The notes below the pieces were generated by a model. The model saw only the letters and a program-made list of their open reading frames with translations. It ran no database searches and was not told where the DNA came from. 64,000 nucleotides of DNA, from contig NZ_JAQGNT010000013.1 of the NCBI RefSeq assembly GCF_028291725.1, positions 1 to 64,000 on the forward strand. The letters are read 5' to 3'. How positions within the stretch are numbered: position 1 is the stretch's first letter; every line of letters starts with the position of its first letter. The position numbers and the translations under genes were made by a program. Positions 1 to 64,000 of this stretch are shown piece after piece. Source of the stretch: Hydrocarboniphaga sp. (GTDB lineage: Bacteria; Pseudomonadota; Gammaproteobacteria; Nevskiales; Nevskiaceae).

Positions 1-17
1 CGCGTGCGGGGGAGGGC

Positions 18-67
18 GGTTGGCCTAGCCGGGAGTGACATTGAGTCACTCCCGGCCCAAGCCAACC
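18..67. repeat. Nested hairpin at window start
   Basis: Two nested arm pairs are visible: 18-24 pairs with 61-67 (GGTTGGC/GCCAACC), and 28-39 pairs with 44-55 (GCCGGGAGTGAC/GTCACTCCCGGC). No T-run follows, so it is not a classical intrinsic terminator. It lies beyond the 3' end of the minus-strand acyl-CoA dehydrogenase. No gene is seen in 1-250. Confidence 0.6.
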
Positions 68-250
68 GCGGGAGGGGGCGTGATGGCAGAACCGAGCTTT
101 CTTCCGCGCCCGCGCCCCCATCCCGGCCTTCCCCCGCAGGCGGGGGAAGGAGACCAGCGCTGCCGTCAATGTTTCCAAACTTGTGAGTCATCGCACTAGC
201 GGCGCCAGGCATCCGTAGGCGGATCGAGCATGCCGCCCGTTGAAATCGGC

Positions 251-1402
<1,152 letters not shown>

Positions 1403-1506
1403 GCTCGGGCCTGTCGGTTGGGAGATGCGTGAGCGGCGGCAGCGCTCGCCGCTGCCAGGCGCTAGTATATAGTACGCATGCTAACTCAATACCCGGAGAT
1501 CTCGAC
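1403..1506. promoter_or_regulatory. Divergent intergenic region with AGTACGC motif
   Basis: This is the shared upstream region of the acyl-CoA dehydrogenase (minus) and MDR oxidoreductase (plus). It holds an AT-rich stretch TAGTATATAGTACGCATGC at about 1463-1481, whose AGTACGC core (1471-1477) recurs in other divergent promoters of this window. CCCGGAGATC before 1507 is the ribosome site of the plus-strand gene. Confidence 0.45.
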
Positions 1507-2514
1507 ATGAGTCGCAGCAACCGCCGGATCATCCTGGCTTCGCGGCCGGTCGGCATTCCGCAGGCGCGGCATTTCGAGCTGACGACGGCCGAGCTGCCGG
1601 CGCTCGCGGACGGCGAGCTGCTGGTCGAGAACGTCTACCTGTCAGTCGATCCGGCGCAGCGTGGCTACGTCAATGATGAGGACAATTACGCGCCGCCGGT
1701 CGCGGTCGGTGCGGTGATGCGCGCGCTGGCGATAGGCCGCGTCGCCGAGTCACAACACGATGCCTATCCGGTCGGCGACTACCTGTACGGATGGTTCGGC
1801 TGGCAGGAGCGCTGCGTGTGCCGGCCCGACGCCGTTCTGCGCCGTGTCGATCCGCGGCAGGCCTCGCTGTCGGCGGCGGCCGGACTGCTCGGCATCAACG
1901 GCCTGACCGCCTGGATGGCGCTGCACGACATCGGCAGGCCGCGTTCCGGCGAGACCGTGGTGATCAGCGCGGCGGCCGGCGCGGTCGGCGCGCTGGCCGG
2001 CCAGCTGGCGCACCTGGCCGGCTGCCGCGTGGTCGCAGTCGTCGGCAGCGACGACAAGGGGCGGCGCTGTGTCGCTGATTATCGCTACGACGCCTATCTC
2101 GATTATCACCAGCACATCGGCGACGGCTTGCGCCGGGTCTGCCCCGAAGGGGTAGACGTGTACTTCGACAATGTCGGCGGCGATATCGCCGATGGCGTGA
2201 TTCGCCAGATGAATCGCGATGGCCGCGTGATCCAGTGCGGCACGATCTCGATCCCGTGCTGGGTGCCGCCGCCGCAGGGGCCGCGCAACGAGCGTGAAAT
2301 CCTGACCCGGCGGCTGCGCATGCAAGGCTTCGTGATTTTCGATCACGCGGCGCGCTATGACGCGGTCGCCGCCGAACTGGCGGCGCTGGCGGCCAGCGGA
2401 AAGCTGCGCTGCGACGAGGACATCGAGCAGGGCCTGGAGCGGGCGCCGCAGGCGCTGGTCGACGTCTATGCCGGGCGCAATACCGGCAAGAAGCTGATTC
2501 AGCTGCCGCTGTAG
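1507..2514 (+). CDS. NADP-dependent MDR oxidoreductase (CurA/prostaglandin reductase type)
   Basis: 335 aa. Zinc-free medium-chain dehydrogenase/reductase of the family holding curcumin reductase CurA and leukotriene B4 12-hydroxydehydrogenase, which use NADPH to reduce alpha,beta-unsaturated ketones or aldehydes. Visible marks are YLSVDPAQRGY near residue 50, the GINGLTAWMAL segment, the nucleotide-binding SAAAGAVGALAGQLA and the late DVYFDNVGGD. No zinc-binding cysteine set is seen. The ATG at 1507 is preferred over an in-frame upstream start because GGAGATC lies just ahead of it and homologues begin with an RRIILASRP-like stretch. A REP-like pair follows directly. With the ligase, SDR and crotonase it probably serves a catabolic acyl-CoA route. 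Confidence 0.9.
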   Translation: MSRSNRRIILASRPVGIPQARHFELTTAELPALADGELLVENVYLSVDPAQRGYVNDEDNYAPPVAVGAVMRALAIGRVAESQHDAYPVGDYLYGWFGWQERCVCRPDAVLRRVDPRQASLSAAAGLLGINGLTAWMALHDIGRPRSGETVVISAAAGAVGALAGQLAHLAGCRVVAVVGSDDKGRRCVADYRYDAYLDYHQHIGDGLRRVCPEGVDVYFDNVGGDIADGVIRQMNRDGRVIQCGTISIPCWVPPPQGPRNEREILTRRLRMQGFVIFDHAARYDAVAAELAALAASGKLRCDEDIEQGLERAPQALVDVYAGRNTGKKLIQLPL

Positions 2515-2517
2515 CCG

Positions 2518-2595
2518 TAGGTCGGCAATCCTTTGCCGACGTGAGGCCTCGATTGCGCGTCGGATTTTGCTCGTCGGCAAGGGATTGCCGACCTA
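2518..2595. repeat. REP-like inverted pair, copy 1
   Basis: A 23-bp unit at 2518-2540 beginning TAGGTCGGCAATCC and ending TTGCCGAC is followed at 2573-2595 by its near-perfect reverse complement (one mismatch). Each unit is itself partly palindromic (GTCGGCAA...TTGCCGAC). The same pair occurs at 42970-43032 and 44194-44274. It fills the gap between the MDR gene and the ligase. Confidence 0.85.
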
Positions 2596-2711
2596 CCGGT
2601 GGCGGATCGTGCAGGCGGCATCGTGACGGGCGATTGACGCCTCGGCGTCCGCATCGTACGTTAACGAACTATAAGCCACTTACAATGAATAGCGTAGCGA
2701 GGAGAGCAGCA

Positions 2712-4331
2712 ATGTCCGGGCTCGAATACGCGCACGTCGAGGGCCCGCCTCTCGACGGGCTCGACCCAATGATCTGGATCGGCGATATCCCGGCTCTCGG
2801 AGCAAGGCATTGCCCCGACAGGAGCGCGATCGTGTTCGCCGACCGCGGCGAGCGGATGAGCTACGCGGCGTTCGACGGCCGCTGCAATGCGTTCGCCGCG
2901 CTGGCGCAGCAGCGCGGCCTTGCGCCCGGTGATCGCGTCGCCTATCTGGGCGCGAACAGCGATCTCTACTATCCGGTGCTGATCGGTGCGATCCGCGCCG
3001 GGCTGGTGCTGGTGCCGATCAACTGGCGCCTGGCGGCGCCGGAGATCGGTTTTCAGCTCGCCGATTCCGGGACGCGCTTGCTGATCTGCGATCCCGCGTT
3101 GAGCGCGACCGCGACGCAGGCGCTGGCCGGTGCCGGTCTGAGCGTGCCGGTGATTTCCACCGAGGCCGTCGACGGTTCCGGCGACGAAAGCCTGCGCGCG
3201 CTGCTGCTGCGCCGGGCACCGGCGCTCGCCGCCGCACAGGTGATGGACCAGGTGATTCTGCAGCTGTATACCAGCGGCACCACCGGCAAGCCCAAGGGCG
3301 TGCTGATCTCGCATGGTGCGCTGTCGCTGGCGCGGCACGCCGAGCTGCGCGCGCCCGAGTTCGGCCATCTCGGCGCGGGCTGCATCAGCCTGTCGGCGAT
3401 GCCGAATTTCCATATCGGCGGCATGTCCTGGGTGCTGATGGGCCTGGTGCGCGAAGGCACGGTCATCATCACAGCGGATCCGACCGCGGCGAACATGCTC
3501 AAGCTGATCCGCGAACATCGCGTCGAGCACAGCTGGATGGTGCCGACGCTGATCCGCGCGCTGCTCGAAGGGGTGCGCGGCGAGCAGCGGCCCGCACCGC
3601 GCATGAAAGGCCTCTTCTACGGCGCGATGGCGATGGACGAGAGCCTGCTGCGCGCCGCGATGGAGTGTTTCGGCTGCGATTTTCTGCAGTTCTTCGGCAT
3701 GACCGAGAACACCGGCTCGGCGACCTCGCTGGCGCCGCTGGATCACGACAGCGCCCGTCCGCATCTGCTGAAGTCGGTCGGCAAACCGTATCCGGGCATG
3801 AGCCTGCAGATCCGCGGGCCGGACCGGAAGCTGCTCAAGGCCGGCGAGCACGGCGAGATCTGGGTGAAGTCGCCGACGCGCATGCTCGGCTACTGGAAAC
3901 AGCCCGAGAAAACCGCCGAGGCGCTGGTCGACGGCTGGTATGCGAGCGGCGACGGCGGCTATGTCGACGAGCAGGGCTTTCTGTATCTGACCGATCGCAT
4001 CAAGGACATGATCGTCAGTGGCGGCGAGAACGTGTACCCGGTCGAGGTCGAAGAAGCCTTGCGCCTGCATGCCGCGGTGCTCGACGCAGGCGTCATCGGC
4101 CTGCCTGATGCGCACTGGGGCGAAAAGCTGGTGGCGGTGGTCGAACTGCGGCCCGGTGCGAGCGCCAGCGAAGCAGAACTGCGCACGCATGTGCGCAGCC
4201 GCATCGCCGGCTACAAATGCCCGAAGACGATCATTTTCGGCAGCCTGCCGCGCACCGCCTCGGGCAAGGTTCAGCGTTCGCTGCTGCGCCAGCGACTGCT
4301 GGCGGCTCCATCCGACTCAAACTCCAAGTGA
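2712..4331 (+). CDS. AMP-dependent acyl-CoA ligase
   Basis: 539 aa adenylate-forming enzyme (ANL superfamily) that activates a carboxylic acid through an acyl-AMP to its CoA thioester. The P-loop-like YTSGTTGKPKG is near residues 186-196, then FFGMTENTG, then the hinge region YASGDGGYVDEQG...LTDRIKDMIVSGGENVYP, and a C-terminal PRTASGKVQR carrying the usual lysine. ATG 2712 is chosen because GGAGAGCAGC precedes it; an in-frame ATG at 2685 (9 residues longer) is possible. The SDR starts 4 bp after its stop, so ligase, SDR and crotonase look like one transcript. Substrate cannot be read; fatty, terpenoid or steroid side-chain acids are all compatible. Confidence 0.93.
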   Translation: MSGLEYAHVEGPPLDGLDPMIWIGDIPALGARHCPDRSAIVFADRGERMSYAAFDGRCNAFAALAQQRGLAPGDRVAYLGANSDLYYPVLIGAIRAGLVLVPINWRLAAPEIGFQLADSGTRLLICDPALSATATQALAGAGLSVPVISTEAVDGSGDESLRALLLRRAPALAAAQVMDQVILQLYTSGTTGKPKGVLISHGALSLARHAELRAPEFGHLGAGCISLSAMPNFHIGGMSWVLMGLVREGTVIITADPTAANMLKLIREHRVEHSWMVPTLIRALLEGVRGEQRPAPRMKGLFYGAMAMDESLLRAAMECFGCDFLQFFGMTENTGSATSLAPLDHDSARPHLLKSVGKPYPGMSLQIRGPDRKLLKAGEHGEIWVKSPTRMLGYWKQPEKTAEALVDGWYASGDGGYVDEQGFLYLTDRIKDMIVSGGENVYPVEVEEALRLHAAVLDAGVIGLPDAHWGEKLVAVVELRPGASASEAELRTHVRSRIAGYKCPKTIIFGSLPRTASGKVQRSLLRQRLLAAPSDSNSK

Positions 4332-4335
4332 TGCC

Positions 4336-5184
4336 ATGACCACTCTGCTGATCACCGGTGCCGCCCGCGGCATCGGCCACGAACTCGTACTGCGCGCCGT
4401 GGCGCGCGGCGACACGGTTTTTGCGATGGTACGCAAGCAGGCCGACGAGGCCCGCTTCAAGCCCAGTACCGGGCTGCACGTCGTGCTGATGGACGTGTCC
4501 GACACCGGGTCGGTCGAGCGCGGTTTCACCGAGGTGGACCGCCTGCTCGCCGGCCGCAAGCTCGACGCCGTGATCAACCCCGCGGCGATCGCGCCCTCGG
4601 GCTCGATCGAGCTGACGCCGGTTGCCGAGTTCGAGCAGACCCTCAACACCAATGCGCTGGGCAGCCTGCGCATCATCAAGGCGGGTATTCCGCGCCTGCG
4701 TGGCCACGGTGGGCGCCTGATCCTGATCACCTCGCTGTGGGGCCAGGCTTCGGGGCCGATGCTGGGAGCGTACTGCGCGTCCAAGCACGCGATCGAATCG
4801 CTGGTCGACGTCGCGCGGCGCGAGACGCTCGGCATGAATATGCACGTGATCGTGATCGAACCCGGCGTCGTCAAGACCGACATGCTGGCAGGGCAGACCG
4901 GCGAGGTCGAAGCGCTGCTGGCCAGGATGGACGCCTCGCAAAGAAGTCTCTACGGCAATTTCTACCAGCGCTATTGTCAGCTGGTGACCGGGGCTTCCAA
5001 GTCCGGCATTAGCGCGGCACAGTGTGCGGCGGGCATCGAGCAGGCGGTGTTCGCGCGCAAGCCGCGTACGCGCTATCGCGTCGGCACCGATTCCAAAATC
5101 GTGTGCTGGCTCGCGTGGCTGTTGCCGGATCGCTGGATGGACGGGATGTTCAGCATGAGTGTCAACCACAAGCCGCTCAAATGA
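4336..5184 (+). CDS. Short-chain dehydrogenase/reductase (classical SDR)
   Basis: 282 aa. Rossmann start TGAARGIG at residues 8-15, a conserved NTNALG segment, serine in LITSLWG, and the catalytic pair in YCASK (Tyr146, Lys150), so it should be an active NAD(P)-dependent alcohol dehydrogenase or ketoreductase. The C-terminal part (YRVGTDSKIVCWLAWLLPD) resembles SDRs acting on hydrophobic substrates. It begins 4 bp after the ligase and its stop overlaps the crotonase start (ATGA at 5181-5184), which indicates translational coupling. The likely role is oxidation or reduction of a hydroxyl or keto intermediate in the same route. Confidence 0.92.
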   Translation: MTTLLITGAARGIGHELVLRAVARGDTVFAMVRKQADEARFKPSTGLHVVLMDVSDTGSVERGFTEVDRLLAGRKLDAVINPAAIAPSGSIELTPVAEFEQTLNTNALGSLRIIKAGIPRLRGHGGRLILITSLWGQASGPMLGAYCASKHAIESLVDVARRETLGMNMHVIVIEPGVVKTDMLAGQTGEVEALLARMDASQRSLYGNFYQRYCQLVTGASKSGISAAQCAAGIEQAVFARKPRTRYRVGTDSKIVCWLAWLLPDRWMDGMFSMSVNHKPLK

Positions 5185-5984
5185 GCGCGATCGATCTCGA
5201 CGGCTACCACACGCTGAAGTTCGAGCGCGATGACGCAGTGTTGACCGTGTCTTTGAATCGCCCTGAACAACTCAACGCGACCAACGCCGAGATGGAGATC
5301 GAGCTGTGCCGGTTTTTCACCGACGTGGCACATGATCCGGAGACCCGGGTCGTGGTGCTGACCGGCCAGGGCAAGGCGTTCAGCGGCGGCGGCGACTTCG
5401 GCTATATCCGCGAAGTCATGGACGAGCCGCCCAAGTTCTGGAACGCGATGGCCTATGGCAAGCGGCTGATTTTTTCGATGCTGGATTGCCCCAAGCCGAT
5501 CATCGCCAAGATCAACGGCCACGCGATGGGCCTGGGCGCGACGCTGGCGCTGTTCTGCGACGTCAGCTTCGCCGCCGATCACGTCAGGATCGCCGACCCG
5601 CACGTCGCGATCGGTTTCGCCGCCGGTGACGGCGGCGCGGTGATCTGGCCGCAGCTGATCGGCTACAACCGCGCCAAGGAATACCTGTTCACCGGCGAGG
5701 CGCTGCTGGCGCCGGAGGCCGAGCGGCTCGGCCTGATCAACCACGCCGTGCCCGCGAGCGAACTCGACGCCCGCGTCCGCGCCTATGCGGACAAGGTCGC
5801 CGGCATGCCGGCGCGTGCGGTGCAGTGGACCAAGGCCTCGATCAACATCGGCCTGAAGCAGCTGGCGCATTCGATCATGGATGCCTCGATCGCCTACGAA
5901 GCGCTGTCCAACGCCACCGCGGATCACCGCGAGGCGATGGACGCGATCCGCGACAAGCGCAAACCCGACTACAGCGGCAACTGA
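5181..5984 (+). CDS. Enoyl-CoA hydratase/isomerase family protein
   Basis: 267 aa crotonase-fold protein. The oxyanion-hole segments are AFSGGGDFGYI and INGHAMGLGATLALFCD. In the active-site stretch PHVAIGFAAGDGGAVIWP the position that is often a catalytic glutamate reads aspartate or glycine, so hydratase activity is not certain; isomerase, hydrolase or other crotonase chemistry is possible. The start overlaps the stop of the upstream SDR, completing a ligase-SDR-crotonase unit. Length is normal for the family and the protein should be cytosolic. Confidence 0.9.
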   Translation: MSAIDLDGYHTLKFERDDAVLTVSLNRPEQLNATNAEMEIELCRFFTDVAHDPETRVVVLTGQGKAFSGGGDFGYIREVMDEPPKFWNAMAYGKRLIFSMLDCPKPIIAKINGHAMGLGATLALFCDVSFAADHVRIADPHVAIGFAAGDGGAVIWPQLIGYNRAKEYLFTGEALLAPEAERLGLINHAVPASELDARVRAYADKVAGMPARAVQWTKASINIGLKQLAHSIMDASIAYEALSNATADHREAMDAIRDKRKPDYSGN

Positions 5985-6034
5985 TCCGGCGATGGCCGCG
6001 GTGAGTCTTGCCTGCGCTGGCCTTGAGTATAAAA

Positions 6035-6064
6035 TAAGGTAACATCCTTAAATAGACGGCCGTC
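6035..6064. promoter_or_regulatory. Candidate promoter/operator of the TetR-FadL-NorQD unit
   Basis: The sequence ahead of the TetR gene is AT-rich against its neighbours. It holds TAAGG-TAACAT-CCTTA (6035-6050) and the perfect 10-bp palindrome GACGGCCGTC (6055-6064). Paired inverted elements just upstream of a TetR gene are typical of self-repression. No binding data exist; the assignment is inference. Confidence 0.4.
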
Positions 6065-6113
6065 AGTATGTGGACAATCGACGGTGTAACGGCTATTGAA
6101 TGGGAGAAGCGCG

Positions 6114-6866
6114 GTGTCGAAGCTGATCGTAAACAAGGAGATCGCCTTAACCGTAAAGAGCGCCGCGACCCGCGCGCGCCTGATCGCGACGGCCGAGCGG
6201 ATGTTCGCCGAGCGCGGCATCGAGGGCGTCACGCTCAACGACATCAACCTCGCCGCCGGCCAGCGCAACAAGAACGCCACCCACTACCATTTCGGCGACA
6301 AGCGCGGCCTGCTGCAGGCGATCATCGACAAGCATCTGCCGGCGATCGTCCTGCGCCGCAACCAGCTGCTGGAAGCGAGCCGGGCGCAGGGTGGCTACAC
6401 CGCGGCGACCGTCGTCGGCACGCTGCTGTATCCGCTGGCCGAGAAATTGTTCGACGGTAATGGCGGCCGCGATTTCATCCGCATCAATGCGCAGCTCGCG
6501 GCAGCGCACGCGGCGGCGATCAATGGAGCGACCGAGGCGGTGTTCCAGATCGGGCCGATCGACTGGCTCAATGCCGCGCGCGCCGAGTTCATGCACCACC
6601 TGCCCGAGCCGATCGCGCAGCAGCGCGTCACGCTGGCAGTCGCGCTGATTCTCAACGGTCTCGCCGACCACTCGCGCCTGCTCGATCGTGCGCCGGCCGA
6701 TCCGGCGACCGATACCGAGCTGTTCATTCGCAACCTCGAGGATTGCCTGGTGGCGCTGTGCACCGCGCCGGCTTCTGCGGCGGCGGTCGCGGCCTTGAAG
6801 AAGGCCGAGCAGCAGCGAGCGCCGGCGGCGGCTCGCGCAGCCAGGAAAAAACCGGTGCGCGCATGA
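6114..6866 (+). CDS. TetR/AcrR family transcriptional regulator
   Basis: 250 aa. N-terminal helix-turn-helix of TetR type (ATRARLIATAERMFAERG followed by GVTLNDINLAAG and THYHFGDKRGLLQ), then a variable helical ligand domain and a basic, alanine-rich tail (AARAARKKPVRA). GTG 6114 is preferred because GGGAGAAGC lies at good spacing; an in-frame TTG at 6096 would add six residues. It is the first gene of a plus-strand run: its stop overlaps ATG 6863 of the FadL-like gene, followed by NorQ and NorD. It probably represses this unit and responds to a hydrophobic ligand. Confidence 0.88.
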   Translation: MSKLIVNKEIALTVKSAATRARLIATAERMFAERGIEGVTLNDINLAAGQRNKNATHYHFGDKRGLLQAIIDKHLPAIVLRRNQLLEASRAQGGYTAATVVGTLLYPLAEKLFDGNGGRDFIRINAQLAAAHAAAINGATEAVFQIGPIDWLNAARAEFMHHLPEPIAQQRVTLAVALILNGLADHSRLLDRAPADPATDTELFIRNLEDCLVALCTAPASAAAVAALKKAEQQRAPAAARAARKKPVRA

Positions 6867-8326
6867 ACTGCCGGCGCATGGCGGTCAACGGCGGCCGCGC
6901 AGCGCTGGTACCGTGGCACAGAGGTTTCGAAACCAATCCGCTCGGTCTGGTGACGCGATACTGCGTTGCTCGTCGTCGCCATAGCGACCGCTATGACTCC
7001 TCCTCACGCCTTGTCTCGCGCCACCATCCCTTCGCGCCTTGGTTCCGAAACCTCTGTGCCACGGTACTGGGCGGCGTGACGGCTATCGCGCCGACCGTCG
7101 TCATCGCCGGCAACGGCACCAACGACATCGGCTACGGCGCGGAGTCGGGCGGCATGGCCGGTGCCGATCTGGCGGTGGCGCGCGACACCGCCGCGCTCAA
7201 CATCAACCCCGCGGGCCTGACACAGATCCGGGACCGGGCTTTCGATTTCGATATCGAGCCGTTTTACCTCGGCAGAACGCGGCATCGCGATCAGTACGGC
7301 AATGACAAGGGTGTCGGCAACCTGCTGTCGGCCATCGCCAGCGGCGGCTACGCGCAGCGGCTGCCGGGTTCATCGCTCGTCGCCGGTGTCGGCCTGTTTG
7401 CGCAAGGCGGCGCCGGCTTCAGCTACGACGATCTGAACACCGCGTTCGGCACGCAGGACGAGCTGTCCGCCACGTTCGGCTCGTTCAAGATCGAGCCCGG
7501 CTTCGGCTGGCAGCTGGGCGATTCCCTGAGCCTGGGCGCATCGCTCGGCATCACCTATTCGATGGCGCGCGAGAAGTTTTTTCCGGACACCTCGGTCGCC
7601 GATCCATCCGGCGCGACAGCGCCGTTCTTCGGAATCCGCGTCGACGGTGCCGGCGGCTGGTCGAGCAACGGCAAGGTCGGTTTCCAGTATCGGCCGAACC
7701 CGAACTGGACCCTGGCCGGCGCCTATACCAGCAAGACCCGGTTGAAGCTGGAAGGCGGCGATGCGACGGTCAACTACGAGGCGATCGGCCAGGGCCGCGT
7801 GGTGTATCGCGACGCGAGCCTGGCCGGCTTGACGCTCGCGCAGGAAGCCGGCATCGGCGTCGCCTATCGGCCGAACCCGGCCTGGCTGCTGAGCACGGAA
7901 ATCAACTGGGTCGACTGGTCATCGGCGATGCGTGCCTCGACCTTGATGCTGTCGAAGCCGGACAACGCCGATGTGCCGCAGGATCTGAGCCTGACGTCGC
8001 GCCTGGACTGGCACGACCAGTATGTCTTCGCGATCGGCGCCGAATACCGCTGGAGCCCGAGCACGAGCCTGCGCTTCGGCTACAACTACGGCCGCAACCC
8101 GATCCCGGCGCAAACCCTGAATCCGGCGCTGGCGGTGACCGCCAATCGCACGTTTGCGGTGGGTTTCTCGCACGATTTCACCGCGCAATGGCAGTTCTCT
8201 TCCTGCCTGTACTACCAGCCGATCGTCGAGATGACGTATACGAATCCCGAACTGCCTCTCGGCGCCGACGCCTACAATCGCTGGGAAGGCTTGATCGCGC
8301 AGTTCGTCGTCAGCCGCCGTTGGTAG
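6863..8326 (+). CDS. FadL/OmpP1-type outer membrane transport protein
   Basis: Up to 487 aa. The mature part begins with GNGTNDIGYG...GGMAGADLAVARDTAALNINPAGL, the FadL-family signature, and continues as alternating beta-barrel sequence ending in VVSRRW. FadL proteins carry long-chain fatty acids, aromatics or other hydrophobic compounds across the outer membrane. The start is uncertain. ATG 6863 overlaps the TetR stop, but the first ~70 codons run through a long hairpin (6908-7067). The last part before the mature protein (NLCATVLGGVTAIAPTVVIA) looks like a signal peptide, with GTG 7076 as a late alternative. Either the hairpin inserted into the 5' end and was accommodated in frame, or the true start lies inside it. 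Confidence 0.85.
   Translation: MNCRRMAVNGGRAALVPWHRGFETNPLGLVTRYCVARRRHSDRYDSSSRLVSRHHPFAPWFRNLCATVLGGVTAIAPTVVIAGNGTNDIGYGAESGGMAGADLAVARDTAALNINPAGLTQIRDRAFDFDIEPFYLGRTRHRDQYGNDKGVGNLLSAIASGGYAQRLPGSSLVAGVGLFAQGGAGFSYDDLNTAFGTQDELSATFGSFKIEPGFGWQLGDSLSLGASLGITYSMAREKFFPDTSVADPSGATAPFFGIRVDGAGGWSSNGKVGFQYRPNPNWTLAGAYTSKTRLKLEGGDATVNYEAIGQGRVVYRDASLAGLTLAQEAGIGVAYRPNPAWLLSTEINWVDWSSAMRASTLMLSKPDNADVPQDLSLTSRLDWHDQYVFAIGAEYRWSPSTSLRFGYNYGRNPIPAQTLNPALAVTANRTFAVGFSHDFTAQWQFSSCLYYQPIVEMTYTNPELPLGADAYNRWEGLIAQFVVSRRW
6908..7067. repeat. 160-bp imperfect palindrome inside the FadL 5' region
   Basis: Positions 6908-6935 and 7040-7067 are reverse complements over 28 bp with one mismatch (GTACCGTGGCACAGAGG... 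against ...CCTCTGTGCCACGGTAC). The inner part also pairs imperfectly (TGGTGACGCGA... against ...TCGCGCCACCA; CATAGCG/CGCTATG at the tip). The whole could fold into one long stem. It carries no gene of its own, and resembles a MITE-like or other mobile hairpin. Confidence 0.85.
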
Positions 8327-8416
8327 AGTCGCTTGAAGCTTGAACAACAGGAGCATCGCCGGCCGGGCATTGTCGTGCCACCGACGCGAAGCCGATAAAA
8401 ACAGCAAGGAGACTCT

Positions 8417-9196
8417 ATGGTTCGCAGCACCGCGTACATCGCATCCGGCAAAGAGCGCGAGATTTTTGCAGCGGCGTCGCGCAATGGTCTGCCGGTGTTG
8501 CTGAAAGGCCCGACCGGCTGCGGCAAGACGCGCTTCGTGCAGGCGATGGCCGAAGCGCTCGGCCGCCCGCTGATCACCGTCGCCTGTCACGAGGACCTGA
8601 CCGCGGGCGATCTGGTCGGCCGCTTCCTGCTGCGCGGCGGCGAGACGGTCTGGGAAGACGGGCCCTTGACCCGGGCGGTGCGCGACGGCGCGATCTGCTA
8701 TCTCGACGAGGTCGTCGAAGCCCGCGCCGATACCACGGTGGTGATTCATCCGCTGGCCGATCATCGCCGCGAACTCAACGTCGAGCGTCTCGGCGTCAAG
8801 CTGATCGCGCCGCCGGAATTCATGCTGGTGATGTCCTACAACCCGGGCTATCAGAGCGTGCTCAAGGATCTGAAGCCGTCGACGCGCCAGCGCATGGTGT
8901 CGATCGAGCTGAGGTTCCCGAGCCCGGAAATCGAAGAGCGCATCCTGGTACAGGAGACCGGCATCGACATCGACAACGCGCGCCGCCTGGTGCGCCTGGG
9001 CCAGGCGATACGCCAGCTTCAGCATGAAGGATTGCCGGAGGCTGCGTCGACGCGCACGCTGGTATCGACCGCGCTGCTGATCAAGGACGGCGTCGCGCCG
9101 CAGGACGCCGCGGAAGCGGCGATCACCGGGCCGCTGACCGACGATCCGGTCGCCGCGAAACAACTGCTCGAGATGATGCGGATCTACATCGCCTGA
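8417..9196 (+). CDS. norQ-like: NorQ/CbbQ-type AAA+ ATPase
   Basis: 259 aa MoxR-group AAA+ protein. Walker A is GPTGCGKT (residues 31-38), Walker B is ICYLDEV near residue 95, and sensor/arginine positions fall in LVMSYNPGYQ and STRQRMVS. The C-terminal part matches NorQ/CbbQ/NirQ proteins, which form rings with a VWA partner (NorD, CbbO) to remodel or load metal into client enzymes. A VWA protein follows after 20 bp, so the pair is complete. No norCB or RuBisCO genes are in the window, so the client is unknown. Its start lies 90 bp after the FadL stop and AAGGAG is the ribosome site. Confidence 0.92.
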   Translation: MVRSTAYIASGKEREIFAAASRNGLPVLLKGPTGCGKTRFVQAMAEALGRPLITVACHEDLTAGDLVGRFLLRGGETVWEDGPLTRAVRDGAICYLDEVVEARADTTVVIHPLADHRRELNVERLGVKLIAPPEFMLVMSYNPGYQSVLKDLKPSTRQRMVSIELRFPSPEIEERILVQETGIDIDNARRLVRLGQAIRQLQHEGLPEAASTRTLVSTALLIKDGVAPQDAAEAAITGPLTDDPVAAKQLLEMMRIYIA

Positions 9197-9216
9197 AGGG
9201 GCCTGAAGACCTGCCG

Positions 9217-10965
9217 ATGATAGACGCCAGCCGCTATCTTTTTCTCGCTTGTGCGGTCGCCGGCCGCCGTGTCGCCGTGCACGTTTCCAGCGGCAGCGAG
9301 ACGCTGGCCAGCAGCGACGGCCAGGCGATCCTGTTGCCGTCGACGGTGCTGCAGGACGACGCGGGCGACGAGCAGCGGACATGGAAGCAGGTGGTCGCGC
9401 AGGCCGCGCTGATCGGCGCCGGATCGCTGCAGCTGCAGCTGCTGCGCAGGCTGGTGGGCCGTCCGGATGCGGCCAGGCGCTACGCCTGTCTCGAAGTGCT
9501 GCGTGCATCGCGCCTGCTGGCCGCGAGAATGCCGACTGCGTTTCTCGATCTGCCCGAACTGCGTCACGAACACGCGCCGCCGCAGAACGCCGCCGATTCG
9601 CTGTCGTGGGCGCTGAGCCGCCGCCCTGTGCCGGAATCGCCCGCGTATTTCGGCACGGTGCGTCCACTGATGGCGCTGCGCAAGGCGATCAGCGAGGAAG
9701 GCTGGTCGGCGCTGACGCAGCAGCAGGCGCGAGGCGAGTTCCAGCACAAGCAGCCCCAGCGGCAGTTCGACGACGACGACGCCACCGAGGAAAGCGCGCT
9801 GCTGCGCCTGTTCCAAAACCCGTTCGCGGCCGGCAATGCGATGGCCGAGCTGTTGAACAAGATCCTCGGTGCCGGTACTTCCAAGGGTGGTCGCGAAAAG
9901 AAGGCCGGCGAAGGCGCCGGTGCGGAATTGCCGGTGGGCTCGATCGAGCGCGCACTGCGGCGCGGCGTGCACGCGGTGCTGGCCAGGCTCCCATTCGAAG
10001 TGCCGGACATCGATGCGCGCGGCGAATCCGCCGGCCTGCGATATCCGGAATGGGACATCCATCAGAAAAAATACCGGCCGGACTGGGCGATGGTCGAAGA
10101 GGTTGAGGCCTGGCGCCCCGAGGGCGCGCGCGATCTCGGCGAGGTGCTCAAGCCGGCCGGCCACGAGCTCAAACGTCAGCTCGGCAGCCTCGGCCTGGAT
10201 CACCAGATGCATCGCCGCCAGCAGGACGGCGCCGAACTCGACGTCGGCCGCCTGCTCGATGCCGCGATCGATCTCGCGACCGGGCATTCACCGCCATCGC
10301 TGGACGTCTATCGCGCCAGCCGCCGCACGCGCCGCGATCTGGCGATCGTCGTCGGCCTGGACATTTCCGGTTCCACCGGCGAGCGCAGCGGCGCAGGCGT
10401 ATCGGTATTCGATCGGCAGCTGCAGCTCGCGTATCGGCTGGGCCGCACGCTCAACGATCTGGGCGATACCGTGGCGATGTTCGGCTTCCATTCCTGGGGG
10501 CGCAATCTGGTGCGCTCGGTGCGGCTGAAGGGGCCGGAAGAGCGCTGGAGCGCGTGCGTCGCAGAACGCTTCGCGCAGCTCGAACCGGTGGGCTATACGC
10601 GCACCGGCGCCGCGATCCGTCACGGTGCGCGCATGCTGCGGACCGACATGCGCCTGCCGAATCGCCTGCTGATCCTGATCACCGACGGCATCGCCTATGA
10701 CCAGGACTACGAAACGGCCTATGCCCAAGGCGACGCACGCAAGGCGCTGGAAGAAGCACGCGCCGCCGGTACCGCCTGCGTCTGCATCTGCGTTGGTGGC
10801 AGCAGTGACGCGGACCAGCTGCGCGCGGTATTCGGCGCGGCCAATCTGCTGATCGTCGACGAGCCGCAACAGGTCACGACGAGCATCCGCCGCGTCTGCC
10901 GCCAGGCGCTGGGCGCGGTTTCGCAACGCCGTCTCCAATCCAGCACAGCCCGAGCATCCCGATGA
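9217..10965 (+). CDS. norD-like: NorD/CbbO-type von Willebrand factor A protein
   Basis: 582 aa. A long N-terminal helical region leads to a C-terminal VWA domain whose metal-ion-dependent adhesion site starts at about residue 382 (LDISGSTGE) and includes ILITDGIAYDQDY. NorD and CbbO proteins pair with NorQ/CbbQ ATPases and contact the client through the metal site. Its place directly after the NorQ-like gene supports the pairing. Its stop overlaps (ATGA) the start of a ruined polytopic membrane gene, so an ancestral NorQ-NorD-membrane protein operon is likely. Nitric oxide reductase activation is the textbook role, but no reductase is present here. Confidence 0.9.
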   Translation: MIDASRYLFLACAVAGRRVAVHVSSGSETLASSDGQAILLPSTVLQDDAGDEQRTWKQVVAQAALIGAGSLQLQLLRRLVGRPDAARRYACLEVLRASRLLAARMPTAFLDLPELRHEHAPPQNAADSLSWALSRRPVPESPAYFGTVRPLMALRKAISEEGWSALTQQQARGEFQHKQPQRQFDDDDATEESALLRLFQNPFAAGNAMAELLNKILGAGTSKGGREKKAGEGAGAELPVGSIERALRRGVHAVLARLPFEVPDIDARGESAGLRYPEWDIHQKKYRPDWAMVEEVEAWRPEGARDLGEVLKPAGHELKRQLGSLGLDHQMHRRQQDGAELDVGRLLDAAIDLATGHSPPSLDVYRASRRTRRDLAIVVGLDISGSTGERSGAGVSVFDRQLQLAYRLGRTLNDLGDTVAMFGFHSWGRNLVRSVRLKGPEERWSACVAERFAQLEPVGYTRTGAAIRHGARMLRTDMRLPNRLLILITDGIAYDQDYETAYAQGDARKALEEARAAGTACVCICVGGSSDADQLRAVFGAANLLIVDEPQQVTTSIRRVCRQALGAVSQRRLQSSTARASR

Positions 10966-11204
10966 ATACCCGAATTCAATTGCTGTGCGTATGGGCCGGC
11001 CCGACGTTCCTGGTGCTCTAGATGCTGGCGTTCTGGCAGCTCGCCGGTTATCTGCCGCCGCATCCGCCCAGCCTCGGCACCGCCGAAGTCGCCGCGTTCT
11101 ACAGCGAGCACGCCAACTCGATCCGAGCCGGCCAGTTGCTGAGCCTGATTTTCTCGACGCTGCTGATCAAGGGCGTCAGGCGACAGGCTTCCGGGGAAGC
11201 TTGA
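10962..11204 (+). pseudogene. Remnant of polytopic membrane protein (PPxxPS/GPFxWNG family)
   Basis: Reading from ATG 10962 gives MNTRIQLLCVWAGPTFLVL, then an in-frame TAG, then MLAFWQLAGYLPPHPPSLGTAEVAAFYSEH and IFSTLL joined directly to IKGVRRQASGEA. The intact paralogue at 17865-18563 starts MNTRLQLFCAWMGPVFLVLYGLAF, has IFSTLLFPW after the same segment, and ends SLMIKGIKQQAELPST. The remnant therefore has a nonsense codon near codon 20 and has lost about 150 central residues. The junction falls at a short shared CGCTGxTG stretch, suggesting deletion between microrepeats. Its start overlaps the NorD stop. Confidence 0.85.
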
Positions 11205-11301
11205 TCGAGACGTTCACGCCGCTGACGCGTTTGGACGGCCTTGCGCCGCAGGATTGTCGCTAGACTGGCGCGCATCGCCCAGCCCTGGAATCATTGACTC
11301 G

Positions 11302-12309
11302 ATGCTGCGCCCGGTCAGAATCCGACACTATCTTGCGGTGATGCAGGCCAAGGGCTTTGCCGCGGATCAGGTGCTGGCCGGCACCGGCATCGACAGTCGG
11401 CGCCTGCAGGACCCGAACTACCTGATCGACGCTCGCCAGTGCCGCAAGGTGATCGGCAACATGATCGAGCTGAGCGGCGATCCCGGCATCGGCTTCGAAA
11501 CCGGCCACAATGCCGAGCCCGCCGATCTGGGTATCGTCGGCTACGCGATCATGTCCTGCCGCACCATGCGCCAGACGCTGCAGCTGTGGCGCCAGTACAG
11601 CAGCTCGCTGGTCGGCATCATGAGCAAGCTCGAACTCGAGGAAGAAACCGACGACGGCCTGACGGTCAGCGTCGTCGAACCCACCGACATCGACGCCATC
11701 TATATTTTCTGCGTCGAAGAAATCCTGGTGATGATGTACAAGATCGGCGGCATCCTCGCCGGCGGCGAGCCGGTAGTGAGGCGCCTGGAATTCACCTATC
11801 CGGCGCCCGCACACCGCCGGCGCTACGACGAGCAGTTCGGCTGCCCGATCCGCTTCGGCGCCGAACGTTCCAGCGCGGTGGTCGCGCACCAGTGGCTGGA
11901 CGCGCCGCTGCGCACCACCGACGAGGAATTCAACAAGATCTGCCTGCAGCACTGCGGCCAGATCCTGCAGCAGATCGAAAGCAGTGGTCCGATCAGCGGC
12001 AGGCTGCGCGACATTTTCCTGCGCAGCCCACGTACCTTGCCGAAACTCGACGCCGCCGCGCATCAGTTCGGCATGAGTCCGCGATCGCTGCGCCGCCACC
12101 TCAGCGAGGAGGGCGCCAGCTACCAGAAGCTGGTCGACGAATTCCGCGCCGATCTCGCCTGCGAATATCTGCGCTCGACGCGGATGTCGACCAAGGAGGT
12201 CGCCTATCTGCTCGGCTTCAAGGATCACAGCGCCTTCAGGCGCTCGTTCAAGCTCTGGACCGGCAAAACCGCCCGGGAGTATCGCCAGCAGATCTTGCAG
12301 GTTGGTTGA
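11302..12309 (+). CDS. AraC family regulator (arabinose-binding-like N-domain)
   Basis: 335 aa. The N-terminal part (RIRHYLAVMQAKGF onwards, with a central CVEEILVMMYKIGG) belongs to the ligand-binding domain of the OruR/ArgR-like AraC group. The C-terminal helix-turn-helix is seen in PRSLRRHLSEEGASY and TRMSTKEVAYLLGFKDHSAF. ATG 11302 is chosen because the paralogue at 53585-54601 starts at the same residue (MFRPIKIRHY). A third copy survives only as an N-terminal scrap at 17651-17794. It ends 3 bp from the convergent NorF-like gene and may control the neighbouring membrane or receptor genes. Confidence 0.88.
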   Translation: MLRPVRIRHYLAVMQAKGFAADQVLAGTGIDSRRLQDPNYLIDARQCRKVIGNMIELSGDPGIGFETGHNAEPADLGIVGYAIMSCRTMRQTLQLWRQYSSSLVGIMSKLELEEETDDGLTVSVVEPTDIDAIYIFCVEEILVMMYKIGGILAGGEPVVRRLEFTYPAPAHRRRYDEQFGCPIRFGAERSSAVVAHQWLDAPLRTTDEEFNKICLQHCGQILQQIESSGPISGRLRDIFLRSPRTLPKLDAAAHQFGMSPRSLRRHLSEEGASYQKLVDEFRADLACEYLRSTRMSTKEVAYLLGFKDHSAFRRSFKLWTGKTAREYRQQILQVG

Positions 12310-12312
12310 TCT

Positions 12313-12582
12313 TTATTGCTTTGCCGTCCAGAACAGCGTGACCAGCGTCGTGCAGACGATCACTGTCCAGACTTCGGCGACGACACGCATGAAACGCGGG
12401 GCGTAGCGAATCTCCATTAACTCGAGAATCACGAAGCGCAGCTTGATGAATGCGACGACGATGATCGCCACTCCGGCGTGCCGGGCTTCGCCGGAGCCAT
12501 GGCCCATTTCCCAGGACAGCGCGGTCGCCGCCACGAGCAGGAACCACACCAGCGTGATGCGGTTGAACAGAAAGAATCGCAT
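12313..12582 (-). CDS. norF-like: NorF-like / prokaryotic cytochrome oxidase subunit IV-like membrane protein
   Basis: 89 aa with three predicted membrane helices (about 9-27, 33-52, 67-86). It belongs to the small COX4-type family that includes NorF and subunit IV of caa3/quinol oxidases. Its closest relative here is the 95-aa protein at 19799-20086, with which it shares HAGVAI, a K-(A/L)-R-(F/L)-(V/I)-I stretch and a ME(I/V)R segment. It follows the broken NorE copy by 6 bp, so its operon is partly dead, but its own frame is open. Function without a complete NorE neighbour is doubtful. Confidence 0.75.
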   Translation of the reverse strand: MRFFLFNRITLVWFLLVAATALSWEMGHGSGEARHAGVAIIVVAFIKLRFVILELMEIRYAPRFMRVVAEVWTVIVCTTLVTLFWTAKQ

Positions 12583-12588
12583 GCCCGT

Positions 12589-12957
12589 CTATCGGAGCAG
12601 ATAGAGCAGCGCGAACAGCACGATCCACAGCAGATCGACCACGTGCCAGAAACTGGCGGCGCTTTCCAGGTTGCGGAGCTTGTGCTCGTGCTACGCGTCG
12701 GCCCAGGTATGGCGCGCCATGAATGCGAGCACGCCCATGCCGATCAGCACGTGCACGAAGTGGATGCCAGTGAACACGAAGTAGTACGTGTAAAAATCGT
12801 TGCTCGTCACGGTGATGCCGGCGGCGAATTTCTCGCAGTACTCGATGATTTTCAGGATGGCGAAGCCCAGGCCGCAGACGAACGCCAGCATCAGCAGCAT
12901 CGGCGTCGTTCTACCGCGTTGCCTGCGCGCCGCGTGCACCGCCATCGCGACGAACTC
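12589..12957 (-). pseudogene. Decayed NorE-like (heme-copper oxidase subunit III family) gene
   Basis: The frame begins without a start codon near 12957 (EFVAMAVHAARRQR), continues through VCGLGFAILKIIEYCEKF and VFTGIHFVHVLIGMGVLAFMARHTWADA, meets TAG at 12691-12693, and resumes as HEHKLRNLESAASFWHVVDLLWIVLFALLYLLR before the true stop at 12589. The intact paralogue at 20094-20687 shows the same order (AARQRR, VCGIGFAVVKFFEYHEKI, LTGLHFAHVSIGLVLLGF, YWHMVDVLWIVLFPLIYLLK). About 80 N-terminal residues are missing and one nonsense codon is present. The loss abuts the stop of the upstream polytopic gene. Confidence 0.9.
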
Positions 12958-12965
12958 ACAGCCTC

Positions 12966-13721
12966 TCAGGCCGGCAGCGCGGCCGGCCTGCCGCTGTGCT
13001 GCGTAGCCAGCGACAGCCGGCGCTCTTCGGCGCTGATCGTCCGCAAGGTCAGCACGGTCATCACCACCATCCAGCCGAAGAACACGAAGAATGCGAACCA
13101 GAACGAGATGAGCCCGTTATAGGCGAACGGCCCGGTCTTGAAGAACACGATCAGGCCGGCCGGGAAGATCAGCAGTGCACACCACAGGTTGAAGAAGGCG
13201 GCCCAGCGCGGGAACACGGTCGGCAGGTTGTGATCGTTGAAGATCGCGACAGCGATGATCACCATCCACAGCGCGAACGGCGGCCAGGTGAACAGGAAAT
13301 CGAACCACACCCAGTCGTTCATGATCTGGATCGTGGCCGGGTCGAGCGACTCGGCCCTGAAGGCGATCACCGCCCAGGTCATCGGGATCAGGATGAAGAA
13401 CACGTAGCCGCCGCCGATGTTGGCGATCGATGCGTAGGTGAGCACCGGCATGCCGCGCTCCATCTTGCGGATGAACATCGTGATCGCGATCGCCCAGGTG
13501 TTCCAGAACGACCAGCAGATGCACTGGATCAGCGTGCCCAGGCGAATGCCGTCCTGGCGCTCGATGAAGATCTGCGCGAGTTCCTTGGCGCTGAGCGACG
13601 GTGCGGGTGGCGGGATGAAACCCATCAGCCAGCCCTGAGCCACCAGCATCGCGACGATCAGCACGACGCCGGACCATACGAGCGCACGCATCACGCTCGT
13701 ATTCATTTCTGTCTGTTTCAT
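12966..13721 (-). CDS. Polytopic membrane protein, PPxxPS/GPFxWNG family (copy A)
   Basis: 251 aa, around six predicted membrane helices. Family marks are FIPPPAPSLS after the first helix, a GIRLG turn, VFPRW before the last hydrophobic block, and FFKTGPFAYNG near the C-terminus. I recognise no enzymatic motif and no conserved histidines, and do not know a named function. It was followed by NorE and NorF genes, as in the intact locus at 19.8-21.4 kb; the NorE here is broken. Divergent from the TBDT at 14150 across 428 bp. Ribosome site AGGAGCAACC precedes the ATG. Confidence 0.8.
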   Translation of the reverse strand: MKQTEMNTSVMRALVWSGVVLIVAMLVAQGWLMGFIPPPAPSLSAKELAQIFIERQDGIRLGTLIQCICWSFWNTWAIAITMFIRKMERGMPVLTYASIANIGGGYVFFILIPMTWAVIAFRAESLDPATIQIMNDWVWFDFLFTWPPFALWMVIIAVAIFNDHNLPTVFPRWAAFFNLWCALLIFPAGLIVFFKTGPFAYNGLISFWFAFFVFFGWMVVMTVLTLRTISAEERRLSLATQHSGRPAALPA

Positions 13722-14149
13722 GGTTGCTCCTGTAGTACCAAAACCAATGCAAGCTCAGGCGGAGTTTGCGTATCGACGGCCGGCGCCGGCGGTGACATGG
13801 GGGAAATAGCGGGACTTCGTGGCAGCGCGCCCACGGCTTTTTCTGCGCAGCGAGGCGCGCTCTCCGAATGTAGGGGCGATGCGTGGCTCATTACGCTGCA
13901 GTCGTGGCGGCGCCGCAAGATGGCTGAGCGGCCAAAGTGTTGCGTATGCGGCCACGCGAACTGATGTCGTGGCGCGCATTTAAAACTGCAGTTCGATATC
14001 TGGCCTGATCCGCAACAGATTGGCCCGCCGCGCGTCTGTTCTTGGCGCCGCGAATATTGCGTAATGCTCACCGAAAGGATTTCAGGGCGGTCGGTCGGCA
14101 CGCTCGTATCAGCCACTATAAGAAAGACTCCGCACGGAGAAGGGGACTC
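13722..14149. other. Gene-free divergent region
   Basis: 428 bp between the minus-strand membrane gene and the TBDT at 14150. No coding frame with family similarity is seen on either strand. GGAGAAGGGG before 14150 is the TBDT ribosome site. A GC palindrome (GCCGGCGCCGGC near 13780) is of doubtful meaning at this base composition. Promoters for both flanking genes should lie here, but I cannot place them. Confidence 0.5.
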
Positions 14150-16567
14150 ATGTCGGTTGCAAGAATGATCAGCAGTGCGCTGATCTTGTCGGCGGTCGTC
14201 ACGCCGCTGGCCGCGCAGGAAAACCAGGCCGACGATGCGGATCGCGCCGCTCCGGATACACTGGCGACGATCACGCTTCCGCCGTCGGCGGAAAGCGATG
14301 CGCCGACAGGTGACGACAAGCCGAGAGGCGCAAATCGTCTGATCGAAGAGATCGTCGTCACCGCGCAGAAACGCGAGGAGGCGATTCAGGACGTGCCGAT
14401 TTCGGTCGCGGCTTTCTCCGAGCAGCAGTTGCAGGCGATGGGCGTCGAAAGCACCAAGGACCTGGGCCGCGTCACGCCCGGCCTGCAATTCACCGAGACC
14501 GCGGGTTTCACGCTGATCTATCTGCGCGGTGTCGGCACGGATTCGTTCCTGCCGTATGCCGATCCCAGCGTCGCCACCTATGTCGACGGCCTGTACATTC
14601 CGGCGCAGCAGGGCCTGGTCAATTCCTTCGGCGGCATCCAGCGCGTGGAAGTGCTGAAAGGCCCGCAGGGCACCTTGTTCGGCCGCAACTCCACCGGCGG
14701 CGCGATCAATGTCATCACCAAGTCGCCGGATCAGACCACCGAGATCTCGGCGCAGGCCGAGCTTGGCAATTTCGACGACAAGAAAGTCCAGGTCTATGCC
14801 AGCACGCCGATTAGCGACACGCTCGCCGCGAGCGTCTCGGCGATCTACAACCATACCGATCCGTACTACAAGCTCATCACCGACGATCTCGGATCGCTGG
14901 AATCCGCCCCTGCCGATCGGCTTTACCCGGACGAAAGCTACGGCGCGCGGGTCAAGCTGCGCTGGTTCCCGATCGAGGAACTTGATCTGGGCCTGACGGC
15001 TTATCACATCAGGCAGGTCGGTACCGGAAGCACCATCGGTGCGCTGACCAAGCCCAGCGCGCTGGCGACCTTGCTCGGCATTCAAGCCGAACAGCAGGAT
15101 TACGAAATCCATCGCAACGAACCCACGAAGCTGGCGGTCAGCAATTCGGTGATCGCCGGCAATGCCACGTGGAATCTGCCGGCCTTCGATCTGAAACTGA
15201 TCACCGGCTACCAGGACATCGTCACCGAGGACGCGTACTACGACTTCGATAATTCGGCCAAGGATCTGGTCTCGTTCTTCACCAACAACGCCTACAACCG
15301 TGTGACCACGGCCGAATTCCAGATCGCGTCGAACGCGTCGAGCTGGATGTCGGATCGGCTGAAGTGGATCGGCGGCCTGTACTACCTGCATAGCCTCGGC
15401 GGCTACGATCCGATCACGCTGGAAATCGCCGGCAGCGGAGTCCCGCGAATCGGTGCGGGATTGCTGACGCCCGAGGTGCTGGATGCGGTCGAGCAATTTC
15501 TCCAGGGTATCCCCGGGCTGGGCTCGGCGACGCCGGGCGTGCAGGTCGATATCCACGGCGTGCTCAGAACCAACTCGTACTCCGCATTCGCGCAGAGCGA
15601 TTACGACTTCTGCGACTGGTTCAATCTGACGCTGGGCCTGCGCGGCCAGATCGAGGACCGCTTTCTGACGCGGCAGGACGTGTTGCTGGAATCGGGCAAC
15701 GGCAACAACGATCTGCCGCTGTTCCGGTACCACGAGCCCAAGATTACGCAGCACAATTTCACGCCCAAGGTGTCGCTGAACTTCAAGCCGGCCGACGACA
15801 TGCTGGTCTATCTGAGCTGGTCCAAGGGCTACAAGAGCGGCACCTATAACGGCATCAACATCTATACGCCGCCGAGCTACGTTCAGCCGGAGGTAGTCAA
15901 TGCCTACGAACTCGGGCTCAAGTCGGAATACTTCGACCACAAGCTGCGTTTCAACGCCGCGATTTTCCAGAACGACATCCGGCACCCGCAGGTCACTTAT
16001 GTGTCCCTGGTGAACGGCGGCGCGATCACGTTTGAAAACGCCGGCAGCGCCAGAATCCGCGGCGCCGAATTCGATACGCTGCTGGTGCCGCTGCCGGACG
16101 CCGATCCCGGCCTGGTGCTGACGCTGGGCGTGTCGTATCTCGACGCGGTGTTCACCGACTACCGCAACGGCAGCGGGTTCAACGAGCAGACCGGTCTGTT
16201 CTTCAGCAAGAGCGGCGATTTCACCGGCAACCGGATTCCGCGCACCGCGAAGCAGACCGGCAATTTTGCGGTGAACCAGACGCTGGAAGTCGGCCAGGGT
16301 TCGCTGGAGTTGTCGGCCGACGTCTACTACAACAGCGGCTTCTACTACAGCGCGCAGAATACCGACGTGGCGCGGCAGGGCTCCTACTATCTGCTCAACG
16401 CCCACGTCGGATATCTGTACGATCCGTGGAAGCTGCGCATTACCGCGTTCGGCCAGAACCTCAACGACAAGGCCTACAGCTTCTCCGGCTTTACCGCCGA
16501 CTTCGGCACCAATGTCACGCTGGCTCCGCCGAGAACCTTCGGCCTGCGTCTGAACTGGGATTTCTGA
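14150..16567 (+). CDS. TonB-dependent outer membrane receptor (TBDT 1)
   Basis: 805 aa. Signal peptide about residues 1-22 (ends TPLAAQ), a Pro/Ala/Asp-rich linker, TonB-box-like EEIVVTAQKREE, plug domain with VEVLKGPQGTLFGRNSTGGAINV, then a 22-strand-type barrel ending in LRLNWDF with C-terminal Phe. It imports large or scarce substrates using TonB and proton motive force; the ligand is unknown. An AveC-like membrane protein begins 6 bp downstream, so both are probably co-expressed. It shares the phrase VPLPDxDPGLV with the receptor at 56831, suggesting a closer paralogue pair. Start supported by GGAGAAGGGG. Confidence 0.95.
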   Translation: MSVARMISSALILSAVVTPLAAQENQADDADRAAPDTLATITLPPSAESDAPTGDDKPRGANRLIEEIVVTAQKREEAIQDVPISVAAFSEQQLQAMGVESTKDLGRVTPGLQFTETAGFTLIYLRGVGTDSFLPYADPSVATYVDGLYIPAQQGLVNSFGGIQRVEVLKGPQGTLFGRNSTGGAINVITKSPDQTTEISAQAELGNFDDKKVQVYASTPISDTLAASVSAIYNHTDPYYKLITDDLGSLESAPADRLYPDESYGARVKLRWFPIEELDLGLTAYHIRQVGTGSTIGALTKPSALATLLGIQAEQQDYEIHRNEPTKLAVSNSVIAGNATWNLPAFDLKLITGYQDIVTEDAYYDFDNSAKDLVSFFTNNAYNRVTTAEFQIASNASSWMSDRLKWIGGLYYLHSLGGYDPITLEIAGSGVPRIGAGLLTPEVLDAVEQFLQGIPGLGSATPGVQVDIHGVLRTNSYSAFAQSDYDFCDWFNLTLGLRGQIEDRFLTRQDVLLESGNGNNDLPLFRYHEPKITQHNFTPKVSLNFKPADDMLVYLSWSKGYKSGTYNGINIYTPPSYVQPEVVNAYELGLKSEYFDHKLRFNAAIFQNDIRHPQVTYVSLVNGGAITFENAGSARIRGAEFDTLLVPLPDADPGLVLTLGVSYLDAVFTDYRNGSGFNEQTGLFFSKSGDFTGNRIPRTAKQTGNFAVNQTLEVGQGSLELSADVYYNSGFYYSAQNTDVARQGSYYLLNAHVGYLYDPWKLRITAFGQNLNDKAYSFSGFTADFGTNVTLAPPRTFGLRLNWDF

Positions 16568-16573
16568 GCTGCC

Positions 16574-17626
16574 ATGTCGAGATCGTCTGCGATGCCTGCC
16601 GCTGTGGCCAGCGCCGAATCGATCATGCCGCGCCGCATCAGCCCGGTCGCGATCTGGGCGGGTACCGGCGCGGTATTCGCCGCTTTCGAGTGCTATGTCT
16701 GGGCGCGATGGATAGGCTCGGCCAACTTTGCTCCGCGGCCGGTCGACGTCGGCAGCGTGCCGGAGTTTACCCGGCAGGTGATCCATGTCACCCAGGTGAT
16801 CTCGCCGATCGTCTGCGTCTTCATCGTGCTGAAATTTTTGGTTGCGCCCTTGATCCGCGAGCGGCGGTTCACGCTCGACGGCATGCTCGTGGTGTCTTAT
16901 TTCACGCTGTGGTTTCAGGACCCGATGGGTAACCTGGCCAGCACTCAGCTCTACTACAGTTCGTACTGGGTCAACAGGGGATCATGGACATTGGGATCGC
17001 TGCCGGGCTGGATCAGCCCGGCCGGCAATCACTTGCCGGAGCCGATCCTGGTGATGGGCTTCGGTTACCTGTGGCTGGGATTTCTGGCGGGGATGAGCGC
17101 GTTCTGGTTGATGAGCCGCATCCGGCAGCGCTTCCCACGCGCCAGCGCGCCGGAGCTGATGCTCGCCGGCCTTGCCCTGTGCGTGGTGCTCGACGTGGCG
17201 GCCGAAGTGTCGCTGGCGGCGGCCGGCACCTTCGCGTGGCCCGGCGCAATCAAGGGCTTGAGCCTGTTCTATGGCAGGCCCTACCAGTTCCCGATGTACG
17301 AGGGCATTCTGTTCGGCGCGGTGATCGCATCCGGCGGCATGTTGCGCTTCTTTCGCGATGACAAGGGCCAGACGCTGGCCGAACGCGGGCTGGACCGGCT
17401 TTCGTATTCGCAGCCGGTGAAGACCGTGCTGCGCTTCTTCGCCGTCTATGGTTTCATGCACTTGTTCATGGCACTGTGTTACTCGATCCCGATGATCAGC
17501 TTCGGCATGCATTCCGATCCTTTCCTGCGCTATCCGAGCCATCTCGAAAATGGCATGTGCGTCGTCGGCCCGAATCGGGATCTATGCCCCGGGCCGGGCA
17601 TCGCGATGCCGCGACCGCCTTACTAG
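16574..17626 (+). CDS. AveC-like (spirocyclase family) membrane protein, copy 1
   Basis: 350 aa, about six or seven membrane helices. It shares with the copies at 26081 and 32814 the motifs WFQDPMGN, WTLGSLPGW, NHLPEP, PGAIKGLSLFYGRPYQFPMYEG, FFRDDKGQT and a C-terminal NGMC...LCPGPG with two conserved cysteines. By pattern it belongs to the AveC-like family, named after the avermectin spirocyclase/dehydratase; the family call is from memory of those motifs and the reaction here is unknown. It lies 6 bp after TBDT 1 and ends the plus-strand unit. Confidence 0.75.
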   Translation: MSRSSAMPAAVASAESIMPRRISPVAIWAGTGAVFAAFECYVWARWIGSANFAPRPVDVGSVPEFTRQVIHVTQVISPIVCVFIVLKFLVAPLIRERRFTLDGMLVVSYFTLWFQDPMGNLASTQLYYSSYWVNRGSWTLGSLPGWISPAGNHLPEPILVMGFGYLWLGFLAGMSAFWLMSRIRQRFPRASAPELMLAGLALCVVLDVAAEVSLAAAGTFAWPGAIKGLSLFYGRPYQFPMYEGILFGAVIASGGMLRFFRDDKGQTLAERGLDRLSYSQPVKTVLRFFAVYGFMHLFMALCYSIPMISFGMHSDPFLRYPSHLENGMCVVGPNRDLCPGPGIAMPRPPY

Positions 17627-17650
17627 CCGCGACGCAGGCTTACTGCAGGT

Positions 17651-17794
17651 TCATCCAGGCACCGCGTAGGCCGGAAGATAGGCCGGTTCGCTTCGTCGCT
17701 CGATGTCAACACCGGTCCCGGCAACCACGATGTCGGGGCCAAAGCCGCGTTCCTGCATCAGCGTAAGCCCGCCGCGGCGAATGTTGACGGGCAT
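17651..17794 (-). pseudogene. N-terminal scrap of an AraC-type regulator
   Basis: A 47-codon reading from ATG 17794 gives PVNIR...LMQERGFGPDIVVAGTGVD...P.YL before a TGA. The AraC protein at 11302 reads PVRIRHYLAVMQAKGF and then ADQVLAGTGID...P.YL at the same positions. Agreement over about 35 residues in the same spacing is strong for a paralogous 5' end. The remaining ~290 codons are gone. It sits between the AveC-like gene and the convergent membrane gene. Confidence 0.75.
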
Positions 17795-17864
17795 GAAACA
17801 TGCGCCCGGGCTTCGCGAATGTCGCCTAACGAAAATTCATTGACGTGATGGCAAGACGAGACGT

Positions 17865-18563
17865 TCAGGTTGACGGGAGTTCTGCCTGCTGCTTGATACC
17901 CTTGATCATCAGCGAGGCGTTGATGAACAGCCAGATGGAAAACATTGCGACTGGAATGTAGAACCCGATCAAGCCATTCCAGGCGAACGGGCCGCTCTTG
18001 AAAAAGCAGGCGAGTCCGCCACCCATGCCGGCGAAGCCGACCCAGATGTTGAAGTAGCAGGCCCAGCGTGGCCACACCGGATTCGGGCTCTTGTCCATGA
18101 ATCCCGCGATGGCCAGGCAGATCAATTGCATCGTGAAAGCCGGGAATACCATGACGAAGATCAGCCAGGCGCTCTCGTGCAACATGCGGACGATCGCGGG
18201 GTCCAGGTCCTGCCGCCATGCGGCGATAATCCACAGCATGCTGCAGATCTGAAAGAACACGATCAGCAAGGTGGCGCCGCCGAACTGCATCAGCGAGAGC
18301 ATCGGATAGCGCCCCTCGATGCGCGCCATCTGCACCGAGATGACCGCAAACCACGGGAACAGCAGCGTACTGAAGATGATGCCGAGTAGCTGCGCGATGC
18401 GGATGCGGTTGGTGTGCTCCGCGTAGAACATCGCCACGTCTACCGGGCTCCAGCTTGGCGGTTGCGGCGGGATGTACTTGCCGAGGGCCATGAAGGCCAG
18501 ACCATACAGAACCAGGAACACCGGCCCCATCCACGCGCAGAACAATTGCAATCTCGTGTTCAT
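17865..18563 (-). CDS. Polytopic membrane protein, PPxxPS/GPFxWNG family (copy B)
   Basis: 232 aa, about six predicted helices. Marks: MGPVFLVLYGLAF first helix, YIPPQPPSWS, a RIRIAQ turn, WPRWACYFN, and FFKSGPFAWNGLIGFYIP before the last helix, ending SLMIKGIKQQ. It is the closest relative of the pseudogene after NorD (10962-11204). It is the last gene of the minus-strand run MarR, copy C, NorE, NorF, DapB-fold dehydrogenase, copy B, starting 55 bp after the dehydrogenase stop. No catalytic motif recognised. Confidence 0.8.
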   Translation of the reverse strand: MNTRLQLFCAWMGPVFLVLYGLAFMALGKYIPPQPPSWSPVDVAMFYAEHTNRIRIAQLLGIIFSTLLFPWFAVISVQMARIEGRYPMLSLMQFGGATLLIVFFQICSMLWIIAAWRQDLDPAIVRMLHESAWLIFVMVFPAFTMQLICLAIAGFMDKSPNPVWPRWACYFNIWVGFAGMGGGLACFFKSGPFAWNGLIGFYIPVAMFSIWLFINASLMIKGIKQQAELPST

Positions 18564-18618
18564 CGACTTTTCCGTAGTTTCTCGATGTGACTGGGTCTCG
18601 ATGTGACTGGGATGCGTC

Positions 18619-19710
18619 TTACAGGTTGCGCAAATCCGGCAGCCAATGAATCGGTGTGCCCAAGGGCTTGAGGATGCCGGGCGGCGCCTTCATGACTTTC
18701 GGCACGGCTTTGAGCAGCGTCGCAACCACGGCGTGATAGCCCGACTCGGTGCGCGTGTCGCCCGGCACGATGAAACGCTCGCCGGTACTGAAGTCGGACT
18801 TGATGTCGATGACCGTGCGCACCGATGGCCGGCCTTCGATCGTCAGCACCCAGCCCTGCACTTTCTCGACACCCGGCGGCAGGCTCTGGTGCGTGATCGC
18901 CCAGTTGACCTCGACCGTCATGAACGGACGTTCGGCATCCTTGAGATAACCGCACATGCGCGTCGTGATGCAGCTGACAGTGCCTTTCTTGACGAACAGG
19001 CTGCCGTGCGAGAAGTCCTGAGCGGCGACCGGATACTCGTTTTCGACCGTGATGCGATCGTAGGTCACGCCCATAGTCTCGGCCCAGGCCGCGAGCCCCT
19101 GCTTGACGAAGTTGCCGGAGATCGCCAGCACCACCGGACTTTGCGCTGCGACTTCCGGCGACTCGCCGTAGCCACAGACCTTGAAGGTCTCGGGCTCCAG
19201 GAACGAGACGTCCCAGTTTTCCTGCATCTTGACGTGGCGTACGTCATTGCAGAGGCCGGTCAGTGCCAGCAGCAGGCGTTCGCCGACGAGGTCAGGATTG
19301 ACGCCGGTGGCGTGGAATACGCTGTTGCCCCGCTTGCACGCGGCCTCCACGCGCGCGACGTACTCCGGCGGCCGTACGACATGCATGTAGTGATAGGGCA
19401 GTGCGGTAACGAGGTTCTTGCCGGCCGCCAGCAGCTGTACGATCTCCTCGTCATTGTTGTAGGTGGCAAGGTCGCGCGCGGTATAGAGCACGACATCGCA
19501 GTCGATCGCGAGCATCTCTTCGACGTTCGACGACACCTTGACGCCGATCGGCGCGATGCCGATCAAGGCGCCGGCATCCATGCCGTGCTTGGCATCGCTG
19601 TAGGCGCGCACACCGACCAGCTCGAATTCCTTGAGCATCGAGATCTCGCGAATGCAGACCATGCCGAGGCCACCCGGGCCCCAGACGACGACTCTCATAG
19701 GGTTTTTCAT
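18619..19710 (-). CDS. DapB-fold NAD(P)-dependent dehydrogenase
   Basis: 363 aa. The N-terminal Rossmann segment VVVWGPGGLGMVCIREI is that of the dihydrodipicolinate reductase N-domain superfamily; length and the DVVLYTARD and NLVTALPYHYMHV stretches resemble the 2,4-diaminopentanoate dehydrogenase-like branch found in lipid and steroid clusters. The substrate is unknown and it is not a lysine gene by context. AGGAGG precedes the ATG by about 11 bp; an in-frame ATG four codons later is possible. It lies between NorF-like (88 bp) and polytopic copy B (55 bp) on the same strand, so it is probably part of that operon. Confidence 0.82.
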   Translation of the reverse strand: MKNPMRVVVWGPGGLGMVCIREISMLKEFELVGVRAYSDAKHGMDAGALIGIAPIGVKVSSNVEEMLAIDCDVVLYTARDLATYNNDEEIVQLLAAGKNLVTALPYHYMHVVRPPEYVARVEAACKRGNSVFHATGVNPDLVGERLLLALTGLCNDVRHVKMQENWDVSFLEPETFKVCGYGESPEVAAQSPVVLAISGNFVKQGLAAWAETMGVTYDRITVENEYPVAAQDFSHGSLFVKKGTVSCITTRMCGYLKDAERPFMTVEVNWAITHQSLPPGVEKVQGWVLTIEGRPSVRTVIDIKSDFSTGERFIVPGDTRTESGYHAVVATLLKAVPKVMKAPPGILKPLGTPIHWLPDLRNL

Positions 19711-19798
19711 GGCGGCAGATTTCCTCCTGTGGCGATTTACGAGCCCTTAGTCATCCGGCTGGAAGTTCCATGCTGTCCGAGCTTGCGAGCGCAGTGCT

Positions 19799-20086
19799 TC
19801 AGGCCGGCGGCAAGCCCATCCAGTAAAGCGAGATCAGCGAAACGCCCACCACCAGCACCCAGACATCGCAGACCAGGCGCAGCGGCCAGGGTGCATGCCG
19901 CACCTCCATGAAGTGGAAGATGATCAGCCGGGCCTTGATGCAGGCGGCGATCAGCAGGCCGATCGCGATGCCGGCGTGCGGCGTGCTGGAATGGATGCCG
20001 TGGTCGGAGCCGAACCACCAGGACAGGCCGGTCACCGTGGCCAGCAGCAGCCAGATCCAGGTCGCATGATGTCGAAGCAGGGTCAT
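19799..20086 (-). CDS. norF-like: NorF-like / COX4-type small membrane protein
   Basis: 95 aa, three helices (about 10-26, 38-58, 70-90). Contains HAGIAIGLLIAACIKARLIIFHFMEVR, the core of the COX4-type small subunit family that includes NorF. It starts 7 bp after the NorE-like stop. In denitrifiers NorE and NorF help nitric oxide reductase, and related proteins are subunits of heme-copper oxidases. Neither a NorB nor a subunit I gene is present here, so the partner is likely the adjacent polytopic protein or something encoded elsewhere. Paralogue of 12313-12582. Confidence 0.82.
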   Translation of the reverse strand: MTLLRHHATWIWLLLATVTGLSWWFGSDHGIHSSTPHAGIAIGLLIAACIKARLIIFHFMEVRHAPWPLRLVCDVWVLVVGVSLISLYWMGLPPA

Positions 20087-20093
20087 CGCGGGC

Positions 20094-20687
20094 TCACTTC
20101 AGCAGATAGATCAGCGGGAACAGCACGATCCACAGCACGTCGACCATATGCCAGTAGGTGGCGCCGCTCTCCAGCAGCATGATCTGCTTGGCCTCGGTCA
20201 GCGGCTTGCGCGACTTCGCCCACATGAAGCCCAGCAGCACCAGGCCGATCGACACATGCGCGAAGTGCAGGCCGGTGAGCATGTAGTAGTACGAATAGAA
20301 GCCGTTGGTGGTCAGCGTCAAGCCGGCGCTGATTTTCTCGTGGTATTCAAAGAACTTCACCACCGCGAAGCCGATGCCGCAGACGAACGCCGACGCGAAC
20401 AGTGTGGACGCAGCGCGCGTGCGCCGCTGCCGGGCCGCGTCGACGCCCATCACCACGAACCAGGAGCTGGCGAGCAGCAGCAGCGTGTTGATCGCGCCGA
20501 AGTTCTGGTTCAGCGTGGCCTGCGAACGCATGTACAGATCCACGTCCAGCGCGCGGTAATACAGGAAGGTGCCGAACATCAGCGCGAACACGCTCATGTC
20601 GCCGAGCACGAAAACCCAGATGCCGGTTTCGCCGGGCACATGGCCTTTCATCGTTTTGGGTAGCGGCATATCGACAGCCGAGTTCAT
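20094..20687 (-). CDS. norE-like: NorE-like protein (heme-copper oxidase subunit III family)
   Basis: 197 aa, five membrane helices, the NorE form of subunit III that lacks the first two helices. Visible marks: GETGIWVFVLGDMSVFALMFG, the buried FEYHEKI, TGLHFAHVSIGLVLLG and a C-terminal YWHMVDVLWIVLFPLIYLLK. The ATG overlaps the stop of polytopic copy C (ATGA, 20684-20687), so the two are translationally coupled. NorF follows after 7 bp. This intact trio is the reference for the ruined one at 12.3-13.7 kb. Its presence without norCB is the notable point. Confidence 0.9.
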   Translation of the reverse strand: MNSAVDMPLPKTMKGHVPGETGIWVFVLGDMSVFALMFGTFLYYRALDVDLYMRSQATLNQNFGAINTLLLLASSWFVVMGVDAARQRRTRAASTLFASAFVCGIGFAVVKFFEYHEKISAGLTLTTNGFYSYYYMLTGLHFAHVSIGLVLLGFMWAKSRKPLTEAKQIMLLESGATYWHMVDVLWIVLFPLIYLLK

Positions 20688-21391
20688 GCCGGCACCGCCG
20701 GCACAGCCAGTGATTGCCGGCGGAGTATCCGGTGCAGCACCGCAAACATCACGACGAACCAGGTGCCGAAGGACGCGAACGGGATCCACCAGGGAAAGAT
20801 TCCGTTCCATGCGAACGGGCCGGTCTTGAAGAACACCGCGACAGCGCCGGGCACGAACAGCAGCGCGATCCAGACGTTGAAATAGCCCGACCAACGCGGG
20901 AAAACCGGCGTTTCGGCCTTGTCGAGCAGAATCGCTGCGGCCAGCGCCAGGCACTGCACCGTGGCCAGCGTGAAGGGCACGATGATCATGATCCAGCCCA
21001 TGTCGTTCAACAACAGCGTCAGCTGCGGATCGCGGTCCGGGCGGAACGCGGTGATCTCCCAGATCAAGGTCGGCAGGATCAGCAGCACGATGCCGCCGCA
21101 GCCCGCGCCGAGCTGCGTGTAGGCCAGTGCCGGACTATTGCCGCGGATGCGCAGCATCAGCACCGTGATCAGCGCAACCCACGGCGCGATCAGCCCGGCG
21201 CCGCCCATTGCGATCGCCATGCCCAGCCGGATGCCGGTGGTGTGGCTCTGATAGTAGGCGGCGACATCGGCCGCGCCCAGCGAAGGCGCGATCGGCGGCA
21301 CGAATCCCGCGCAGCCCCAGAAGCCAATGCCGAACAGCAGCAGAAAAGCCGGCCCGCACCACAGGCACAGCCATTGTCCCCTCGTTCCCAT
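20684..21391 (-). CDS. Polytopic membrane protein, PPxxPS/GPFxWNG family (copy C)
   Basis: 235 aa, about six helices. Marks: CGPAFLLLFGIGFWG, FVPPIAPSLG, GIRLGMAIA, RPDRDPQLTLLLNDMGW, VFPRWSGYFNVW and FFKTGPFAWNG. Three consecutive ATGs follow GGGAG; the third (21391) has the best spacing, and 21397 or 21394 are alternatives. Its stop overlaps the NorE start. It is 135 bp downstream of the MarR gene on the same strand. The strict coupling to NorE argues that this family works with NorE/NorF in the inner membrane. Confidence 0.82.
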   Translation of the reverse strand: MGTRGQWLCLWCGPAFLLLFGIGFWGCAGFVPPIAPSLGAADVAAYYQSHTTGIRLGMAIAMGGAGLIAPWVALITVLMLRIRGNSPALAYTQLGAGCGGIVLLILPTLIWEITAFRPDRDPQLTLLLNDMGWIMIIVPFTLATVQCLALAAAILLDKAETPVFPRWSGYFNVWIALLFVPGAVAVFFKTGPFAWNGIFPWWIPFASFGTWFVVMFAVLHRILRRQSLAVPAVPA

Positions 21392-21526
21392 CATCATCTC
21401 CCGGTACCACGATCGTTCCAAGCGAGCGTTCTGGTGACGGCTGCGATCGTGATGATCTGCCAGCAGCCCTCACGGCTCCTTTGTCATCGTACTATAGCGA
21501 ACTACATTGATGCGCGGTGCGATGCG

Positions 21527-22021
21527 TCAGCCGTCGGGCGGCGGCCGGTCTGCGGCATCCAAGGCCTGCTGGTCTTCGAGCACGGTAGCGCGGATCGTAT
21601 TGAGCAGGCGGTTGAGTGTCGCAATGTCGTCTTTGCCGAGACGGCGCATCGAGCTCTGGCCGGTGTCGGCGATTTCTTTCTCCACTTCGATCGCCAGCGG
21701 CTTGATGCGCTCGGACAGGTACACGCGCTTGGATCGTCCGTCGCGCGCATCGGCGGCGCGGCACACCAGGCCTTTTTTCTCGAGCCGGTCGATCAGCTTG
21801 GCGATGCCGGCGCGGCCGACGTCCATCACGTCGGCAAGCTCCTGCTGCGTGGCGCCCTCGAAGTGCGACAGGAACGAGATCAGCCACCACTGCGAACGGG
21901 TCAGTTCGAAACGCGCCATGCGCTTGTCCATCTCGGTACGGTACAGGCGCCCGATGTCGGTGATCAGGTAGCCGGTGTAGTTCTCGAGCGATTCGGGAAG
22001 TTTGTTGTTCACGTCATGCAA
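21527..22021 (-). CDS. MarR family transcriptional regulator
   Basis: About 164 aa. Winged helix with LTRSQWWLISFLSHFEGATQ, ELADVMDVGRAGIAKLIDRLEKKGLV and the wing DARDGRSKRVYLSE. It starts with TTG 22021 or GTG 22012; there is no ATG and no strong Shine-Dalgarno, so expression may be low. The intergenic region to the divergent TBDT contains an ATACAG-TACG-CTGTAT inverted repeat, a natural operator candidate. It resembles the second MarR at 46642-47331 (both have a QWWL(I/L)SL-type helix) and both sit head to head with a TBDT. Confidence 0.88.
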   Translation of the reverse strand: MHDVNNKLPESLENYTGYLITDIGRLYRTEMDKRMARFELTRSQWWLISFLSHFEGATQQELADVMDVGRAGIAKLIDRLEKKGLVCRAADARDGRSKRVYLSERIKPLAIEVEKEIADTGQSSMRRLGKDDIATLNRLLNTIRATVLEDQQALDAADRPPPDG

Positions 22022-22163
22022 CGCCGGCTGAAAGTAATGTGAAAGTAATGATTTTTAAAAGTTTACAGCAGAAACCGCGTAGCCCAGGCAGGCCGCCAAC
22101 CGGGCCTCGCGACGAACGGAGTTGACGTCCGGGTTTAAGATTGCTTACATATTGTCTCCATGG

Positions 22164-22179
22164 ATACAGTACGCTGTAT
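22164..22179. promoter_or_regulatory. Candidate operator ATACAG-TACG-CTGTAT
   Basis: A perfect inverted repeat with 6-bp arms and a 4-bp centre lies between the divergent MarR and TBDT genes, 68 bp ahead of the TBDT start. It contains the AGTACGC core (22168-22174) seen in other divergent regions of the window. The size suits a MarR dimer. Function is inferred. Confidence 0.5.
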
Positions 22180-22246
22180 ACCGCGCCGCTTCTATCGCGG
22201 TTCAAGCCCCTGCAGAGGGCGATATCAGGTGTTCAGGAGAGGGACG

Positions 22247-24703
22247 ATGAGCAAGGCCAAGGGTAGGATCTCAGCGCTAGCGTTGCTGTGCGGGCTGAGC
22301 CTGCCGGTGAGCGCGCAGCAGGCTGTCGTCGAAGATACTGCCGCGCCGCCGACGTCCGCGAGCGACGGCAATCTGGCCGCAGCCGACACCGGCACGGCGA
22401 CGATCCCGGTGCAGGGTCCGGCAGCCGAAGACGCCGCGACACCTGCCCGCGAGCGCAGCGCCAGCCGCCTGATCGAGGAGGTCGTGGTCACCGCCCAGAA
22501 GCGTGAAGAAAACCTGCAGGACGTGCCGATCTCGATCCAGGCTTTCAGCGCCGATACGCTGGACGCAAAGGGCATCGACGATCCCAAGGCGCTGCAGCTG
22601 ACCGTGCCGGGCCTGCAATACAACCTGTTTGCCGGCTACTCGCTGATCTATATCCGCGGCGTCGGCACCGACGCTTTCATTCCGTCGGCCGATGCGAGCA
22701 TCGCCACCTATATCGACAACGTCTACTACCCGTTCGGCCACAGCCTGGCGTCGTCGTTCGGCGCGGTCGAGCGCGTCGAGGTGCTCAAGGGCCCGCAGGG
22801 CACGCTGTTCGGGCGCAATTCTACTGGCGGCGCGATCAACATCGTCACCAAGGATCCGGGGCCGAGCGCGGAGACCTCGATCCTGCTTAGCGGCGGCCGC
22901 TTCGACCAGATGAATGCCCGTGTCTACACCAACCTGCCGATCGTCGATTCGCTGGCGGTGTCGGTGGGTGCGATCTACAACACCGAAGAAAACTACTACA
23001 GCCGCTCGGCCGATTCTCCGCGCGGCGTGTTCCCGAAAGAGAAAACCAAGGGCGGCCGCTTCAAGCTCGCGTGGACGCCGACCGATGAGCTGAAAGTGGT
23101 GCTGGCGGCTACCCAGCTGAATGTCGACGGCGCGCAGTCGATGATGCTGCCAGCCACCGACGTCAAGCCGCTGGGGACGGCGCTGGGCGTCACCGAGGCG
23201 CCGGCCTACCAGACCAGTATCGACGCACCGGTCTACATCTCGACCAAGGCGACGATTTTCTCCGGCGACATCAAGTACACGACGCCGTGGTTCGATACAC
23301 GTGCGATCGTCGCCAACCAGCACATCACCTCGCCGGCGCTCGCGGACTACGACGGCTCCAGCCAGCCGCTTTTCACGTTCGAATCGATCGGCCAGTTCGC
23401 GGACGTGTTCACCGGCGAACTGCAGCTGCTGTCCAACCAGGACACGCCGTTCGCCGATCGCTTCAAGTGGATCGCGGGCCTGTACTACATCGACAGTTCC
23501 GCCGGCTACGATCCGCTGTATTTCTCGGCTGCCCCCGGTGCCATTTCTTATCTTGCCGCGCCGACCGGGCCGCTGACGGGTGTGACTTCGCCGCTGATCA
23601 GCTTCCTGAAAAACACGCAGGGCCTGGGCCCGCTGCTGGACTACATCGACAACGGCGTAACCCTCGGTCTGGAGGGCGTGCTCGATACCCAGTCGACCGC
23701 TGGTTACTTCCAGGGCACCTACGACATCACCGACTGGCTCGACGCAACCGTCGGCGGCCGCTACCAGGTGGAGACGCGTGATCTGGTGAAATCCAATGTC
23801 AATCTCGCCACCGATCCCAGCTCCGGCGATGCCGGCACACTGCTGATCCGCTATCCGACCCAGTCGGCGCACACGTCGAACTTCTCGCCGAAGGCGGTGC
23901 TCGATTTCAAGCCGGCCGAGGACCAGCTGATTTATCTGTCGTACACGCAGGGCTTCAAGAGCGGCACCTACAACATCATCAACATCTACACGCCGACGCA
24001 GTACATCAAACCGGAAAAAGTCACCGCGTACGAACTCGGCTACAAGACGACGATTCTCGATGGTCACCTGCGCTTCAACACCGCGGTGTTCCAGAACAAG
24101 ATCAAGGATCTGCAGGTTCAGACGATTTCACTGACCAGCGGCGGCGCGGTCAAGTTCGAGACCGCGGGCGGCGCGCGGATCCGCGGCGCGGATTTCGATG
24201 CCACCTGGGAGTTCCTGCCGGAGCTGGTGCCGGGCTTGGTGCTGACCGCCGGTGGCGCGTATCTGAAAGGCATCTACACCTCGTACAAGGAGGGCAGCGG
24301 CTTCGACGAGAAGACCGGCGTGTATTTCGATGGCACGATCTTCCCGAACCGCGATTTCACCGGCAACAAGGTGGTGCGCACGCCCAAGTTCTCCGGCAAC
24401 TCCGGGCTTGGCTACGGCATGGATATCGATTCGGGCAGCGTCGAGGTGGCAGCCGACGTCTACTACAACTCCGGTTTCTTCTACTCGGCGCAGAATACCG
24501 AGACTGCCAGCGAGGATGCGTATTACGTGGTCAACGCGCGGGCCAGCTATTTCCACAGGGCCTGGGGCACGCGCATCACTGCGTTCGTCAAGAACATCAA
24601 CGGCGGCAAGTACAGCTACGTCAAGCAGGAGTTGGATTTCGCTACCGCCAACCTGCTCGCGCCGCCGCGCACTTACGGCCTGCGCCTGAACTGGGATTTC
24701 TGA
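22247..24703 (+). CDS. TonB-dependent outer membrane receptor (TBDT 2)
   Basis: 818 aa. Signal peptide about 1-24 (LSLPVSAQQ), acidic linker, EEVVVTAQKREENLQDVPIS, plug with VEVLKGPQGTLFGRNSTGGAINI, barrel ending in LRLNWDF. Closest in-window relative is TBDT 6 at 60408 (shared SADASIATYID, YNIINIY and GGGAYLKG/GGAYLKG). AGGAGAGGG is the ribosome site. The stop overlaps the flavoprotein start by one base (TGATG at 24701-24705), and an AveC-like gene follows, making a three-gene unit. Ligand unknown; likely controlled by the divergent MarR. Confidence 0.95.
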   Translation: MSKAKGRISALALLCGLSLPVSAQQAVVEDTAAPPTSASDGNLAAADTGTATIPVQGPAAEDAATPARERSASRLIEEVVVTAQKREENLQDVPISIQAFSADTLDAKGIDDPKALQLTVPGLQYNLFAGYSLIYIRGVGTDAFIPSADASIATYIDNVYYPFGHSLASSFGAVERVEVLKGPQGTLFGRNSTGGAINIVTKDPGPSAETSILLSGGRFDQMNARVYTNLPIVDSLAVSVGAIYNTEENYYSRSADSPRGVFPKEKTKGGRFKLAWTPTDELKVVLAATQLNVDGAQSMMLPATDVKPLGTALGVTEAPAYQTSIDAPVYISTKATIFSGDIKYTTPWFDTRAIVANQHITSPALADYDGSSQPLFTFESIGQFADVFTGELQLLSNQDTPFADRFKWIAGLYYIDSSAGYDPLYFSAAPGAISYLAAPTGPLTGVTSPLISFLKNTQGLGPLLDYIDNGVTLGLEGVLDTQSTAGYFQGTYDITDWLDATVGGRYQVETRDLVKSNVNLATDPSSGDAGTLLIRYPTQSAHTSNFSPKAVLDFKPAEDQLIYLSYTQGFKSGTYNIINIYTPTQYIKPEKVTAYELGYKTTILDGHLRFNTAVFQNKIKDLQVQTISLTSGGAVKFETAGGARIRGADFDATWEFLPELVPGLVLTAGGAYLKGIYTSYKEGSGFDEKTGVYFDGTIFPNRDFTGNKVVRTPKFSGNSGLGYGMDIDSGSVEVAADVYYNSGFFYSAQNTETASEDAYYVVNARASYFHRAWGTRITAFVKNINGGKYSYVKQELDFATANLLAPPRTYGLRLNWDF

Positions 24704-26055
24704 TGACTCCCGCCCGCGAACCTTTCAGCGTCGCCATCGTCGGTGCCGGCCTGACTGGCCTCACCGCCGCGTGGCGGCTGCAGAGCGCCGGTCTGCGCGT
24801 GAAAGTATTCGAGAAGGCCGACGTCGCAGGCGGCCGGACGATGTCGATCCGCAAGGACGGCTTCGTGTTCGACGTCGGCGCGATCACGATGCTGCCGACT
24901 TACGCAGTGACCTGCGCGCTGATAGCCGAGCTTGGCATCAGTGCCCATCTGCACAAAATGCAGCCGCTGATCGGTATCCCGCGCAACGGCCGTATTCATC
25001 GTTTGGACCTGAGCCGGCCGGTGCGCAGTCTGCTTGCTACGAAGCTGATTTCGTTCGGCGCCAAGCTGCGGCTGCTGAAGCTGCTGGTTCCGATGCTGCG
25101 CAGCTGGAACCGCTCCAACTACCAGTCGCTGTCGCCGCTGGCCGAGTGGGACGGCGAGACCATCGCCAGCTATGTGAAGCGCGAACTCGGCGACGAAATC
25201 AACGAGTACATCGCCGGCCCGATCATTCGCGGCAATACGCTGAATTCCACGTCGAACGCGCCGATCGGCGAACTGCTGTGGATGCTGCGGCAGTATGCGG
25301 CGCCCTATGTCTACGGCTTCGATCGAGGCATCAATTTCCTGGCCGAAACGCTGAGCACGCGGCTGCCGGTGGAGTATCGGATGCAGGTGCAGTCGGTCAG
25401 CAAGCAGCATGGGAAAGTGCGTGTGGCCGGGCAGGGTCCGCAGGGCGGCTTCAGCGAGAGCTTCGACGCCTGCATCATCGCGCTGCCGCCGCCGGCGCTG
25501 CTGGAACTGGCGCCGAATCTCGGTGACAAGCAGCGCCGCTTTCTGCACTCGGCCAAGCCGCTGCGCAGTGTTAACGTGCATCTGGGCTTGCGCCGTCCGC
25601 CGCCGATCAGCGAGACTTTCGTGCTGCCGCCCGAGAGCGAGCATCGCGATCTGACGACTATCGTCATGGATCATCTGAAAGCACCCGGCCGCGCGCCGGC
25701 CGGCAAGGCGGTGGTGTCGCTGTTCTTCCGCGAAGAATGGTCCGCAGCGAATTTCGAGCGGCCGGACCCGGAGATTCTGAACGAGGCCCTGCGCATGGCA
25801 CGTGGCTTCATCGGCGATGTCAGCGCAGATGTCGAGACCTACGTCGTGCAGCGCTGGCCGTACGCGATCATCAGGAGCGAGCGCGGCCTGTACCAGCGCA
25901 TCCGCGACTACGAATCAGAGATCGACGAGTCCGATTGCGTGCAGTTCGGCAGCGATTTTCTGTCGATGGGCATGGAGGCCGCGGTCAGTAGTGGCAAGCT
26001 GCTCGCGGAACGCATCCAGCGGCTAGGCGTGACGGCGGGCGCTGTAGACAAGTGA
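24703..26055 (+). CDS. FAD-dependent amine oxidase/phytoene-desaturase-like protein
   Basis: 450 aa. Dinucleotide-binding GAGLTGLTAAWRLQ (about residues 12-25) followed by FEKADVAGGRTMS, and a C-terminal substrate and FAD segment FLSMGMEAAVSSGKLLAERI. This is the protoporphyrinogen oxidase/CrtI/amine oxidase fold. The paralogue at 34200 shares the layout (GAGLSGLAAAYRLQ and MEAAVVWGEKAADR). It overlaps the TBDT 2 stop by one base and precedes an AveC-like gene by 25 bp. It probably oxidises or isomerises the hydrophobic compound handled by this unit; the reaction cannot be read from sequence. Confidence 0.88.
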   Translation: MTPAREPFSVAIVGAGLTGLTAAWRLQSAGLRVKVFEKADVAGGRTMSIRKDGFVFDVGAITMLPTYAVTCALIAELGISAHLHKMQPLIGIPRNGRIHRLDLSRPVRSLLATKLISFGAKLRLLKLLVPMLRSWNRSNYQSLSPLAEWDGETIASYVKRELGDEINEYIAGPIIRGNTLNSTSNAPIGELLWMLRQYAAPYVYGFDRGINFLAETLSTRLPVEYRMQVQSVSKQHGKVRVAGQGPQGGFSESFDACIIALPPPALLELAPNLGDKQRRFLHSAKPLRSVNVHLGLRRPPPISETFVLPPESEHRDLTTIVMDHLKAPGRAPAGKAVVSLFFREEWSAANFERPDPEILNEALRMARGFIGDVSADVETYVVQRWPYAIIRSERGLYQRIRDYESEIDESDCVQFGSDFLSMGMEAAVSSGKLLAERIQRLGVTAGAVDK

Positions 26056-26080
26056 CCAGGCAAGTGATTGGGAGATCGGC

Positions 26081-27154
26081 ATGTCGAAGGTGATGAAAAG
26101 TACGGCACAAAAGTCGACTTCCGCAGCGGTGCCGCTGTTCCGCGAAGCGACGCCGCCGGTGCTGCGCTGGGCCTATGCCGGCGCAGCGATCGCGGTGTTC
26201 ATCATCGCGGTATTCGCGACCTGGTTCATCAGCGGCCGCGCGGTGCCGACCGATCCGGGCCCGGACCCGCTGCCGCCGGTGATGGGGCAGTTCATTTTCT
26301 GGGTGCAGATCGTCGCGATGCTGATGGGGGCTTTCGCGTTTTGGTACTTCGTGATCCGTCCGTGGATACGCGAAGGGCAGCTGACCACCACCGGCATGCT
26401 CTACATCGCCTGGCTGACGCTGTTCTTCCAGGACCCGATGATGAATTACACCTCGGCGACGGTGCTGTACAACTCCTACATGGTGAACCTCGGCACCTGG
26501 ACGCTGGGCTCGACGCCGGGCTGGACCAGCCCCAACGGCAACAACCTGCCGGAGCCGCTGCTGCTGATCATCGTGGGCTATACCATCATCGGCTACTCGC
26601 TGTGTTTCCCGGTGCTGGCGATGCTCAACCATTGCAAGCAGCGCTGGCCGTCTCTGAGCAAGTTCCGGCTTGCGCTGATCGGCATCGCGACATTGGCGGT
26701 GCTGGACACGATCTTTGAATCGCTGCTGCTGCGCACCGGCGTCTACGCCTATCCGGGCGGCATTCGCGAACTGACCTTGTTCGCCGGTGAAACCTACCAG
26801 TTCCCGCTGACCGAGGGCCTCACCTACGGCGGTCTGACCATCGGCATGACGATGGTGCTGCTGCTGTACCGCGACGACAAGGGGCAGACCTTTGTCGAAC
26901 AGGGCATCGACAAGCTGCGCATCGGCAAGGCCGGCCGGCAGTGGGTCAAGTTCCTCGCGCTGTTCGCCTACGTGCACCTCAGCATGCTCGTGGTGTTCAC
27001 GATTCCGAACCAGTGGCTGGCCACGCACTCCGATCCGTACCCGGAAGGCTATCCCTCGTACATGCTCAACGGCATGTGCACCTACGGCGTCGAGCGCAAC
27101 CAGTGCCCGGGGCCGGGCGTGATGATGCCGCGACCGGAAAACAATCCGTTGTGA
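26081..27154 (+). CDS. AveC-like membrane protein, copy 2
   Basis: 357 aa, six or seven helices. Carries the full motif set of the group: FFQDPMMNYTSAT, WTLGSTPGW, NNLPEP, YPGGIRELTLFAGETYQFPLTEG, YRDDKGQTFVEQGI, and the tail YPSYMLNGMC with NQCPGPG. Together with copies 1 and 3 it defines conserved acidic and cysteine residues that could be catalytic or structural. It ends the unit TBDT 2, flavoprotein, AveC-like. The next gene on the opposite strand is a truncated ligase whose break lies within about 10 bp of this gene's stop. Confidence 0.78.
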   Translation: MSKVMKSTAQKSTSAAVPLFREATPPVLRWAYAGAAIAVFIIAVFATWFISGRAVPTDPGPDPLPPVMGQFIFWVQIVAMLMGAFAFWYFVIRPWIREGQLTTTGMLYIAWLTLFFQDPMMNYTSATVLYNSYMVNLGTWTLGSTPGWTSPNGNNLPEPLLLIIVGYTIIGYSLCFPVLAMLNHCKQRWPSLSKFRLALIGIATLAVLDTIFESLLLRTGVYAYPGGIRELTLFAGETYQFPLTEGLTYGGLTIGMTMVLLLYRDDKGQTFVEQGIDKLRIGKAGRQWVKFLALFAYVHLSMLVVFTIPNQWLATHSDPYPEGYPSYMLNGMCTYGVERNQCPGPGVMMPRPENNPL

Positions 27155-27443
27155 ACTGATGCAGCAGCACGATCTCGACGCTGCCGCCCGCCCAGGTCGC
27201 GACACGATCACCGGGCTTGAAACACCGCAGCAGCGCACACGCCGTGCGTTCGGCATCAGTCAGCAGTTCGCGATACGTCCACTGCCGTGGCGGCTGATCG
27301 GCCCGCGGCGCGATCAGCGCGAGCCGCTCGGGCTGCCGCTGCGCCGCATCGCGCAGCAGCTGCCCGACCGACCAGTCGAGAAAGTCGACGTTGGTCTCGG
27401 CCTGGAAATGGGATTGATGGAGCGCTGCGGTACCGATGGGCAT
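27155..27443 (-). pseudogene. 5' fragment of an acyl-CoA ligase
   Basis: From ATG 27443 the reading is that of an adenylate-forming ligase N-terminus (LRDAAQRQPERLALIAP, WTYRELLTDAERTACALLR, FKPGDRVATWAGGSVEIVLLH). Homology stops at the 3' edge of the AveC-like gene, after about 95 residues of some 520. The breakpoint suggests a rearrangement joining two units. It starts 12 bp after the Rieske fragment stop, so a Rieske-ligase operon once stood here. Confidence 0.75.
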
Positions 27444-27455
27444 CTGCAGACTGCG

Positions 27456-27746
27456 TCAGGTCGACGGCTCGGACGGCAAGCGCCCGATGAGCCGGTCGAT
27501 CTCCGCCAGATAATGCCGGATCCGGATTTCGGATTCCGACAGTCGCGTGCCCTTGAAGTATTCCGATTCCAGGCCTTTCTGCACTTCGGGAATGCGCCGC
27601 ACATCCTGCGCCAGCAGATAGCCGAATTCGGAAAGCTCCTTGGGGGTATAGCGCGCAGGCCGCTGCTCACCCTTCCAGCCCGCCGGGCCGAAGGCTTCGG
27701 GCCCAAAGGAATTCAGGGCAAGATGACCTGAGGCGCACCGTCGCAC
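27456..27746 (-). pseudogene. 3' fragment of a Rieske-type oxygenase alpha subunit
   Basis: About 85-96 residues with LLAQDVRRIPEVQKGLES and IRHYLAEIDRLIG, matching the C-terminal end of aromatic-ring-hydroxylating oxygenases; the intact oxygenase at 41530 has DQDMSNLPRIQSGLRA and QRILHFHEVLEKTL there. Neither the Rieske cluster nor the iron-binding domain is present. Upstream sequence switches to an unrelated membrane-protein tail. Confidence 0.7.
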
Positions 27747-27756
27747 TGCAACAGCG

Positions 27757-28140
27757 TCAGCCCAGACAGCCGTTTGTTGAAAGTCGCAGCGATCGTCGTG
27801 TTAGCAAGATCGTGCAGATCCAAACGATCATGAGCGTCAGCGCCACGGTAGCCACACCGGACGCCTGGATGATCCAATGTGGCCAATCCGTGTTCATGGC
27901 GTTGTACATCGGGAAGCCAGCGCCCGCATGACCCATCAGCGCGCCCATCGGCCCCATGGGTACGATCAATATCTGCTTCCAGCCTTTAAGAGACGGCAGC
28001 GTGACGTACATCAAACTAGCGCCCATGAGCATGCAGGCGCTGTTGAGGAAGTTCCAGGTCAGCGGAGCGGTGCCGTTCCAAATCCGCAACGGCTGGTAGT
28101 CGTAATAAATCCACAAGCCATGCGAAACCGGGTAAGCCTC
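27757..28140 (-). pseudogene. 3' fragment of a polytopic membrane protein (EPxxDxLGxC family)
   Basis: Starting abruptly at EAYPVSHGLWIYYDYQPLRI, the frame runs through AGASLMYVTLP-like hydrophobic sequence to a stop at 27757. It aligns with the C-terminal half of the protein at 54778-55623 (LSHGLYYYYGNQPLDF, VYLLMPHLKAWKLFLIPL). The N-terminal half is missing, replaced out of frame by a truncated DUF1295-type gene. It is a clear remnant of the family that has intact members at 54778 and 62975. Confidence 0.75.
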
Positions 28141-28768
28141 AGTAGTTGGGATGCCGCGTGTGCGTCCACACGCCTGTGCGCAGATAGCGACCCTTGTTGT
28201 TGCTGTCGGCTTTGAAGGCCTGCAGCTGCCCGTCAGCGACCACTTCGAAGTAGTAGCCATAGCCGAATAGCGCCATGCCGATCAGCGACAGCCCATTTAG
28301 GTCGCCACCCGCAACGTCCTTGGCAGCCAGGACACCAAAGACTGCCGGCAGGCAAATGACGGCAATGACGATCGCCTGCGGTTCCATGACGACGAAGAAA
28401 CTTTTCCACCAGTAGCCCGGTGCAAACTTCTTGACGAAACCCATGTAGCGCTGGTCGCCCCCGCCGGTGGTGCGCCGATACCCCAGCCAGCGCCTGGACA
28501 AGTACATCCCGAGCCTGCAGCCGTGTAAGGAACACATCAGCAGTAGAACCGCTGCAGTTTGCGACTTAGCACCGACCACGCAGAACGCGATCAGCGTCGG
28601 AATCGCATATCCAAACCCATAGTACCCATCCATCATCGAGTGATCGGTCTGGAAGTTGCCGATCACCAAAATGATCGTGACAACCAGAAACGTGTAGGCG
28701 GTACAGAGCCAAAAGACGCCCCAATTGCTCGTCAGATCGAAGCCAAGTCTGAGAAGTACATCAGTCAT
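28139..28768 (-). pseudogene. Truncated DUF1295 (steroid 5-alpha-reductase-like) membrane protein
   Basis: About 209 residues from ATG 28768 (an in-frame GTG lies upstream at 28876). The sequence has SLHGCRLGMYLSRRWLG, a GYWWKSFF segment, FGYGYYFEVVADGQLQAFKAD and GRYLRTGVWTHTRHPNY, the signature of the DUF1295/isoprenylcysteine-methyltransferase-like membrane fold. It stops exactly after HPNY, where family members continue for another 50-60 residues (usually FGE/FGD). The continuation is replaced by the tail of another membrane gene in a different frame. Probably inactive. Confidence 0.8.
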
Positions 28769-28872
28769 TACGAAAGTTCCCCAAGCCATAAATGGGCAGC
28801 GCCGATCGATGGCGTCTCTTACAATTGGATATTCAGATGTCGTGATCAACTGAATCGGCATCGCCTGTCGGC

Positions 28873-31380
28873 TCACACTCCGAATGTGTATTGCAGTCGC
28901 AGACCAAACGTGCGGGGATCGTTCGGCTCTTGGAAGCGGCCGGTATCGAGCACGAAGACCGAAGCGGGATACAACTCTTTGGTCAGGTTCTTACCGAATG
29001 CAGTAATCCGTAGATTCCACGGAATGTAGGTATAAGCGACGCTGGCATCCCACAACTGGAAGGACGGGCTGGCATACTCGGGCGCGTTCTGAGGGTCGAA
29101 GAAAAAGCCGTCGCTGTAGTTGGTTGCGACATTGATTCCCAGTTCGCCGGTCTCTCCGAGCGGGAAGCTCTGGTTGATCCCCAGGTTGTAGGAGAAGTGC
29201 GGCGTCCGATCGATATCGTTGCCGCTGAAATCGCGGGCCGCCCCGAGCACGGGTACGGGATTTCCAGGGCCGAATGACAAACCGGTATTCGGATCATAGC
29301 CGCGGCCATCAGGGTACTTCGTGTACTTCGCGTTGAGGTAACTGGCGCTTCCCAAGATGACCAGACCGGGATCGAAGTCAGGCAGAGGCTGCCACGTCGC
29401 ATCGATCTCAGCGCCCTTGATCTTTGAGCGCGGGACGTTATCGAACTCAACGACGCCACCTGAGGTAATGGAGGCAAAGCCCGTAATGGCGTTGTATACG
29501 TCGGTGTAAAACACCGCACCGTTGAGCCTAAGCGCTCTGTCGAACAACTCGGTCTTCGCGCCGAGCTCGTACGCATTGGTCTTGGCTCCCTTAACGGCAT
29601 TGGGCGGCCCGAAGAAGTTTACGGTGCTGTAGGTGGGAGCGGTGAATCCCCGGGAGAACGAGCCATACAACTGGGTTTGCTCTACCGGAAACCACTGCAG
29701 GCCGACCTTGATCGGAACCTGCAGGGCAGTGACCTCGGGAACACTGAAAGGAATCAGCCTGATTTCGTTCATTGACGTGCCGACCGGCTGAACGATGCCC
29801 AGGCGATTGTCCGACAGGCTCCGGGATTCATGATCGACCCGAGCCCCCAGGATCAGATTGAGTTCTTGAGAGAGATCGAAAATATCCTGAAAGTGCGTCG
29901 TGCCTTGAAAGTATCCGGACAGCGACTCGGTATTGAGCAGACCGCCGGATACCAGCGTGATCGGGCCCGTCAAACCCGCGATCGGCCCGATTCCGACCGT
30001 GTCGAGGAGTCCGTTTAGGCTGTTAATGAATCCATCCAACGAGGGAATAATGCTTAGCACGCCAGCTGACTGGTTTCCGTTGGCAACCGACAGATTCAAG
30101 TGCGGGTAGCCTCCTGTCCCGTCCAGATAGTAGACACCGCCGACCCAAGAGAAATACTCATTGAGCGGAGTACTTTCTGAAGACAGAACCTGCAGCTCCG
30201 CGCTGGATTGGCGAAAGTATAGGTCGTAGGAGTTGAACGAGAGCACCGGCAGCGTGCTGCCGTCGTAGTCATATGCCTGGTATGGACTATTTTGGTGCTG
30301 ATATGAGCCGATGAACTTCAGGTCGACCCAAGGCAGCCGCCAGTTTCCGCCGCCAGCAAAGAACGTCATATTCGTAACCGAGCCACCGACGACATTCTCG
30401 CTATAGTGGTAGTCCAGTTTCGGGTCCTGCGGGATAATCAATGAAAAATCAGGCGCAACGCGTGTAAGTTGACCGGTGGTGCCAGCGTTGGAGGATTGCT
30501 CGCCGTAGCTTGCCGAGGCATTAAACGAGAGATCCTCTGTCACGTTCCAGACAAGTTTCAGGCGGCCGCCTCGCGAATACGTAGCAACAGTAGCCCCTGC
30601 GAGATTGGTGGTGTATGGATCATGCTGCTGCGAGTAGCCGGTGAGCGTTGCCCCCAGGCCGTCGGCGATTGGCAGATTGAGGAACACCAGCTCATTCAGC
30701 GTTCCGTTGTTAGCCAATTCGGACTGCACGTCAGCCGTCAGATCAGGACCTGGATCGGGTGTGACAATGCTGATGGCACCTCCAGTCGAGTTGCGCCCGA
30801 ACAAGGTGCCTTGAGGGCCTTTCAACACCTCGACTCGCTCGACGCGGCCTAGAGTACTGGTTACACCTTGGCCTGCCAGAAGCGCCACTCCATCCAGATA
30901 AATCGGGACGACCGGATCCGCCGAAGGAAGAAACGCGTTGTTACCGACGCCGCGTAGAAAAATCAGCGAATAGCCCGCCTGGTTCGAGAACGTCAAGCCA
31001 GGTGTGATCTTGCCCAGTTGATCGGCCGACTTGACACCCAGCGCCTCCAGTTTCTCCGCGCTGAAGGCGCTGATCGAGATCGGAACGTTTTGAACATTCT
31101 CCTCCCGCTTCTGCGCCGTGACGACGACCTCTTCAATGATCGAGTTGGTTGAGGAGCGTTCGCGCGTCGTGGCAGGTTCAGCTTCTGCCGTCGCGTTCGC
31201 CACGGGTACGGCGTCGTAGGACGCGCCAGCGCCAACGACGGCACTGGAATCGTTCGGCGGCAGGCTCTGTTCAGCGGTTTGGGCGGAACCTTGTGCGGGA
31301 TCCGAGTCGGTTCCCTGCTGCGCCGATGCGACCCCCACCCCCATCCAATAGAAAATGCAGCTGAACAATGTCCTGCACAT
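28873..31380 (-). CDS. TonB-dependent outer membrane receptor (TBDT 3)
   Basis: 835 aa from ATG 31380, which has GGAGATCGGAAAG ahead of it and leads straight into a signal peptide (FSCIFYWMGVGVASAQQ). A longer frame from ATG 31470 shares a base with the OmpA-type stop (TGATG) and would add 30 residues. Plug marks EEVVVTAQKREENVQNVPIS and VEVLKGPQGTLFGRNSTGGAISI; the barrel ends LQYTFGV rather than the usual NWDF. It is the most divergent receptor here with less extreme codon use than its neighbours, hinting at separate acquisition. The tail LQEPSDPR-type segment is repeated as a remnant at 37934-38035. Confidence 0.93.
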   Translation of the reverse strand: MCRTLFSCIFYWMGVGVASAQQGTDSDPAQGSAQTAEQSLPPNDSSAVVGAGASYDAVPVANATAEAEPATTRERSSTNSIIEEVVVTAQKREENVQNVPISISAFSAEKLEALGVKSADQLGKITPGLTFSNQAGYSLIFLRGVGNNAFLPSADPVVPIYLDGVALLAGQGVTSTLGRVERVEVLKGPQGTLFGRNSTGGAISIVTPDPGPDLTADVQSELANNGTLNELVFLNLPIADGLGATLTGYSQQHDPYTTNLAGATVATYSRGGRLKLVWNVTEDLSFNASASYGEQSSNAGTTGQLTRVAPDFSLIIPQDPKLDYHYSENVVGGSVTNMTFFAGGGNWRLPWVDLKFIGSYQHQNSPYQAYDYDGSTLPVLSFNSYDLYFRQSSAELQVLSSESTPLNEYFSWVGGVYYLDGTGGYPHLNLSVANGNQSAGVLSIIPSLDGFINSLNGLLDTVGIGPIAGLTGPITLVSGGLLNTESLSGYFQGTTHFQDIFDLSQELNLILGARVDHESRSLSDNRLGIVQPVGTSMNEIRLIPFSVPEVTALQVPIKVGLQWFPVEQTQLYGSFSRGFTAPTYSTVNFFGPPNAVKGAKTNAYELGAKTELFDRALRLNGAVFYTDVYNAITGFASITSGGVVEFDNVPRSKIKGAEIDATWQPLPDFDPGLVILGSASYLNAKYTKYPDGRGYDPNTGLSFGPGNPVPVLGAARDFSGNDIDRTPHFSYNLGINQSFPLGETGELGINVATNYSDGFFFDPQNAPEYASPSFQLWDASVAYTYIPWNLRITAFGKNLTKELYPASVFVLDTGRFQEPNDPRTFGLRLQYTFGV

Positions 31381-31469
31381 CTTTCCGATCTCCATCGCGT
31401 TATCGCAGGGCTTATTGGTTTTATGGGAGAAGTCACGCTCAATGGCCGAACAGGCTTCTGATATGCGCA

Positions 31470-32678
31470 TCAGTTGCCTCCCTCAGCGCCCGCATCGGAA
31501 CTCTCGATCGGCAGCGCCGTCGCCGCAGCGCCGAGTGCGGCCGGCTGAGCTTGCATGGCGTCCGGTCCGCTTAAAATCTTGAATTCAACCCGCCGATTGA
31601 GCGCGCGCCCTTCGTCGGTCGCGTTGTCCGCAACCGGCATCGATTTACCAAAGCCCCGGGACTGGAGGTGACCGCCGTCGACGCCGCGGAGCACCAAATA
31701 GTCCAGTACCGATCGCGCCCGAGTTTCAGACAACTTCTGGTTGTAGGCAGCCGCGCCATGGTCATCGGTATGTCCGTCCAGTTCGACGGACAGGCCCGGC
31801 TGAGTCAGCAAGGCGTCGGCAATCCCGTCCAGGATGATCTTGGCGTCGGGTGTCAGGCGAGCCTTGTCGAATTCGAAAGTCACGCCCCGCAACACGAAGC
31901 TATCGCCAGTCCTGCAACCCGCCAGCGAAACGGGCTGCCCCGCTGCCGGAACCTCGCAAGGCGGCGGTGGCAGGGAAGGCGGCATGGGTTCCGGTGCTAC
32001 CGCCGGCGGCTGATCGACAGGGACCACCTGCGCCGGCACCGCAGGCTCCGGCTCGGTCGGCAATGGCGCCCCAAATGGAAATTGCAGACCGACCTGCAGA
32101 ATGACGTCCCGGAACGAGGACTCCACCGGAAGGTCGACTGTCGGTGGCACTTGGTCCTGCGACCGCTTGTTCCTCTTGCCGTATTGATACAGGGCCTCAA
32201 CACGAAGCCCGAATTCATAGCGGCTGTAATGCAGCGGAAGGAGGTAGCCCATTCCGCCGCTGAGGGTCGTGTTATTGAACGTCTTGTCGCCGACGCCAGG
32301 GTAGCCGTCGACGTTGGTCAAACCGATTCCGCCGATTGCATATAGGCCGGAGAGTTTGTCTATCGGAAAAACGAGGCCGTCCACGCTGGCGCCGAGAGCG
32401 GTACCGTGTCCGTGGAAGGTATAGCTGCCGCGCGCCTCAAATCCGACTGCACCTCGGCGTATTCCACCGGCAAGGGTGACGCCGCTTCCGTCGCCCAACT
32501 CATTGTCGCCATCGGTTCTGTCGAATTGACCCAGGATCGCCGCATACGGACCGTTGTAGAGCGCTCGTGCGATGTCTTGGGCGTTCGCTTCGCATGGGCC
32601 GCCCCCGGCCGCGAATGCAAGCAGGGACCACAATAATTTCTGCTTGGATCTGATGGTCAATTTTCTCCCTCCATACAT
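31470..32678 (-). CDS. OmpA-family outer membrane protein
   Basis: 402 aa from ATG 32678. TTG 32660 has a far better ribosome site (GGAGGGAG) and may be the real start (396 aa). Signal peptide ends GPCEANA. The first ~200 residues alternate in beta-barrel style with Gly-rich turns; a proline-rich hinge (PEPMPPSLPPPPCE) leads to the peptidoglycan-binding OmpA domain with LDGHTDDHGAAAYNQKLSETRA and RRVEFKI. Anchors the outer membrane to the wall and may be a porin. It is immediately upstream of TBDT 3 on the same strand and probably co-transcribed. Downstream of AveC copy 3 with a hairpin between. Confidence 0.9.
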   Translation of the reverse strand: MYGGRKLTIRSKQKLLWSLLAFAAGGGPCEANAQDIARALYNGPYAAILGQFDRTDGDNELGDGSGVTLAGGIRRGAVGFEARGSYTFHGHGTALGASVDGLVFPIDKLSGLYAIGGIGLTNVDGYPGVGDKTFNNTTLSGGMGYLLPLHYSRYEFGLRVEALYQYGKRNKRSQDQVPPTVDLPVESSFRDVILQVGLQFPFGAPLPTEPEPAVPAQVVPVDQPPAVAPEPMPPSLPPPPCEVPAAGQPVSLAGCRTGDSFVLRGVTFEFDKARLTPDAKIILDGIADALLTQPGLSVELDGHTDDHGAAAYNQKLSETRARSVLDYLVLRGVDGGHLQSRGFGKSMPVADNATDEGRALNRRVEFKILSGPDAMQAQPAALGAAATALPIESSDAGAEGGN

Positions 32679-32759
32679 TTGGTGATCTCGATGCCACCTA
32701 CGAAACCGGCCCTACAGCGCGGCCTCTCCCCTTTTTAGACGTACATGAAGCCCATGTGA

Positions 32760-32780
32760 GCGATCCCTATTACGGATCGC
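32760..32780. promoter_or_regulatory. Inverted repeat GCGATCC-N7-GGATCGC
   Basis: Perfect 7-bp arms with a 7-bp loop between the AveC-like gene (33905-32814) and the OmpA-type gene. No T-run follows in either direction, so an operator or mRNA hairpin is as likely as a terminator. An unusually A/T-rich patch (CCCTTTTTAGACG) lies between it and the OmpA-type gene. Confidence 0.45.
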
Positions 32781-32813
32781 GTTATAGAAAACGCAACAGG
32801 CGCTGGCCAGCGG

Positions 32814-33905
32814 CTACTGCGGGGTGTCGATCCGTGGAATCATCACGCCGGGCCCCGGGCATTGATCGCCGGTAACGCCGTACACACACATGCCGTTGAG
32901 CATGTACGAGGGGTAACCTTCGGGAAATGCGCCGGCATGAAGTGAAAAGAACTGCATCGGAATCGCGTAAAGAATGATGAACATCAAGTGGCAGTAGCCG
33001 AAGACGGCGAATCCACGCAGCCAGCCCTTCGCCACCGGGCCGTACTTCAGCGATTCGATACCGCGCTCCACGAAGGTCTGACCTTTATCGTCGCGGAAAA
33101 ACAGCAGCGCCGTCATGGAGCCGACACCAAGCCCACCGAACAGGATTCCCTCATTCAGAGGAAATTGGTAGGTCTGTCCCGGAAAAATGGCAAATGAACG
33201 AATAGCACCGGGATATGCGTATACGCCGGTGCGGATCAGCAATAATTCGATAGTGGAATCAACAACGGTGCAGCCGACGATGATCAGGGCAACGCTGGCG
33301 AGAATCCCAAGCCGCGGCCAACGGACCTTGGCTTTGCGAAGTAGCCAGCATACGAAGAGTGCCTGCGTCGTCACCAGAGCGGTATAGCCCGGAATCGTCA
33401 CTAATACGGGCTCGGGCAGGAGATTCGCAGCAGGACTGAACCACATGGGCCATGAACCCAGGGTCCATGCGCCGAAATTCAGCATGTGCGAGTTATAGAG
33501 CAGACTGGTCGACGAGTAGTTCATGCTCATATCCCAGAAGAAAATGAGCGTTCCCGCGAGAAACAAGCGACCGTCTGCCGTGAGATGGCCAAGACGGATA
33601 CGGGGAAGCGCCACCCATTTCATCAGACAGTACAAAGCCCCCAGGGGTACGGCGATCTGCAGAAACAAGAAGTAGACGCTCTGTGCTTGCGATAGTTTGT
33701 CCGGTCCCGTCGGCGTTGGAACGAAATAGGGCCCCGTCATCCATTTGAGAAGGACATAGGCCTGAAAACAGAAGATCAGCCCTCCCAGCGCGGCCCAGAT
33801 CGCAACCGGACTCGCCCGATGTGCGGGGACATCCAAGGCTCGTGTACGCGCTGCTGATATGACGGTGCCGGTCTCAACTGATGTCGATGATGTTGCGATC
33901 CTCAT
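32814..33905 (-). CDS. AveC-like membrane protein, copy 3
   Basis: 363 aa, six or seven helices. Shares FFWDMSMNYSSTS, WTLGSWPMW, NLLPEP, YPGAIRSFAIFPGQTYQFPLNEG, FFRDDKGQTFVERGI and the tail YPSYMLNGMC with DQCPGPG. ATG 33905 is preferred (CGGAG ahead) over an in-frame start 26 codons upstream. First gene of the minus-strand run AveC-like, OmpA-type, TBDT 3. Divergent from the flavoprotein at 34200. Function as for copy 1: AveC family by pattern, reaction unknown. Confidence 0.78.
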   Translation of the reverse strand: MRIATSSTSVETGTVISAARTRALDVPAHRASPVAIWAALGGLIFCFQAYVLLKWMTGPYFVPTPTGPDKLSQAQSVYFLFLQIAVPLGALYCLMKWVALPRIRLGHLTADGRLFLAGTLIFFWDMSMNYSSTSLLYNSHMLNFGAWTLGSWPMWFSPAANLLPEPVLVTIPGYTALVTTQALFVCWLLRKAKVRWPRLGILASVALIIVGCTVVDSTIELLLIRTGVYAYPGAIRSFAIFPGQTYQFPLNEGILFGGLGVGSMTALLFFRDDKGQTFVERGIESLKYGPVAKGWLRGFAVFGYCHLMFIILYAIPMQFFSLHAGAFPEGYPSYMLNGMCVYGVTGDQCPGPGVMIPRIDTPQ

Positions 33906-34199
33906 GGCAGCGCGCTCCGGAGCAGAAGGGACTTGTGATTTGTGTCCTGTAGCCTGCCCCATTGGCTCGTTGCGATCTTGCATTTGCGTGAACTAGCATT
34001 TGTCGATCCGTACCCCGCTGCGGATTCGGAGTGCGCGGATTTACTAGAGCCGATTCGCTGCATGGCAAGACAGGAACAAGGTTTCCTACGATGCTCGCTC
34101 AATGCAATCCGCATTAAGCCGGCGATGACCGACTATCGGTCCGGCGGATGAGGGGATCGTCTACGCGGCTCCGAAATCAAGGCGACAGGAAGCTCAATC

Positions 34200-35549
34200 A
34201 TGAAAGTTGTCGTAGTGGGTGCAGGCCTTTCGGGGCTCGCGGCGGCATATCGACTGCAGCAGGCTGGCGTTGATGTCGAAGTCGTGGAAGCCAGTACGCG
34301 TCCCGGTGGCCGCTGCGGGGTAATGCGCACCCACGGCTTTCTCGTGGACATGTGTCCGGAGATATCGGCCGCCAGCTATCACCGCTTCTTCGCGTTGGCC
34401 AAGGCGGCGGGGCTGGAAGCCGATATCGTCGATTGCAGCACGGTGATCAGTTCGCTACGCAACGGCAAGATGGTCGACATCGACACCCGTAGTCCATTGT
34501 CTCTCTTATTCACGCCGTTTCTGTCGTGGAAAGCGAAATTACAGCTCGCGATTGGTCTGATCCGCAACTTCAAACTGATCAAGACCGCCAACGCCTTCAA
34601 GCTGGGCGAGCTCGCCGCGCTGGACGATCCCAAGACAAGCGCGGAGGACTTTGCGGTCAAGGCCTTTGGACGCGAAGCGGCGGACTATCTGATCGATCCG
34701 CTGATGCGCACGCTGGGGGGTTCCGAAATGGGCAAGGTCTCGCAACTGACGGCCCTGGGCGGCGTCAATAGTTGGGCTTCGTCGATGGTAACGATCCTCG
34801 GTGGCCTTTACCGCGTGCCCGAAGGCATCGCGACCCAGCTGAGGGTCCGCTACAACATGCGGGTAGCCAAGGTGCTTGAACAGGGTGGTGGCGTCGATGT
34901 CGGTGTCGTCGACGCCGACGGCGTTGCCCAGACGCTACGAGCCGACCACTGCATCGTCTCGGCGCAGTACGACGATGCCGAGCGTATTTTCCCGGGATTG
35001 GCAAAATATGCAGGGGATTTCGGACGTTCTCTCAAGTACTGCCGACTCATCGATCTCAAGCTGGGCTACAGCGTCGCCACGAGAAGCAAGGCCTATGTAG
35101 CCCAGGCCGCAACCATCGAAAGTCCGGACCTAATGATGTTCGCGCTCGTCCACAACAAGGCGCCCGATCGGGCGCCGCCGGGCCACAGCCTGTTCACGAT
35201 CTACACCGACGACGCCGTCTGGGATCGCTTTGCGGCGATGTCCGATCAAGCGATCATCGATTGGGGTCGTGAGCGCATCGAGAACTGGTATCCGGAATTG
35301 AAGGGGCACTTCGTCTTCGGTCACGTGGGAAGAGAGCCCCGCACCGCTTACTTTGCCTCCCCTGGCTTCTACCGCAGAACTTCGACACTTTTTGCGAATC
35401 TCGCGCCCTCACGCGTGCAATTGGCGGGCGACCTGTTTGGCGCGGGCTCCATGGAAGCGGCGGTGGTATGGGGAGAAAAGGCCGCCGATCGTGTCCTGTC
35501 AAAAATTGGCAAGAGCGTCGAATCGGCTCCGCAACTTAAAGCGGCCTGA
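34200..35549 (+). CDS. FAD-dependent amine oxidase/phytoene-desaturase-like protein
   Basis: 449 aa, paralogue of 24703-26055. GAGLSGLAAAYRLQ (residues 7-20) and VVEASTRPGGRCG form the FAD site; LAGDLFGAGSMEAAVVWGEKAADR is the C-terminal FAD contact. Ribosome site AGGAAGC. It precedes another, longer flavoprotein by 42 bp and then a polytopic family member, so three genes form a unit. The role is probably oxidation or desaturation of a hydrophobic substrate; no further specificity can be read. Divergent from AveC copy 3 across 294 bp in which I see no other gene. Confidence 0.87.
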   Translation: MKVVVVGAGLSGLAAAYRLQQAGVDVEVVEASTRPGGRCGVMRTHGFLVDMCPEISAASYHRFFALAKAAGLEADIVDCSTVISSLRNGKMVDIDTRSPLSLLFTPFLSWKAKLQLAIGLIRNFKLIKTANAFKLGELAALDDPKTSAEDFAVKAFGREAADYLIDPLMRTLGGSEMGKVSQLTALGGVNSWASSMVTILGGLYRVPEGIATQLRVRYNMRVAKVLEQGGGVDVGVVDADGVAQTLRADHCIVSAQYDDAERIFPGLAKYAGDFGRSLKYCRLIDLKLGYSVATRSKAYVAQAATIESPDLMMFALVHNKAPDRAPPGHSLFTIYTDDAVWDRFAAMSDQAIIDWGRERIENWYPELKGHFVFGHVGREPRTAYFASPGFYRRTSTLFANLAPSRVQLAGDLFGAGSMEAAVVWGEKAADRVLSKIGKSVESAPQLKAA

Positions 35550-35591
35550 AGACTGCGCTGTTCAATAGATCGTGGGGGCCGTACTTAGCGC

Positions 35592-37178
35592 ATGAATCAG
35601 TCCTGGGACTACATTGTCATCGGTGCCGGGCATAACGGCCTGACAGCCGCCTGCACCCTGGCCAAAGCCGGCAGGTCAGTTCTAGTGGTCGAGCAGCGAG
35701 CGATCACCGGCGGGCTTTCCGTGAGCCACCCGTTCGTCACGGCGGCGCCCAACCATCACTTAAGCATCGGCGCGATGGACGACGCTCTGATGGGGCATAG
35801 CCCGATGATCGACTTTCTCGGTCTGCGCCAGTACGGCTACGACTCCATACCCATGGCCGCGCCCTACGGCTGGATGGGTGAAGACGGCGAAACACTGCTG
35901 CTGCACAACAGCTTCGACCGCACCGTGGAGGAGATTAAATACTTTTCGCCCAGGGACGCGCAAACCTACATCGATGTGCGCGGCGCGATCGACCTGGTGA
36001 TGGGCGGCCTCGAAGGGATCATGCCCTACCACCCGGCGCAGATTCCCAAGAGCCTGCTGATCAAGATGGCACTCAAGGCCGCGATCGATCGCAAGAGTCG
36101 CAAGGTGCTGGGGCGCATGCTGTCGGTCAATGCGTTCGAGATGATTGCCGAGACTTTCGAGTCCGAGGCCATGCGCGGACTGTGGGCGTTTTGGGCCTGC
36201 ATGTTCGCGCCGGCGACCGTGCAAGCCAGCGGCGTATACCTCGCCGCTTTCGGCAGCGTGCATCGCGCCGGCATCTTCCGGCCCGTGGGCGGCATGAGCG
36301 GCATGATCCGGGCCATGGAGGGGGCGCTCACGGCGAAGGGCGGCGAGATCCGCTGCAATCACAAGGTCGAGCAACTGCTGCTCGACGGCAAGCGCATCAA
36401 GGGCGTGCGCATCGTCGGCGGCCAGGAGCTGTTCGCCCGCCATGCCGTGCTTGCCAACTGTGCGCCGCAGGTAGTGCTGGGCAAACTGCTGCCGGCGTCG
36501 GTCGTGGACGAGAAGCTGCGCACGAAGATCGACTTCATTCCCGCCAACTCCGTCTCGGTGGCGCCGTTCAAGATTGATTACGCCGTCGGCGGCCGGATCA
36601 CCTACAAAAAGGCCGTGGCCATGCGCGCCAGGCGCGATGACATGGACGTGCGCAAAACCACGTTTATGACCGGCACGCTGGAGCAGCACATCGCCCAGCA
36701 CAAGGCTAGCCTGCGCGGCGAGCCCGTGGATTTCAGGCCACCACTGTACTTCTCCATCATGTCCGCCAATGACGCGAGCATCGCGCCTAAGGGTCAGGAC
36801 GTGTTCTATCTGTACGTGAACACGCCGATCAATCCCATCGGCGGCTGGGATGCGTGCAAGACGGAGTACAGCCAGCAGATCCGCTCCGCTGTCAGTCACT
36901 ATGTCGACGGGCTCGATTTGGAGATCGGCAGTATCGAGCACTGTCCCAAGGACTTTGAGGAGCAGTTCGGTGCGCCCAATGGCGCCTACTTCCACGTCGA
37001 CATGATCCCGTCGCGCATGCTGATGAACCGCCCCGCTCCGGGTCTGGGCGGCTACAAGACGCCGTTCGGGGGCCTGTATCTGGCTGGCGCAGGTTCGCAT
37101 CCGTCCGGTGGTGTTTGCGGCTGGCCCGGTCGGCTGGCCGCTGAAACCGCGATGCACGAGGAGGGAGCCAGTGAGTGA
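35592..37178 (+). CDS. CrtI/RetSat-type FAD-dependent oxidoreductase
   Basis: 528 aa. GAGHNGLTAACTLAKAG with VVEQRAITGGLSV is the FAD-binding start of the carotenoid desaturase/retinol saturase (NAD(P)/FAD-dependent) group; a GG-motif AGIFRPVGGMSGMIRAM lies mid-protein and the C-terminal YLAGAGSHPSGGVCGWPGR completes the site. The paralogue at 51524 shares the architecture (GAGSNSLVASAYLAKAG and YLAGPSQHPGG). The stop overlaps the GTG start of the polytopic copy D by 8 bp. Enzymes of this group isomerise, saturate or desaturate conjugated isoprenoids; whether this one does is unknown. Confidence 0.88.
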   Translation: MNQSWDYIVIGAGHNGLTAACTLAKAGRSVLVVEQRAITGGLSVSHPFVTAAPNHHLSIGAMDDALMGHSPMIDFLGLRQYGYDSIPMAAPYGWMGEDGETLLLHNSFDRTVEEIKYFSPRDAQTYIDVRGAIDLVMGGLEGIMPYHPAQIPKSLLIKMALKAAIDRKSRKVLGRMLSVNAFEMIAETFESEAMRGLWAFWACMFAPATVQASGVYLAAFGSVHRAGIFRPVGGMSGMIRAMEGALTAKGGEIRCNHKVEQLLLDGKRIKGVRIVGGQELFARHAVLANCAPQVVLGKLLPASVVDEKLRTKIDFIPANSVSVAPFKIDYAVGGRITYKKAVAMRARRDDMDVRKTTFMTGTLEQHIAQHKASLRGEPVDFRPPLYFSIMSANDASIAPKGQDVFYLYVNTPINPIGGWDACKTEYSQQIRSAVSHYVDGLDLEIGSIEHCPKDFEEQFGAPNGAYFHVDMIPSRMLMNRPAPGLGGYKTPFGGLYLAGAGSHPSGGVCGWPGRLAAETAMHEEGASE

Positions 37179-37929
37179 CAAGCGCGTACAACTGTGGTGC
37201 GCCTATTCGGTATTTGGCTTCATCGTGCTGTTCCTCATCGGCTGGGTAGGCTTTGCAGGATTCGTCCCGCCTCGATCTCCGATGGAGGGGGCAGACGACA
37301 TTGCACAGTTCTACCGAGCCAACCTCCTGGGGATTCGTATCGGCATGGTGCTGTCGATTTTTGCATCAGCGCTTTTGTTGCCATGGGGAGGCGCCGTGTC
37401 TGCGCAGATCCTTCGCATAGAAGGTCCGCGTGCACCTCTCATGTGGGCTTGGGTCGCGGCGCAGGGCTGCGTAGTAATTGAGTTCGTCTATCCATGCACG
37501 TTCTGGCTCGTCGCCGCCTTCCGGCCGGATGACGCTACGCGCGTTCAGACCTTCAACGACTTGGGGTGGTTACCGTTCCTGGGTATCGTCTGCACCGGGA
37601 TGTTTCAGATGGTCGCCCTTGCTGTCGTTACGTTTCGCGACTCGCGCCCTGATCCCGTCTTTCCGCGCTGGTTCGCGTTCTTCCAACTCTGGTGTGCGGT
37701 CGGTGTCGGGCTCACCTTCGGGGTCTTCATCTTCAAAACAGGACCATTTGCGTGGAACGGCATCCTCGGGTTCTGGGTTGCCGTCACCGTCTACTTTCTA
37801 TGGGTAGTGGGCACCACACTGATGACCATCCGTGCGATCAATCGGGACGATGAAACGCACTTTGACCAAGATATCGAGTCGCGAATCACCACTCTTGAGC
37901 GCGCTGTCGCCCGTCTCGGCTCGAACTGA
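37171..37929 (+). CDS. Polytopic membrane protein, PPxxPS/GPFxWNG family (copy D)
   Basis: 252 aa from GTG 37171, which follows GAGGAGGGAG and overlaps the flavoprotein stop by 8 bp. Marks: FVPPRSPMEG, GIRIGMVLS, RPDDATRVQTFNDLGW, VFPRWFAFFQLW and FKTGPFAWNG. Unlike copies A and C it is not beside NorE/NorF but coupled to a flavoprotein, so the family is used in more than one gene setting. Immediately followed by the tail of a lost TBDT. Confidence 0.8.
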   Translation: MSDKRVQLWCAYSVFGFIVLFLIGWVGFAGFVPPRSPMEGADDIAQFYRANLLGIRIGMVLSIFASALLLPWGGAVSAQILRIEGPRAPLMWAWVAAQGCVVIEFVYPCTFWLVAAFRPDDATRVQTFNDLGWLPFLGIVCTGMFQMVALAVVTFRDSRPDPVFPRWFAFFQLWCAVGVGLTFGVFIFKTGPFAWNGILGFWVAVTVYFLWVVGTTLMTIRAINRDDETHFDQDIESRITTLERAVARLGSN

Positions 37930-37933
37930 TTGA

Positions 37934-38035
37934 CGAGAGCCTCTTGTACACGCTTCCGTCTTCGTGCAATCCCGGCGCCTCCAGGAGCCCAGCGATCCTA
38001 GAGCCATCGGCCTGCGTCTGCAGTATCCATTCTAA
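37934..38035 (+). pseudogene. C-terminal remnant of a TonB-dependent receptor
   Basis: Starting 5 bp after the membrane gene stop, a 33-codon frame reads REPLVHASVFVQSRRLQEP and SDPRAIGLRLQYPF before TAA. TBDT 3 ends with LYPASVFV, RFQEPNDPRTFGLRLQYTF. The match in order and spacing is clear; the upstream ~800 codons are gone. It is a former receptor gene in the same orientation as the surviving flavoprotein and membrane unit. Confidence 0.85.
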
Positions 38036-38155
38036 AAAGTACACTCGCAGCGGTTAATGAGTCGACGCATACAATCGCGACTCGACCAGTGGTTCGGTAA
38101 CGAGGGCAAAACAGAGGGGCCTTGAAGGTCTCTGGGTGAGGCTGCGTTTCGACCC

Positions 38156-38848
38156 CTAAGGCTTTGTCGCCCTTGTCGATTTCACTCGACCTCCACTGAT
38201 TCTCACTTCTTCGTTCAGATAATATAGGACCGTATTCGAAAGGTCCTTGAGGAGCTTTTCGCGCAAGACGAGCGGCGGTCGTTCGAGTGCATACCGTTGT
38301 ATTGCATGAACAACACCGCTTTCCATCAGAAACAGCTGGGTCTCCATCTTGCTTTCGCTGCCTTTGGCTAGATGCAGCTTTACATACAGCTTAATGCTGG
38401 CACGTACCAACGACTCAAACGACGACAGCATCATGGTCCGCTCGCGCATACCGGGCACGTCGTTCACCAGCCTGAGCAAGATCAGCGCATTGTGCTCGTA
38501 CACGGCCAATAGACCCGAGACCATTGCCAGCATGCCCCGCTCCGGCGACTCGTTCACCATCTTCATCATGTTGGCGCGCACCTCAACGGCGCACTCGGTC
38601 GATGTCGCGTCATACAGGGCGCTGTAAATCGCCTCTCGATCTGAAAAGTATTGGTAAAGCGAACCGATGCTGACTCCGGCCTTCGCGGCAATACGAGGGG
38701 TGGTCAACCTCTTAAATCCTTCCTTTTCAGCGAGCGCGACCGTGGCCTGCAGAATACTGGCCACCGTCGCCTCCGAGCGGACCTGCCGGGGAATCTTTCG
38801 GCGACGGCCGGCGGCCCTTCCAGAATCTCGTGGAACTTTAATTGCCAT
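38156..38848 (-). CDS. TetR family transcriptional regulator
   Basis: 230 aa. Basic N-terminus then TVASILQATVALAEKEGFKRLTTPRIAAKAGVSIGSLYQYFSDREAIY, a typical TetR DNA-binding domain; the C-terminal ligand domain has no identifiable motif. It is the only gene between the flavoprotein unit and copy E. An ATGTT-N10-AACAT repeat (38886-38905) lies just upstream of its start and would fit autorepression. It may also control the plus-strand genes at 39364 onward. Confidence 0.88.
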   Translation of the reverse strand: MAIKVPRDSGRAAGRRRKIPRQVRSEATVASILQATVALAEKEGFKRLTTPRIAAKAGVSIGSLYQYFSDREAIYSALYDATSTECAVEVRANMMKMVNESPERGMLAMVSGLLAVYEHNALILLRLVNDVPGMRERTMMLSSFESLVRASIKLYVKLHLAKGSESKMETQLFLMESGVVHAIQRYALERPPLVLREKLLKDLSNTVLYYLNEEVRISGGRVKSTRATKP

Positions 38849-39363
38849 CGATGACAGTCGCGACTAGAACACGAATTGAATGTGAATGTTTAGTCAATAT
38901 AACATCCAAGTCGCCCCCGCGAGCTGGCGCTCCGCAGGTTGAGCGCTGTTGGGTACGAGACGCGAATCTGCATCGAAAGCGACGACAGACGGCGATGAAC
39001 ATTGATCTGAGCCGCAACAGAACGGCCCGAGTATGAGGAGAGACATTTTGAACAATCCGCTCAACACTGGGCCAGCGATAACCCGTAATTACGGGTATCG
39101 GGTGGAGAAGCCGGCACCGTCGCGACCCAGACCGCCAGACCCACGACAGCGGCGCGCACCGTGCCTCGTCTTAAGGCATGTCCCATCCCCCTAAAGCGTC
39201 GGGTCGTTGGACTCTATTCAGCTGTGTCGCGATCTGCTATCGAGAACCTGTAGCAGTGCTTGGGCTGTGGTGTTTCTCTGAGGCAATGAAGGCTGGTGCA
39301 GACAACGGCTGGCATATTCGGCGGCCAGCGCAAGTAAGGCGGTAGCCGCCCGGAGGTGATGCT
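38849..39363. promoter_or_regulatory. Divergent region with two inverted repeats
   Basis: 515 bp without a convincing gene. ATGTT-TAGTCAATAT-AACAT at 38886-38905 is a TetR operator candidate. A perfect 16-bp palindrome ACCCGTAATTACGGGT lies at 39081-39096. A 48-codon frame from TTG 39048 has GAGGAGAG ahead of it but no recognisable product. CCCGGAGGTGAT before 39364 is the ribosome site of copy E. Confidence 0.45.
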
Positions 39364-40104
39364 GTGGATGAGAGTGCAAAGTCCGGGTTATTGATGTTCG
39401 GTGCGTGGAGCGCACTTCTCTACCTTGCTGCGGTCCTGGGCGGTTGGGGATTGGTTGCCGGTTTTCTGCCGGCGACGCCACCGACCCATACGGCCGAACA
39501 AATCAGTGCTCTATTTCAGAGCGATTATGTGCGAATTCGCATCGGCATGCTGATCGTGATGTTTGCCGCGCTGATCTTCATCCCTTTTGCCGCCGCCATG
39601 ACGCACTTCATTGCCCAGGTAGAGCGAGGGGCGGGCATGTTGACTTACACGTTCCTTCTTGGCGCCGCCGGCAACATGGCCTTGACATTCTATCCAGCCA
39701 TCTGGTGGTTGGTCGCAGCGTTCCGGCCGGATCGTTCGGCGGAGCTGATCTACCTGATGAACGATCTCGCCTGGCTTCAGTTTCTGGGGGGTGTCTCGCT
39801 TTATCTCGCGATGCCGCTCGCGGTGACAGCGGCGGCGCTACTGGACCGCCGTCCCGAGGCTCCGTTCCCGCGTTGGTGTGGATACGCCAATTTGTGGCTG
39901 ACTGTTATGATTCTGCCCGATCAGATGTTGTTCTTCTTCCATAGTGGGCCATTCGCTTGGAACGGACTCTTCGGCCTGTGGATTCCCGTTGTCGTCTTCA
40001 GCGGTTTTTTTCTTCTGAACTTCTATGTACTGCGTCAGGCCATTTTTCGGGCGCGACTGACTTCGATGAGCCTCTCTCCATTGTTAGCAGCGGCCTCATC
40101 ATGA
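39364..40104 (+). CDS. Polytopic membrane protein, PPxxPS/GPFxWNG family (copy E)
   Basis: 246 aa from GTG 39364 with GGAGGTGAT ahead. Marks: FLPATPPTHT in place of PPxxPS, RIRIGMLIV, RPDRSAELIYLMNDLAW, PFPRWCGYANLW and FFHSGPFAWNGLFGLWIP. The N-terminal proline motif is the least conserved of the five. An AraC regulator follows by 40 bp on the same strand, and a C-terminal fragment of the same family is just beyond it (41214-41399). Stand-alone position: no NorE, NorF or flavoprotein partner is adjacent. Confidence 0.78.
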   Translation: MDESAKSGLLMFGAWSALLYLAAVLGGWGLVAGFLPATPPTHTAEQISALFQSDYVRIRIGMLIVMFAALIFIPFAAAMTHFIAQVERGAGMLTYTFLLGAAGNMALTFYPAIWWLVAAFRPDRSAELIYLMNDLAWLQFLGGVSLYLAMPLAVTAAALLDRRPEAPFPRWCGYANLWLTVMILPDQMLFFFHSGPFAWNGLFGLWIPVVVFSGFFLLNFYVLRQAIFRARLTSMSLSPLLAAASS

Positions 40105-40144
40105 AGGTTCGAGATTTCAGCGTTGTTCTGTTTCGGAGGGCGCT

Positions 40145-41131
40145 ATGACATCTGATATTCACTCGATGGGATCACCGGCCGAACCGCCGCACTTCACCGC
40201 CGTGATTCGCAACGAGCTGTGCGCAATGCAGTATCAGAGCGATGTCTGTGCTCGCAGCCGCCCACCCTCATTGGCAGGTCTGCAGGTGGGTCCCGTGGAC
40301 GTGCTGCGCTACAGCGGCCTGGGAGAACAATGGGGCGCACGGGACCAACGCCACATTCGGATGAATCGAGTCGACTATTACGTGGTATGCGCACCAGTTG
40401 CTGCGCAGCTCGGCATCTGCCAGAACGGCTCGGATATCCAACTGAGAGCGGGCACTTGCACACTCCTCTCGACCAACCGGCCGTTCAGTGCCCGCATCCG
40501 CTCTGAAGTGCCTGGCAAGTTCTTCTCCGCGATGCATGTCCGCGTCTCCGGATCGCTGCTGAGGCGGCAGATTCCGAATCTCGACGATGCTTGTGGTCGC
40601 GAGATTCCGTTGTTGCCCGGCAGCGGCCGCATGATGATTTCCATGTTCGATGTCGCACTCAACGATGGCCCGTTTCTGTCGCCGGCCGAGAGGGAGCGAC
40701 TGGGGGCGAACCTGCTCGAGCTGATAGGGGGCGTCGCGACGGGACTCGCCGATAGTTGTGTACCCGATAGCCCGGGGCCGCACGCCCACCAGCGAACGCT
40801 GGACCGCGCGATGGCATTCATTGCCTCCCATTTGAGTGATCCCCAACTTGATCCAGCGCGTGTCGCGGAACATTGCCGCGTCTCCACGCGCTATCTGCAT
40901 GCCTCATTCGCCGCACTTTCCCCGGTGTCTGTGGCGAGCCTCATCCGTGAGCATCGCCTTCAAGCTTCCCGTGAGATGCTGATGAGCCCCAGGGTGCAAC
41001 ACCGGACCATCATCGAGATTGCGGGCGACTGGGGTTTCGAGGACCCTGCCCATTTTTGTCGAGTCTACAAAGCCCGTTACGGGCGCTCGCCTCGGGAAGA
41101 TCGATTTAGGGATGCCGCCGCTGCGGCCTAG
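40145..41131 (+). CDS. AraC family regulator (FeaR-like N-domain)
   Basis: 328 aa. The N-terminal half resembles the AraC-binding-like domain of FeaR-type regulators (a VDYYVVCAPV beta segment and FSARIRSEVPGKFFSAMHVRVS). The C-terminal two helix-turn-helix motifs are AEHCRVSTRYLHASFA and IIEIAGDWGFEDPAHFCRVYKARYGRSP. This differs from the other two intact AraC proteins here, which carry an arabinose-binding-like domain. GGAGGGCGCT precedes the ATG. Regulators of this type often act on the adjacent catabolic unit, here perhaps the Rieske oxygenase at 41530. Confidence 0.88.
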   Translation: MTSDIHSMGSPAEPPHFTAVIRNELCAMQYQSDVCARSRPPSLAGLQVGPVDVLRYSGLGEQWGARDQRHIRMNRVDYYVVCAPVAAQLGICQNGSDIQLRAGTCTLLSTNRPFSARIRSEVPGKFFSAMHVRVSGSLLRRQIPNLDDACGREIPLLPGSGRMMISMFDVALNDGPFLSPAERERLGANLLELIGGVATGLADSCVPDSPGPHAHQRTLDRAMAFIASHLSDPQLDPARVAEHCRVSTRYLHASFAALSPVSVASLIREHRLQASREMLMSPRVQHRTIIEIAGDWGFEDPAHFCRVYKARYGRSPREDRFRDAAAAA

Positions 41132-41213
41132 AAATAAGTTTTGCGCAGCCACCATCGCGCCCCAATAGGGCGCTGCACGCGAAGCCTTCGCCTCGCGTGA
41201 GCTTCGGCGTTGG

Positions 41214-41399
41214 TTGCGACACGAAGTCGCAGCCGTTGTTGTTTCAAGCATGATTTTCTGGTTTAAGAAAGGGCCGTTCTCGTGGAACGGTGTCGTTGCG
41301 TTTTATATCCCCGCATTCATCTTTTTCATCTGGGTTGTGGGCATGACTTTGCCGGCGATGAAGGCGGTCCACCGCGAGGCGGGCGGGCAGCGCGCATGA
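41214..41399 (+). pseudogene. C-terminal fragment of the PPxxPS/GPFxWNG family
   Basis: The frame reads VAAVVVSSMIFWFKKGPFSWNG, then VVAFYIPAFIFFIWVVGMTLPAMKAVHREAGG before a stop, matching the last ~55 residues of the polytopic family. There is no start region, no ribosome site and no upstream helices. Another loss event in the same family, 80 bp after the AraC gene. Confidence 0.8.
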
Positions 41400-41529
41400 T
41401 CGAGCCGCAGTCATGGACAGCCGGAAACCGATTGCTTGCGTACCATTCACATGAGGTCCAAACTACCGAAAATTCAGGGCGATCACCGGTGCGCGCAGCG
41501 TCGGCGCGCTCCATTATTCGGAGAGCATC

Positions 41530-42936
41530 ATGGCTGGAGAGTTCGGCGACATCGTTCGAGGTTTTTCTTCCAAGGCCAGCCCCCTGGTGACGGGCCTGCT
41601 CGAGGCCGACAGCCGCGCGGTACCGGCCGGCCTGAAGCAGCAGGGCAATTACCTGCCGCCGAGCAGGCAGATCCCGCTGTCGCGCTATTACGACCCGGCG
41701 TTCGCCGAACTCGAGAAAGAAAAACTCTGGAAGAAGACCTGGCAGTATGCCTGCCGGGAAGAAGACATCCCCGAAGTCGGTGACCGCTACAAGTACGACG
41801 TCGGCACGCTGTCCTGGTTCATCGTGCGCAGCGGCCCGGGCGAGATCAGGGCGTTCAACAACAGCTGCCTGCATCGCGGCACGCAGCTGTGCTCCAGCAA
41901 CGGCTGGAGCGAGAGCATCCGCTGCCCGTTCCATGCCTGGGAATGGAAGCTCGACGGCAGCCTTAAGAACATCCCGAGCCGCTGGGATTTCCCGCAGGTG
42001 AAGACCGAGGAGTTCAAGCTGCCCGAAGCCCGGGTCGCGACCTGGGGCGGTTTCGTCTTCATCAATCCCGATCCGGATGCGGCGCCGCTGGAAAATTACC
42101 TGGGCGTGATGCCGGATCACTTCAAGAGCTGGGAGCCGGAGAACCGCTTTACCGCCTTCCATATCCGCAAGCGGGTCCGCGCCAACTGGAAAATCACGAT
42201 GGAGGCTTTCCTTGAGTCCTACCACGTGGTCGAGACGCATACCGAATCGCTGGGCTTCACCGGCGACGCATCGACGCAGTACGACATCTGGGAGCAGGGC
42301 GATGCCCACATCAGCCGCCTGATCACGCCGCTGGCGACGCCGAGCCCGCACCTGGGCGACGGGGCCTCGATCGCCGAGGCTGCCAACTATGCGTTCCAGG
42401 CGTTCGCGCTGGCGATGCCGGGCGTGCCGGTGCCGAGCTTCGACGTCGACTCCAAGCTGAGCGGCCGTGCCCAGGTTGCCGAATGGCGCCGGCAGATGAT
42501 GGGCGCCGGGCTGGCACGCGACTTCTCGTCCTGGCCGGACGTGACGATGATCGACAGCGTCGAATACCACATGTTTCCGAACTTCTGCCCCTGGTACGGC
42601 GAAGGTCTGCCGCTGGTGTACCAGTTCCTGCCTTACGGCGATGACCCCAACCAGTCGGTGATGAGCGTCAGGCTTACCGCGCCGCTGCCGGGTGGCGGGG
42701 CGCCGCGGCCGCCTTCCGCGCCGATCCGCGAGATCGGCTTCGACGAGTTGTTCAACAGCGCACCCGAGATCGGCCTGCTGGCGGTGATCTTCGACCAGGA
42801 CATGAGCAACCTGCCACGCATCCAGAGCGGCCTGCGGGCGGCGTCCGACACTCGCGCCGTGGCGACGTTCGGCCGCTACCAGGAGCAGCGCATCCTGCAT
42901 TTCCACGAAGTGCTGGAAAAGACGCTCGGTCTTTGA
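41530..42936 (+). CDS. Rieske non-heme iron oxygenase, alpha subunit
   Basis: 468 aa. The Rieske [2Fe-2S] ligands are Cys113-x-His115 (CLHRG) and Cys132-x2-His135 (CPFHAW); the mononuclear iron site includes His232 and His237 in ESYHVVETHTE. This is the ring-hydroxylating oxygenase architecture, which uses O2 and electrons from a ferredoxin to mono- or dihydroxylate aromatic, terpenoid or steroid substrates. A Rieske-type ferredoxin lies 0.9 kb downstream and could supply electrons; no reductase is seen. GGAGAGCATC precedes the ATG. Substrate not readable. A C-terminal fragment of a relative is at 27456-27746. Confidence 0.93.
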   Translation: MAGEFGDIVRGFSSKASPLVTGLLEADSRAVPAGLKQQGNYLPPSRQIPLSRYYDPAFAELEKEKLWKKTWQYACREEDIPEVGDRYKYDVGTLSWFIVRSGPGEIRAFNNSCLHRGTQLCSSNGWSESIRCPFHAWEWKLDGSLKNIPSRWDFPQVKTEEFKLPEARVATWGGFVFINPDPDAAPLENYLGVMPDHFKSWEPENRFTAFHIRKRVRANWKITMEAFLESYHVVETHTESLGFTGDASTQYDIWEQGDAHISRLITPLATPSPHLGDGASIAEAANYAFQAFALAMPGVPVPSFDVDSKLSGRAQVAEWRRQMMGAGLARDFSSWPDVTMIDSVEYHMFPNFCPWYGEGLPLVYQFLPYGDDPNQSVMSVRLTAPLPGGGAPRPPSAPIREIGFDELFNSAPEIGLLAVIFDQDMSNLPRIQSGLRAASDTRAVATFGRYQEQRILHFHEVLEKTLGL

Positions 42937-42969
42937 GACCTTGTGGAATCACAGCCTTTCGCCGGGCAC

Positions 42970-43032
42970 GTCGGCAAGGGATTGCCGACCTACTCGTTCG
43001 ATCGGACCGTAGGTCGGCAATCCCTTGCCGAC
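42970..43032. repeat. REP-like inverted pair, copy 2
   Basis: Units at 42970-42992 and 43010-43032 are reverse complements of each other and match the pair at 2518-2595. Here the order is flipped: the unit ending ...CCGACCTA comes first. It fills the gap between the Rieske oxygenase and the SDR. Confidence 0.85.
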
Positions 43033-43066
43033 GTTGTCCCTCTCAACCCATCAGGACATCGTGAAC

Positions 43067-43846
43067 ATGGGGCTCAACCTCGATTTCGAAGCCGGCGTGG
43101 TGATCGTCGCCGGCGGCAGCGGCGGCCTCGGCGAGGCGATCGCCAGGGCCTTTGCGAAAGCCGGCTTGCCGGTTGCCATCACCTACCACAGCAGCGAAAC
43201 CAGGGCAGCCGCGATCAAGGCCGAGATCGAGGCTGACGGTGGCCGCTGCGATTGTCATCGCGTGGATCTGGCCGACGCAGCGCAGGTGAACGCGCTGTTC
43301 ACCGAGGTGACGAGCCGGCACGGCCGCATCGCCGACGTGATCTACGCCGCCGGCCCGCACTTCGAGTTCAATTTCATCGGCAAGATCCCCGACGAGCAGT
43401 GGCACCACGTGGTCAACGCCGACCTCAACGGTGCTTTCCATCTGATCCAGGCGGCAGTGCGCGCCTTCCGTGCGCAGGGCGACGGCGGCAACCTGGTCGC
43501 GGTCATCACCAGCGCGGTCGAGCGCGTGCCGGTAGCGGACATCATGTCGGCGGCGCCCAAGGCGGCGATCCAGATGCTGATGCGTGGTGTCGCCAAGGAA
43601 TCCGGCCGCTTCGGTATCCGCGCCAACTGCGTCGGCCCGGGCTGGATCAACGCCGGCCTCGGCAAGAAAGGCCTCGAAGAAAAGCTCGACGAGCAGTCCC
43701 GCGAGGCGATCCGCACCAAGACCATTCCGCTGCAGCGTTTCGGCGAGGCTGACGATATCTCGAACGCGGTGTTGTTCCTGTGCTCGCGCCAGGCCAGCTT
43801 CATCACCGGGCAGAGTCTCGCCGTCGATGGCGGCCTGCAGCTTTGA
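43067..43846 (+). CDS. SDR-fold protein lacking the catalytic tyrosine
   Basis: 259 aa from ATG 43067 (an in-frame GTG at 43061 is also possible). Rossmann start AGGSGGLGEAIARAFAKAG, NADLNG segment, and a C-terminal QSLAVDGGLQL typical of FabG-like SDRs. At the active site it reads ITSAVERVPVADIMSAAPKAA: lysine is present but the tyrosine four residues before it is serine, and no tyrosine lies at the FabI spacing either. It shares this change with the SDR at 45000-45773. The stop overlaps the TTG start of the Rieske ferredoxin. Either another residue acts as acid/base or it is a non-oxidoreductase SDR. Confidence 0.9.
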   Translation: MGLNLDFEAGVVIVAGGSGGLGEAIARAFAKAGLPVAITYHSSETRAAAIKAEIEADGGRCDCHRVDLADAAQVNALFTEVTSRHGRIADVIYAAGPHFEFNFIGKIPDEQWHHVVNADLNGAFHLIQAAVRAFRAQGDGGNLVAVITSAVERVPVADIMSAAPKAAIQMLMRGVAKESGRFGIRANCVGPGWINAGLGKKGLEEKLDEQSREAIRTKTIPLQRFGEADDISNAVLFLCSRQASFITGQSLAVDGGLQL

Positions 43847-44196
43847 GCGATTTTCCGGAGTGGACGCCGCTTGCGGACATCGCGGACTTCGCCGGTGAGC
43901 GCAAGCTGGTGCGCAGCATTTACGGCATCGATCTGCTGCTGATGCTGGATGGCGCCGACGTCGTCGTTGCTCACAACCACTGCACGCATATGGGCCGGCC
44001 GCTGGATCGCGGCAAGCTGATGGCAGGCCAGATCTCGTGCCCGTTTCACGGTGCCTGCTTCGACTTGCGGACCGGCGCAGCGCGCTCAGGCCCGGCGGTT
44101 GCGCCGCTGCATCTGTTCCCCGCGCGCGTCGACGGCCAGACGATTTACGCCGACCTGCGCAACAAGCCGGTCACGCTGTGGGCACGCCCGACGTAG
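43843..44196 (+). CDS. Rieske-type [2Fe-2S] ferredoxin
   Basis: 117 aa starting at TTG 43843, whose last bases overlap the SDR stop (TTGA). Cluster ligands are Cys47-x-His49 (CTHMGR) and Cys66-x2-His69 (CPFHG). Small soluble proteins like this carry electrons to Rieske oxygenases. The rare start and strict overlap suggest translation coupled to the SDR, keeping the two in fixed ratio. The 3' end runs into the REP-like copy 3 and overlaps the convergent membrane gene by 26 bp. Confidence 0.88.
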   Translation: MSDFPEWTPLADIADFAGERKLVRSIYGIDLLLMLDGADVVVAHNHCTHMGRPLDRGKLMAGQISCPFHGACFDLRTGAARSGPAVAPLHLFPARVDGQTIYADLRNKPVTLWARPT

Positions 44197-44953
44197 GTCG
44201 GCAATCCTTTGCCGACGTGCCTGTCGCCGACGTGCCTGTCGCCGACGCGATGTCGGCAAAGTATTGCCGACCTACGTCGCCAATCGAACGGACCAGCCAC
44301 AGCATCGCCAGACCCCAGCCCAGATCGACGACGGCAAAAGCGCGCCACCAGAACGAGCGGAAGTAGTCACCCAGGTACTGGGTCCAGCCGAAGTATGCGA
44401 TCACCATCGCGCAGAACGCGATCCACATGAGAGTGGACTGGCCGCGCGCCGATTGCCGCCTGACCAACAGGCCGATGCTGAGCATCGGGCACAGCATCGT
44501 CGTCACGAAGAAGCTGACGACATAAAGATCGTCCGCCAGGTTCTGCTTGAGCACCCACCAGAACACGCTGACGCCGAGCAGGCCGGCAAGCAGCAGCGCA
44601 GTGTAAGACCTCTGCGTCAGCCTCGGAAACAGCTCTTTTCGGCCGTATTTTATCGTCTGGTACAGGAACAGCAGCTCCAGCGCCAGCGTCGCGATCAGGC
44701 CGAACCAGTACAGCTCGCTGAACCAGTGATGGTACTGGTTGAACCATTTGTCGTAGTTGAGGATGTACGACAGGTCATGAGGAATGAACAGCAGCGTGCC
44801 CGCCAGCGGCATTGTGTAGAGACGATCGCGCGCCGCGAGCCGCACGGCTTCGCCGAAGTAGATCACGTTGGCGATCAGCGCCAGCGCATTGAGCAGCATG
44901 ATCGGCACGACGTGCTCGTCGATGGCCTGAAGTGTCGCGACGGGATCGTACAT
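44171..44953 (-). CDS. Seven-helix membrane protein resembling transmembrane terpene cyclases (copy 1)
   Basis: 260 aa as read. About seven helices, with IYFGEAVRLAARDRLYTMPLAGTLLFIPHDLSY, KWFNQYHHWFSELYW and YQTIKYGRKEL. This layout resembles the Pyr4/PaxB transmembrane terpene cyclases; the match is pattern-level and tentative. The final ~25 residues (after WLVRSIGDVGRQYFAD) have no counterpart in copy 2 at 46085 and are encoded by the REP-like repeat, so a repeat insertion has probably replaced the original end. It lies 46 bp after the SDR at 45000-45773, same strand. Confidence 0.78.
   Translation of the reverse strand: MYDPVATLQAIDEHVVPIMLLNALALIANVIYFGEAVRLAARDRLYTMPLAGTLLFIPHDLSYILNYDKWFNQYHHWFSELYWFGLIATLALELLFLYQTIKYGRKELFPRLTQRSYTALLLAGLLGVSVFWWVLKQNLADDLYVVSFFVTTMLCPMLSIGLLVRRQSARGQSTLMWIAFCAMVIAYFGWTQYLGDYFRSFWWRAFAVVDLGWGLAMLWLVRSIGDVGRQYFADIASATGTSATGTSAKDCRPTSGVPTA
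44194..44274. repeat. REP-like inverted pair, copy 3
   Basis: Units at 44194-44216 and 44252-44274 flank a spacer holding two copies of GTGCCTGTCGCCGAC. The pair overlaps the 3' ends of the ferredoxin gene and the convergent membrane gene and supplies the latter's terminal codons. Same family as copies 1 and 2. Confidence 0.85.
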
Positions 44954-44999
44954 GCGCTACTCCTGATCCGGGTCGATCGGGTCTATGCTGAAGTTCGGG

Positions 45000-45773
45000 C
45001 TAAACATGCCCACCGCCGTCCACGCACAGCATTTCGCCGGAGATGAAGCTCGCCATCGGCGATGCGAAAAACAGCACCGCATTGGCGATATCGGCAGCGG
45101 TACCCAGGCGCCGCAACGGCGTTGCGGCGAGCACGCGCTCGGCCAGGCGCTTGCCGCGCGGGTCCTGCTGAATGGTCAGACCCTGGCCGGCGTCGATATG
45201 GCCGACGCCGACGCAGTTGGCGCGGATGCCGTTGCGGCCTTCTTCGCGTGCGATGCCCTGCACCAGCATCTCGACCGAGGCTTTCGGCCCGGCCGACATC
45301 ACGTCCAGCGGCGGAAAGCGGCGCGTGCCGGCGGTGGACAGCGCGACCAGCGATCCACGCGAGCGCCGCAATGCCGGGATCGCGACATGCACCAGGTTGA
45401 AGAAGCCGTTGACGTCGGCGTTGACGATGCCGGCCCATTCCTCCGGCGGCAGATCGGCGATCGCCGAAATCCGCACCGTGGGCCCCGACGCGTAGACCAC
45501 GGTGTGGATGCTGCCGAACTGTTGTTCGGCCGCGTCGAATAGTGCGCGGATCGATCCGACATCGGCGAGATCGGCCTGGCGCATCAGCGCGCGCGCGCCT
45601 GCGTCCGCCAATTCGGAATGCAGCGCTTCGGCCCGCTGTGCGCGTTGGTGATAGTTGAACGCCACGGCGCTGCCCACGCGCGCGAAGCTGCGGCTGATCT
45701 CGATGCCGAGCCCGCCGCTGCCGCCGATGATCACGGCTGCGCCTTTTTTTAATTCTCTCAATTCCTGGAACAC
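45000..45773 (-). CDS. SDR-fold protein lacking the catalytic tyrosine (second)
   Basis: 257 aa from GTG 45773, with GGAGATCGAG ahead. Rossmann motif IGGSGGLGIEISRSFARVG, NADVNGFFN, C-terminal GEMLCVDGGGHV. The active-site stretch is STAGTRRFPPLDVMSAGPKAS: as in the SDR at 43067 the Tyr of YxxxK is serine. The two are paralogues and lie on opposite strands about 1.2 kb apart. It precedes the seven-helix protein copy 1 by 46 bp, so the two are probably one transcript. Activity by the normal SDR mechanism is doubtful. Confidence 0.9.
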   Translation of the reverse strand: MFQELRELKKGAAVIIGGSGGLGIEISRSFARVGSAVAFNYHQRAQRAEALHSELADAGARALMRQADLADVGSIRALFDAAEQQFGSIHTVVYASGPTVRISAIADLPPEEWAGIVNADVNGFFNLVHVAIPALRRSRGSLVALSTAGTRRFPPLDVMSAGPKASVEMLVQGIAREEGRNGIRANCVGVGHIDAGQGLTIQQDPRGKRLAERVLAATPLRRLGTAADIANAVLFFASPMASFISGEMLCVDGGGHV

Positions 45774-46084
45774 GCTCGATCTCCGCTGGTGCCGCCGCAC
45801 TCGATTCCGACGTCGTGAATTGCGCCGTTGATAAGCATAGAGTACGGTATGTATACGTACCTGGAAAGCCGCGTGTTCCTTGCGGACCTGCTCATGGGCC
45901 ATGACCCGGTGTAGGGCGGGTCGTGACCCGCCGTCGTCGAGCCCGAACAAAGGCGGCGGGTCACGACCCGCCCTACGGTCTGCGCCAGGTTCATGGAAAG
46001 CACCGAACCCGCGGCGGAATGTGGGTCGGGCTCCGGCCCGACAATCTTGACGCGGCCGAGCGCGGCCATGGGAGGAAGCTAGCG
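45774..46084. promoter_or_regulatory. Divergent region with AGTACGG motif and a second inverted repeat type
   Basis: 311 bp between the minus-strand SDR and the plus-strand seven-helix protein. It holds GTACGGTATGTATACGTAC (45842-45860), related to the AGTACGC boxes elsewhere. A 21-bp inverted pair TAGGGCGGGTCGTG.../...CACGACCCGCCCTA occupies 45912-45976, and a GTCGGGCTCCGGCCCGAC palindrome about 46024-46041. GGGAGGAAGC before 46085 is a strong ribosome site. Confidence 0.5.
45912..45976. repeat. Inverted repeat, TAGGGCGGGTCGTGACCCGCC type
   Basis: Arms 45912-45932 and 45955-45976 are reverse complements across a 22-bp spacer. Each arm is itself palindromic around GTCRYGAC. It differs in sequence from the TAGGTCGGCAAT family but has the same build. 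Only one copy is seen in the window. Confidence 0.8.
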
Positions 46085-46789
46085 ATGTACGATCCCGCTG
46101 CCGTTCTTGCCGCCGTCGATGCTCATCCGGTGCCTGTGCTGCTGCTGTGCGGCGCGGCGCTGCTCGGCAACGCGATCTACTATTTCGAATCGATGCGGCT
46201 GGGCTTTCGCGACCGCGTCTACACGATGCCGCTCGCGGGGCTGTACTTCTTCATCCCGCACGATATGAGCTACGCGCTGCTCTGGCACAAGTGGTTCGTC
46301 GAATACGATCACTGGTTCCTGAAGCTGTTCTGGCTTGGCTTGGTGCTTACGTCCGCGTCGGCCTGGGTGTTCCTGTGGCAGCTGCTGCGCTACGGCCACC
46401 AGGAACTGCTGCCGCAGGTGTCGCGCGCGGTGTTCACGGCGCTGGTGTTGGGTGGCCTGGCGCTGTCGACCGGTGTCTGGATTGCGGTCAAGGCGGTGCT
46501 GGTCGACGATCTCTATCTGTTCGCATTCGGGCTCACCGCGTTCTGGTGCGCGCCGTTCGGCATGTCGCTGATACTGCGGCGCCGATCGAGCATTGGCCAG
46601 TCGCGGCTGATGTGGGTTGGCTATACCGCGATCCCGGTTTTCTACTGGCTGGCCGGCCTGTTGTACCTGCCGCCGTATTTCCGTTCGCTGCCCTGGCTCG
46701 CCTTGGGGGCGGCAGCGGTGATCTGGGGACTCGCGAACCTGTTCGTGGTGTCGCGCCTGCCGAAGCGGTCGCTCGCAGCGCCTGCCTGA
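46085..46789 (+). CDS. Seven-helix membrane protein resembling transmembrane terpene cyclases (copy 2)
   Basis: 234 aa, about seven helices. Starts MYDPAAVLAAVD like copy 1 and shares YTMPLAGLYFFIPHDMSYALLWHKWF, a W-FLKLFW helix and YG-(H/R)-(Q/K)-EL. The conserved acidic and histidine residues in IPHD(L/M)SY are candidates for the catalytic role that Glu and Asp play in Pyr4-type cyclases; this is inference. Head to head with the SDR and copy 1 unit. Its 3' end overlaps the open frame of the convergent MarR gene. Confidence 0.78.
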   Translation: MYDPAAVLAAVDAHPVPVLLLCGAALLGNAIYYFESMRLGFRDRVYTMPLAGLYFFIPHDMSYALLWHKWFVEYDHWFLKLFWLGLVLTSASAWVFLWQLLRYGHQELLPQVSRAVFTALVLGGLALSTGVWIAVKAVLVDDLYLFAFGLTAFWCAPFGMSLILRRRSSIGQSRLMWVGYTAIPVFYWLAGLLYLPPYFRSLPWLALGAAAVIWGLANLFVVSRLPKRSLAAPA

Positions 46790-47331
46790 TCCGTCAGCGG
46801 CTGCGTCAGCGGCTGCTCTTGGCGCGGCGCGTGGTCTTGGCCGGTGCACGGTGCACGGTGCGCGCGGGCCGGCGGTGCCGGCGCGGCGGCGATCGTCAGC
46901 AGGTTCTGCTTGATCGTCGCCAGCATCTGCTCCAGTTCCCGCTGTTTGTCCGGCGCGATGCCGAGCATGAAGCGCAAGCTCAGTTCGTTCTCGATTTCCT
47001 CCGCGTGGCGGATACGCTCTTCGCCTTTCTGCGTCAGCCGCACGCTTTTCGAGCGGCGATCTTCGTTGTCGGTGGTTCTGACGACGAAGCCCTTGGCCTC
47101 GAGCCTGTCGACCATCTTGCCGAGTGCGACCTTGCCGATGTCGAGCAGCCGCGCGAGTTCCACCTGGGTCATCGTATGGCTGTCGCGGTTGGTCAGGCTG
47201 ATCAGCAACCACCACTGCGGCCGGGTGATGCCGACCAGCGGCTTGATGTGCTCGTCGAAGATCTGGTGACCGAGGCGGGTGACATCGTGAATCAGGAAGC
47301 CCGTCTGGATCGCGGCCCTCTGCTGCGGCAT
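46642..47331 (-). CDS. MarR family transcriptional regulator
   Basis: 229 aa as read from ATG 47331 (AAGGATC ahead). The first ~150 residues are a normal MarR protein: ITRPQWWLLISLTNRDSH, ELARLLDIGKVALGKMVDRLEAKGFV, wing DNEDRRSKSVRLT. The rest is low-complexity sequence lying antisense to the last 148 bp of the membrane gene at 46085. It is probably read-through after loss of the original stop, or a frameshift near 46850 hides the true end. It stands head to head with TBDT 4 and probably binds the GTATAC-type repeats between them. Confidence 0.82.
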   Translation of the reverse strand: MPQQRAAIQTGFLIHDVTRLGHQIFDEHIKPLVGITRPQWWLLISLTNRDSHTMTQVELARLLDIGKVALGKMVDRLEAKGFVVRTTDNEDRRSKSVRLTQKGEERIRHAEEIENELSLRFMLGIAPDKQRELEQMLATIKQNLLTIAAAPAPPARAHRAPCTGQDHAPRQEQPLTQPLTDQAGAASDRFGRRDTTNRFASPQITAAAPKASQGSERKYGGRYNRPASQ

Positions 47332-47443
47332 GAATAAGATCCTTCGCCATGGCGGTTGAATGAAGCGCAGATGATCCGGCATCGCTGACGCACTGAACAG
47401 TAGCCGAGCCGCATCCAGGCCGCTTTACCGGCTGCATTAATTT

Positions 47444-47491
47444 AGTACACATGTTTACGATACGCCAAAATAAATGGTATACATGGTGTAC
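47444..47491. promoter_or_regulatory. Candidate MarR operators GTACAC / GTATACATGGTGTAC
   Basis: Two related elements lie between the MarR gene and TBDT 4: AGTACACATGTTTACG at 47444-47459 and the inverted repeat GTATAC-ATG-GTGTAC at 47477-47491. The second, read on the minus strand, resembles the first. Position and symmetry suit MarR control of both genes. No experimental support. Confidence 0.5.
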
Positions 47492-47561
47492 GGTTTGGTT
47501 AAGCATGAACCTAAAAGGGCGAAAAGCCCATCGATCTCAAAATGCGATGGAGGAGACGGGC

Positions 47562-49907
47562 ATGAAGACGGGCATGATCAGGAAGCAGTCGTGGACTTTG
47601 GTTCTGGGCTTGTTGCTGATTTCGTTTCCGGCCGGGGCACAATCCTCCGCCACAGCGCCTGAGCCCGCCGCTGCGGCGGAACTCGACACGATCCCGGTCG
47701 CCGGCGCGGCCGAAGCCACCGAGCCGCGCGCGCACAGCAACAGCCGCATGATCGAGGAGGTCGTGGTTACCGCACAGAAGCGCGAAGAGAACCTGCAGGA
47801 CGTGCCGATCTCGATTAACGCGTTCAGTGCCGACATGCTCGACGCCAAGGGCGTCAGCGATCCCAAGGACCTGCCGCTGGTGACGCCGGGCCTGACGATA
47901 GGCTCGCAGGCTGGCTTCACGGTGACCTACCTGCGCGGTGTCGGCTCCGATGCGTTCCTGCTCGGTGATCCCAGCGTCGCGCTGTACATCGACGGCATCT
48001 ACTTTCCGTTCGCGCACGGCCAGGCGCAGAACTTCGGCGCGATCGAGCGCGTCGAAGTGCTCAAGGGCCCGCAGGGCACGCTGTTCGGACGCAATGCGGT
48101 CGGCGGTGCGATCAGCGTGTACACCAAGGCGCCGAGCTTCACCGACACCGAGGTATCGCTGCAGACGAGCTACCAGCGCTTCAACGATGTGCAGACGCGC
48201 GCGCACGTCAATGTTCCGATCGCCGACAACTTCGCGGTCAGCGTATCGGGCATCTACAACAATGCCGACAGCTATCTCGACGGCACCATCAACGGCAACC
48301 CGATGCCGCAGGAAATCGCGCGCGGCGCGCGCGTCAAGCTGCGCTGGGACCCGATCGAGAATCTGGATCTGACACTGGCGGGCTTTCATATCGAACAGAC
48401 CGGCGTCAGCACGATGTTCGCGACCAACTCCGATCCGGCGCCGGACTTCCGCGCGGTCATCACGCCGCAGACCGGCTATGGCGGCGCCAACGATGCCGGC
48501 GATTACTTCAACCTGGCGAACACCGTGATCTACGGCCAGGGCACGCTGAACACGGACTGGTTCGACGTCAAGCTGATCGCCAGCGATCAGCGTCTGCATA
48601 CCGAATCCGAATATGATTTCGACGGCTCGCCGACGCCCCTGGTCTACTTCGAGGCCTTCCAGTTTGCCGACGTCAAGACCGCCGAAGCCCAGATCGTGTC
48701 CAACGCCGATTCATGGGCTTCGGACAAGCTCAAATGGATCGCCGGCTACTATTTCTTCAAGGGGCGGCAGGGACTTAACCCGGCGCAGTTCGGCGTCGCC
48801 GGCTCGCTGCTGAGCGGCGTCAACGCACTGCTTGCGCCGGTGCTGGGGCCGCTCGGCGTCCCGCCGCTACTCGACGACGGCTTGCTCAATGCAGTCGGCA
48901 TTCTCGATACCGATTCCAACTCGCTTTACGCGCAGGGCACGTACAACTTCACGGACTGGTTCGCGCTGACGCTCGGCGGCCGCCTGCAGCAGGAAAAGCG
49001 CACCATCGTCGACTCCAGCGGCGCAGTGAACACGCCGGGCGACGGCCCCGGCATCAAGTACACCGACTTCTCCGGCGAGAGCGACACCACGACGAGCTTC
49101 AGCCCGAAAATCTCACCGGAATTCCGGCTCTGGGACGGCGGCCTGCTGTACCTGTCTTACCAGACCGCTACCAAAAGCTCGACTTTCAACGTCGTCAACT
49201 TCCTGCGTTTCGCCGAGCCGGACGTGGTCAAGGCCGAGAAGCTGACCGCGTATGAAGTCGGCTTGAAAACCGATCTGTTCGAAGGCACGACCCGGTTGAG
49301 CAGCGCCGCATTCTGGTACGAGATCCGCAACGACCAGGTGCAGTTCATCTCGCTGCTCGCCGGTGGTGCGGTGACGTTCCAGAACGCACCGGCATCGCGT
49401 GTCCGCGGCGTCGATTTCGACGTGACCAGCCAGCTGTTCCCGAGTGTGTTCAACGGCCTGGTGTTCACCATCGGCGGCGCCGCGCTCGACCCGCGCTACA
49501 CCGATTTCCCCTGCGGCCAGGGATTCAACAATCTGGGTGTCTACAACGCCTGCAACGACTACACCGGCAAGCAGATCGTGCGCTCGCCGAAGTTCTCCGG
49601 AACGGTTGGCCTGAGCCAGACTTTCGACGTGCCGGGCGGGCCGCTGGAGCTGGCGACCGACTATTACTACAACAGCGGCTTCTACTACCTGCCGCAGAAC
49701 ACCGACTTCAATCACGAGACGGCCTACGGCGTCATGGGCGCGCGCATCAGCTATCTGTACGAGCAATGGAATCTGCGGATGACGGTGTTCGGCAAGAACA
49801 TCCTCAACGAGAAATACAACTACAGCCGCTTCACCAACGACTTCGGCGCGCTCGACGCGCTGGCGCCGCCGGCGGTCTACGGCATTCGTCTGAACTGGGA
49901 TTTCTGA
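47562..49907 (+). CDS. TonB-dependent outer membrane receptor (TBDT 4)
   Basis: 781 aa from ATG 47562 with GGAGGAGACGGG ahead; upstream in-frame ATGs exist but lack a site. Signal peptide about 1-26 (ISFPAGAQ), EEVVVTAQKREENLQDVPIS, plug VEVLKGPQGTLFGRNAVGGAISV (note Ala-Val where the others have Ser-Thr), barrel ending IRLNWDF. The stop is directly followed by the acyl-CoA ligase ATG (zero-base gap), so receptor, ligase and flavoprotein form a unit. A four-residue cysteine pair loop (FPCGQGF...YNACNDY) is unusual among these receptors. Confidence 0.95.
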   Translation: MKTGMIRKQSWTLVLGLLLISFPAGAQSSATAPEPAAAAELDTIPVAGAAEATEPRAHSNSRMIEEVVVTAQKREENLQDVPISINAFSADMLDAKGVSDPKDLPLVTPGLTIGSQAGFTVTYLRGVGSDAFLLGDPSVALYIDGIYFPFAHGQAQNFGAIERVEVLKGPQGTLFGRNAVGGAISVYTKAPSFTDTEVSLQTSYQRFNDVQTRAHVNVPIADNFAVSVSGIYNNADSYLDGTINGNPMPQEIARGARVKLRWDPIENLDLTLAGFHIEQTGVSTMFATNSDPAPDFRAVITPQTGYGGANDAGDYFNLANTVIYGQGTLNTDWFDVKLIASDQRLHTESEYDFDGSPTPLVYFEAFQFADVKTAEAQIVSNADSWASDKLKWIAGYYFFKGRQGLNPAQFGVAGSLLSGVNALLAPVLGPLGVPPLLDDGLLNAVGILDTDSNSLYAQGTYNFTDWFALTLGGRLQQEKRTIVDSSGAVNTPGDGPGIKYTDFSGESDTTTSFSPKISPEFRLWDGGLLYLSYQTATKSSTFNVVNFLRFAEPDVVKAEKLTAYEVGLKTDLFEGTTRLSSAAFWYEIRNDQVQFISLLAGGAVTFQNAPASRVRGVDFDVTSQLFPSVFNGLVFTIGGAALDPRYTDFPCGQGFNNLGVYNACNDYTGKQIVRSPKFSGTVGLSQTFDVPGGPLELATDYYYNSGFYYLPQNTDFNHETAYGVMGARISYLYEQWNLRMTVFGKNILNEKYNYSRFTNDFGALDALAPPAVYGIRLNWDF

Positions 49908-51467
49908 ATGAGCAGCGCCGCGATCCGCACGCTGGCCGAGCTTCCGCGCCATTACGCGGCGGTGCAGCCCGCGCAACTGGCGATCGAGTATCGGCAGCGG
50001 CAGCTGACCTACGCGCAGCTGTGGAGCGAGAGCTGCCGCGTTGCGGCGACGCTGCGGCGCGAGGGCATCGGCAAGGGCGACCGGCTGGCGTTCCTTGGCC
50101 GCAATCCGGATTTGTATTTTTTGCTGCTGTACGGCTGCAGTATCGTCGGCGCGATCTTCGTACCGATGAACTGGCGACTGGCGGCAGCCGAGCTCGCACA
50201 GGTACTCGACGACGCCCAGCCCGCGCTGACGATGGTGGATCGCGATTTCGAAGCGGCCGTATCCGACACCGGCTACAAACTATGCCGCTTCAGCATCGAC
50301 ACGCTGACCGGCGCACACGACCTCGAGACCTGGTTCGCCGACGGCGATCTTGCGGAAGTGCCTTCCGCCGATCCTGAAGATACAGCGGTGCTGCTGTATA
50401 CCAGTGGCACCACCGGCCGTGCCAAGGGCGTGCAGCTGACGCATCGCGGCTTCATCGCGCCGCGCCAGGCCGAGCTGGGGCTGGGCAGGTGGATGCAATG
50501 GAACGAGCCGCAGGAGAAACTCTTCGCCGCTCTGCCGCTGTTCCATATCGGCTGCCTGTCGGCGACGATGATGGCGTTCTATCGCGGGGCTGCGGTATTG
50601 CTGATGGACGCGGCCGATCCGGAAGCGCTGCTCGCCGCGATCGCCGAAAAGCGCCCGACGCGCGGGCTGCTCGTGCCGACGCTGATCAACATGATGCTGG
50701 CCTCGCCGCGGATCGCCGACTACGAGCTGTCCAGCCTGCGCCTGGTGATGTACGGGGGATCGCCGATTGCGCCGCAAACACTGACCCAAGCGCTGACCGT
50801 TTTCAAATGCGATTTCGCTCAGGGCTATGGCATGAGCGAAGTCGCCGGCACCTGTGTATTTCTCGCGCCGGAAGATCACGATCCCGCGCAACCGCAACAT
50901 CTGCTGTCGATCGGCAAGGCCGGCCCGACGGCGGAACTCGATGTCCGCAGCATCGATGGCGAGCCGGTGGCGCAGGGCGAGGTCGGCGAGATCTGGGTGC
51001 GCAGCCTCGGCCTGATGAAAGGCTACTGGAGAAGGCCCGATGAAGATCGTCTGCAGATTCGCGACGGCTGGTATCGCAGCGGCGACGCCGGCTACCGCGA
51101 TGCTGACGGTTATTTCTACCTGACCGATCGCTACAAGGACATGATCGTATCGGGCGCCGAGAACATCTATCCGGCCGAGATCGAGCGCGAGCTGGTGCTG
51201 CACGCGGCCGTACAGGAAGCCGCAGTGATTGGCGTGCCGCACGAGCGCTGGGGCGAGGCGGTGCACGCCATCGTCGTACTAAAGCCCGGCAGCATCGCGA
51301 CGGCGGAGGAGTTGACCGCTTTCCTGCGCACGCGCATTGCCGGATTCAAGATTCCGCGCTCGCTGGAGTTTGTCGCAGCGCTGCCGCGCAACGCCTTCGG
51401 CAAGGTCGTCAAGTATCAGCTGCGCGATCCGTTCTGGGCAGGCCATGAGCGTCGCATCGGTGGCTAG
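49908..51467 (+). CDS. AMP-dependent acyl-CoA ligase
   Basis: 519 aa. YTSGTTGRAKGVQLTH near residues 164-179, GYGMSEVAGT, then YRSGDAGYRDADGYFYLTDRYKDMIVSGAENIYP and the C-terminal PRNAFGKVVKYQLR with the conserved lysine. Paralogue of 2712-4331. The ATG follows the TBDT stop without a gap, so its translation is probably coupled to an outer membrane receptor gene, a strong hint that the imported compound is, or becomes, a carboxylic acid activated here. The next gene, a flavoprotein, starts 56 bp downstream. Confidence 0.93.
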   Translation: MSSAAIRTLAELPRHYAAVQPAQLAIEYRQRQLTYAQLWSESCRVAATLRREGIGKGDRLAFLGRNPDLYFLLLYGCSIVGAIFVPMNWRLAAAELAQVLDDAQPALTMVDRDFEAAVSDTGYKLCRFSIDTLTGAHDLETWFADGDLAEVPSADPEDTAVLLYTSGTTGRAKGVQLTHRGFIAPRQAELGLGRWMQWNEPQEKLFAALPLFHIGCLSATMMAFYRGAAVLLMDAADPEALLAAIAEKRPTRGLLVPTLINMMLASPRIADYELSSLRLVMYGGSPIAPQTLTQALTVFKCDFAQGYGMSEVAGTCVFLAPEDHDPAQPQHLLSIGKAGPTAELDVRSIDGEPVAQGEVGEIWVRSLGLMKGYWRRPDEDRLQIRDGWYRSGDAGYRDADGYFYLTDRYKDMIVSGAENIYPAEIERELVLHAAVQEAAVIGVPHERWGEAVHAIVVLKPGSIATAEELTAFLRTRIAGFKIPRSLEFVAALPRNAFGKVVKYQLRDPFWAGHERRIGG

Positions 51468-51523
51468 GCGCGATGGCATCGCTATCCAACCCATCATCAA
51501 AGAACATCTAAAGAGAGACACGA

Positions 51524-53116
51524 ATGTCGACAAGCTATGACGTGGTGGTGGTGGGCGCGGGCAGCAATTCGCTGGTCGCGTCGGCGTATCTGGCGAAGGC
51601 CGGAAAGAAGGTGCTGCTGCTGGAGAAGAACGAGCAGTGCGGCGGCGGCGTGGTATCGATCGAGATCGCGCCGGGCTTCATTCACGACCCGCATGCCTCG
51701 GGTTACTACCTGTGCATCGCCAGCCCCGCGGTCAAGGACGACGAACTCGGCCTTGCATCGAAGTTCGGTTTGCAGTGGAAGACCTGGCAGGCCGGTTTCG
51801 CGACGATCTTCGACAGCGGCGACGGCCTGGTCGCGTACGGTGATCTGGACCGCACCTGCGAGGACATCGCCCGCTATTCGCAGAAGGATGCGGAGACCTA
51901 TCGGCGCTTCGCGAAAGAGTGCGTCGCGCTGCTGCCGCTGCTGAGCAAGAGCGCGGCGACGCCGCCGCTGCCGACCGGCCCGTTCATCTCGATGCTCGAC
52001 TCGAGCCCGGGCGGACGCCGGCTCGTCGACATGATGTTCATGAGCGTCTATGACATCCTCGAAAACCTGTTCGAGAGCGACGAAGTCCGCATCCACCTGT
52101 GCAAGTGGTGCGCCGAGGCGATGGAAGGCCCGGACGTGAAAGGCACCGGCGTCACGCTGGTCAACCTGCTGGGCCTGGCGCACAGCTACGACGGCCACAT
52201 CCCGGTCGGTGGCTCGCGCGCGGTCACCAACTCGCTGATCAAATGCATCGAGCACTACGGCGGCACCGTGCGCACCCAGGCCACCGTCAAGCAGGTGCTG
52301 ATCAGCGGCGGCAAGGCCACCGGCGTGCTGATGGCCGATGGTGAAAAAATCTTGGCGAAAGACGCCGTGATGGCCAACATCCATCCCTGGCGCCTCGAGG
52401 AATATCTGCCGGGTGCGGTCGACCCGGCGCTGGTGCGCGCCGCGCGCGGCGTCAAGCTCAGCAATCACGGCGCGCTGAATCAGCAGATCGCGCTATCCGA
52501 ATGGCCGCAGTTCAAGGCCGGGCAGGACCCGTGGTCCGAGGCGCTGTGCATCGAGTACGTGCGCAAGGACCTGACTGGAGTGCGCAAGGTCTTCGACAAG
52601 TACCGCTACGGCGAGATCCCGCAGACCCACCTGAGCCCGCTGACGATCATGAATTCGCGCAAGGACCCGACGCGCGCACCGAGTCACGATCACTGCGCGA
52701 TGTATCTGTATCACTTCGCGCCGCGCGTGCTCGCCGATGGGGGGCTCGAGGGCTGGAAAAAACACGGCCAGGCCTTCGCCGATGCGATCTGGGAAGAGTT
52801 CAAGAGCTACTGCACGAACATGGACGATTCCAAGATCATCGCGCGGCATATCGAGACGCCGCTGGATCATCACCACCACTCCAACAATATGATGGCCGGC
52901 GACATCTTCGGCATCGGCACCACGGCGGGCCAGCTGCTCGGCCGCCGCCCGCTGGTCGAACTGGCGCAGTACAAGGTGCCGGGCATCGACGCGCTGTACC
53001 TCGCCGGCCCGTCGCAGCATCCGGGCGGCACCGTGACCTTCGGCGGCCGCGCGACTGCGATGCGGATGATGATGGACTGGAAGATGGACCTGAAGAAGGC
53101 CTTCACCGTCCTTTAA
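51524..53116 (+). CDS. CrtI/RetSat-type FAD-dependent oxidoreductase
   Basis: 530 aa. VVVGAGSNSLVASAYLAKAG with LLEKNEQCGGGVV is the FAD site; mid-protein IPVGGSRAVTNSLIKCI and C-terminal YLAGPSQHPGGTVTFGGRATAM complete the group marks. Paralogue of 35592-37178. AAGAGAG precedes the ATG. Follows the ligase, precedes a small conserved-looking membrane protein. Placed after the ligase it could act on an acyl or isoprenoid product; reaction unknown. Confidence 0.88.
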   Translation: MSTSYDVVVVGAGSNSLVASAYLAKAGKKVLLLEKNEQCGGGVVSIEIAPGFIHDPHASGYYLCIASPAVKDDELGLASKFGLQWKTWQAGFATIFDSGDGLVAYGDLDRTCEDIARYSQKDAETYRRFAKECVALLPLLSKSAATPPLPTGPFISMLDSSPGGRRLVDMMFMSVYDILENLFESDEVRIHLCKWCAEAMEGPDVKGTGVTLVNLLGLAHSYDGHIPVGGSRAVTNSLIKCIEHYGGTVRTQATVKQVLISGGKATGVLMADGEKILAKDAVMANIHPWRLEEYLPGAVDPALVRAARGVKLSNHGALNQQIALSEWPQFKAGQDPWSEALCIEYVRKDLTGVRKVFDKYRYGEIPQTHLSPLTIMNSRKDPTRAPSHDHCAMYLYHFAPRVLADGGLEGWKKHGQAFADAIWEEFKSYCTNMDDSKIIARHIETPLDHHHHSNNMMAGDIFGIGTTAGQLLGRRPLVELAQYKVPGIDALYLAGPSQHPGGTVTFGGRATAMRMMMDWKMDLKKAFTVL

Positions 53117-53186
53117 GACACAAGGAGATCGGGTTGAGCATCTACGTAGAAATCGCTTTTCCTCTCACAACAGAACAGGACCTGCC

Positions 53187-53390
53187 ATGAAGCTTTTCAC
53201 ATCGGACAATGCTGAACTGATGGAAGTCAGCAGCCTCAAGACGGAGGGCAACAACCTCATCGTTGTCGGCACCATCATGGGCGCCATGCCGACAGAGGCA
53301 ATGTTGACGCCGGCCGAGCTGCGCAAGGTATTCAAGCTGTTGAGCTTGAGCTTGGTGCTCTTCGTCTTCGGCATGTTCTTCAAGAAGTAA
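53187..53390 (+). CDS. Small protein with C-terminal membrane helix
   Basis: 67 aa: MKLFTSDNAELMEVSS, a VVGTIMGAMPTEAMLTPAELRKVFKLL core and a hydrophobic C-terminus (LSLVLFVFGMFFKK) that should be a single helix. AGGACC precedes the ATG. An 18-codon frame from TTG 53134, with AAGGAG ahead, ends overlapping this start (CCATGA), so a coupled leader is possible. I do not recognise the family with certainty. It may be an accessory subunit of the flavoprotein. Confidence 0.7.
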   Translation: MKLFTSDNAELMEVSSLKTEGNNLIVVGTIMGAMPTEAMLTPAELRKVFKLLSLSLVLFVFGMFFKK

Positions 53391-53584
53391 CACGGACCTC
53401 AACGCCTGCGAGACGCTTGCGTTCGTTAGGAATGGTCCGGTACTGACGTGGCGTTGAACTGTCAAGATCTCATGAAAGCACTTCCATTCGTCTGAAGTGC
53501 CGTATCGTGGGACATCCTTGAGGACCTCAGCTGAAGCACTTGGGCAACCAAGCCCGGCGAAAATTGCTTACTACGCCGTAGCGT

Positions 53585-54601
53585 CTAACCACGCGGCTGA
53601 CTGCTGAACTTCCTTGATGACTGGTATGTCCTGATCGTAGATCCGGTCCAGCTCTTAAACGCTCGATGCAGAGAATTGGTGTCCCGGAAGCCAACTTGCA
53701 CCGCAATCTCCTTGAGAGTCAGATCGCCGGATCTCAGGAGCTGAATGCACAGCTCCAGGCGAAACCGGTTCACGGTCTGCTGGTAGTTGGACCCCTCGCT
53801 CACCAGATGACGGTGCAGCGTTCTCGGCGTGGTCCCGAGCATGCCCGCTGCCGTTTCCAAGTCAGGCAGAGAGGATGAGCGACTCAGAAGCAGGCTGCGA
53901 AGTCGAGCGACGAGAGGGTCTTTGCTTCTGATTTGCCGAATGACTTCGCGGCAGCGCCTGCGATAGATGTCATTCAATTCTTCGTCGTATCCCGGCAATG
54001 CAATGTCCAGTCCGGGCGACTTGATTGTGAGGCTGCTGCGCGCAGCGTTGAAATGGATCGGGCACCCAAAACGCTCCTTATAGAGATGAGCGTGAAGCGG
54101 GGCCGGGTACGACAAGGATATTTCCTTGACGACCAGCGGCACCTTGCCGAGTGCGGAGCCAAGTCGCAAGCCTGCGACAAGAATCTCCTCCACGCAGAAG
54201 TTGTAAATGAAGCCGAGCGGCTCGGTTGCTGAGAATACGACCGTCCATTCTTTTCTGGGCTCTTCGATCAGGGTGATGTGAATCAGCATGCCGACAAGAT
54301 TGCTGTACTGAATCCAGTAGCCGACCGCCTGCCGCAAGTCCTTCGACGAGATCATCGCCTGCGCGATGATCCCGAAATCGGCCAGGTTTTCCTGCTCTCC
54401 TATCGTCAGTCCGATGCCCTGATCGCCGGTCAGGCGAATCAGGTTGGAAACCACCGCCTCGCATTGCTTCAGATCGAGTAAGTACGAGGGATCGTCCAGC
54501 CGTTCCGACTTGATCTTCGAGCCTTGAAGAACGTCCGCGGTATCGAAGCCCCTGGTTTTCATCAGCGAAACGTAGTGTCGAATCTTGATCGGCCGGAACA
54601 T
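53585..54601 (-). CDS. AraC family regulator (arabinose-binding-like N-domain)
   Basis: 338 aa. MFRPIKIRHYVSLMKTRGFDTADVL at the start and FCVEEILVAGLRLG in the middle mark the same group as 11302-12309; C-terminal helices are PRTLHRHLVSEGSNY and LTLKEIAVQVGFRDTNSLHRAFKSWTG. Divergent from the membrane protein, kinase and TBDT 5 unit, with AGTACAT and GTGTACG boxes between. It probably activates that unit. Confidence 0.9.
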   Translation of the reverse strand: MFRPIKIRHYVSLMKTRGFDTADVLQGSKIKSERLDDPSYLLDLKQCEAVVSNLIRLTGDQGIGLTIGEQENLADFGIIAQAMISSKDLRQAVGYWIQYSNLVGMLIHITLIEEPRKEWTVVFSATEPLGFIYNFCVEEILVAGLRLGSALGKVPLVVKEISLSYPAPLHAHLYKERFGCPIHFNAARSSLTIKSPGLDIALPGYDEELNDIYRRRCREVIRQIRSKDPLVARLRSLLLSRSSSLPDLETAAGMLGTTPRTLHRHLVSEGSNYQQTVNRFRLELCIQLLRSGDLTLKEIAVQVGFRDTNSLHRAFKSWTGSTIRTYQSSRKFSSQPRG

Positions 54602-54777
54602 GCAACCTCACGCGACATGGAGTAGGACGCCTGCCCAATTTAGATGGCGATCTTTGCATATACAGACGGCGATTTCAGCTAGTCCTTTTCAAAGGGCCGA
54701 CGCTTATAGTTAGTACATAGAGATTACGGTTCGGTTGTGTACGAACTCGAAGAAAAGTGCAAAAGGAGAATCCTCTG
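54602..54777. promoter_or_regulatory. Divergent promoter region with AGTACAT box
   Basis: 176 bp between AraC and the membrane protein gene. Contains TTAGTACATAGAG (AGTACAT 54712-54718) and GTGTACGAAC (about 54736-54745), both related to the boxes near other receptor genes. AAAAGGAGAATCC ahead of GTG 54778 is the ribosome site that decides that start. Confidence 0.45.
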
Positions 54778-55623
54778 GTGACGACACCCACACTGTGGGA
54801 CGCGCAACTGCGCCTCCCGATCCCGCCGGTCGATGCGGTCTACAACCACACCGTGGGCTTCTGGGCCGCTGTGGTTTACCTCTGCTTCGGCCTGCCCGTT
54901 CTGTTGTATGCGCTTTGGCATGTCCGGGAACGGAAGGGCCAGATCATGTTGCTGTTCATGGTCGGCGGTTGCCTCTGCGCACTGGTCGAGCCGTTTGCCG
55001 ATGTTCTGGGCGCCTGCTGGCACCCGGAAGTGGAGCAACCGACGGTTTTCTCCCTGTTGGGGCGCGGCATTCCGCCGTGGGTGTGCATCGGATACTTCGT
55101 TTATTTCGGCGCGATTGCGGCCGCCAACTACCTGTGGTTCTGCTACGGCATTACCCGAAAAATGATCTGGATCGGGTTCTTCACGCCGGTCGTCGTCGAC
55201 ATCGTCATGGAGAACCTGATGCTGAGCCATGGCCTTTATTACTACTACGGAAACCAGCCGCTGGATTTCATCGGTTGGCTGCCGCTGTGGTGGCCGCCGA
55301 TCAATGCGCTGGGCGAGTTCGGCGGTGTCGTCACCGTGTACTTGCTGATGCCGCACCTGAAAGCCTGGAAGCTTTTCCTGATTCCGTTGATATCTCCCAC
55401 GATCGACCTGGTCAGTTATGGGCTGCTGGCCTACCCGGCGATAACGGTCGTGAACAATGCTTCACTGAGCCCGGCGCTCACGCACGTCGCCGGACTATGG
55501 TCCTGGCTCATGGCGGTCGTTTGCGTTTACCTGATCAGCTTCGTGTTGGCCAGCGACTCGCCATTCCGCAAAGACGGCAAGCTCGTCCTTCCGCTGCCCG
55601 CAATGGGGAGCGGGCATGCCTAG
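54778..55623 (+). CDS. Polytopic membrane protein, EPxxDxLGxC family (copy 1)
   Basis: 281 aa from GTG 54778 (AGGAGA ahead; an in-frame GTG at 54757 is less well placed). About seven helices. Key segments: VEPFADVLGACWHPE, GRGIPPWVCIGYFVYFGA, DIVMENLMLSHGLYYYYGNQPLDF and LWWPPINALGEFGG. The same pattern is in 62975-63772 and in the remnant at 27757-28140. The YYYYG/E motifs are loosely like those of carotenoid hydratase or cyclase membrane proteins, but I cannot assign the family. Its stop overlaps the start of the kinase-like gene by 8 bp. Confidence 0.75.
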   Translation: MTTPTLWDAQLRLPIPPVDAVYNHTVGFWAAVVYLCFGLPVLLYALWHVRERKGQIMLLFMVGGCLCALVEPFADVLGACWHPEVEQPTVFSLLGRGIPPWVCIGYFVYFGAIAAANYLWFCYGITRKMIWIGFFTPVVVDIVMENLMLSHGLYYYYGNQPLDFIGWLPLWWPPINALGEFGGVVTVYLLMPHLKAWKLFLIPLISPTIDLVSYGLLAYPAITVVNNASLSPALTHVAGLWSWLMAVVCVYLISFVLASDSPFRKDGKLVLPLPAMGSGHA

Positions 55624-56812
55624 TTTGAAAGACACCACTCAAATCATTCATCGGGCGGCACAGATCGGGCTTCAGATCGCCCGTGAACGGATGACCAATT
55701 TGAAGCCGACGTCCGCAAGCGAAGTGCCTCGATCCGCCGAAGCGCTCACACCGGAATGGCTGACCGCGGTGCTGTGCAAGGACATCCCCGGTGCCCGAGT
55801 CCTCTCGGTCAAACCCGTCGACGGGAGCGCAGGGACATCGAGCCGTCGACGGATCAGCCTGACCTATAACCAGGCTGGTGTCGATGCGGGACTGCCGGCC
55901 TCGATGTACACCAAGTCCACCGCGCAGTGGACGCAGCGAATGGTGTTGGGCCTGGCCGGTGTGATTCGCGGCGAGTCCGGTTTCTTTTCGCAGATCCGGC
56001 CTCACTTGAAGATCGAGGCGCCCTGGGGTTACCACGCCTCCTGCGATCCGGCGTCATGGCGGTCGATCACCATGATGGAGGACATCGTGGCGACCAAGGG
56101 AGTGAGCTTCTGTTCCCCGGCCACCGATATCACCCGTACGCGGATTGAGGATTTACTCGCGAACATGGCGGCCTGGCACGGCGCCATGTGGAACAGCTCT
56201 CAATTCAACGGCGAGCTGTCCTGGCTGATGACCCCGGCCCGGTTTCGTGCAAAGACCAGCGCGCTGATCGCGATGCAGAAGCGTTCCCTGATCGGGGCGC
56301 AGCGGGCCGAGCGAGTCATCCCTCCCGCGCTATTTCCCCGGCAACAAGAACTGTGGAACGCCTACGGCCGTTCGTTCGAACTGCTGAGTTCGGGGCCGCA
56401 GACGCTGCTTCACGGCGACTCGCATGTGGGAAACACCTACATGACGCGCGATGGCCGGATGGGCTACAGCGACTGGCAAGTCGTGCAGCGTGGCGGCTGG
56501 GCATACGACTACGCCTACATCTTGACGACCAGCCTGAAAGTAGCCGACCGCCGTGCGTGGGAGGACGAGTTGCTTCGCTTCTATCTGGATCGATTGCTGG
56601 CCTTTGGCGGCCCGCGCCTGGGCTTCGATGCAGCCTGGCTTCAATACCGCCAGTCGACCCTGTATCCGTATTTCGCCTGGGTTTTCACGATAGGGGCGGG
56701 CGCACTTCAACCGGCCATGCAGCCGGACTCGATATCCATTCCCATTATCGAGCGCACCTCCAATGCGATCGAAGACCTGGAATCGACAAAAGTGCTGCAG
56801 TCAAAAAAATAA
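55616..56812 (+). CDS. APH/choline-kinase-fold phosphotransferase
   Basis: 398 aa. The kinase-like catalytic loop is LLHGDSHVGNTY (HGDxHxGN Brenner motif), followed by the metal-binding aspartate in GYSDWQVVQRGGWAYDYAYIL. This is the aminoglycoside phosphotransferase/choline kinase/ecdysteroid kinase-like fold; its length fits the EcKinase-like branch. Placed between a polytopic membrane protein and a TBDT, with an 8-bp overlap upstream and 18 bp to the TBDT, it is part of that unit. A natural guess is phosphorylation of an alcohol such as a sterol, prenyl alcohol or a sugar, but the substrate is unknown. Confidence 0.85.
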   Translation: MPSLKDTTQIIHRAAQIGLQIARERMTNLKPTSASEVPRSAEALTPEWLTAVLCKDIPGARVLSVKPVDGSAGTSSRRRISLTYNQAGVDAGLPASMYTKSTAQWTQRMVLGLAGVIRGESGFFSQIRPHLKIEAPWGYHASCDPASWRSITMMEDIVATKGVSFCSPATDITRTRIEDLLANMAAWHGAMWNSSQFNGELSWLMTPARFRAKTSALIAMQKRSLIGAQRAERVIPPALFPRQQELWNAYGRSFELLSSGPQTLLHGDSHVGNTYMTRDGRMGYSDWQVVQRGGWAYDYAYILTTSLKVADRRAWEDELLRFYLDRLLAFGGPRLGFDAAWLQYRQSTLYPYFAWVFTIGAGALQPAMQPDSISIPIIERTSNAIEDLESTKVLQSKK

Positions 56813-56830
56813 GGGACAGGGGGAGATTTC

Positions 56831-59248
56831 ATGAAAAACATAACGGCAACCCGAGGCCTGCGCGGCCGTTCGGCTCGCTTCGCGGTCCTCTCATTGGCGC
56901 TGGCATTGCCCACCATCGCGACACAGGCGCAGGACGAGCCAGCGACAGCGACGGACGCCGGTGGGGCCGGCGACGATTCCGCTGCGCTCCCGACGATCCC
57001 TGTTGCCGATGCGCCGGCCCCGGACGCCCCTGAACTCAAGCGGGGTTCATCCTCGCGGCTGATCGAAGAAATTGTGGTCACGGCTCAAAAGCGAGAGGAG
57101 AAGCTTCAGGACGTTCCTATCTCGATATCCGCATTCAGTGCCGACACGCTGGATGCTCGTGGACTGGTCAACATTCAGGATCTGGCCCTGGCGACGCCCG
57201 GCCTCCAGTTCACGGACCTTGCGTCCTACAGCATTATCTTCCTGCGAGGCGTCGGAACCGACGCTTTCATTCCGTCGGCCGATCCGAGCATCGCAACCTA
57301 CGTCGATGGCGTCTATTTCCCGTCGGCGCATAGCCTGGCCCAGTCGTTCGGCGCGCTGCAGCGCATTGAAGTCCTGAAGGGGCCGCAAGGAACCTTATTC
57401 GGCCGCAATTCAACCGGTGGTGCCATCAATGTGGTCACCAAAGATCCCGACCAGAGCCAGGCAACCGAGATCCAGACCAGCTACGGCCGCTTCGACGACT
57501 TCAAGTTTCGCGGCTACACGAATATTCCGCTCAACGACACGCTCGCGACGAGTTTGTCGGTCGTTTATAACAACTCCGATCCCTACTATGTTCGGGACAA
57601 TGCCGATGGCCGACCGCTGATGCAGGATATAACCCGCGGCGGACGCATCAAGCTACGCTGGACGCCCCTCGACTCGCTCGACTTCACGCTCACCGGCATC
57701 CGCACACGCCAGGTCAGCTCGGTAGCCGCTTCGTCGATCACCACGCATCCAAGCCCGCTCGCGATCGTGGCCTTGGTTCCGGCCGAGCAGCGCGACTATG
57801 TCGTCACCGACGACTCCTTCCCGATGATCACGATCGACACCACCGCGATCTATGGCCAGGGCATCTGGAAATCGGATCCGTTCGACATCAAGCTCATCGG
57901 CAGTGACTACAAGGTCGATTCGCACGACTTCCAATACGATTTCGACGGGTCCGCGCGACCGCTGATCAACTTCGTTGCGCAGCCCGAATATCAGACGATC
58001 AAGACAGCGGAATTGCAGCTCACCTCCAACGATACGAGTTGGCTGGCCGATCGGTTCAAATGGGTCGGTGGCTTCTACTATCTGCACAGTGTCGGCGGCT
58101 ACGACCCGGCTTACCTGCAGGTCGCCAGCCGCCTGCTGACCCTGCCAACCGGGCAAATCGTCAATCTCATTCCGCGGGGCGCACTCGACGCGCTGTCGTT
58201 GGCGGGGCTGCCGGCACCTCAAGGTGTAAGGCTGTATTTCCGCGGCCTGTTGGGTACCGATTCCTACTCGGGTTTCGTGCAGGGCACTTACAACTTCACC
58301 GACTGGCTGAATCTGACACTGGGTGGCCGCTATCAGGTCGAGAAGCGCGCGCTGCTGGTATCGAACGTCGAGGTCGATAATTTGGGCGGAAGCACAACGC
58401 CGCTTATCCAATATGCCCCGCGAAGCTCCAAGGAGAACAACCTCTCGCCGAAGATCACGCTCGACATCAAACCCTTCGAGGATGTGTTGGCATATGCCTC
58501 CTACTCCAAGGGATTCAAAAGTGCGACCTACAACATTGTCAACATTTATCAGCAACCCGACTTCGTGAAGCCGGAAATTGTGTCGTCCTACGAACTCGGC
58601 ATCAAATCGGAGTTCTTCAATCACCTGGTTCGCTTCAACGCTGCGGTGTTCCAGACCGATATCAAGGATCTGCAAACAGCATTCGTTTCGCTGACTTCTG
58701 GCGGCGCCGTGCGGTTCCAGAATGCCGGCGCGGCTCGCATCCGTGGCGTTGAGTTCGACATGCTCCTGGTTCCCTTGCCCGATCTCGATCCGGGCCTGGT
58801 GTTCACGCCGGGCCTGTCCCTGCTCAAAGCGATCTACACCGATTACACCAACGGCACCGGATTTAACGAGACAACGGGGCTCGCGTTTGCCAACGGCAAT
58901 TTCAACGGCAATCGCATTGCGCGCACGCCGAAATCGACGGCCACGATCGGCGTGAGCCAGACCATCGACGTGACCGACGGGACGATCGAAATCGGTGGCG
59001 ACTACTACTACAACAGCGGCTTCTATTTTCTGGCGCAGAACTCCCCGGTCTCATTTGAGCCGCACTATTCGGTCGTCAATGCCCGTGTCAGCTATCTGTA
59101 TAAGCCCTGGGACGTCCGCCTGACGGCCTTTGGCAGCAATCTGACCAACGAGCGCTACGACACTCAGCAATTCCATACCGACTTCGGCAGGGCCGATACC
59201 CTGGCGCCGCCCATCGAGTATGGCGTGCGGGTCAACTGGACGTTCTAG
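56831..59248 (+). CDS. TonB-dependent outer membrane receptor (TBDT 5)
   Basis: 805 aa. Signal peptide about 1-33 with a basic n-region (GLRGRSARF) ending TIATQAQ, EEIVVTAQKREEKLQDVPIS, plug IEVLKGPQGTLFGRNSTGGAINV, barrel ending VRVNWTF. GACAGGGGGAG precedes the ATG. Last gene of the unit membrane protein, kinase, receptor. Closest to TBDT 1 by the VPLPD-LDPGLV and FNETTGL/FNEQTGL stretches. Ligand unknown; if the kinase acts on the import, this would be an uptake-and-phosphorylation system. Confidence 0.95.
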   Translation: MKNITATRGLRGRSARFAVLSLALALPTIATQAQDEPATATDAGGAGDDSAALPTIPVADAPAPDAPELKRGSSSRLIEEIVVTAQKREEKLQDVPISISAFSADTLDARGLVNIQDLALATPGLQFTDLASYSIIFLRGVGTDAFIPSADPSIATYVDGVYFPSAHSLAQSFGALQRIEVLKGPQGTLFGRNSTGGAINVVTKDPDQSQATEIQTSYGRFDDFKFRGYTNIPLNDTLATSLSVVYNNSDPYYVRDNADGRPLMQDITRGGRIKLRWTPLDSLDFTLTGIRTRQVSSVAASSITTHPSPLAIVALVPAEQRDYVVTDDSFPMITIDTTAIYGQGIWKSDPFDIKLIGSDYKVDSHDFQYDFDGSARPLINFVAQPEYQTIKTAELQLTSNDTSWLADRFKWVGGFYYLHSVGGYDPAYLQVASRLLTLPTGQIVNLIPRGALDALSLAGLPAPQGVRLYFRGLLGTDSYSGFVQGTYNFTDWLNLTLGGRYQVEKRALLVSNVEVDNLGGSTTPLIQYAPRSSKENNLSPKITLDIKPFEDVLAYASYSKGFKSATYNIVNIYQQPDFVKPEIVSSYELGIKSEFFNHLVRFNAAVFQTDIKDLQTAFVSLTSGGAVRFQNAGAARIRGVEFDMLLVPLPDLDPGLVFTPGLSLLKAIYTDYTNGTGFNETTGLAFANGNFNGNRIARTPKSTATIGVSQTIDVTDGTIEIGGDYYYNSGFYFLAQNSPVSFEPHYSVVNARVSYLYKPWDVRLTAFGSNLTNERYDTQQFHTDFGRADTLAPPIEYGVRVNWTF

Positions 59249-59305
59249 GGCCTGTTAACAATTAGTCGATCGCTGCGTTTCGCGAAGTAGCTGCCGCGCT
59301 TCAGC

Positions 59306-60079
59306 CTATTTTGGGGCGCGCACCCCACCGGATCTGTGCGCCGCGCGCGGTACCGCCGCCGCTGTTTTTTTTCCGGCTGCCGGCTTCGAATTTTTCTTTT
59401 GCAGCGGCGCGGCGCTGATCCGCGACGCAGCCGCATTCAATTCATTTTCGAGTTCGACTAGCCCTCGGCCCTGCGAGCCGGCCACCAGCACCGACAGGAC
59501 GCCCAGGATCAGACGGTCCAGCAATTGCTCGTTCGGAAACTTCTGCTGCGCCCATTTGAGTACGACGCTGAAGATCTTGTCGGTCGCTTCCTCCACCAGC
59601 AGCGCGACCGGGATCGAGTTGCTGAGGGCTTTGCCGGCATAGAGATCCTCGACCATGCCCAGCAGCAGCTCGTAGCACTGCAGGAACAGCTGATCCCTTA
59701 GTTCCTCGTTGCTGTCGATCTTGAAGTGGATGCTCATCAAGGCCTGGACCAGGCCACGGTTGTCGCAGGTGTTGCGCTCGAGCAGCTTGAGCACATGAAG
59801 TATCCGGGCCACCGGAGGCTCGCGCGCGCCATTCTCTTTGGACAGGGCGAGCCGCACCACCTGCTCGAAATGGTCGATCACCACGACGGAGATGATGTTG
59901 TCCTTGCTGCCGAAACGGTTGTACAGCGTTGCCGCCGACACCTGGCTGGCGACGGCGAGATCGCGAATCGTCAGCCGGTCGGCACCGACCTCGGCCAGCC
60001 GCTTTTTGGTGGCTTCGATGATTCTCTCGAAGCGGTCGAACTTGGTGGTGGTGAAGTATTTTCTTTCAGCGAGACGCAT
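59306..60079 (-). CDS. TetR family transcriptional regulator
   Basis: 257 aa. RFERIIEATKKRLAEVG and LTIRDLAVASQVSAATLYNRFGSKDNIISV form the TetR DNA-binding domain. The C-terminus is basic (PLQKKNSKPAAGKKTAAAVPRAAHRSGG). Head to head with TBDT 6 across 328 bp that contain AGTACGC. Probably controls TBDT 6 and the following membrane protein. Confidence 0.88.
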   Translation of the reverse strand: MRLAERKYFTTTKFDRFERIIEATKKRLAEVGADRLTIRDLAVASQVSAATLYNRFGSKDNIISVVVIDHFEQVVRLALSKENGAREPPVARILHVLKLLERNTCDNRGLVQALMSIHFKIDSNEELRDQLFLQCYELLLGMVEDLYAGKALSNSIPVALLVEEATDKIFSVVLKWAQQKFPNEQLLDRLILGVLSVLVAGSQGRGLVELENELNAAASRISAAPLQKKNSKPAAGKKTAAAVPRAAHRSGGVRAPK

Positions 60080-60407
60080 GGTCGGTCGGGCTCATCTGGC
60101 GGCGCTTGCGAATCGGTCCGACCCCGTCCGGGCGAGCCCCGGCATCGGCAAACAGCAAGCCAATGCATTGTGTCATGCGCCCGACCTTGGGTCATCCCGC
60201 GCGCTGTCGGGTATGGGCATCGCCCGTGGCTGCCTGCCTGCGTGTCAGGCGATCCCGGCGGTTACTGACTAACTAGTACGCTTACATTCCGTATTGAAAC
60301 GATCTTTTTAAGTTGATAGTATGTAAAAGAGAACTGGAACACGTTACAGTTTATTGGTGCGAGTACAACAAGATGCTTTCAAAGCGTCAACACGGGGGAG
60401 TGACCAG
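60080..60407. promoter_or_regulatory. Divergent region with AGTACGC box
   Basis: 328 bp between TetR and TBDT 6; no gene seen. AACTAGTACGCTTACATTCC (about 60271-60290) carries the AGTACGC core (60275-60281), and an ATGTAA (about 60324) pairs with the TTACAT. The AT-rich patch GATCTTTTTAAGTTGATAGTATGT is a likely promoter area. GGGGGAGTGACC is the TBDT ribosome site. Confidence 0.45.
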
Positions 60408-62909
60408 ATGCAAGTTCGTACAGGCGCAATCGCCGCTGGCTTTCTGGCTTTCGGCATGGGGGCCGCGCAGGCGCAAAGTGCCGCCGGCACTGAAGAAAAA
60501 GCGGGTACCGGCACCGCAGATGCGGGCGCACCCGAGTCCGTCGCTGCATCGGCGGAAGGCGAACTGCCGACTGTTCCGGTCCAGGTGGCCGCTGACGAGG
60601 CCGCCGAGCCGGCGGAGGCACGGCCGAGCAATCGCCTGATCGAGGAAGTCGTCGTTACCGCGCAGAAGCGTGAAGAGAATCTGCAGGACGTTCCGATCTC
60701 GGTGCAGGCTTTCAGTGCCGGCCAGCTCGACGCCAAGGGTATCGAAGAGCCCAAGGCACTGGCGCTGAGCACGCCCGGCATGCAGTACAACATCATTGCC
60801 AACTACACGCTGATTTATATCCGCGGTGTCGGTACCGATGTGTTCATCCCGTCGGCGGACGCGAGCATCGCCACCTACATCGACGGCGTCTATTTCCCAT
60901 TCGGGCACGGTCTGGCGTCGTCGCTGGGCTCGGTCGAGCGCATCGAAATCCTGAAAGGCCCGCAGGGCACGCTGTTTGGACGCAATTCCACCGGCGGTGC
61001 GATCAACATCATCACCAAGCAGCCCGGCGATACCTTCGAAGGTAATGTGCTGCTGACTCACGAGAATTTCGACAAGACCAACCTGCGCGCCTTCACCAAC
61101 ATCCCGGTTACGGATGAAATCGCAGTCTCGCTATCGGGCCTGCGCTATACAGAGGACAGCTACTACAAACAGGCGGTCAAGGACGAACCGCGGCAGGACG
61201 GCCTGCCGAAAGAAATTTCACAGGGCTATTCGATCAAAGTAGGCATCAGGCCATTCGACGATCTGAAGGCGGTGTTCGGTCGCACCTATCTCAATACCAA
61301 GGGTTCGCAGGCGGAGGTTTTTCCGACCCGTGACGTAAAGCCTCTTGGCGTTGCGCTGGGGGTGACCGAGGAGCCTGATTACGTCAGCGGCTCCAACATT
61401 CCGCTATACGGGGACAACACCACCAAGGTCTGGACCGCGGACATCAAGTACAACTTGCCGTGGCTCGATATGCGCTTCATCGGCGGAGATCAGAACATCA
61501 AATCACCCGCGCTGATCGATTTCGACGGCTCGTCAGCGCCGCTGGTCAGCTTTGAGGCGGTCGGTCAGTTCGCCAAGGTCAAGACCGCCGAATTGCAGTT
61601 CATCTCGAACGATTTCACGTATGACTGGCTCAAGTGGATTGGCGGCCTGTATTACATCAAGAGTTCCGCCGGTTTCGATCCGCTGAACCTGTACGTGGCG
61701 CAGAACGTCCTCAACTTTCTGAAGACCCCGACCGGGCCTCTCGAAGCCGCGCTCGGCAACGTGGTGAATCCGCTGATCGGCGCATTGGAGGGCTTGCCGA
61801 TACTCGGCGGCACGCTCGATGGCGTCAACGCCGGAGTCACGATCGGTGCGCGGGGCATCATCGACACGAAGTCCACCGCGGGTTTCGCACAGGCGACAGC
61901 CGATATCACCGACTGGGCCGCTCTTACTCTAGGGGCGCGATACCAGGTCGAAACCCGTAGCCTGGTCAAGTCGACTTCAGGGGTTCAGCTCAATCCGGGG
62001 ACGGCCGACGAGAGCAGCGAGTTGCCATTGACCGACTTTGCGCCGGAATCCAGCCATACGACCAACCTGTCGCCGAAGGCTGTCATCGATTTCAAGATCA
62101 ACGACAAGCAGCACACGTATTTCTCCTTCAGCAAGGGCTTCAAGAGCGGTACGTACAACATCATCAACATCTACGAGCGCTCACAGTACATAAAACCCGA
62201 AGAGGTCACCACGCTAGAGGCCGGCTACAAGGCCGAAATGCTCGACGGCGCCATGCGACTCAATGGAGCCATTTTTCAGAACAAGATCGACAATCTCCAG
62301 TCCCAGTCGGTGTCGCTGCTGAGCGGCGGTGCGACGCGCTTCGAGACCGCCGGCGGCGCCCGGATTCGCGGCGCCGATTTCGATCTCACCTGGCAGGCCT
62401 TGCCTGAGACACTGCCAGGCCTGGTGGTGACCGGAGGCGGCGCCTATCTGAAAGGCGTCTATACCGACTACCAAAACGGTAGCGGCTACGACGACGTCAC
62501 CGGCCTGTTCTTCGGCGGCACCGGCCTGGTGGTGGGCGGCGGCATTCTTCCTGGCCGCGATTTCACCGGCAATACCCTGGTACGCACACCCAAGTTCTCC
62601 GGCAACGCCGGGCTCAGTTACGCATTCAACGCCGGTCACGGATCGGCGGAAATTGCCGGCGACTATTACTACAACACCGGCTTTTACTTCTCGGCACAGA
62701 ACGTCGACAGAGCCAAGCAGGATCCTTTCGGGATACTCAATCTGCGCGCTAGCTATCTGTACGATCCTTGGAGTACGCGTATTACGGTGTTCGGCAAGAA
62801 CCTCACCGACACCAAGTACTACTACGGCATGCAGGAGTTCGATTTCGACGTGGCGAAGATACTCGCGCCGCCGGCGACCTATGGCGTACGCGTCGAATGG
62901 AATTTCTAG
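60408..62909 (+). CDS. TonB-dependent outer membrane receptor (TBDT 6)
   Basis: 833 aa. Signal peptide about 1-22 (GAAQAQ), acidic linker, EEVVVTAQKREENLQDVPIS, plug IEILKGPQGTLFGRNSTGGAINI, barrel ending VRVEWNF. Strongly similar to TBDT 2 (SADASIATYID, YNIINIY, LLSGGATRFETAGGARIRGADFD), so a duplication of one ancestor. A membrane protein of the EPxxDxLGxC family begins 65 bp downstream, whereas TBDT 2 is followed by a flavoprotein and an AveC-like protein, so partners were exchanged after duplication. Confidence 0.95.
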   Translation: MQVRTGAIAAGFLAFGMGAAQAQSAAGTEEKAGTGTADAGAPESVAASAEGELPTVPVQVAADEAAEPAEARPSNRLIEEVVVTAQKREENLQDVPISVQAFSAGQLDAKGIEEPKALALSTPGMQYNIIANYTLIYIRGVGTDVFIPSADASIATYIDGVYFPFGHGLASSLGSVERIEILKGPQGTLFGRNSTGGAINIITKQPGDTFEGNVLLTHENFDKTNLRAFTNIPVTDEIAVSLSGLRYTEDSYYKQAVKDEPRQDGLPKEISQGYSIKVGIRPFDDLKAVFGRTYLNTKGSQAEVFPTRDVKPLGVALGVTEEPDYVSGSNIPLYGDNTTKVWTADIKYNLPWLDMRFIGGDQNIKSPALIDFDGSSAPLVSFEAVGQFAKVKTAELQFISNDFTYDWLKWIGGLYYIKSSAGFDPLNLYVAQNVLNFLKTPTGPLEAALGNVVNPLIGALEGLPILGGTLDGVNAGVTIGARGIIDTKSTAGFAQATADITDWAALTLGARYQVETRSLVKSTSGVQLNPGTADESSELPLTDFAPESSHTTNLSPKAVIDFKINDKQHTYFSFSKGFKSGTYNIINIYERSQYIKPEEVTTLEAGYKAEMLDGAMRLNGAIFQNKIDNLQSQSVSLLSGGATRFETAGGARIRGADFDLTWQALPETLPGLVVTGGGAYLKGVYTDYQNGSGYDDVTGLFFGGTGLVVGGGILPGRDFTGNTLVRTPKFSGNAGLSYAFNAGHGSAEIAGDYYYNTGFYFSAQNVDRAKQDPFGILNLRASYLYDPWSTRITVFGKNLTDTKYYYGMQEFDFDVAKILAPPATYGVRVEWNF

Positions 62910-62974
62910 AGCTGCCGCCCACACGCATTTTCAGCAAAGTCCCATCGTCAATTCCTGATGCAGCAGAGGACACA

Positions 62975-63772
62975 ATGAGCCAGATCACGCCTCAACCGCA
63001 GTTGGCGATGCCCGAGACTCCCCAACTGATCATCACCGTGTTCTTTGCGGTTCTAGCGGTGCTTTCGCTGATCAATGCGCTGCGCACTGCCCGCGCGCAG
63101 CGCTCGATGTTTCCGATCGCGCTGTTCATCGGCTGCGGGCTCGCGGTGACCTACGAGCCGCTGAACAATTTCCTAGGCCAATGCGTGTATCCGCAGCAAG
63201 GGCAGTGGACCTGGATCGAGGCGATAGACCGCAAGATGCCGACGTTTCTGGGACTGATCTACCTGTTCTACTTCTGCGGCAGCATTCTGTACATCATGCG
63301 CCGCATCGCCGAAGGCGTGACAGCTGCGCAGTGGTGGAGGATGTATGGTATCGGCGTGGTATTCGTCACCGTTTTCGAACTGGTGCCGTTGCACTACCAG
63401 CTCTGGGAATACTATGGCGACAACCAGCCGCTGAATTTCCTGATGGGCTTCCCGGCCTGGTGGTGGTTTGCCAATCCCTTCTGCCTGTTCGCGATGGCGG
63501 TGCTGTTTCATTTCCTGCGTCGCACGGTGCTGCAGGAGCGGATGAGCCTGTTGTTCATTCCTCTGACGCCGCTGGCCCTGATGGCCACGCATGGCCCGGT
63601 GGCGCTGCCGGTGTTCATCGCCCTGAACGCGAGTCAGAGCACCGTGGTGACGAACATCGCCGCGCTGGTTTCGATCGGCATGTCGCTGCTGCTGATGTGG
63701 ACCCTGGGCCGTCTGGTTTGTGTCGCCCATGGCGCATCGGTTGCGGCCGCGCACGGTCGCGGGGCGCGGTAG
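62975..63772 (+). CDS. Polytopic membrane protein, EPxxDxLGxC family (copy 2)
   Basis: 265 aa, about seven helices. Key segments: YEPLNNFLGQCVYPQ, DRKMPTFLGLIYLFYF, HYQLWEYYGDNQPLNF and PAWWWFANPF, matching the order seen in 54778-55623 (EPxxxxLGxC, then a P-rich turn, then YYG-NQPL, then WWW/LWWPP). AGAGGACACA precedes the ATG. Last gene of the window, probably co-transcribed with TBDT 6. No assigned function. Confidence 0.76.
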   Translation: MSQITPQPQLAMPETPQLIITVFFAVLAVLSLINALRTARAQRSMFPIALFIGCGLAVTYEPLNNFLGQCVYPQQGQWTWIEAIDRKMPTFLGLIYLFYFCGSILYIMRRIAEGVTAAQWWRMYGIGVVFVTVFELVPLHYQLWEYYGDNQPLNFLMGFPAWWWFANPFCLFAMAVLFHFLRRTVLQERMSLLFIPLTPLALMATHGPVALPVFIALNASQSTVVTNIAALVSIGMSLLLMWTLGRLVCVAHGASVAAAHGRGAR

Positions 63773-63814
63773 TGAGGGCGGGGGCCTAGTAGTGCCACAC
63801 ATTAATTTGGAACT

Positions 63815-63894
63815 GTCATTCCCGCGAAGGCGGGAATCCAGAGTTTACAGATGCGCGCTCGGCGGCTCTGGATTCCCGCTTTCGCGGGAATGAC
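63815..63894. repeat. Inverted repeat, GTCATTCCCGCGAA type
   Basis: Arms 63815-63843 and 63866-63894 (GTCATTCCCGCGAAGG... and ...TTCGCGGGAATGAC) are near-perfect reverse complements over 29 bp with a 22-bp spacer. This kind of intergenic hairpin is common in many proteobacteria. It follows the last gene by 42 bp. Nothing else is seen in 63773-64000. Confidence 0.85.
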
Positions 63895-64000
63895 GGTAGG
63901 TTGTGAAAGTTTCGTTAGCACTGTGTCGCGACACTAGACACTTGCCCGGCGCGACCGCTTTATCCGGTGCCTGGCTCGGCGTCGTCCCCGTCGATTTCGC

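Follow-up and report, generated by a model that had tools for sequence, protein, structure and literature searches.

The window analysed here (64,000 nucleotides of a Hydrocarboniphaga sp. contig, with positions counted from its first letter) contains genes of the NorQ, NorD, NorE and NorF types together with several copies of a polytopic membrane protein family. This family, with the working name c0, corresponds to the PPxxPS/GPFxWNG proteins of a preliminary description of this DNA. The genes concerned are arranged as follows:

8417-9196, plus strand: NorQ-type MoxR AAA+ ATPase, intact (Pfam, phmmer, tree)
9217-10965, plus strand: NorD-type protein with C-terminal VWA domain, intact (Pfam VWA)
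10962-11204, plus strand: c0 relic (sequence, profile match with one TAG, translation)
12313-12582, minus strand: NorF-type COX4_pro of the second trio, open frame (PF03626, 40.3 bits, cut-off 28.9)
12598-12945, minus strand: broken NorE-type COX3 (PF00510, 44.9 bits with one TAG)
12966-13706, minus strand: c0 copy A, open (profile match)
16574-17626, plus strand: AveC-like membrane protein (PF17198, 165.7 bits, cut-off 26.6)
17865-18563, minus strand: c0 copy B, intact (profile match)
18619-19710, minus strand: DapB / 2,4-diaminopentanoate-dehydrogenase-like NAD(P) enzyme (PF19328 and PF01113 above cut-off)
19799-20086, minus strand: NorF-type COX4_pro of the intact trio (PF03626, 49.6 bits, cut-off 28.9)
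20094-20687, minus strand: NorE-type COX3 of the intact trio (PF00510, 48 bits, cut-off 23.8)
20684-21391, minus strand: c0 copy C of the intact trio (profile match, AlphaFold2 model)
24703-26055, plus strand: FAD oxidoreductase, HpnE / protoporphyrinogen-oxidase-like (under NCBIfam cut-offs)
26081-27154, plus strand: AveC-like membrane protein (PF17198, 169.1 bits; model pLDDT 84.5)
32814-33983, minus strand: AveC-like membrane protein (PF17198, 144.3 bits)
35592-37178, plus strand: FAD oxidoreductase of a CrtO-like cluster, adjoining c0 copy D (Amino_oxidase, 45.7 bits; clustering)
37177-37929, plus strand: c0 copy D (profile match)
39364-40104, plus strand: c0 copy E (profile match)
41235-41399, plus strand: C-terminal fragment of a c0 gene (profile match)

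In Pfam, the NorQ-type protein matches AAA_5 (117.8 bits) and CbbQ_C (88.3 bits, cut-off 20.6); its best PDB match is the solved NorQ 9qhd (phmmer, E 1.8e-92), and the Walker A (GPTGCGKT) and Walker B (D97-E98) motifs of a MoxR ATPase are both conserved. The adjoining NorD-type protein scores 27.4 bits against PF00092 (VWA, cut-off 23.8), and the residues of its MIDAS motif DxSxS were found in 14 (D382), 13 (S384) and again 14 (S386) of 14 family members. The stop codon of NorD and the ATG of the c0 relic share the ATGA at 10962-10965. The relic carries an in-frame TAG 19 codons in (11019-11021) and is devoid of its middle, the first third being joined directly to an end resembling the C-terminus. 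The initial picture of NorQ and NorD followed by an ATGA-coupled, ruined membrane gene was borne out by Pfam, sequence and translation.

The intact minus-strand set c0-NorE-NorF at 19799-21391 was likewise confirmed by sequence and Pfam: c0 copy C and NorE overlap by ATGA, and the COX4_pro gene, situated directly after NorE, is assigned to NorF. The second set at 12313-13706 had been regarded as a trio in decay, which fits one gene of the three, because only NorE is broken there (its N-terminus is missing and an internal TAG lies at 12691-12693), the frames of c0 and NorF being open. In addition to the copies described earlier, copy B is found within the range then covered, and the open copies D and E and one fragment are situated at 37177-41399. 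Concerning the affiliation of the COX3 protein, identity amounts to 36.1% and 33.0% to NorE of two norCBQDEF operons and, for the same protein, to 25.8-30.1% in cyoC-annotated entries (those within the listed 60 of 595 records); judged by sequence, the short COX3 of the window resembles nor-operon NorE more than it does subunit III of oxidases, if only by a modest margin.

A profile search of the Hydrocarboniphaga genome yielded 15 c0 matches, and up to 49 were found in one genome (Mycolicibacterium G065), where the places listed are clustered. Copies A and B and one copy from locus L193 did not exceed a Pfam cut-off, copies A, B and C had no match in NCBIfam, and no similarity to c0 was detectable among PDB sequences. 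The AlphaFold2 model of copy C (pLDDT 95.7, pTM 0.90) had no Foldseek match at E <= 0.001, and its VIA-align results all fall within the background of helical bundles (best Ste2, Z 10.4, rmsd 5.0 over 199; designed helical barrel 9.6, rhodopsins around 8, oxidase subunit I 7.8 and 7.3). As the preliminary description had it, conserved histidines are absent: the top column, counted on copy C, reaches 22 of 55 sequences. Kinship of c0 with heme-copper subunit I was rejected on account of the absence of conserved histidine ligands in these 55 sequences, and so was a distant relationship to AveC, c7, COX3 or COX4, for which hhalign probabilities were below 1% throughout. A link to mycofactocin, suggested by the taxonomic spread, was also rejected, with no maturase match above cut-off in the Hydrocarboniphaga genome.

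Linkage of c0 to COX4_pro was counted in 61 genomes (this one and 60 relatives), each place once. Of the 54 full-length c0 genes, 31 are followed on their own strand by a COX4_pro gene no more than 2.5 kb away; the number becomes 32 when a gene on either side is accepted, for which about 0.12 would be expected (mean-field, random placement assumed). The other 22 have none nearby, and the linkage is far beyond chance. COX3 is found within 1 kb of c0 on the same strand at 25 of 35 loci in relatives, 6 of 6 plasmid loci, 5 of 13 loci of the own genome, 10 of 60 loci of the wider genome-contig set and 5 of 25 NorQ-anchored loci, and the complete c0-NorE-NorF set is present in all six plasmid loci opened. 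The counts by locus group, for COX3 as for AveC proximity, are not fully independent, since some loci overlap or repeat (for example L051/L061, L056/L125, L066/L131, L047/L122, L049/L223, L053/L202), and they leave out c0 matches below 120 bits and NorQ matches below 200 bits (one: L224, 78 bits). Genes at the loci were located by profile envelopes; the gene caller hid c0 in L049 and L053 and missed COX3/COX4 in two plasmid loci.

A COX1 (PF00115) search of the Hydrocarboniphaga genome returned three matches, namely CcoN, CtaD and CyoB, as the only members of this family, and NorB was not found in the assembly (120 contigs, 98.86% completeness), in agreement with the earlier statement that norB is missing. 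Within 3 kb and on the same strand of any counted c0, no COX1 or NorB profile match (each of these locus profiles built from two sequences) occurs in any locus group.

NorQD behaves differently from NorE and NorF. A NorQ match is absent in 9 of the 15 c0-bearing genomes among the 61 and in 9 of the 23 c0-bearing genomes of the wider set, so at least some c0 proteins do without NorQD; c0-NorE-NorF and (AveC)-NorD-NorQ are separable modules. In c0-bearing genomes, 32 NorQ loci were counted (the wider set holds 35 NorQ places; two repeats of L145 and L149 were left out), and 26 of them have an AveC gene within 3 kb; in the window the nearest AveC-like gene is situated about 5.6 kb from NorD. Same-strand runs (gaps of at most 250 bp) contain AveC for 20 of the 46 NorQ genes examined and c0 for five, a TetR-like gene intervening in two of these five. 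Given the high density of c0 in mycobacterial islands, its presence there within a few kb of NorQ is weak evidence, and tight runs alone count; two independent ones with the order AveC-c0-NorD-NorQ were found, one in a Mycobacterium MAG and one in Pseudonocardia (G069, G070). Fisher tests gave p 0.0026 for c0/AveC, 0.019 for c0/NorQ and 0.0004 for AveC/NorQ, genome relatedness being ignored. Co-occurrence of the polytopic family with Nor accessory genes in other genomes was found, and the earlier claim that it travels with all four holds for NorE and NorF in many genomes, with no subunit I, and for NorQ and NorD in the two actinobacterial runs, but not in the sense of one fixed set.

A tree built from 46 NorQ proteins places that of the window within a group of 32 (support 99/93), 28 of which are AveC-linked, and the NorB-linked NorQs cluster apart from it (99/85; three entries in all). 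A NorB-linked NorQ occurs in one c0-bearing genome, as locus L145 has NorB. The sister of the window NorQ (76% identity) is that of L149, where NorD comes next on the same strand, then a gap of 254 bases, then COX3 and COX4, without norCB. Some branches between the NorQ groups have moderate support (86/92, 86/87), and two AveC-labelled entries stand in a third group. In this third group another polytopic protein adjoins in seven of seven loci (four being seeds of its profile), so the pairing of NorQD with a polytopic protein that is not NorB is a recurrent one.

The surroundings of both modules comprise TonB receptors, FadL, CrtO/HpnE-like FAD enzymes, SDRs, acyl-CoA dehydrogenases, acyl-CoA ligases and P450s. 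Cluster c8 presumably represents TonB receptors, one annotated TonB receptor in L073 backing this label, and the enoyl-CoA hydratase and most TetR-like labels are likewise our assumption. The AveC-like protein at 26081-27154 possesses the acidic residues D209, E213, E245 and E273, two of which are not invariant (in a larger set, D209 in 21 and E245 in 20 of 23), and a metal site at these carboxylates is a guess. Its model resembles MvINS, a mycobacterial Insig homologue (Foldseek E 0.78; VIA Z 6.4, rmsd 3.9 over 135; next unrelated rows 3.8), too weakly for this likeness to be of use, and the AveC profile matched PDB sequences at E >= 0.3 only.

The organization is most readily compared with the cNOR operon norCBQDEF (annotated in Thioclava, L226, and Roseibium, L227), with which it has the NorQ, NorD, NorE and NorF families in common and whose order NorQ-NorD-NorE-NorF is retained in L149. 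Despite this similarity, NorB is absent here, c0 and AveC-like membrane proteins are found instead, and NorQ is of a separate lineage. In Paracoccus denitrificans, NorQD is described as a metal-insertion chaperone (PMC9976466, PMC13036017); there too the ATPase (AAA_5 + CbbQ_C) has a partner carrying a VWA domain at its C-terminus, and the same working mode may be expected here by analogy, whereas the client is probably other than NorB. Equally, CbbQ/CbbO and RavA/ViaA are described as MoxR-VWA pairs acting on another enzyme (RuBisCO and fumarate reductase; PMC9976466), whereas the presumed client here is a polytopic membrane protein. AveC itself is described as the spirocyclase/dehydratase of avermectin biosynthesis (PMC13303154); the window proteins belong to the same Pfam family (AveC_like, PF17198), but polyketide synthase genes were not noticed in the vicinity, NorQD and lipid-type enzymes being linked instead. 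NorE and NorF belong to the families of the COX3 and COX4 subunits of heme-copper oxidases (PF00510, PF03626), from which the present setting differs in that counted c0 genes have no subunit I match close by.

The explanation which we consider best, with a probability of about 0.5, is that two linked modules reuse Nor accessory proteins without NOR, c0-NorE-NorF as a membrane complex and NorQD for the maturation of an AveC-like client, in the metabolism of hydrophobic compounds. The gene order c0-NorE-NorF and its translational coupling are observed directly; the products would form an inner-membrane complex, in which c0 (with around 6-7 predicted helices) would have NorE and NorF as partner subunits. 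NorQ and NorD would act as a remodelling chaperone of the MoxR AAA+/VWA kind, their lineage having departed from NOR. Its most likely client, judged by gene linkage, is the AveC-like membrane protein usually encoded nearby, at times with c0 in the run; by analogy with NorQD and cNOR, this client may be remodelled at the expense of ATP and perhaps loaded with metal at its conserved carboxylates. Because transporters, FAD enzymes, acyl-CoA enzymes and P450s surround both modules, a lipid- or terpenoid-type role is proposed: the modules would serve the transformation or breakdown of bulky hydrophobic compounds, most likely of steroid- or terpenoid-like type as far as neighbouring gene families alone indicate. 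A wider version, which we put forward only tentatively, sees here a new class of membrane enzyme complex distinct from heme-copper oxidases, in which c0, NorE and NorF act together with an AveC-like protein matured by NOR-free NorQD on bulky hydrophobics, with dozens of copies in some mycobacteria.

Part of the same evidence might be read differently. A TonB-receptor-like gene lies within 300 bp, on the strand of c0, at 3 of 13 copies in the own genome and 5 of 35 in relatives, a Rhodococcus c0-NorE-NorF set is situated downstream from an Mce operon at a distance of about 4.5 kb, or five genes, and FadL is found upstream of NorQ in the window and two genes from NorQ at L036. These neighbours, and the large paralog numbers, which suit substrate-specific transport or recognition, would agree with c0 acting in the inner membrane, stabilised by NorE and NorF, as the permease or receptor of a hydrophobic substrate delivered by TonB receptors, FadL or Mce, with NorQD serving AveC alone. 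We consider this rather unlikely, as the AveC-c0-NorD-NorQ runs of the two actinobacteria tie c0 to the remodelling chaperone and c0 has no transporter match (the fold search being uninformative). The same runs, improbable by chance, speak against the link of c0 and NorQD being mere shared residence in lipid-metabolism islands, with NorQD acting on AveC, NorEF on c0, and the window ATGA a product of chance rearrangement. The dozens of clustered c0 copies per genome, the involvement of a relic in the ATGA junction and the prevalence of AveC over c0 in the NorQ runs favour such a coincidence, which nevertheless appears improbable to us.

Far less credible is the proposal that c0 replaces NorB as a catalytic redox subunit for NO or O2 matured by NorQD. 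It draws on the company of cNOR accessory families in the window and in relatives, but it is unsupported, because c0 has no conserved histidine and the usual neighbour of NorQD is the AveC-like protein, not c0; moreover, solved proteins show no detectable similarity to c0, and its surroundings are mostly lipid-type enzymes, with no denitrification gene recognised adjacent among the genes labelled or read. Hardly more plausible is a function of c0-NorE-NorF in the assembly or tuning of ordinary oxidases (cbb3, aa3, bo3): NorE and NorF are homologues of COX3 and COX4 and the subunit I genes of these oxidases occur in the genome, but none of the counted c0 genes has a COX1 or NorB match in its vicinity, and as many as 49 paralogs per genome are ill-suited to one assembly role.

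In the open-licence PMC literature, no paper contained AveC and NorQ as whole words, no NOR-free setting of NorE/NorF was recognised among the papers listed, and nothing was found on a mycobacterial MoxR/VWA pair linked to AveC or on an oxidase subunit with nonylphenol and Sphingobium. One paper names an AveC-family protein merely as a taxonomic marker (PMC5819568), and another deals with the MoxR ATPase of a CO dehydrogenase gene cluster in mycobacteria (PMC12657314).

In this bacterium, in distant soil bacteria and in mycobacteria, Nor helper genes stand beside an unnamed membrane family and not beside NOR, in gene clusters that look like lipid-metabolism clusters. The c0 copies scanned stand outside Pfam and NCBIfam families, yet a single Mycolicibacterium genome holds 49 matches. 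The widespread NOR-free setting and the tight coupling to one unnamed membrane family offer a direct way to ask what the helpers do. NorQD clients other than NOR, if true, would widen the range of enzymes matured by MoxR/VWA chaperones, and if the complexes indeed constitute a new class, NorE and NorF would count as partners of membrane enzymes in general and not as parts of NOR.

Concerning the window, the following genes belong to the Nor accessory types or to c0, a polytopic membrane family with PPxxPS/GPFxWNG motifs:

8417-9196, NorQ, intact, matching the AAA_5/CbbQ_C models
9217-10965, NorD, intact, matching the VWA model
directly after NorD, c0 relic, its start overlapping the NorD stop as ATGA, with a TAG at 11019-11021 after 19 codons
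12313-13706, second c0-NorE-NorF set, c0 and NorF open, NorE broken
17865-18563, intact c0 (copy B), flanked by genes for an AveC-like protein and a DapB-like dehydrogenase
19799-20086, strand opposite NorQ/NorD, NorF of the intact set
20094-20687, strand opposite NorQ/NorD, NorE of the intact set, overlapping c0 as ATGA
20684-21391, strand opposite NorQ/NorD, c0 (copy C) of the intact set

Both ATGA couplings of the preliminary description, that of NorQ/NorD to a ruined c0 and that of c0 to NorE within an intact c0-NorE-NorF set (19799-21391), are thus borne out; of the second set, held to be in decay, this applies to NorE, but not to c0 and NorF. In the relic, the first third of c0 is joined directly to a C-terminus-like end, as judged from sequence, profile match and translation. 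Copy B went unmentioned there, as did two further copies and one fragment at 37-41 kb; the host genome contains 15 c0 matches, of which two are fragments. Six presumed TonB-receptor-like genes of one sequence cluster, a label backed by one annotated member, lie within 14042-62909 beside AveC, FAD enzyme and c0 genes.

The reported lack of norB holds for the host genome assembly, whose three COX1-family genes are, according to curated models, cbb3 CcoN, aa3 CtaD and bo3 CyoB, none of them NorB. Likewise, around the c0 genes counted, neither the COX1 nor the NorB profile has a same-strand match up to 3 kb away. That c0 itself replaces NorB is not supported: no histidine is conserved among 55 c0 sequences, and a NorB-like heme or FeB role is therefore unlikely. 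In these sequences (copy C numbering), P165, R166, W167 and G197 are invariant, and P32, P33, P36, I54, R117, D130, W133, D157, G191 and P192 nearly so. The AlphaFold2 model built from them is confident (pLDDT 95.7, pTM 0.90) and predicts around 6-7 long helices, for which fold searches returned generic helical bundles and nothing further. Copies A and B and a copy of the M. pinniadriaticum locus L193 were scanned and stayed below every Pfam cut-off, the one sub-threshold match of copy B being Phage_holin_3_6 (13.9 bits vs. 28.4); NCBIfam models did not match copies A, B or C, nor did profiles from 3 and 55 sequences match PDB sequences. Mycobacteria carry up to 49 copies per genome, clustered as far as their places are listed; in four mycobacterial genomes (G065, G066, G069, G079), with 32-49 copies each, the places listed group into islands a few hundred kb long.

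The association of c0 with NorE (COX3 family) and NorF (COX4 family) is confirmed beyond the window. Across 61 genomes, that of the window plus 60 relatives selected by the search tool, c0 is present in 15, and 32 of the 54 full-length genes have a same-strand COX4_pro match no more than 2.5 kb away (31 downstream), around 0.12 being expected from COX4_pro gene number and genome sizes; the other 22 lack one nearby. Conversely, a same-strand c0 adjoins 28 of 74 COX4_pro matches. COX3 follows the same pattern to a varying extent (within 1 kb, same strand): 25/35 c0 in loci from relatives, 5/13 in the own genome, 10/60 in loci from a search of genome contigs, 5/25 in NorQ-anchored loci, and 6/6 in plasmid loci. 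In these six, opened among 18 c0-matching plasmid records (Rhodococcus, Novosphingobium, Diaphorobacter, Sphingobium, Mycobacterium, Pseudonocardia), an annotated COX3 always follows c0, and an annotated COX4 comes next in five; in Novosphingobium it was detected by profile. Among the 60 of 595 records listed for the window COX3, of which three outside c0 loci were opened, identity was 38.9% to an orphan COX3-COX4 pair of Azospirillum, 36.1% (Thioclava) and 33.0% (Roseibium) to NorE of norCBQDEF operons, and 25.8 to 30.1% to cyoC-annotated rows; by sequence, the COX3 beside c0 is of the NorE kind. The Azospirillum pair (plasmid locus L225:5914-6796), with neither NOR nor annotated c0, is preceded by genes for an acyl-CoA dehydrogenase, a dehydrogenase and a CoA transferase.

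The claim that c0 also travels with NorQD stands in part. NorQ-type genes occur in 11 of the 61 genomes, six of which also have c0, and 14 of 23 c0-bearing genomes reached via the contig search have NorQ matches (35 in total); a match is missing in 9/15 and 9/23 c0-bearing genomes, respectively. Thirty-three of the 35 were fetched; the two left out are repeats of L145 and L149, the former with NorB. In the 32 loci counted (at least 200 bits), NorD lies within 3 kb in all, AveC-like genes in 26, c0 in eight, COX3 in two and NorB in none. Of 46 NorQ genes examined for same-strand runs (gaps of at most 250 bp), 20 share the run with AveC, five with c0 and three with NorB. The five are the window relic, L218 and L222, where a TetR-like gene intervenes, and L202 (Mycobacterium MAG; the site of L053) and L223 (Pseudonocardia eucalypti; the site of L049), both ordered AveC-c0-NorD-NorQ. 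In L193, NorD-NorQ and AveC-c0-COX3 are divergently oriented. Seven mycobacterial NorD-NorQ-AveC loci (L194-L200) show a gap of around 1.1-1.2 kb between NorQ and AveC, which in L195 holds a Peripla_BP_6 periplasmic-binding-protein gene; L194 also has such a gene, starting similarly.

In a tree of 46 NorQ proteins, the window NorQ pairs with that of L149 (76% identity, support 100/99). Both fall into a group of 32 (99/93) in which 28 NorQs are linked to AveC and two have neither partner; the three NorB-linked NorQs form a separate group (99/85). L149 carries NorQ and NorD and, 254 bases further along the same strand, COX3 and COX4, an order equal to the norQDEF half of true nor operons (Thioclava, Roseibium); neither the NorB nor the c0 profile matches there. 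In a third group (L213, L215, L216, L217, L221, L146, L148), a polytopic family (e.g., L221:7063-7773), its profile seeded from four of these loci, adjoins NorQ on one or both sides in 7/7; by hhalign it is unrelated to c0 or AveC, and the members scanned had no Pfam match. The polytopic protein (around 236 aa; conserved residues in five seeds include several histidines) is accompanied by one of around 140 aa. To this third lineage, not the AveC-linked one, belongs the NorQ of L217 of Mycobacterium triplex, a locus with c0, c0, COX3, COX4, a 241-aa gene of a membrane family other than c0, NorD and NorQ on one strand; Pfam confirmed COX3, COX4_pro and CbbQ_C, with VWA at 23.2 bits vs. a cut-off of 23.8.

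AveC-like genes number up to 16 per mycobacterial genome. In the encoded proteins, D209, E213, E245 and E273 do not vary across 17 sequences; in a larger set of 23 they are present in 21, 23, 20 and 23, respectively. The model of the AveC-like protein at 26081-27154 bears a weak likeness to MvINS, the mycobacterial Insig homologue (Z 6.4, rmsd 3.9, 135 residues), which may hint at a fold that binds sterols or lipids. c7, the second membrane family of c0 clusters, is distantly related to AveC (hhalign 95%, E 4e-8); the two members scanned (L052:2101-2916, window 54757-55623) had no Pfam match. Around c0, CrtO-like and HpnE-like FAD enzymes, SDRs, acyl-CoA dehydrogenases, AMP-dependent ligases, P450s and Rieske oxygenases recur, in Gram-negatives also TonB-receptor-like genes; these neighbour families suggest that c0 clusters probably serve to break down or convert bulky hydrophobic compounds.

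According to two studies (PMC13036017; PMC9976466), NorQD, powered by ATP and with a VWA finger in the pore of NorQ, makes cNOR accept its FeB, and the function of NorE and NorF is not known. By analogy, NOR-free NorQD would perform the same kind of remodelling on the AveC-like protein and, in some operons, on c0 too, and c0 may bind NorE and NorF to form a membrane unit. The c0 genes without COX4_pro and the c0-bearing genomes without NorQ argue against a single fixed machine. The initial observation is real and wider than was visible from the window sequence: judged by the open-licence literature searched, both the c0-NorE-NorF set and the NorQD lineage linked to AveC seem to put Nor accessory proteins to use without NOR in ways that had gone unreported.
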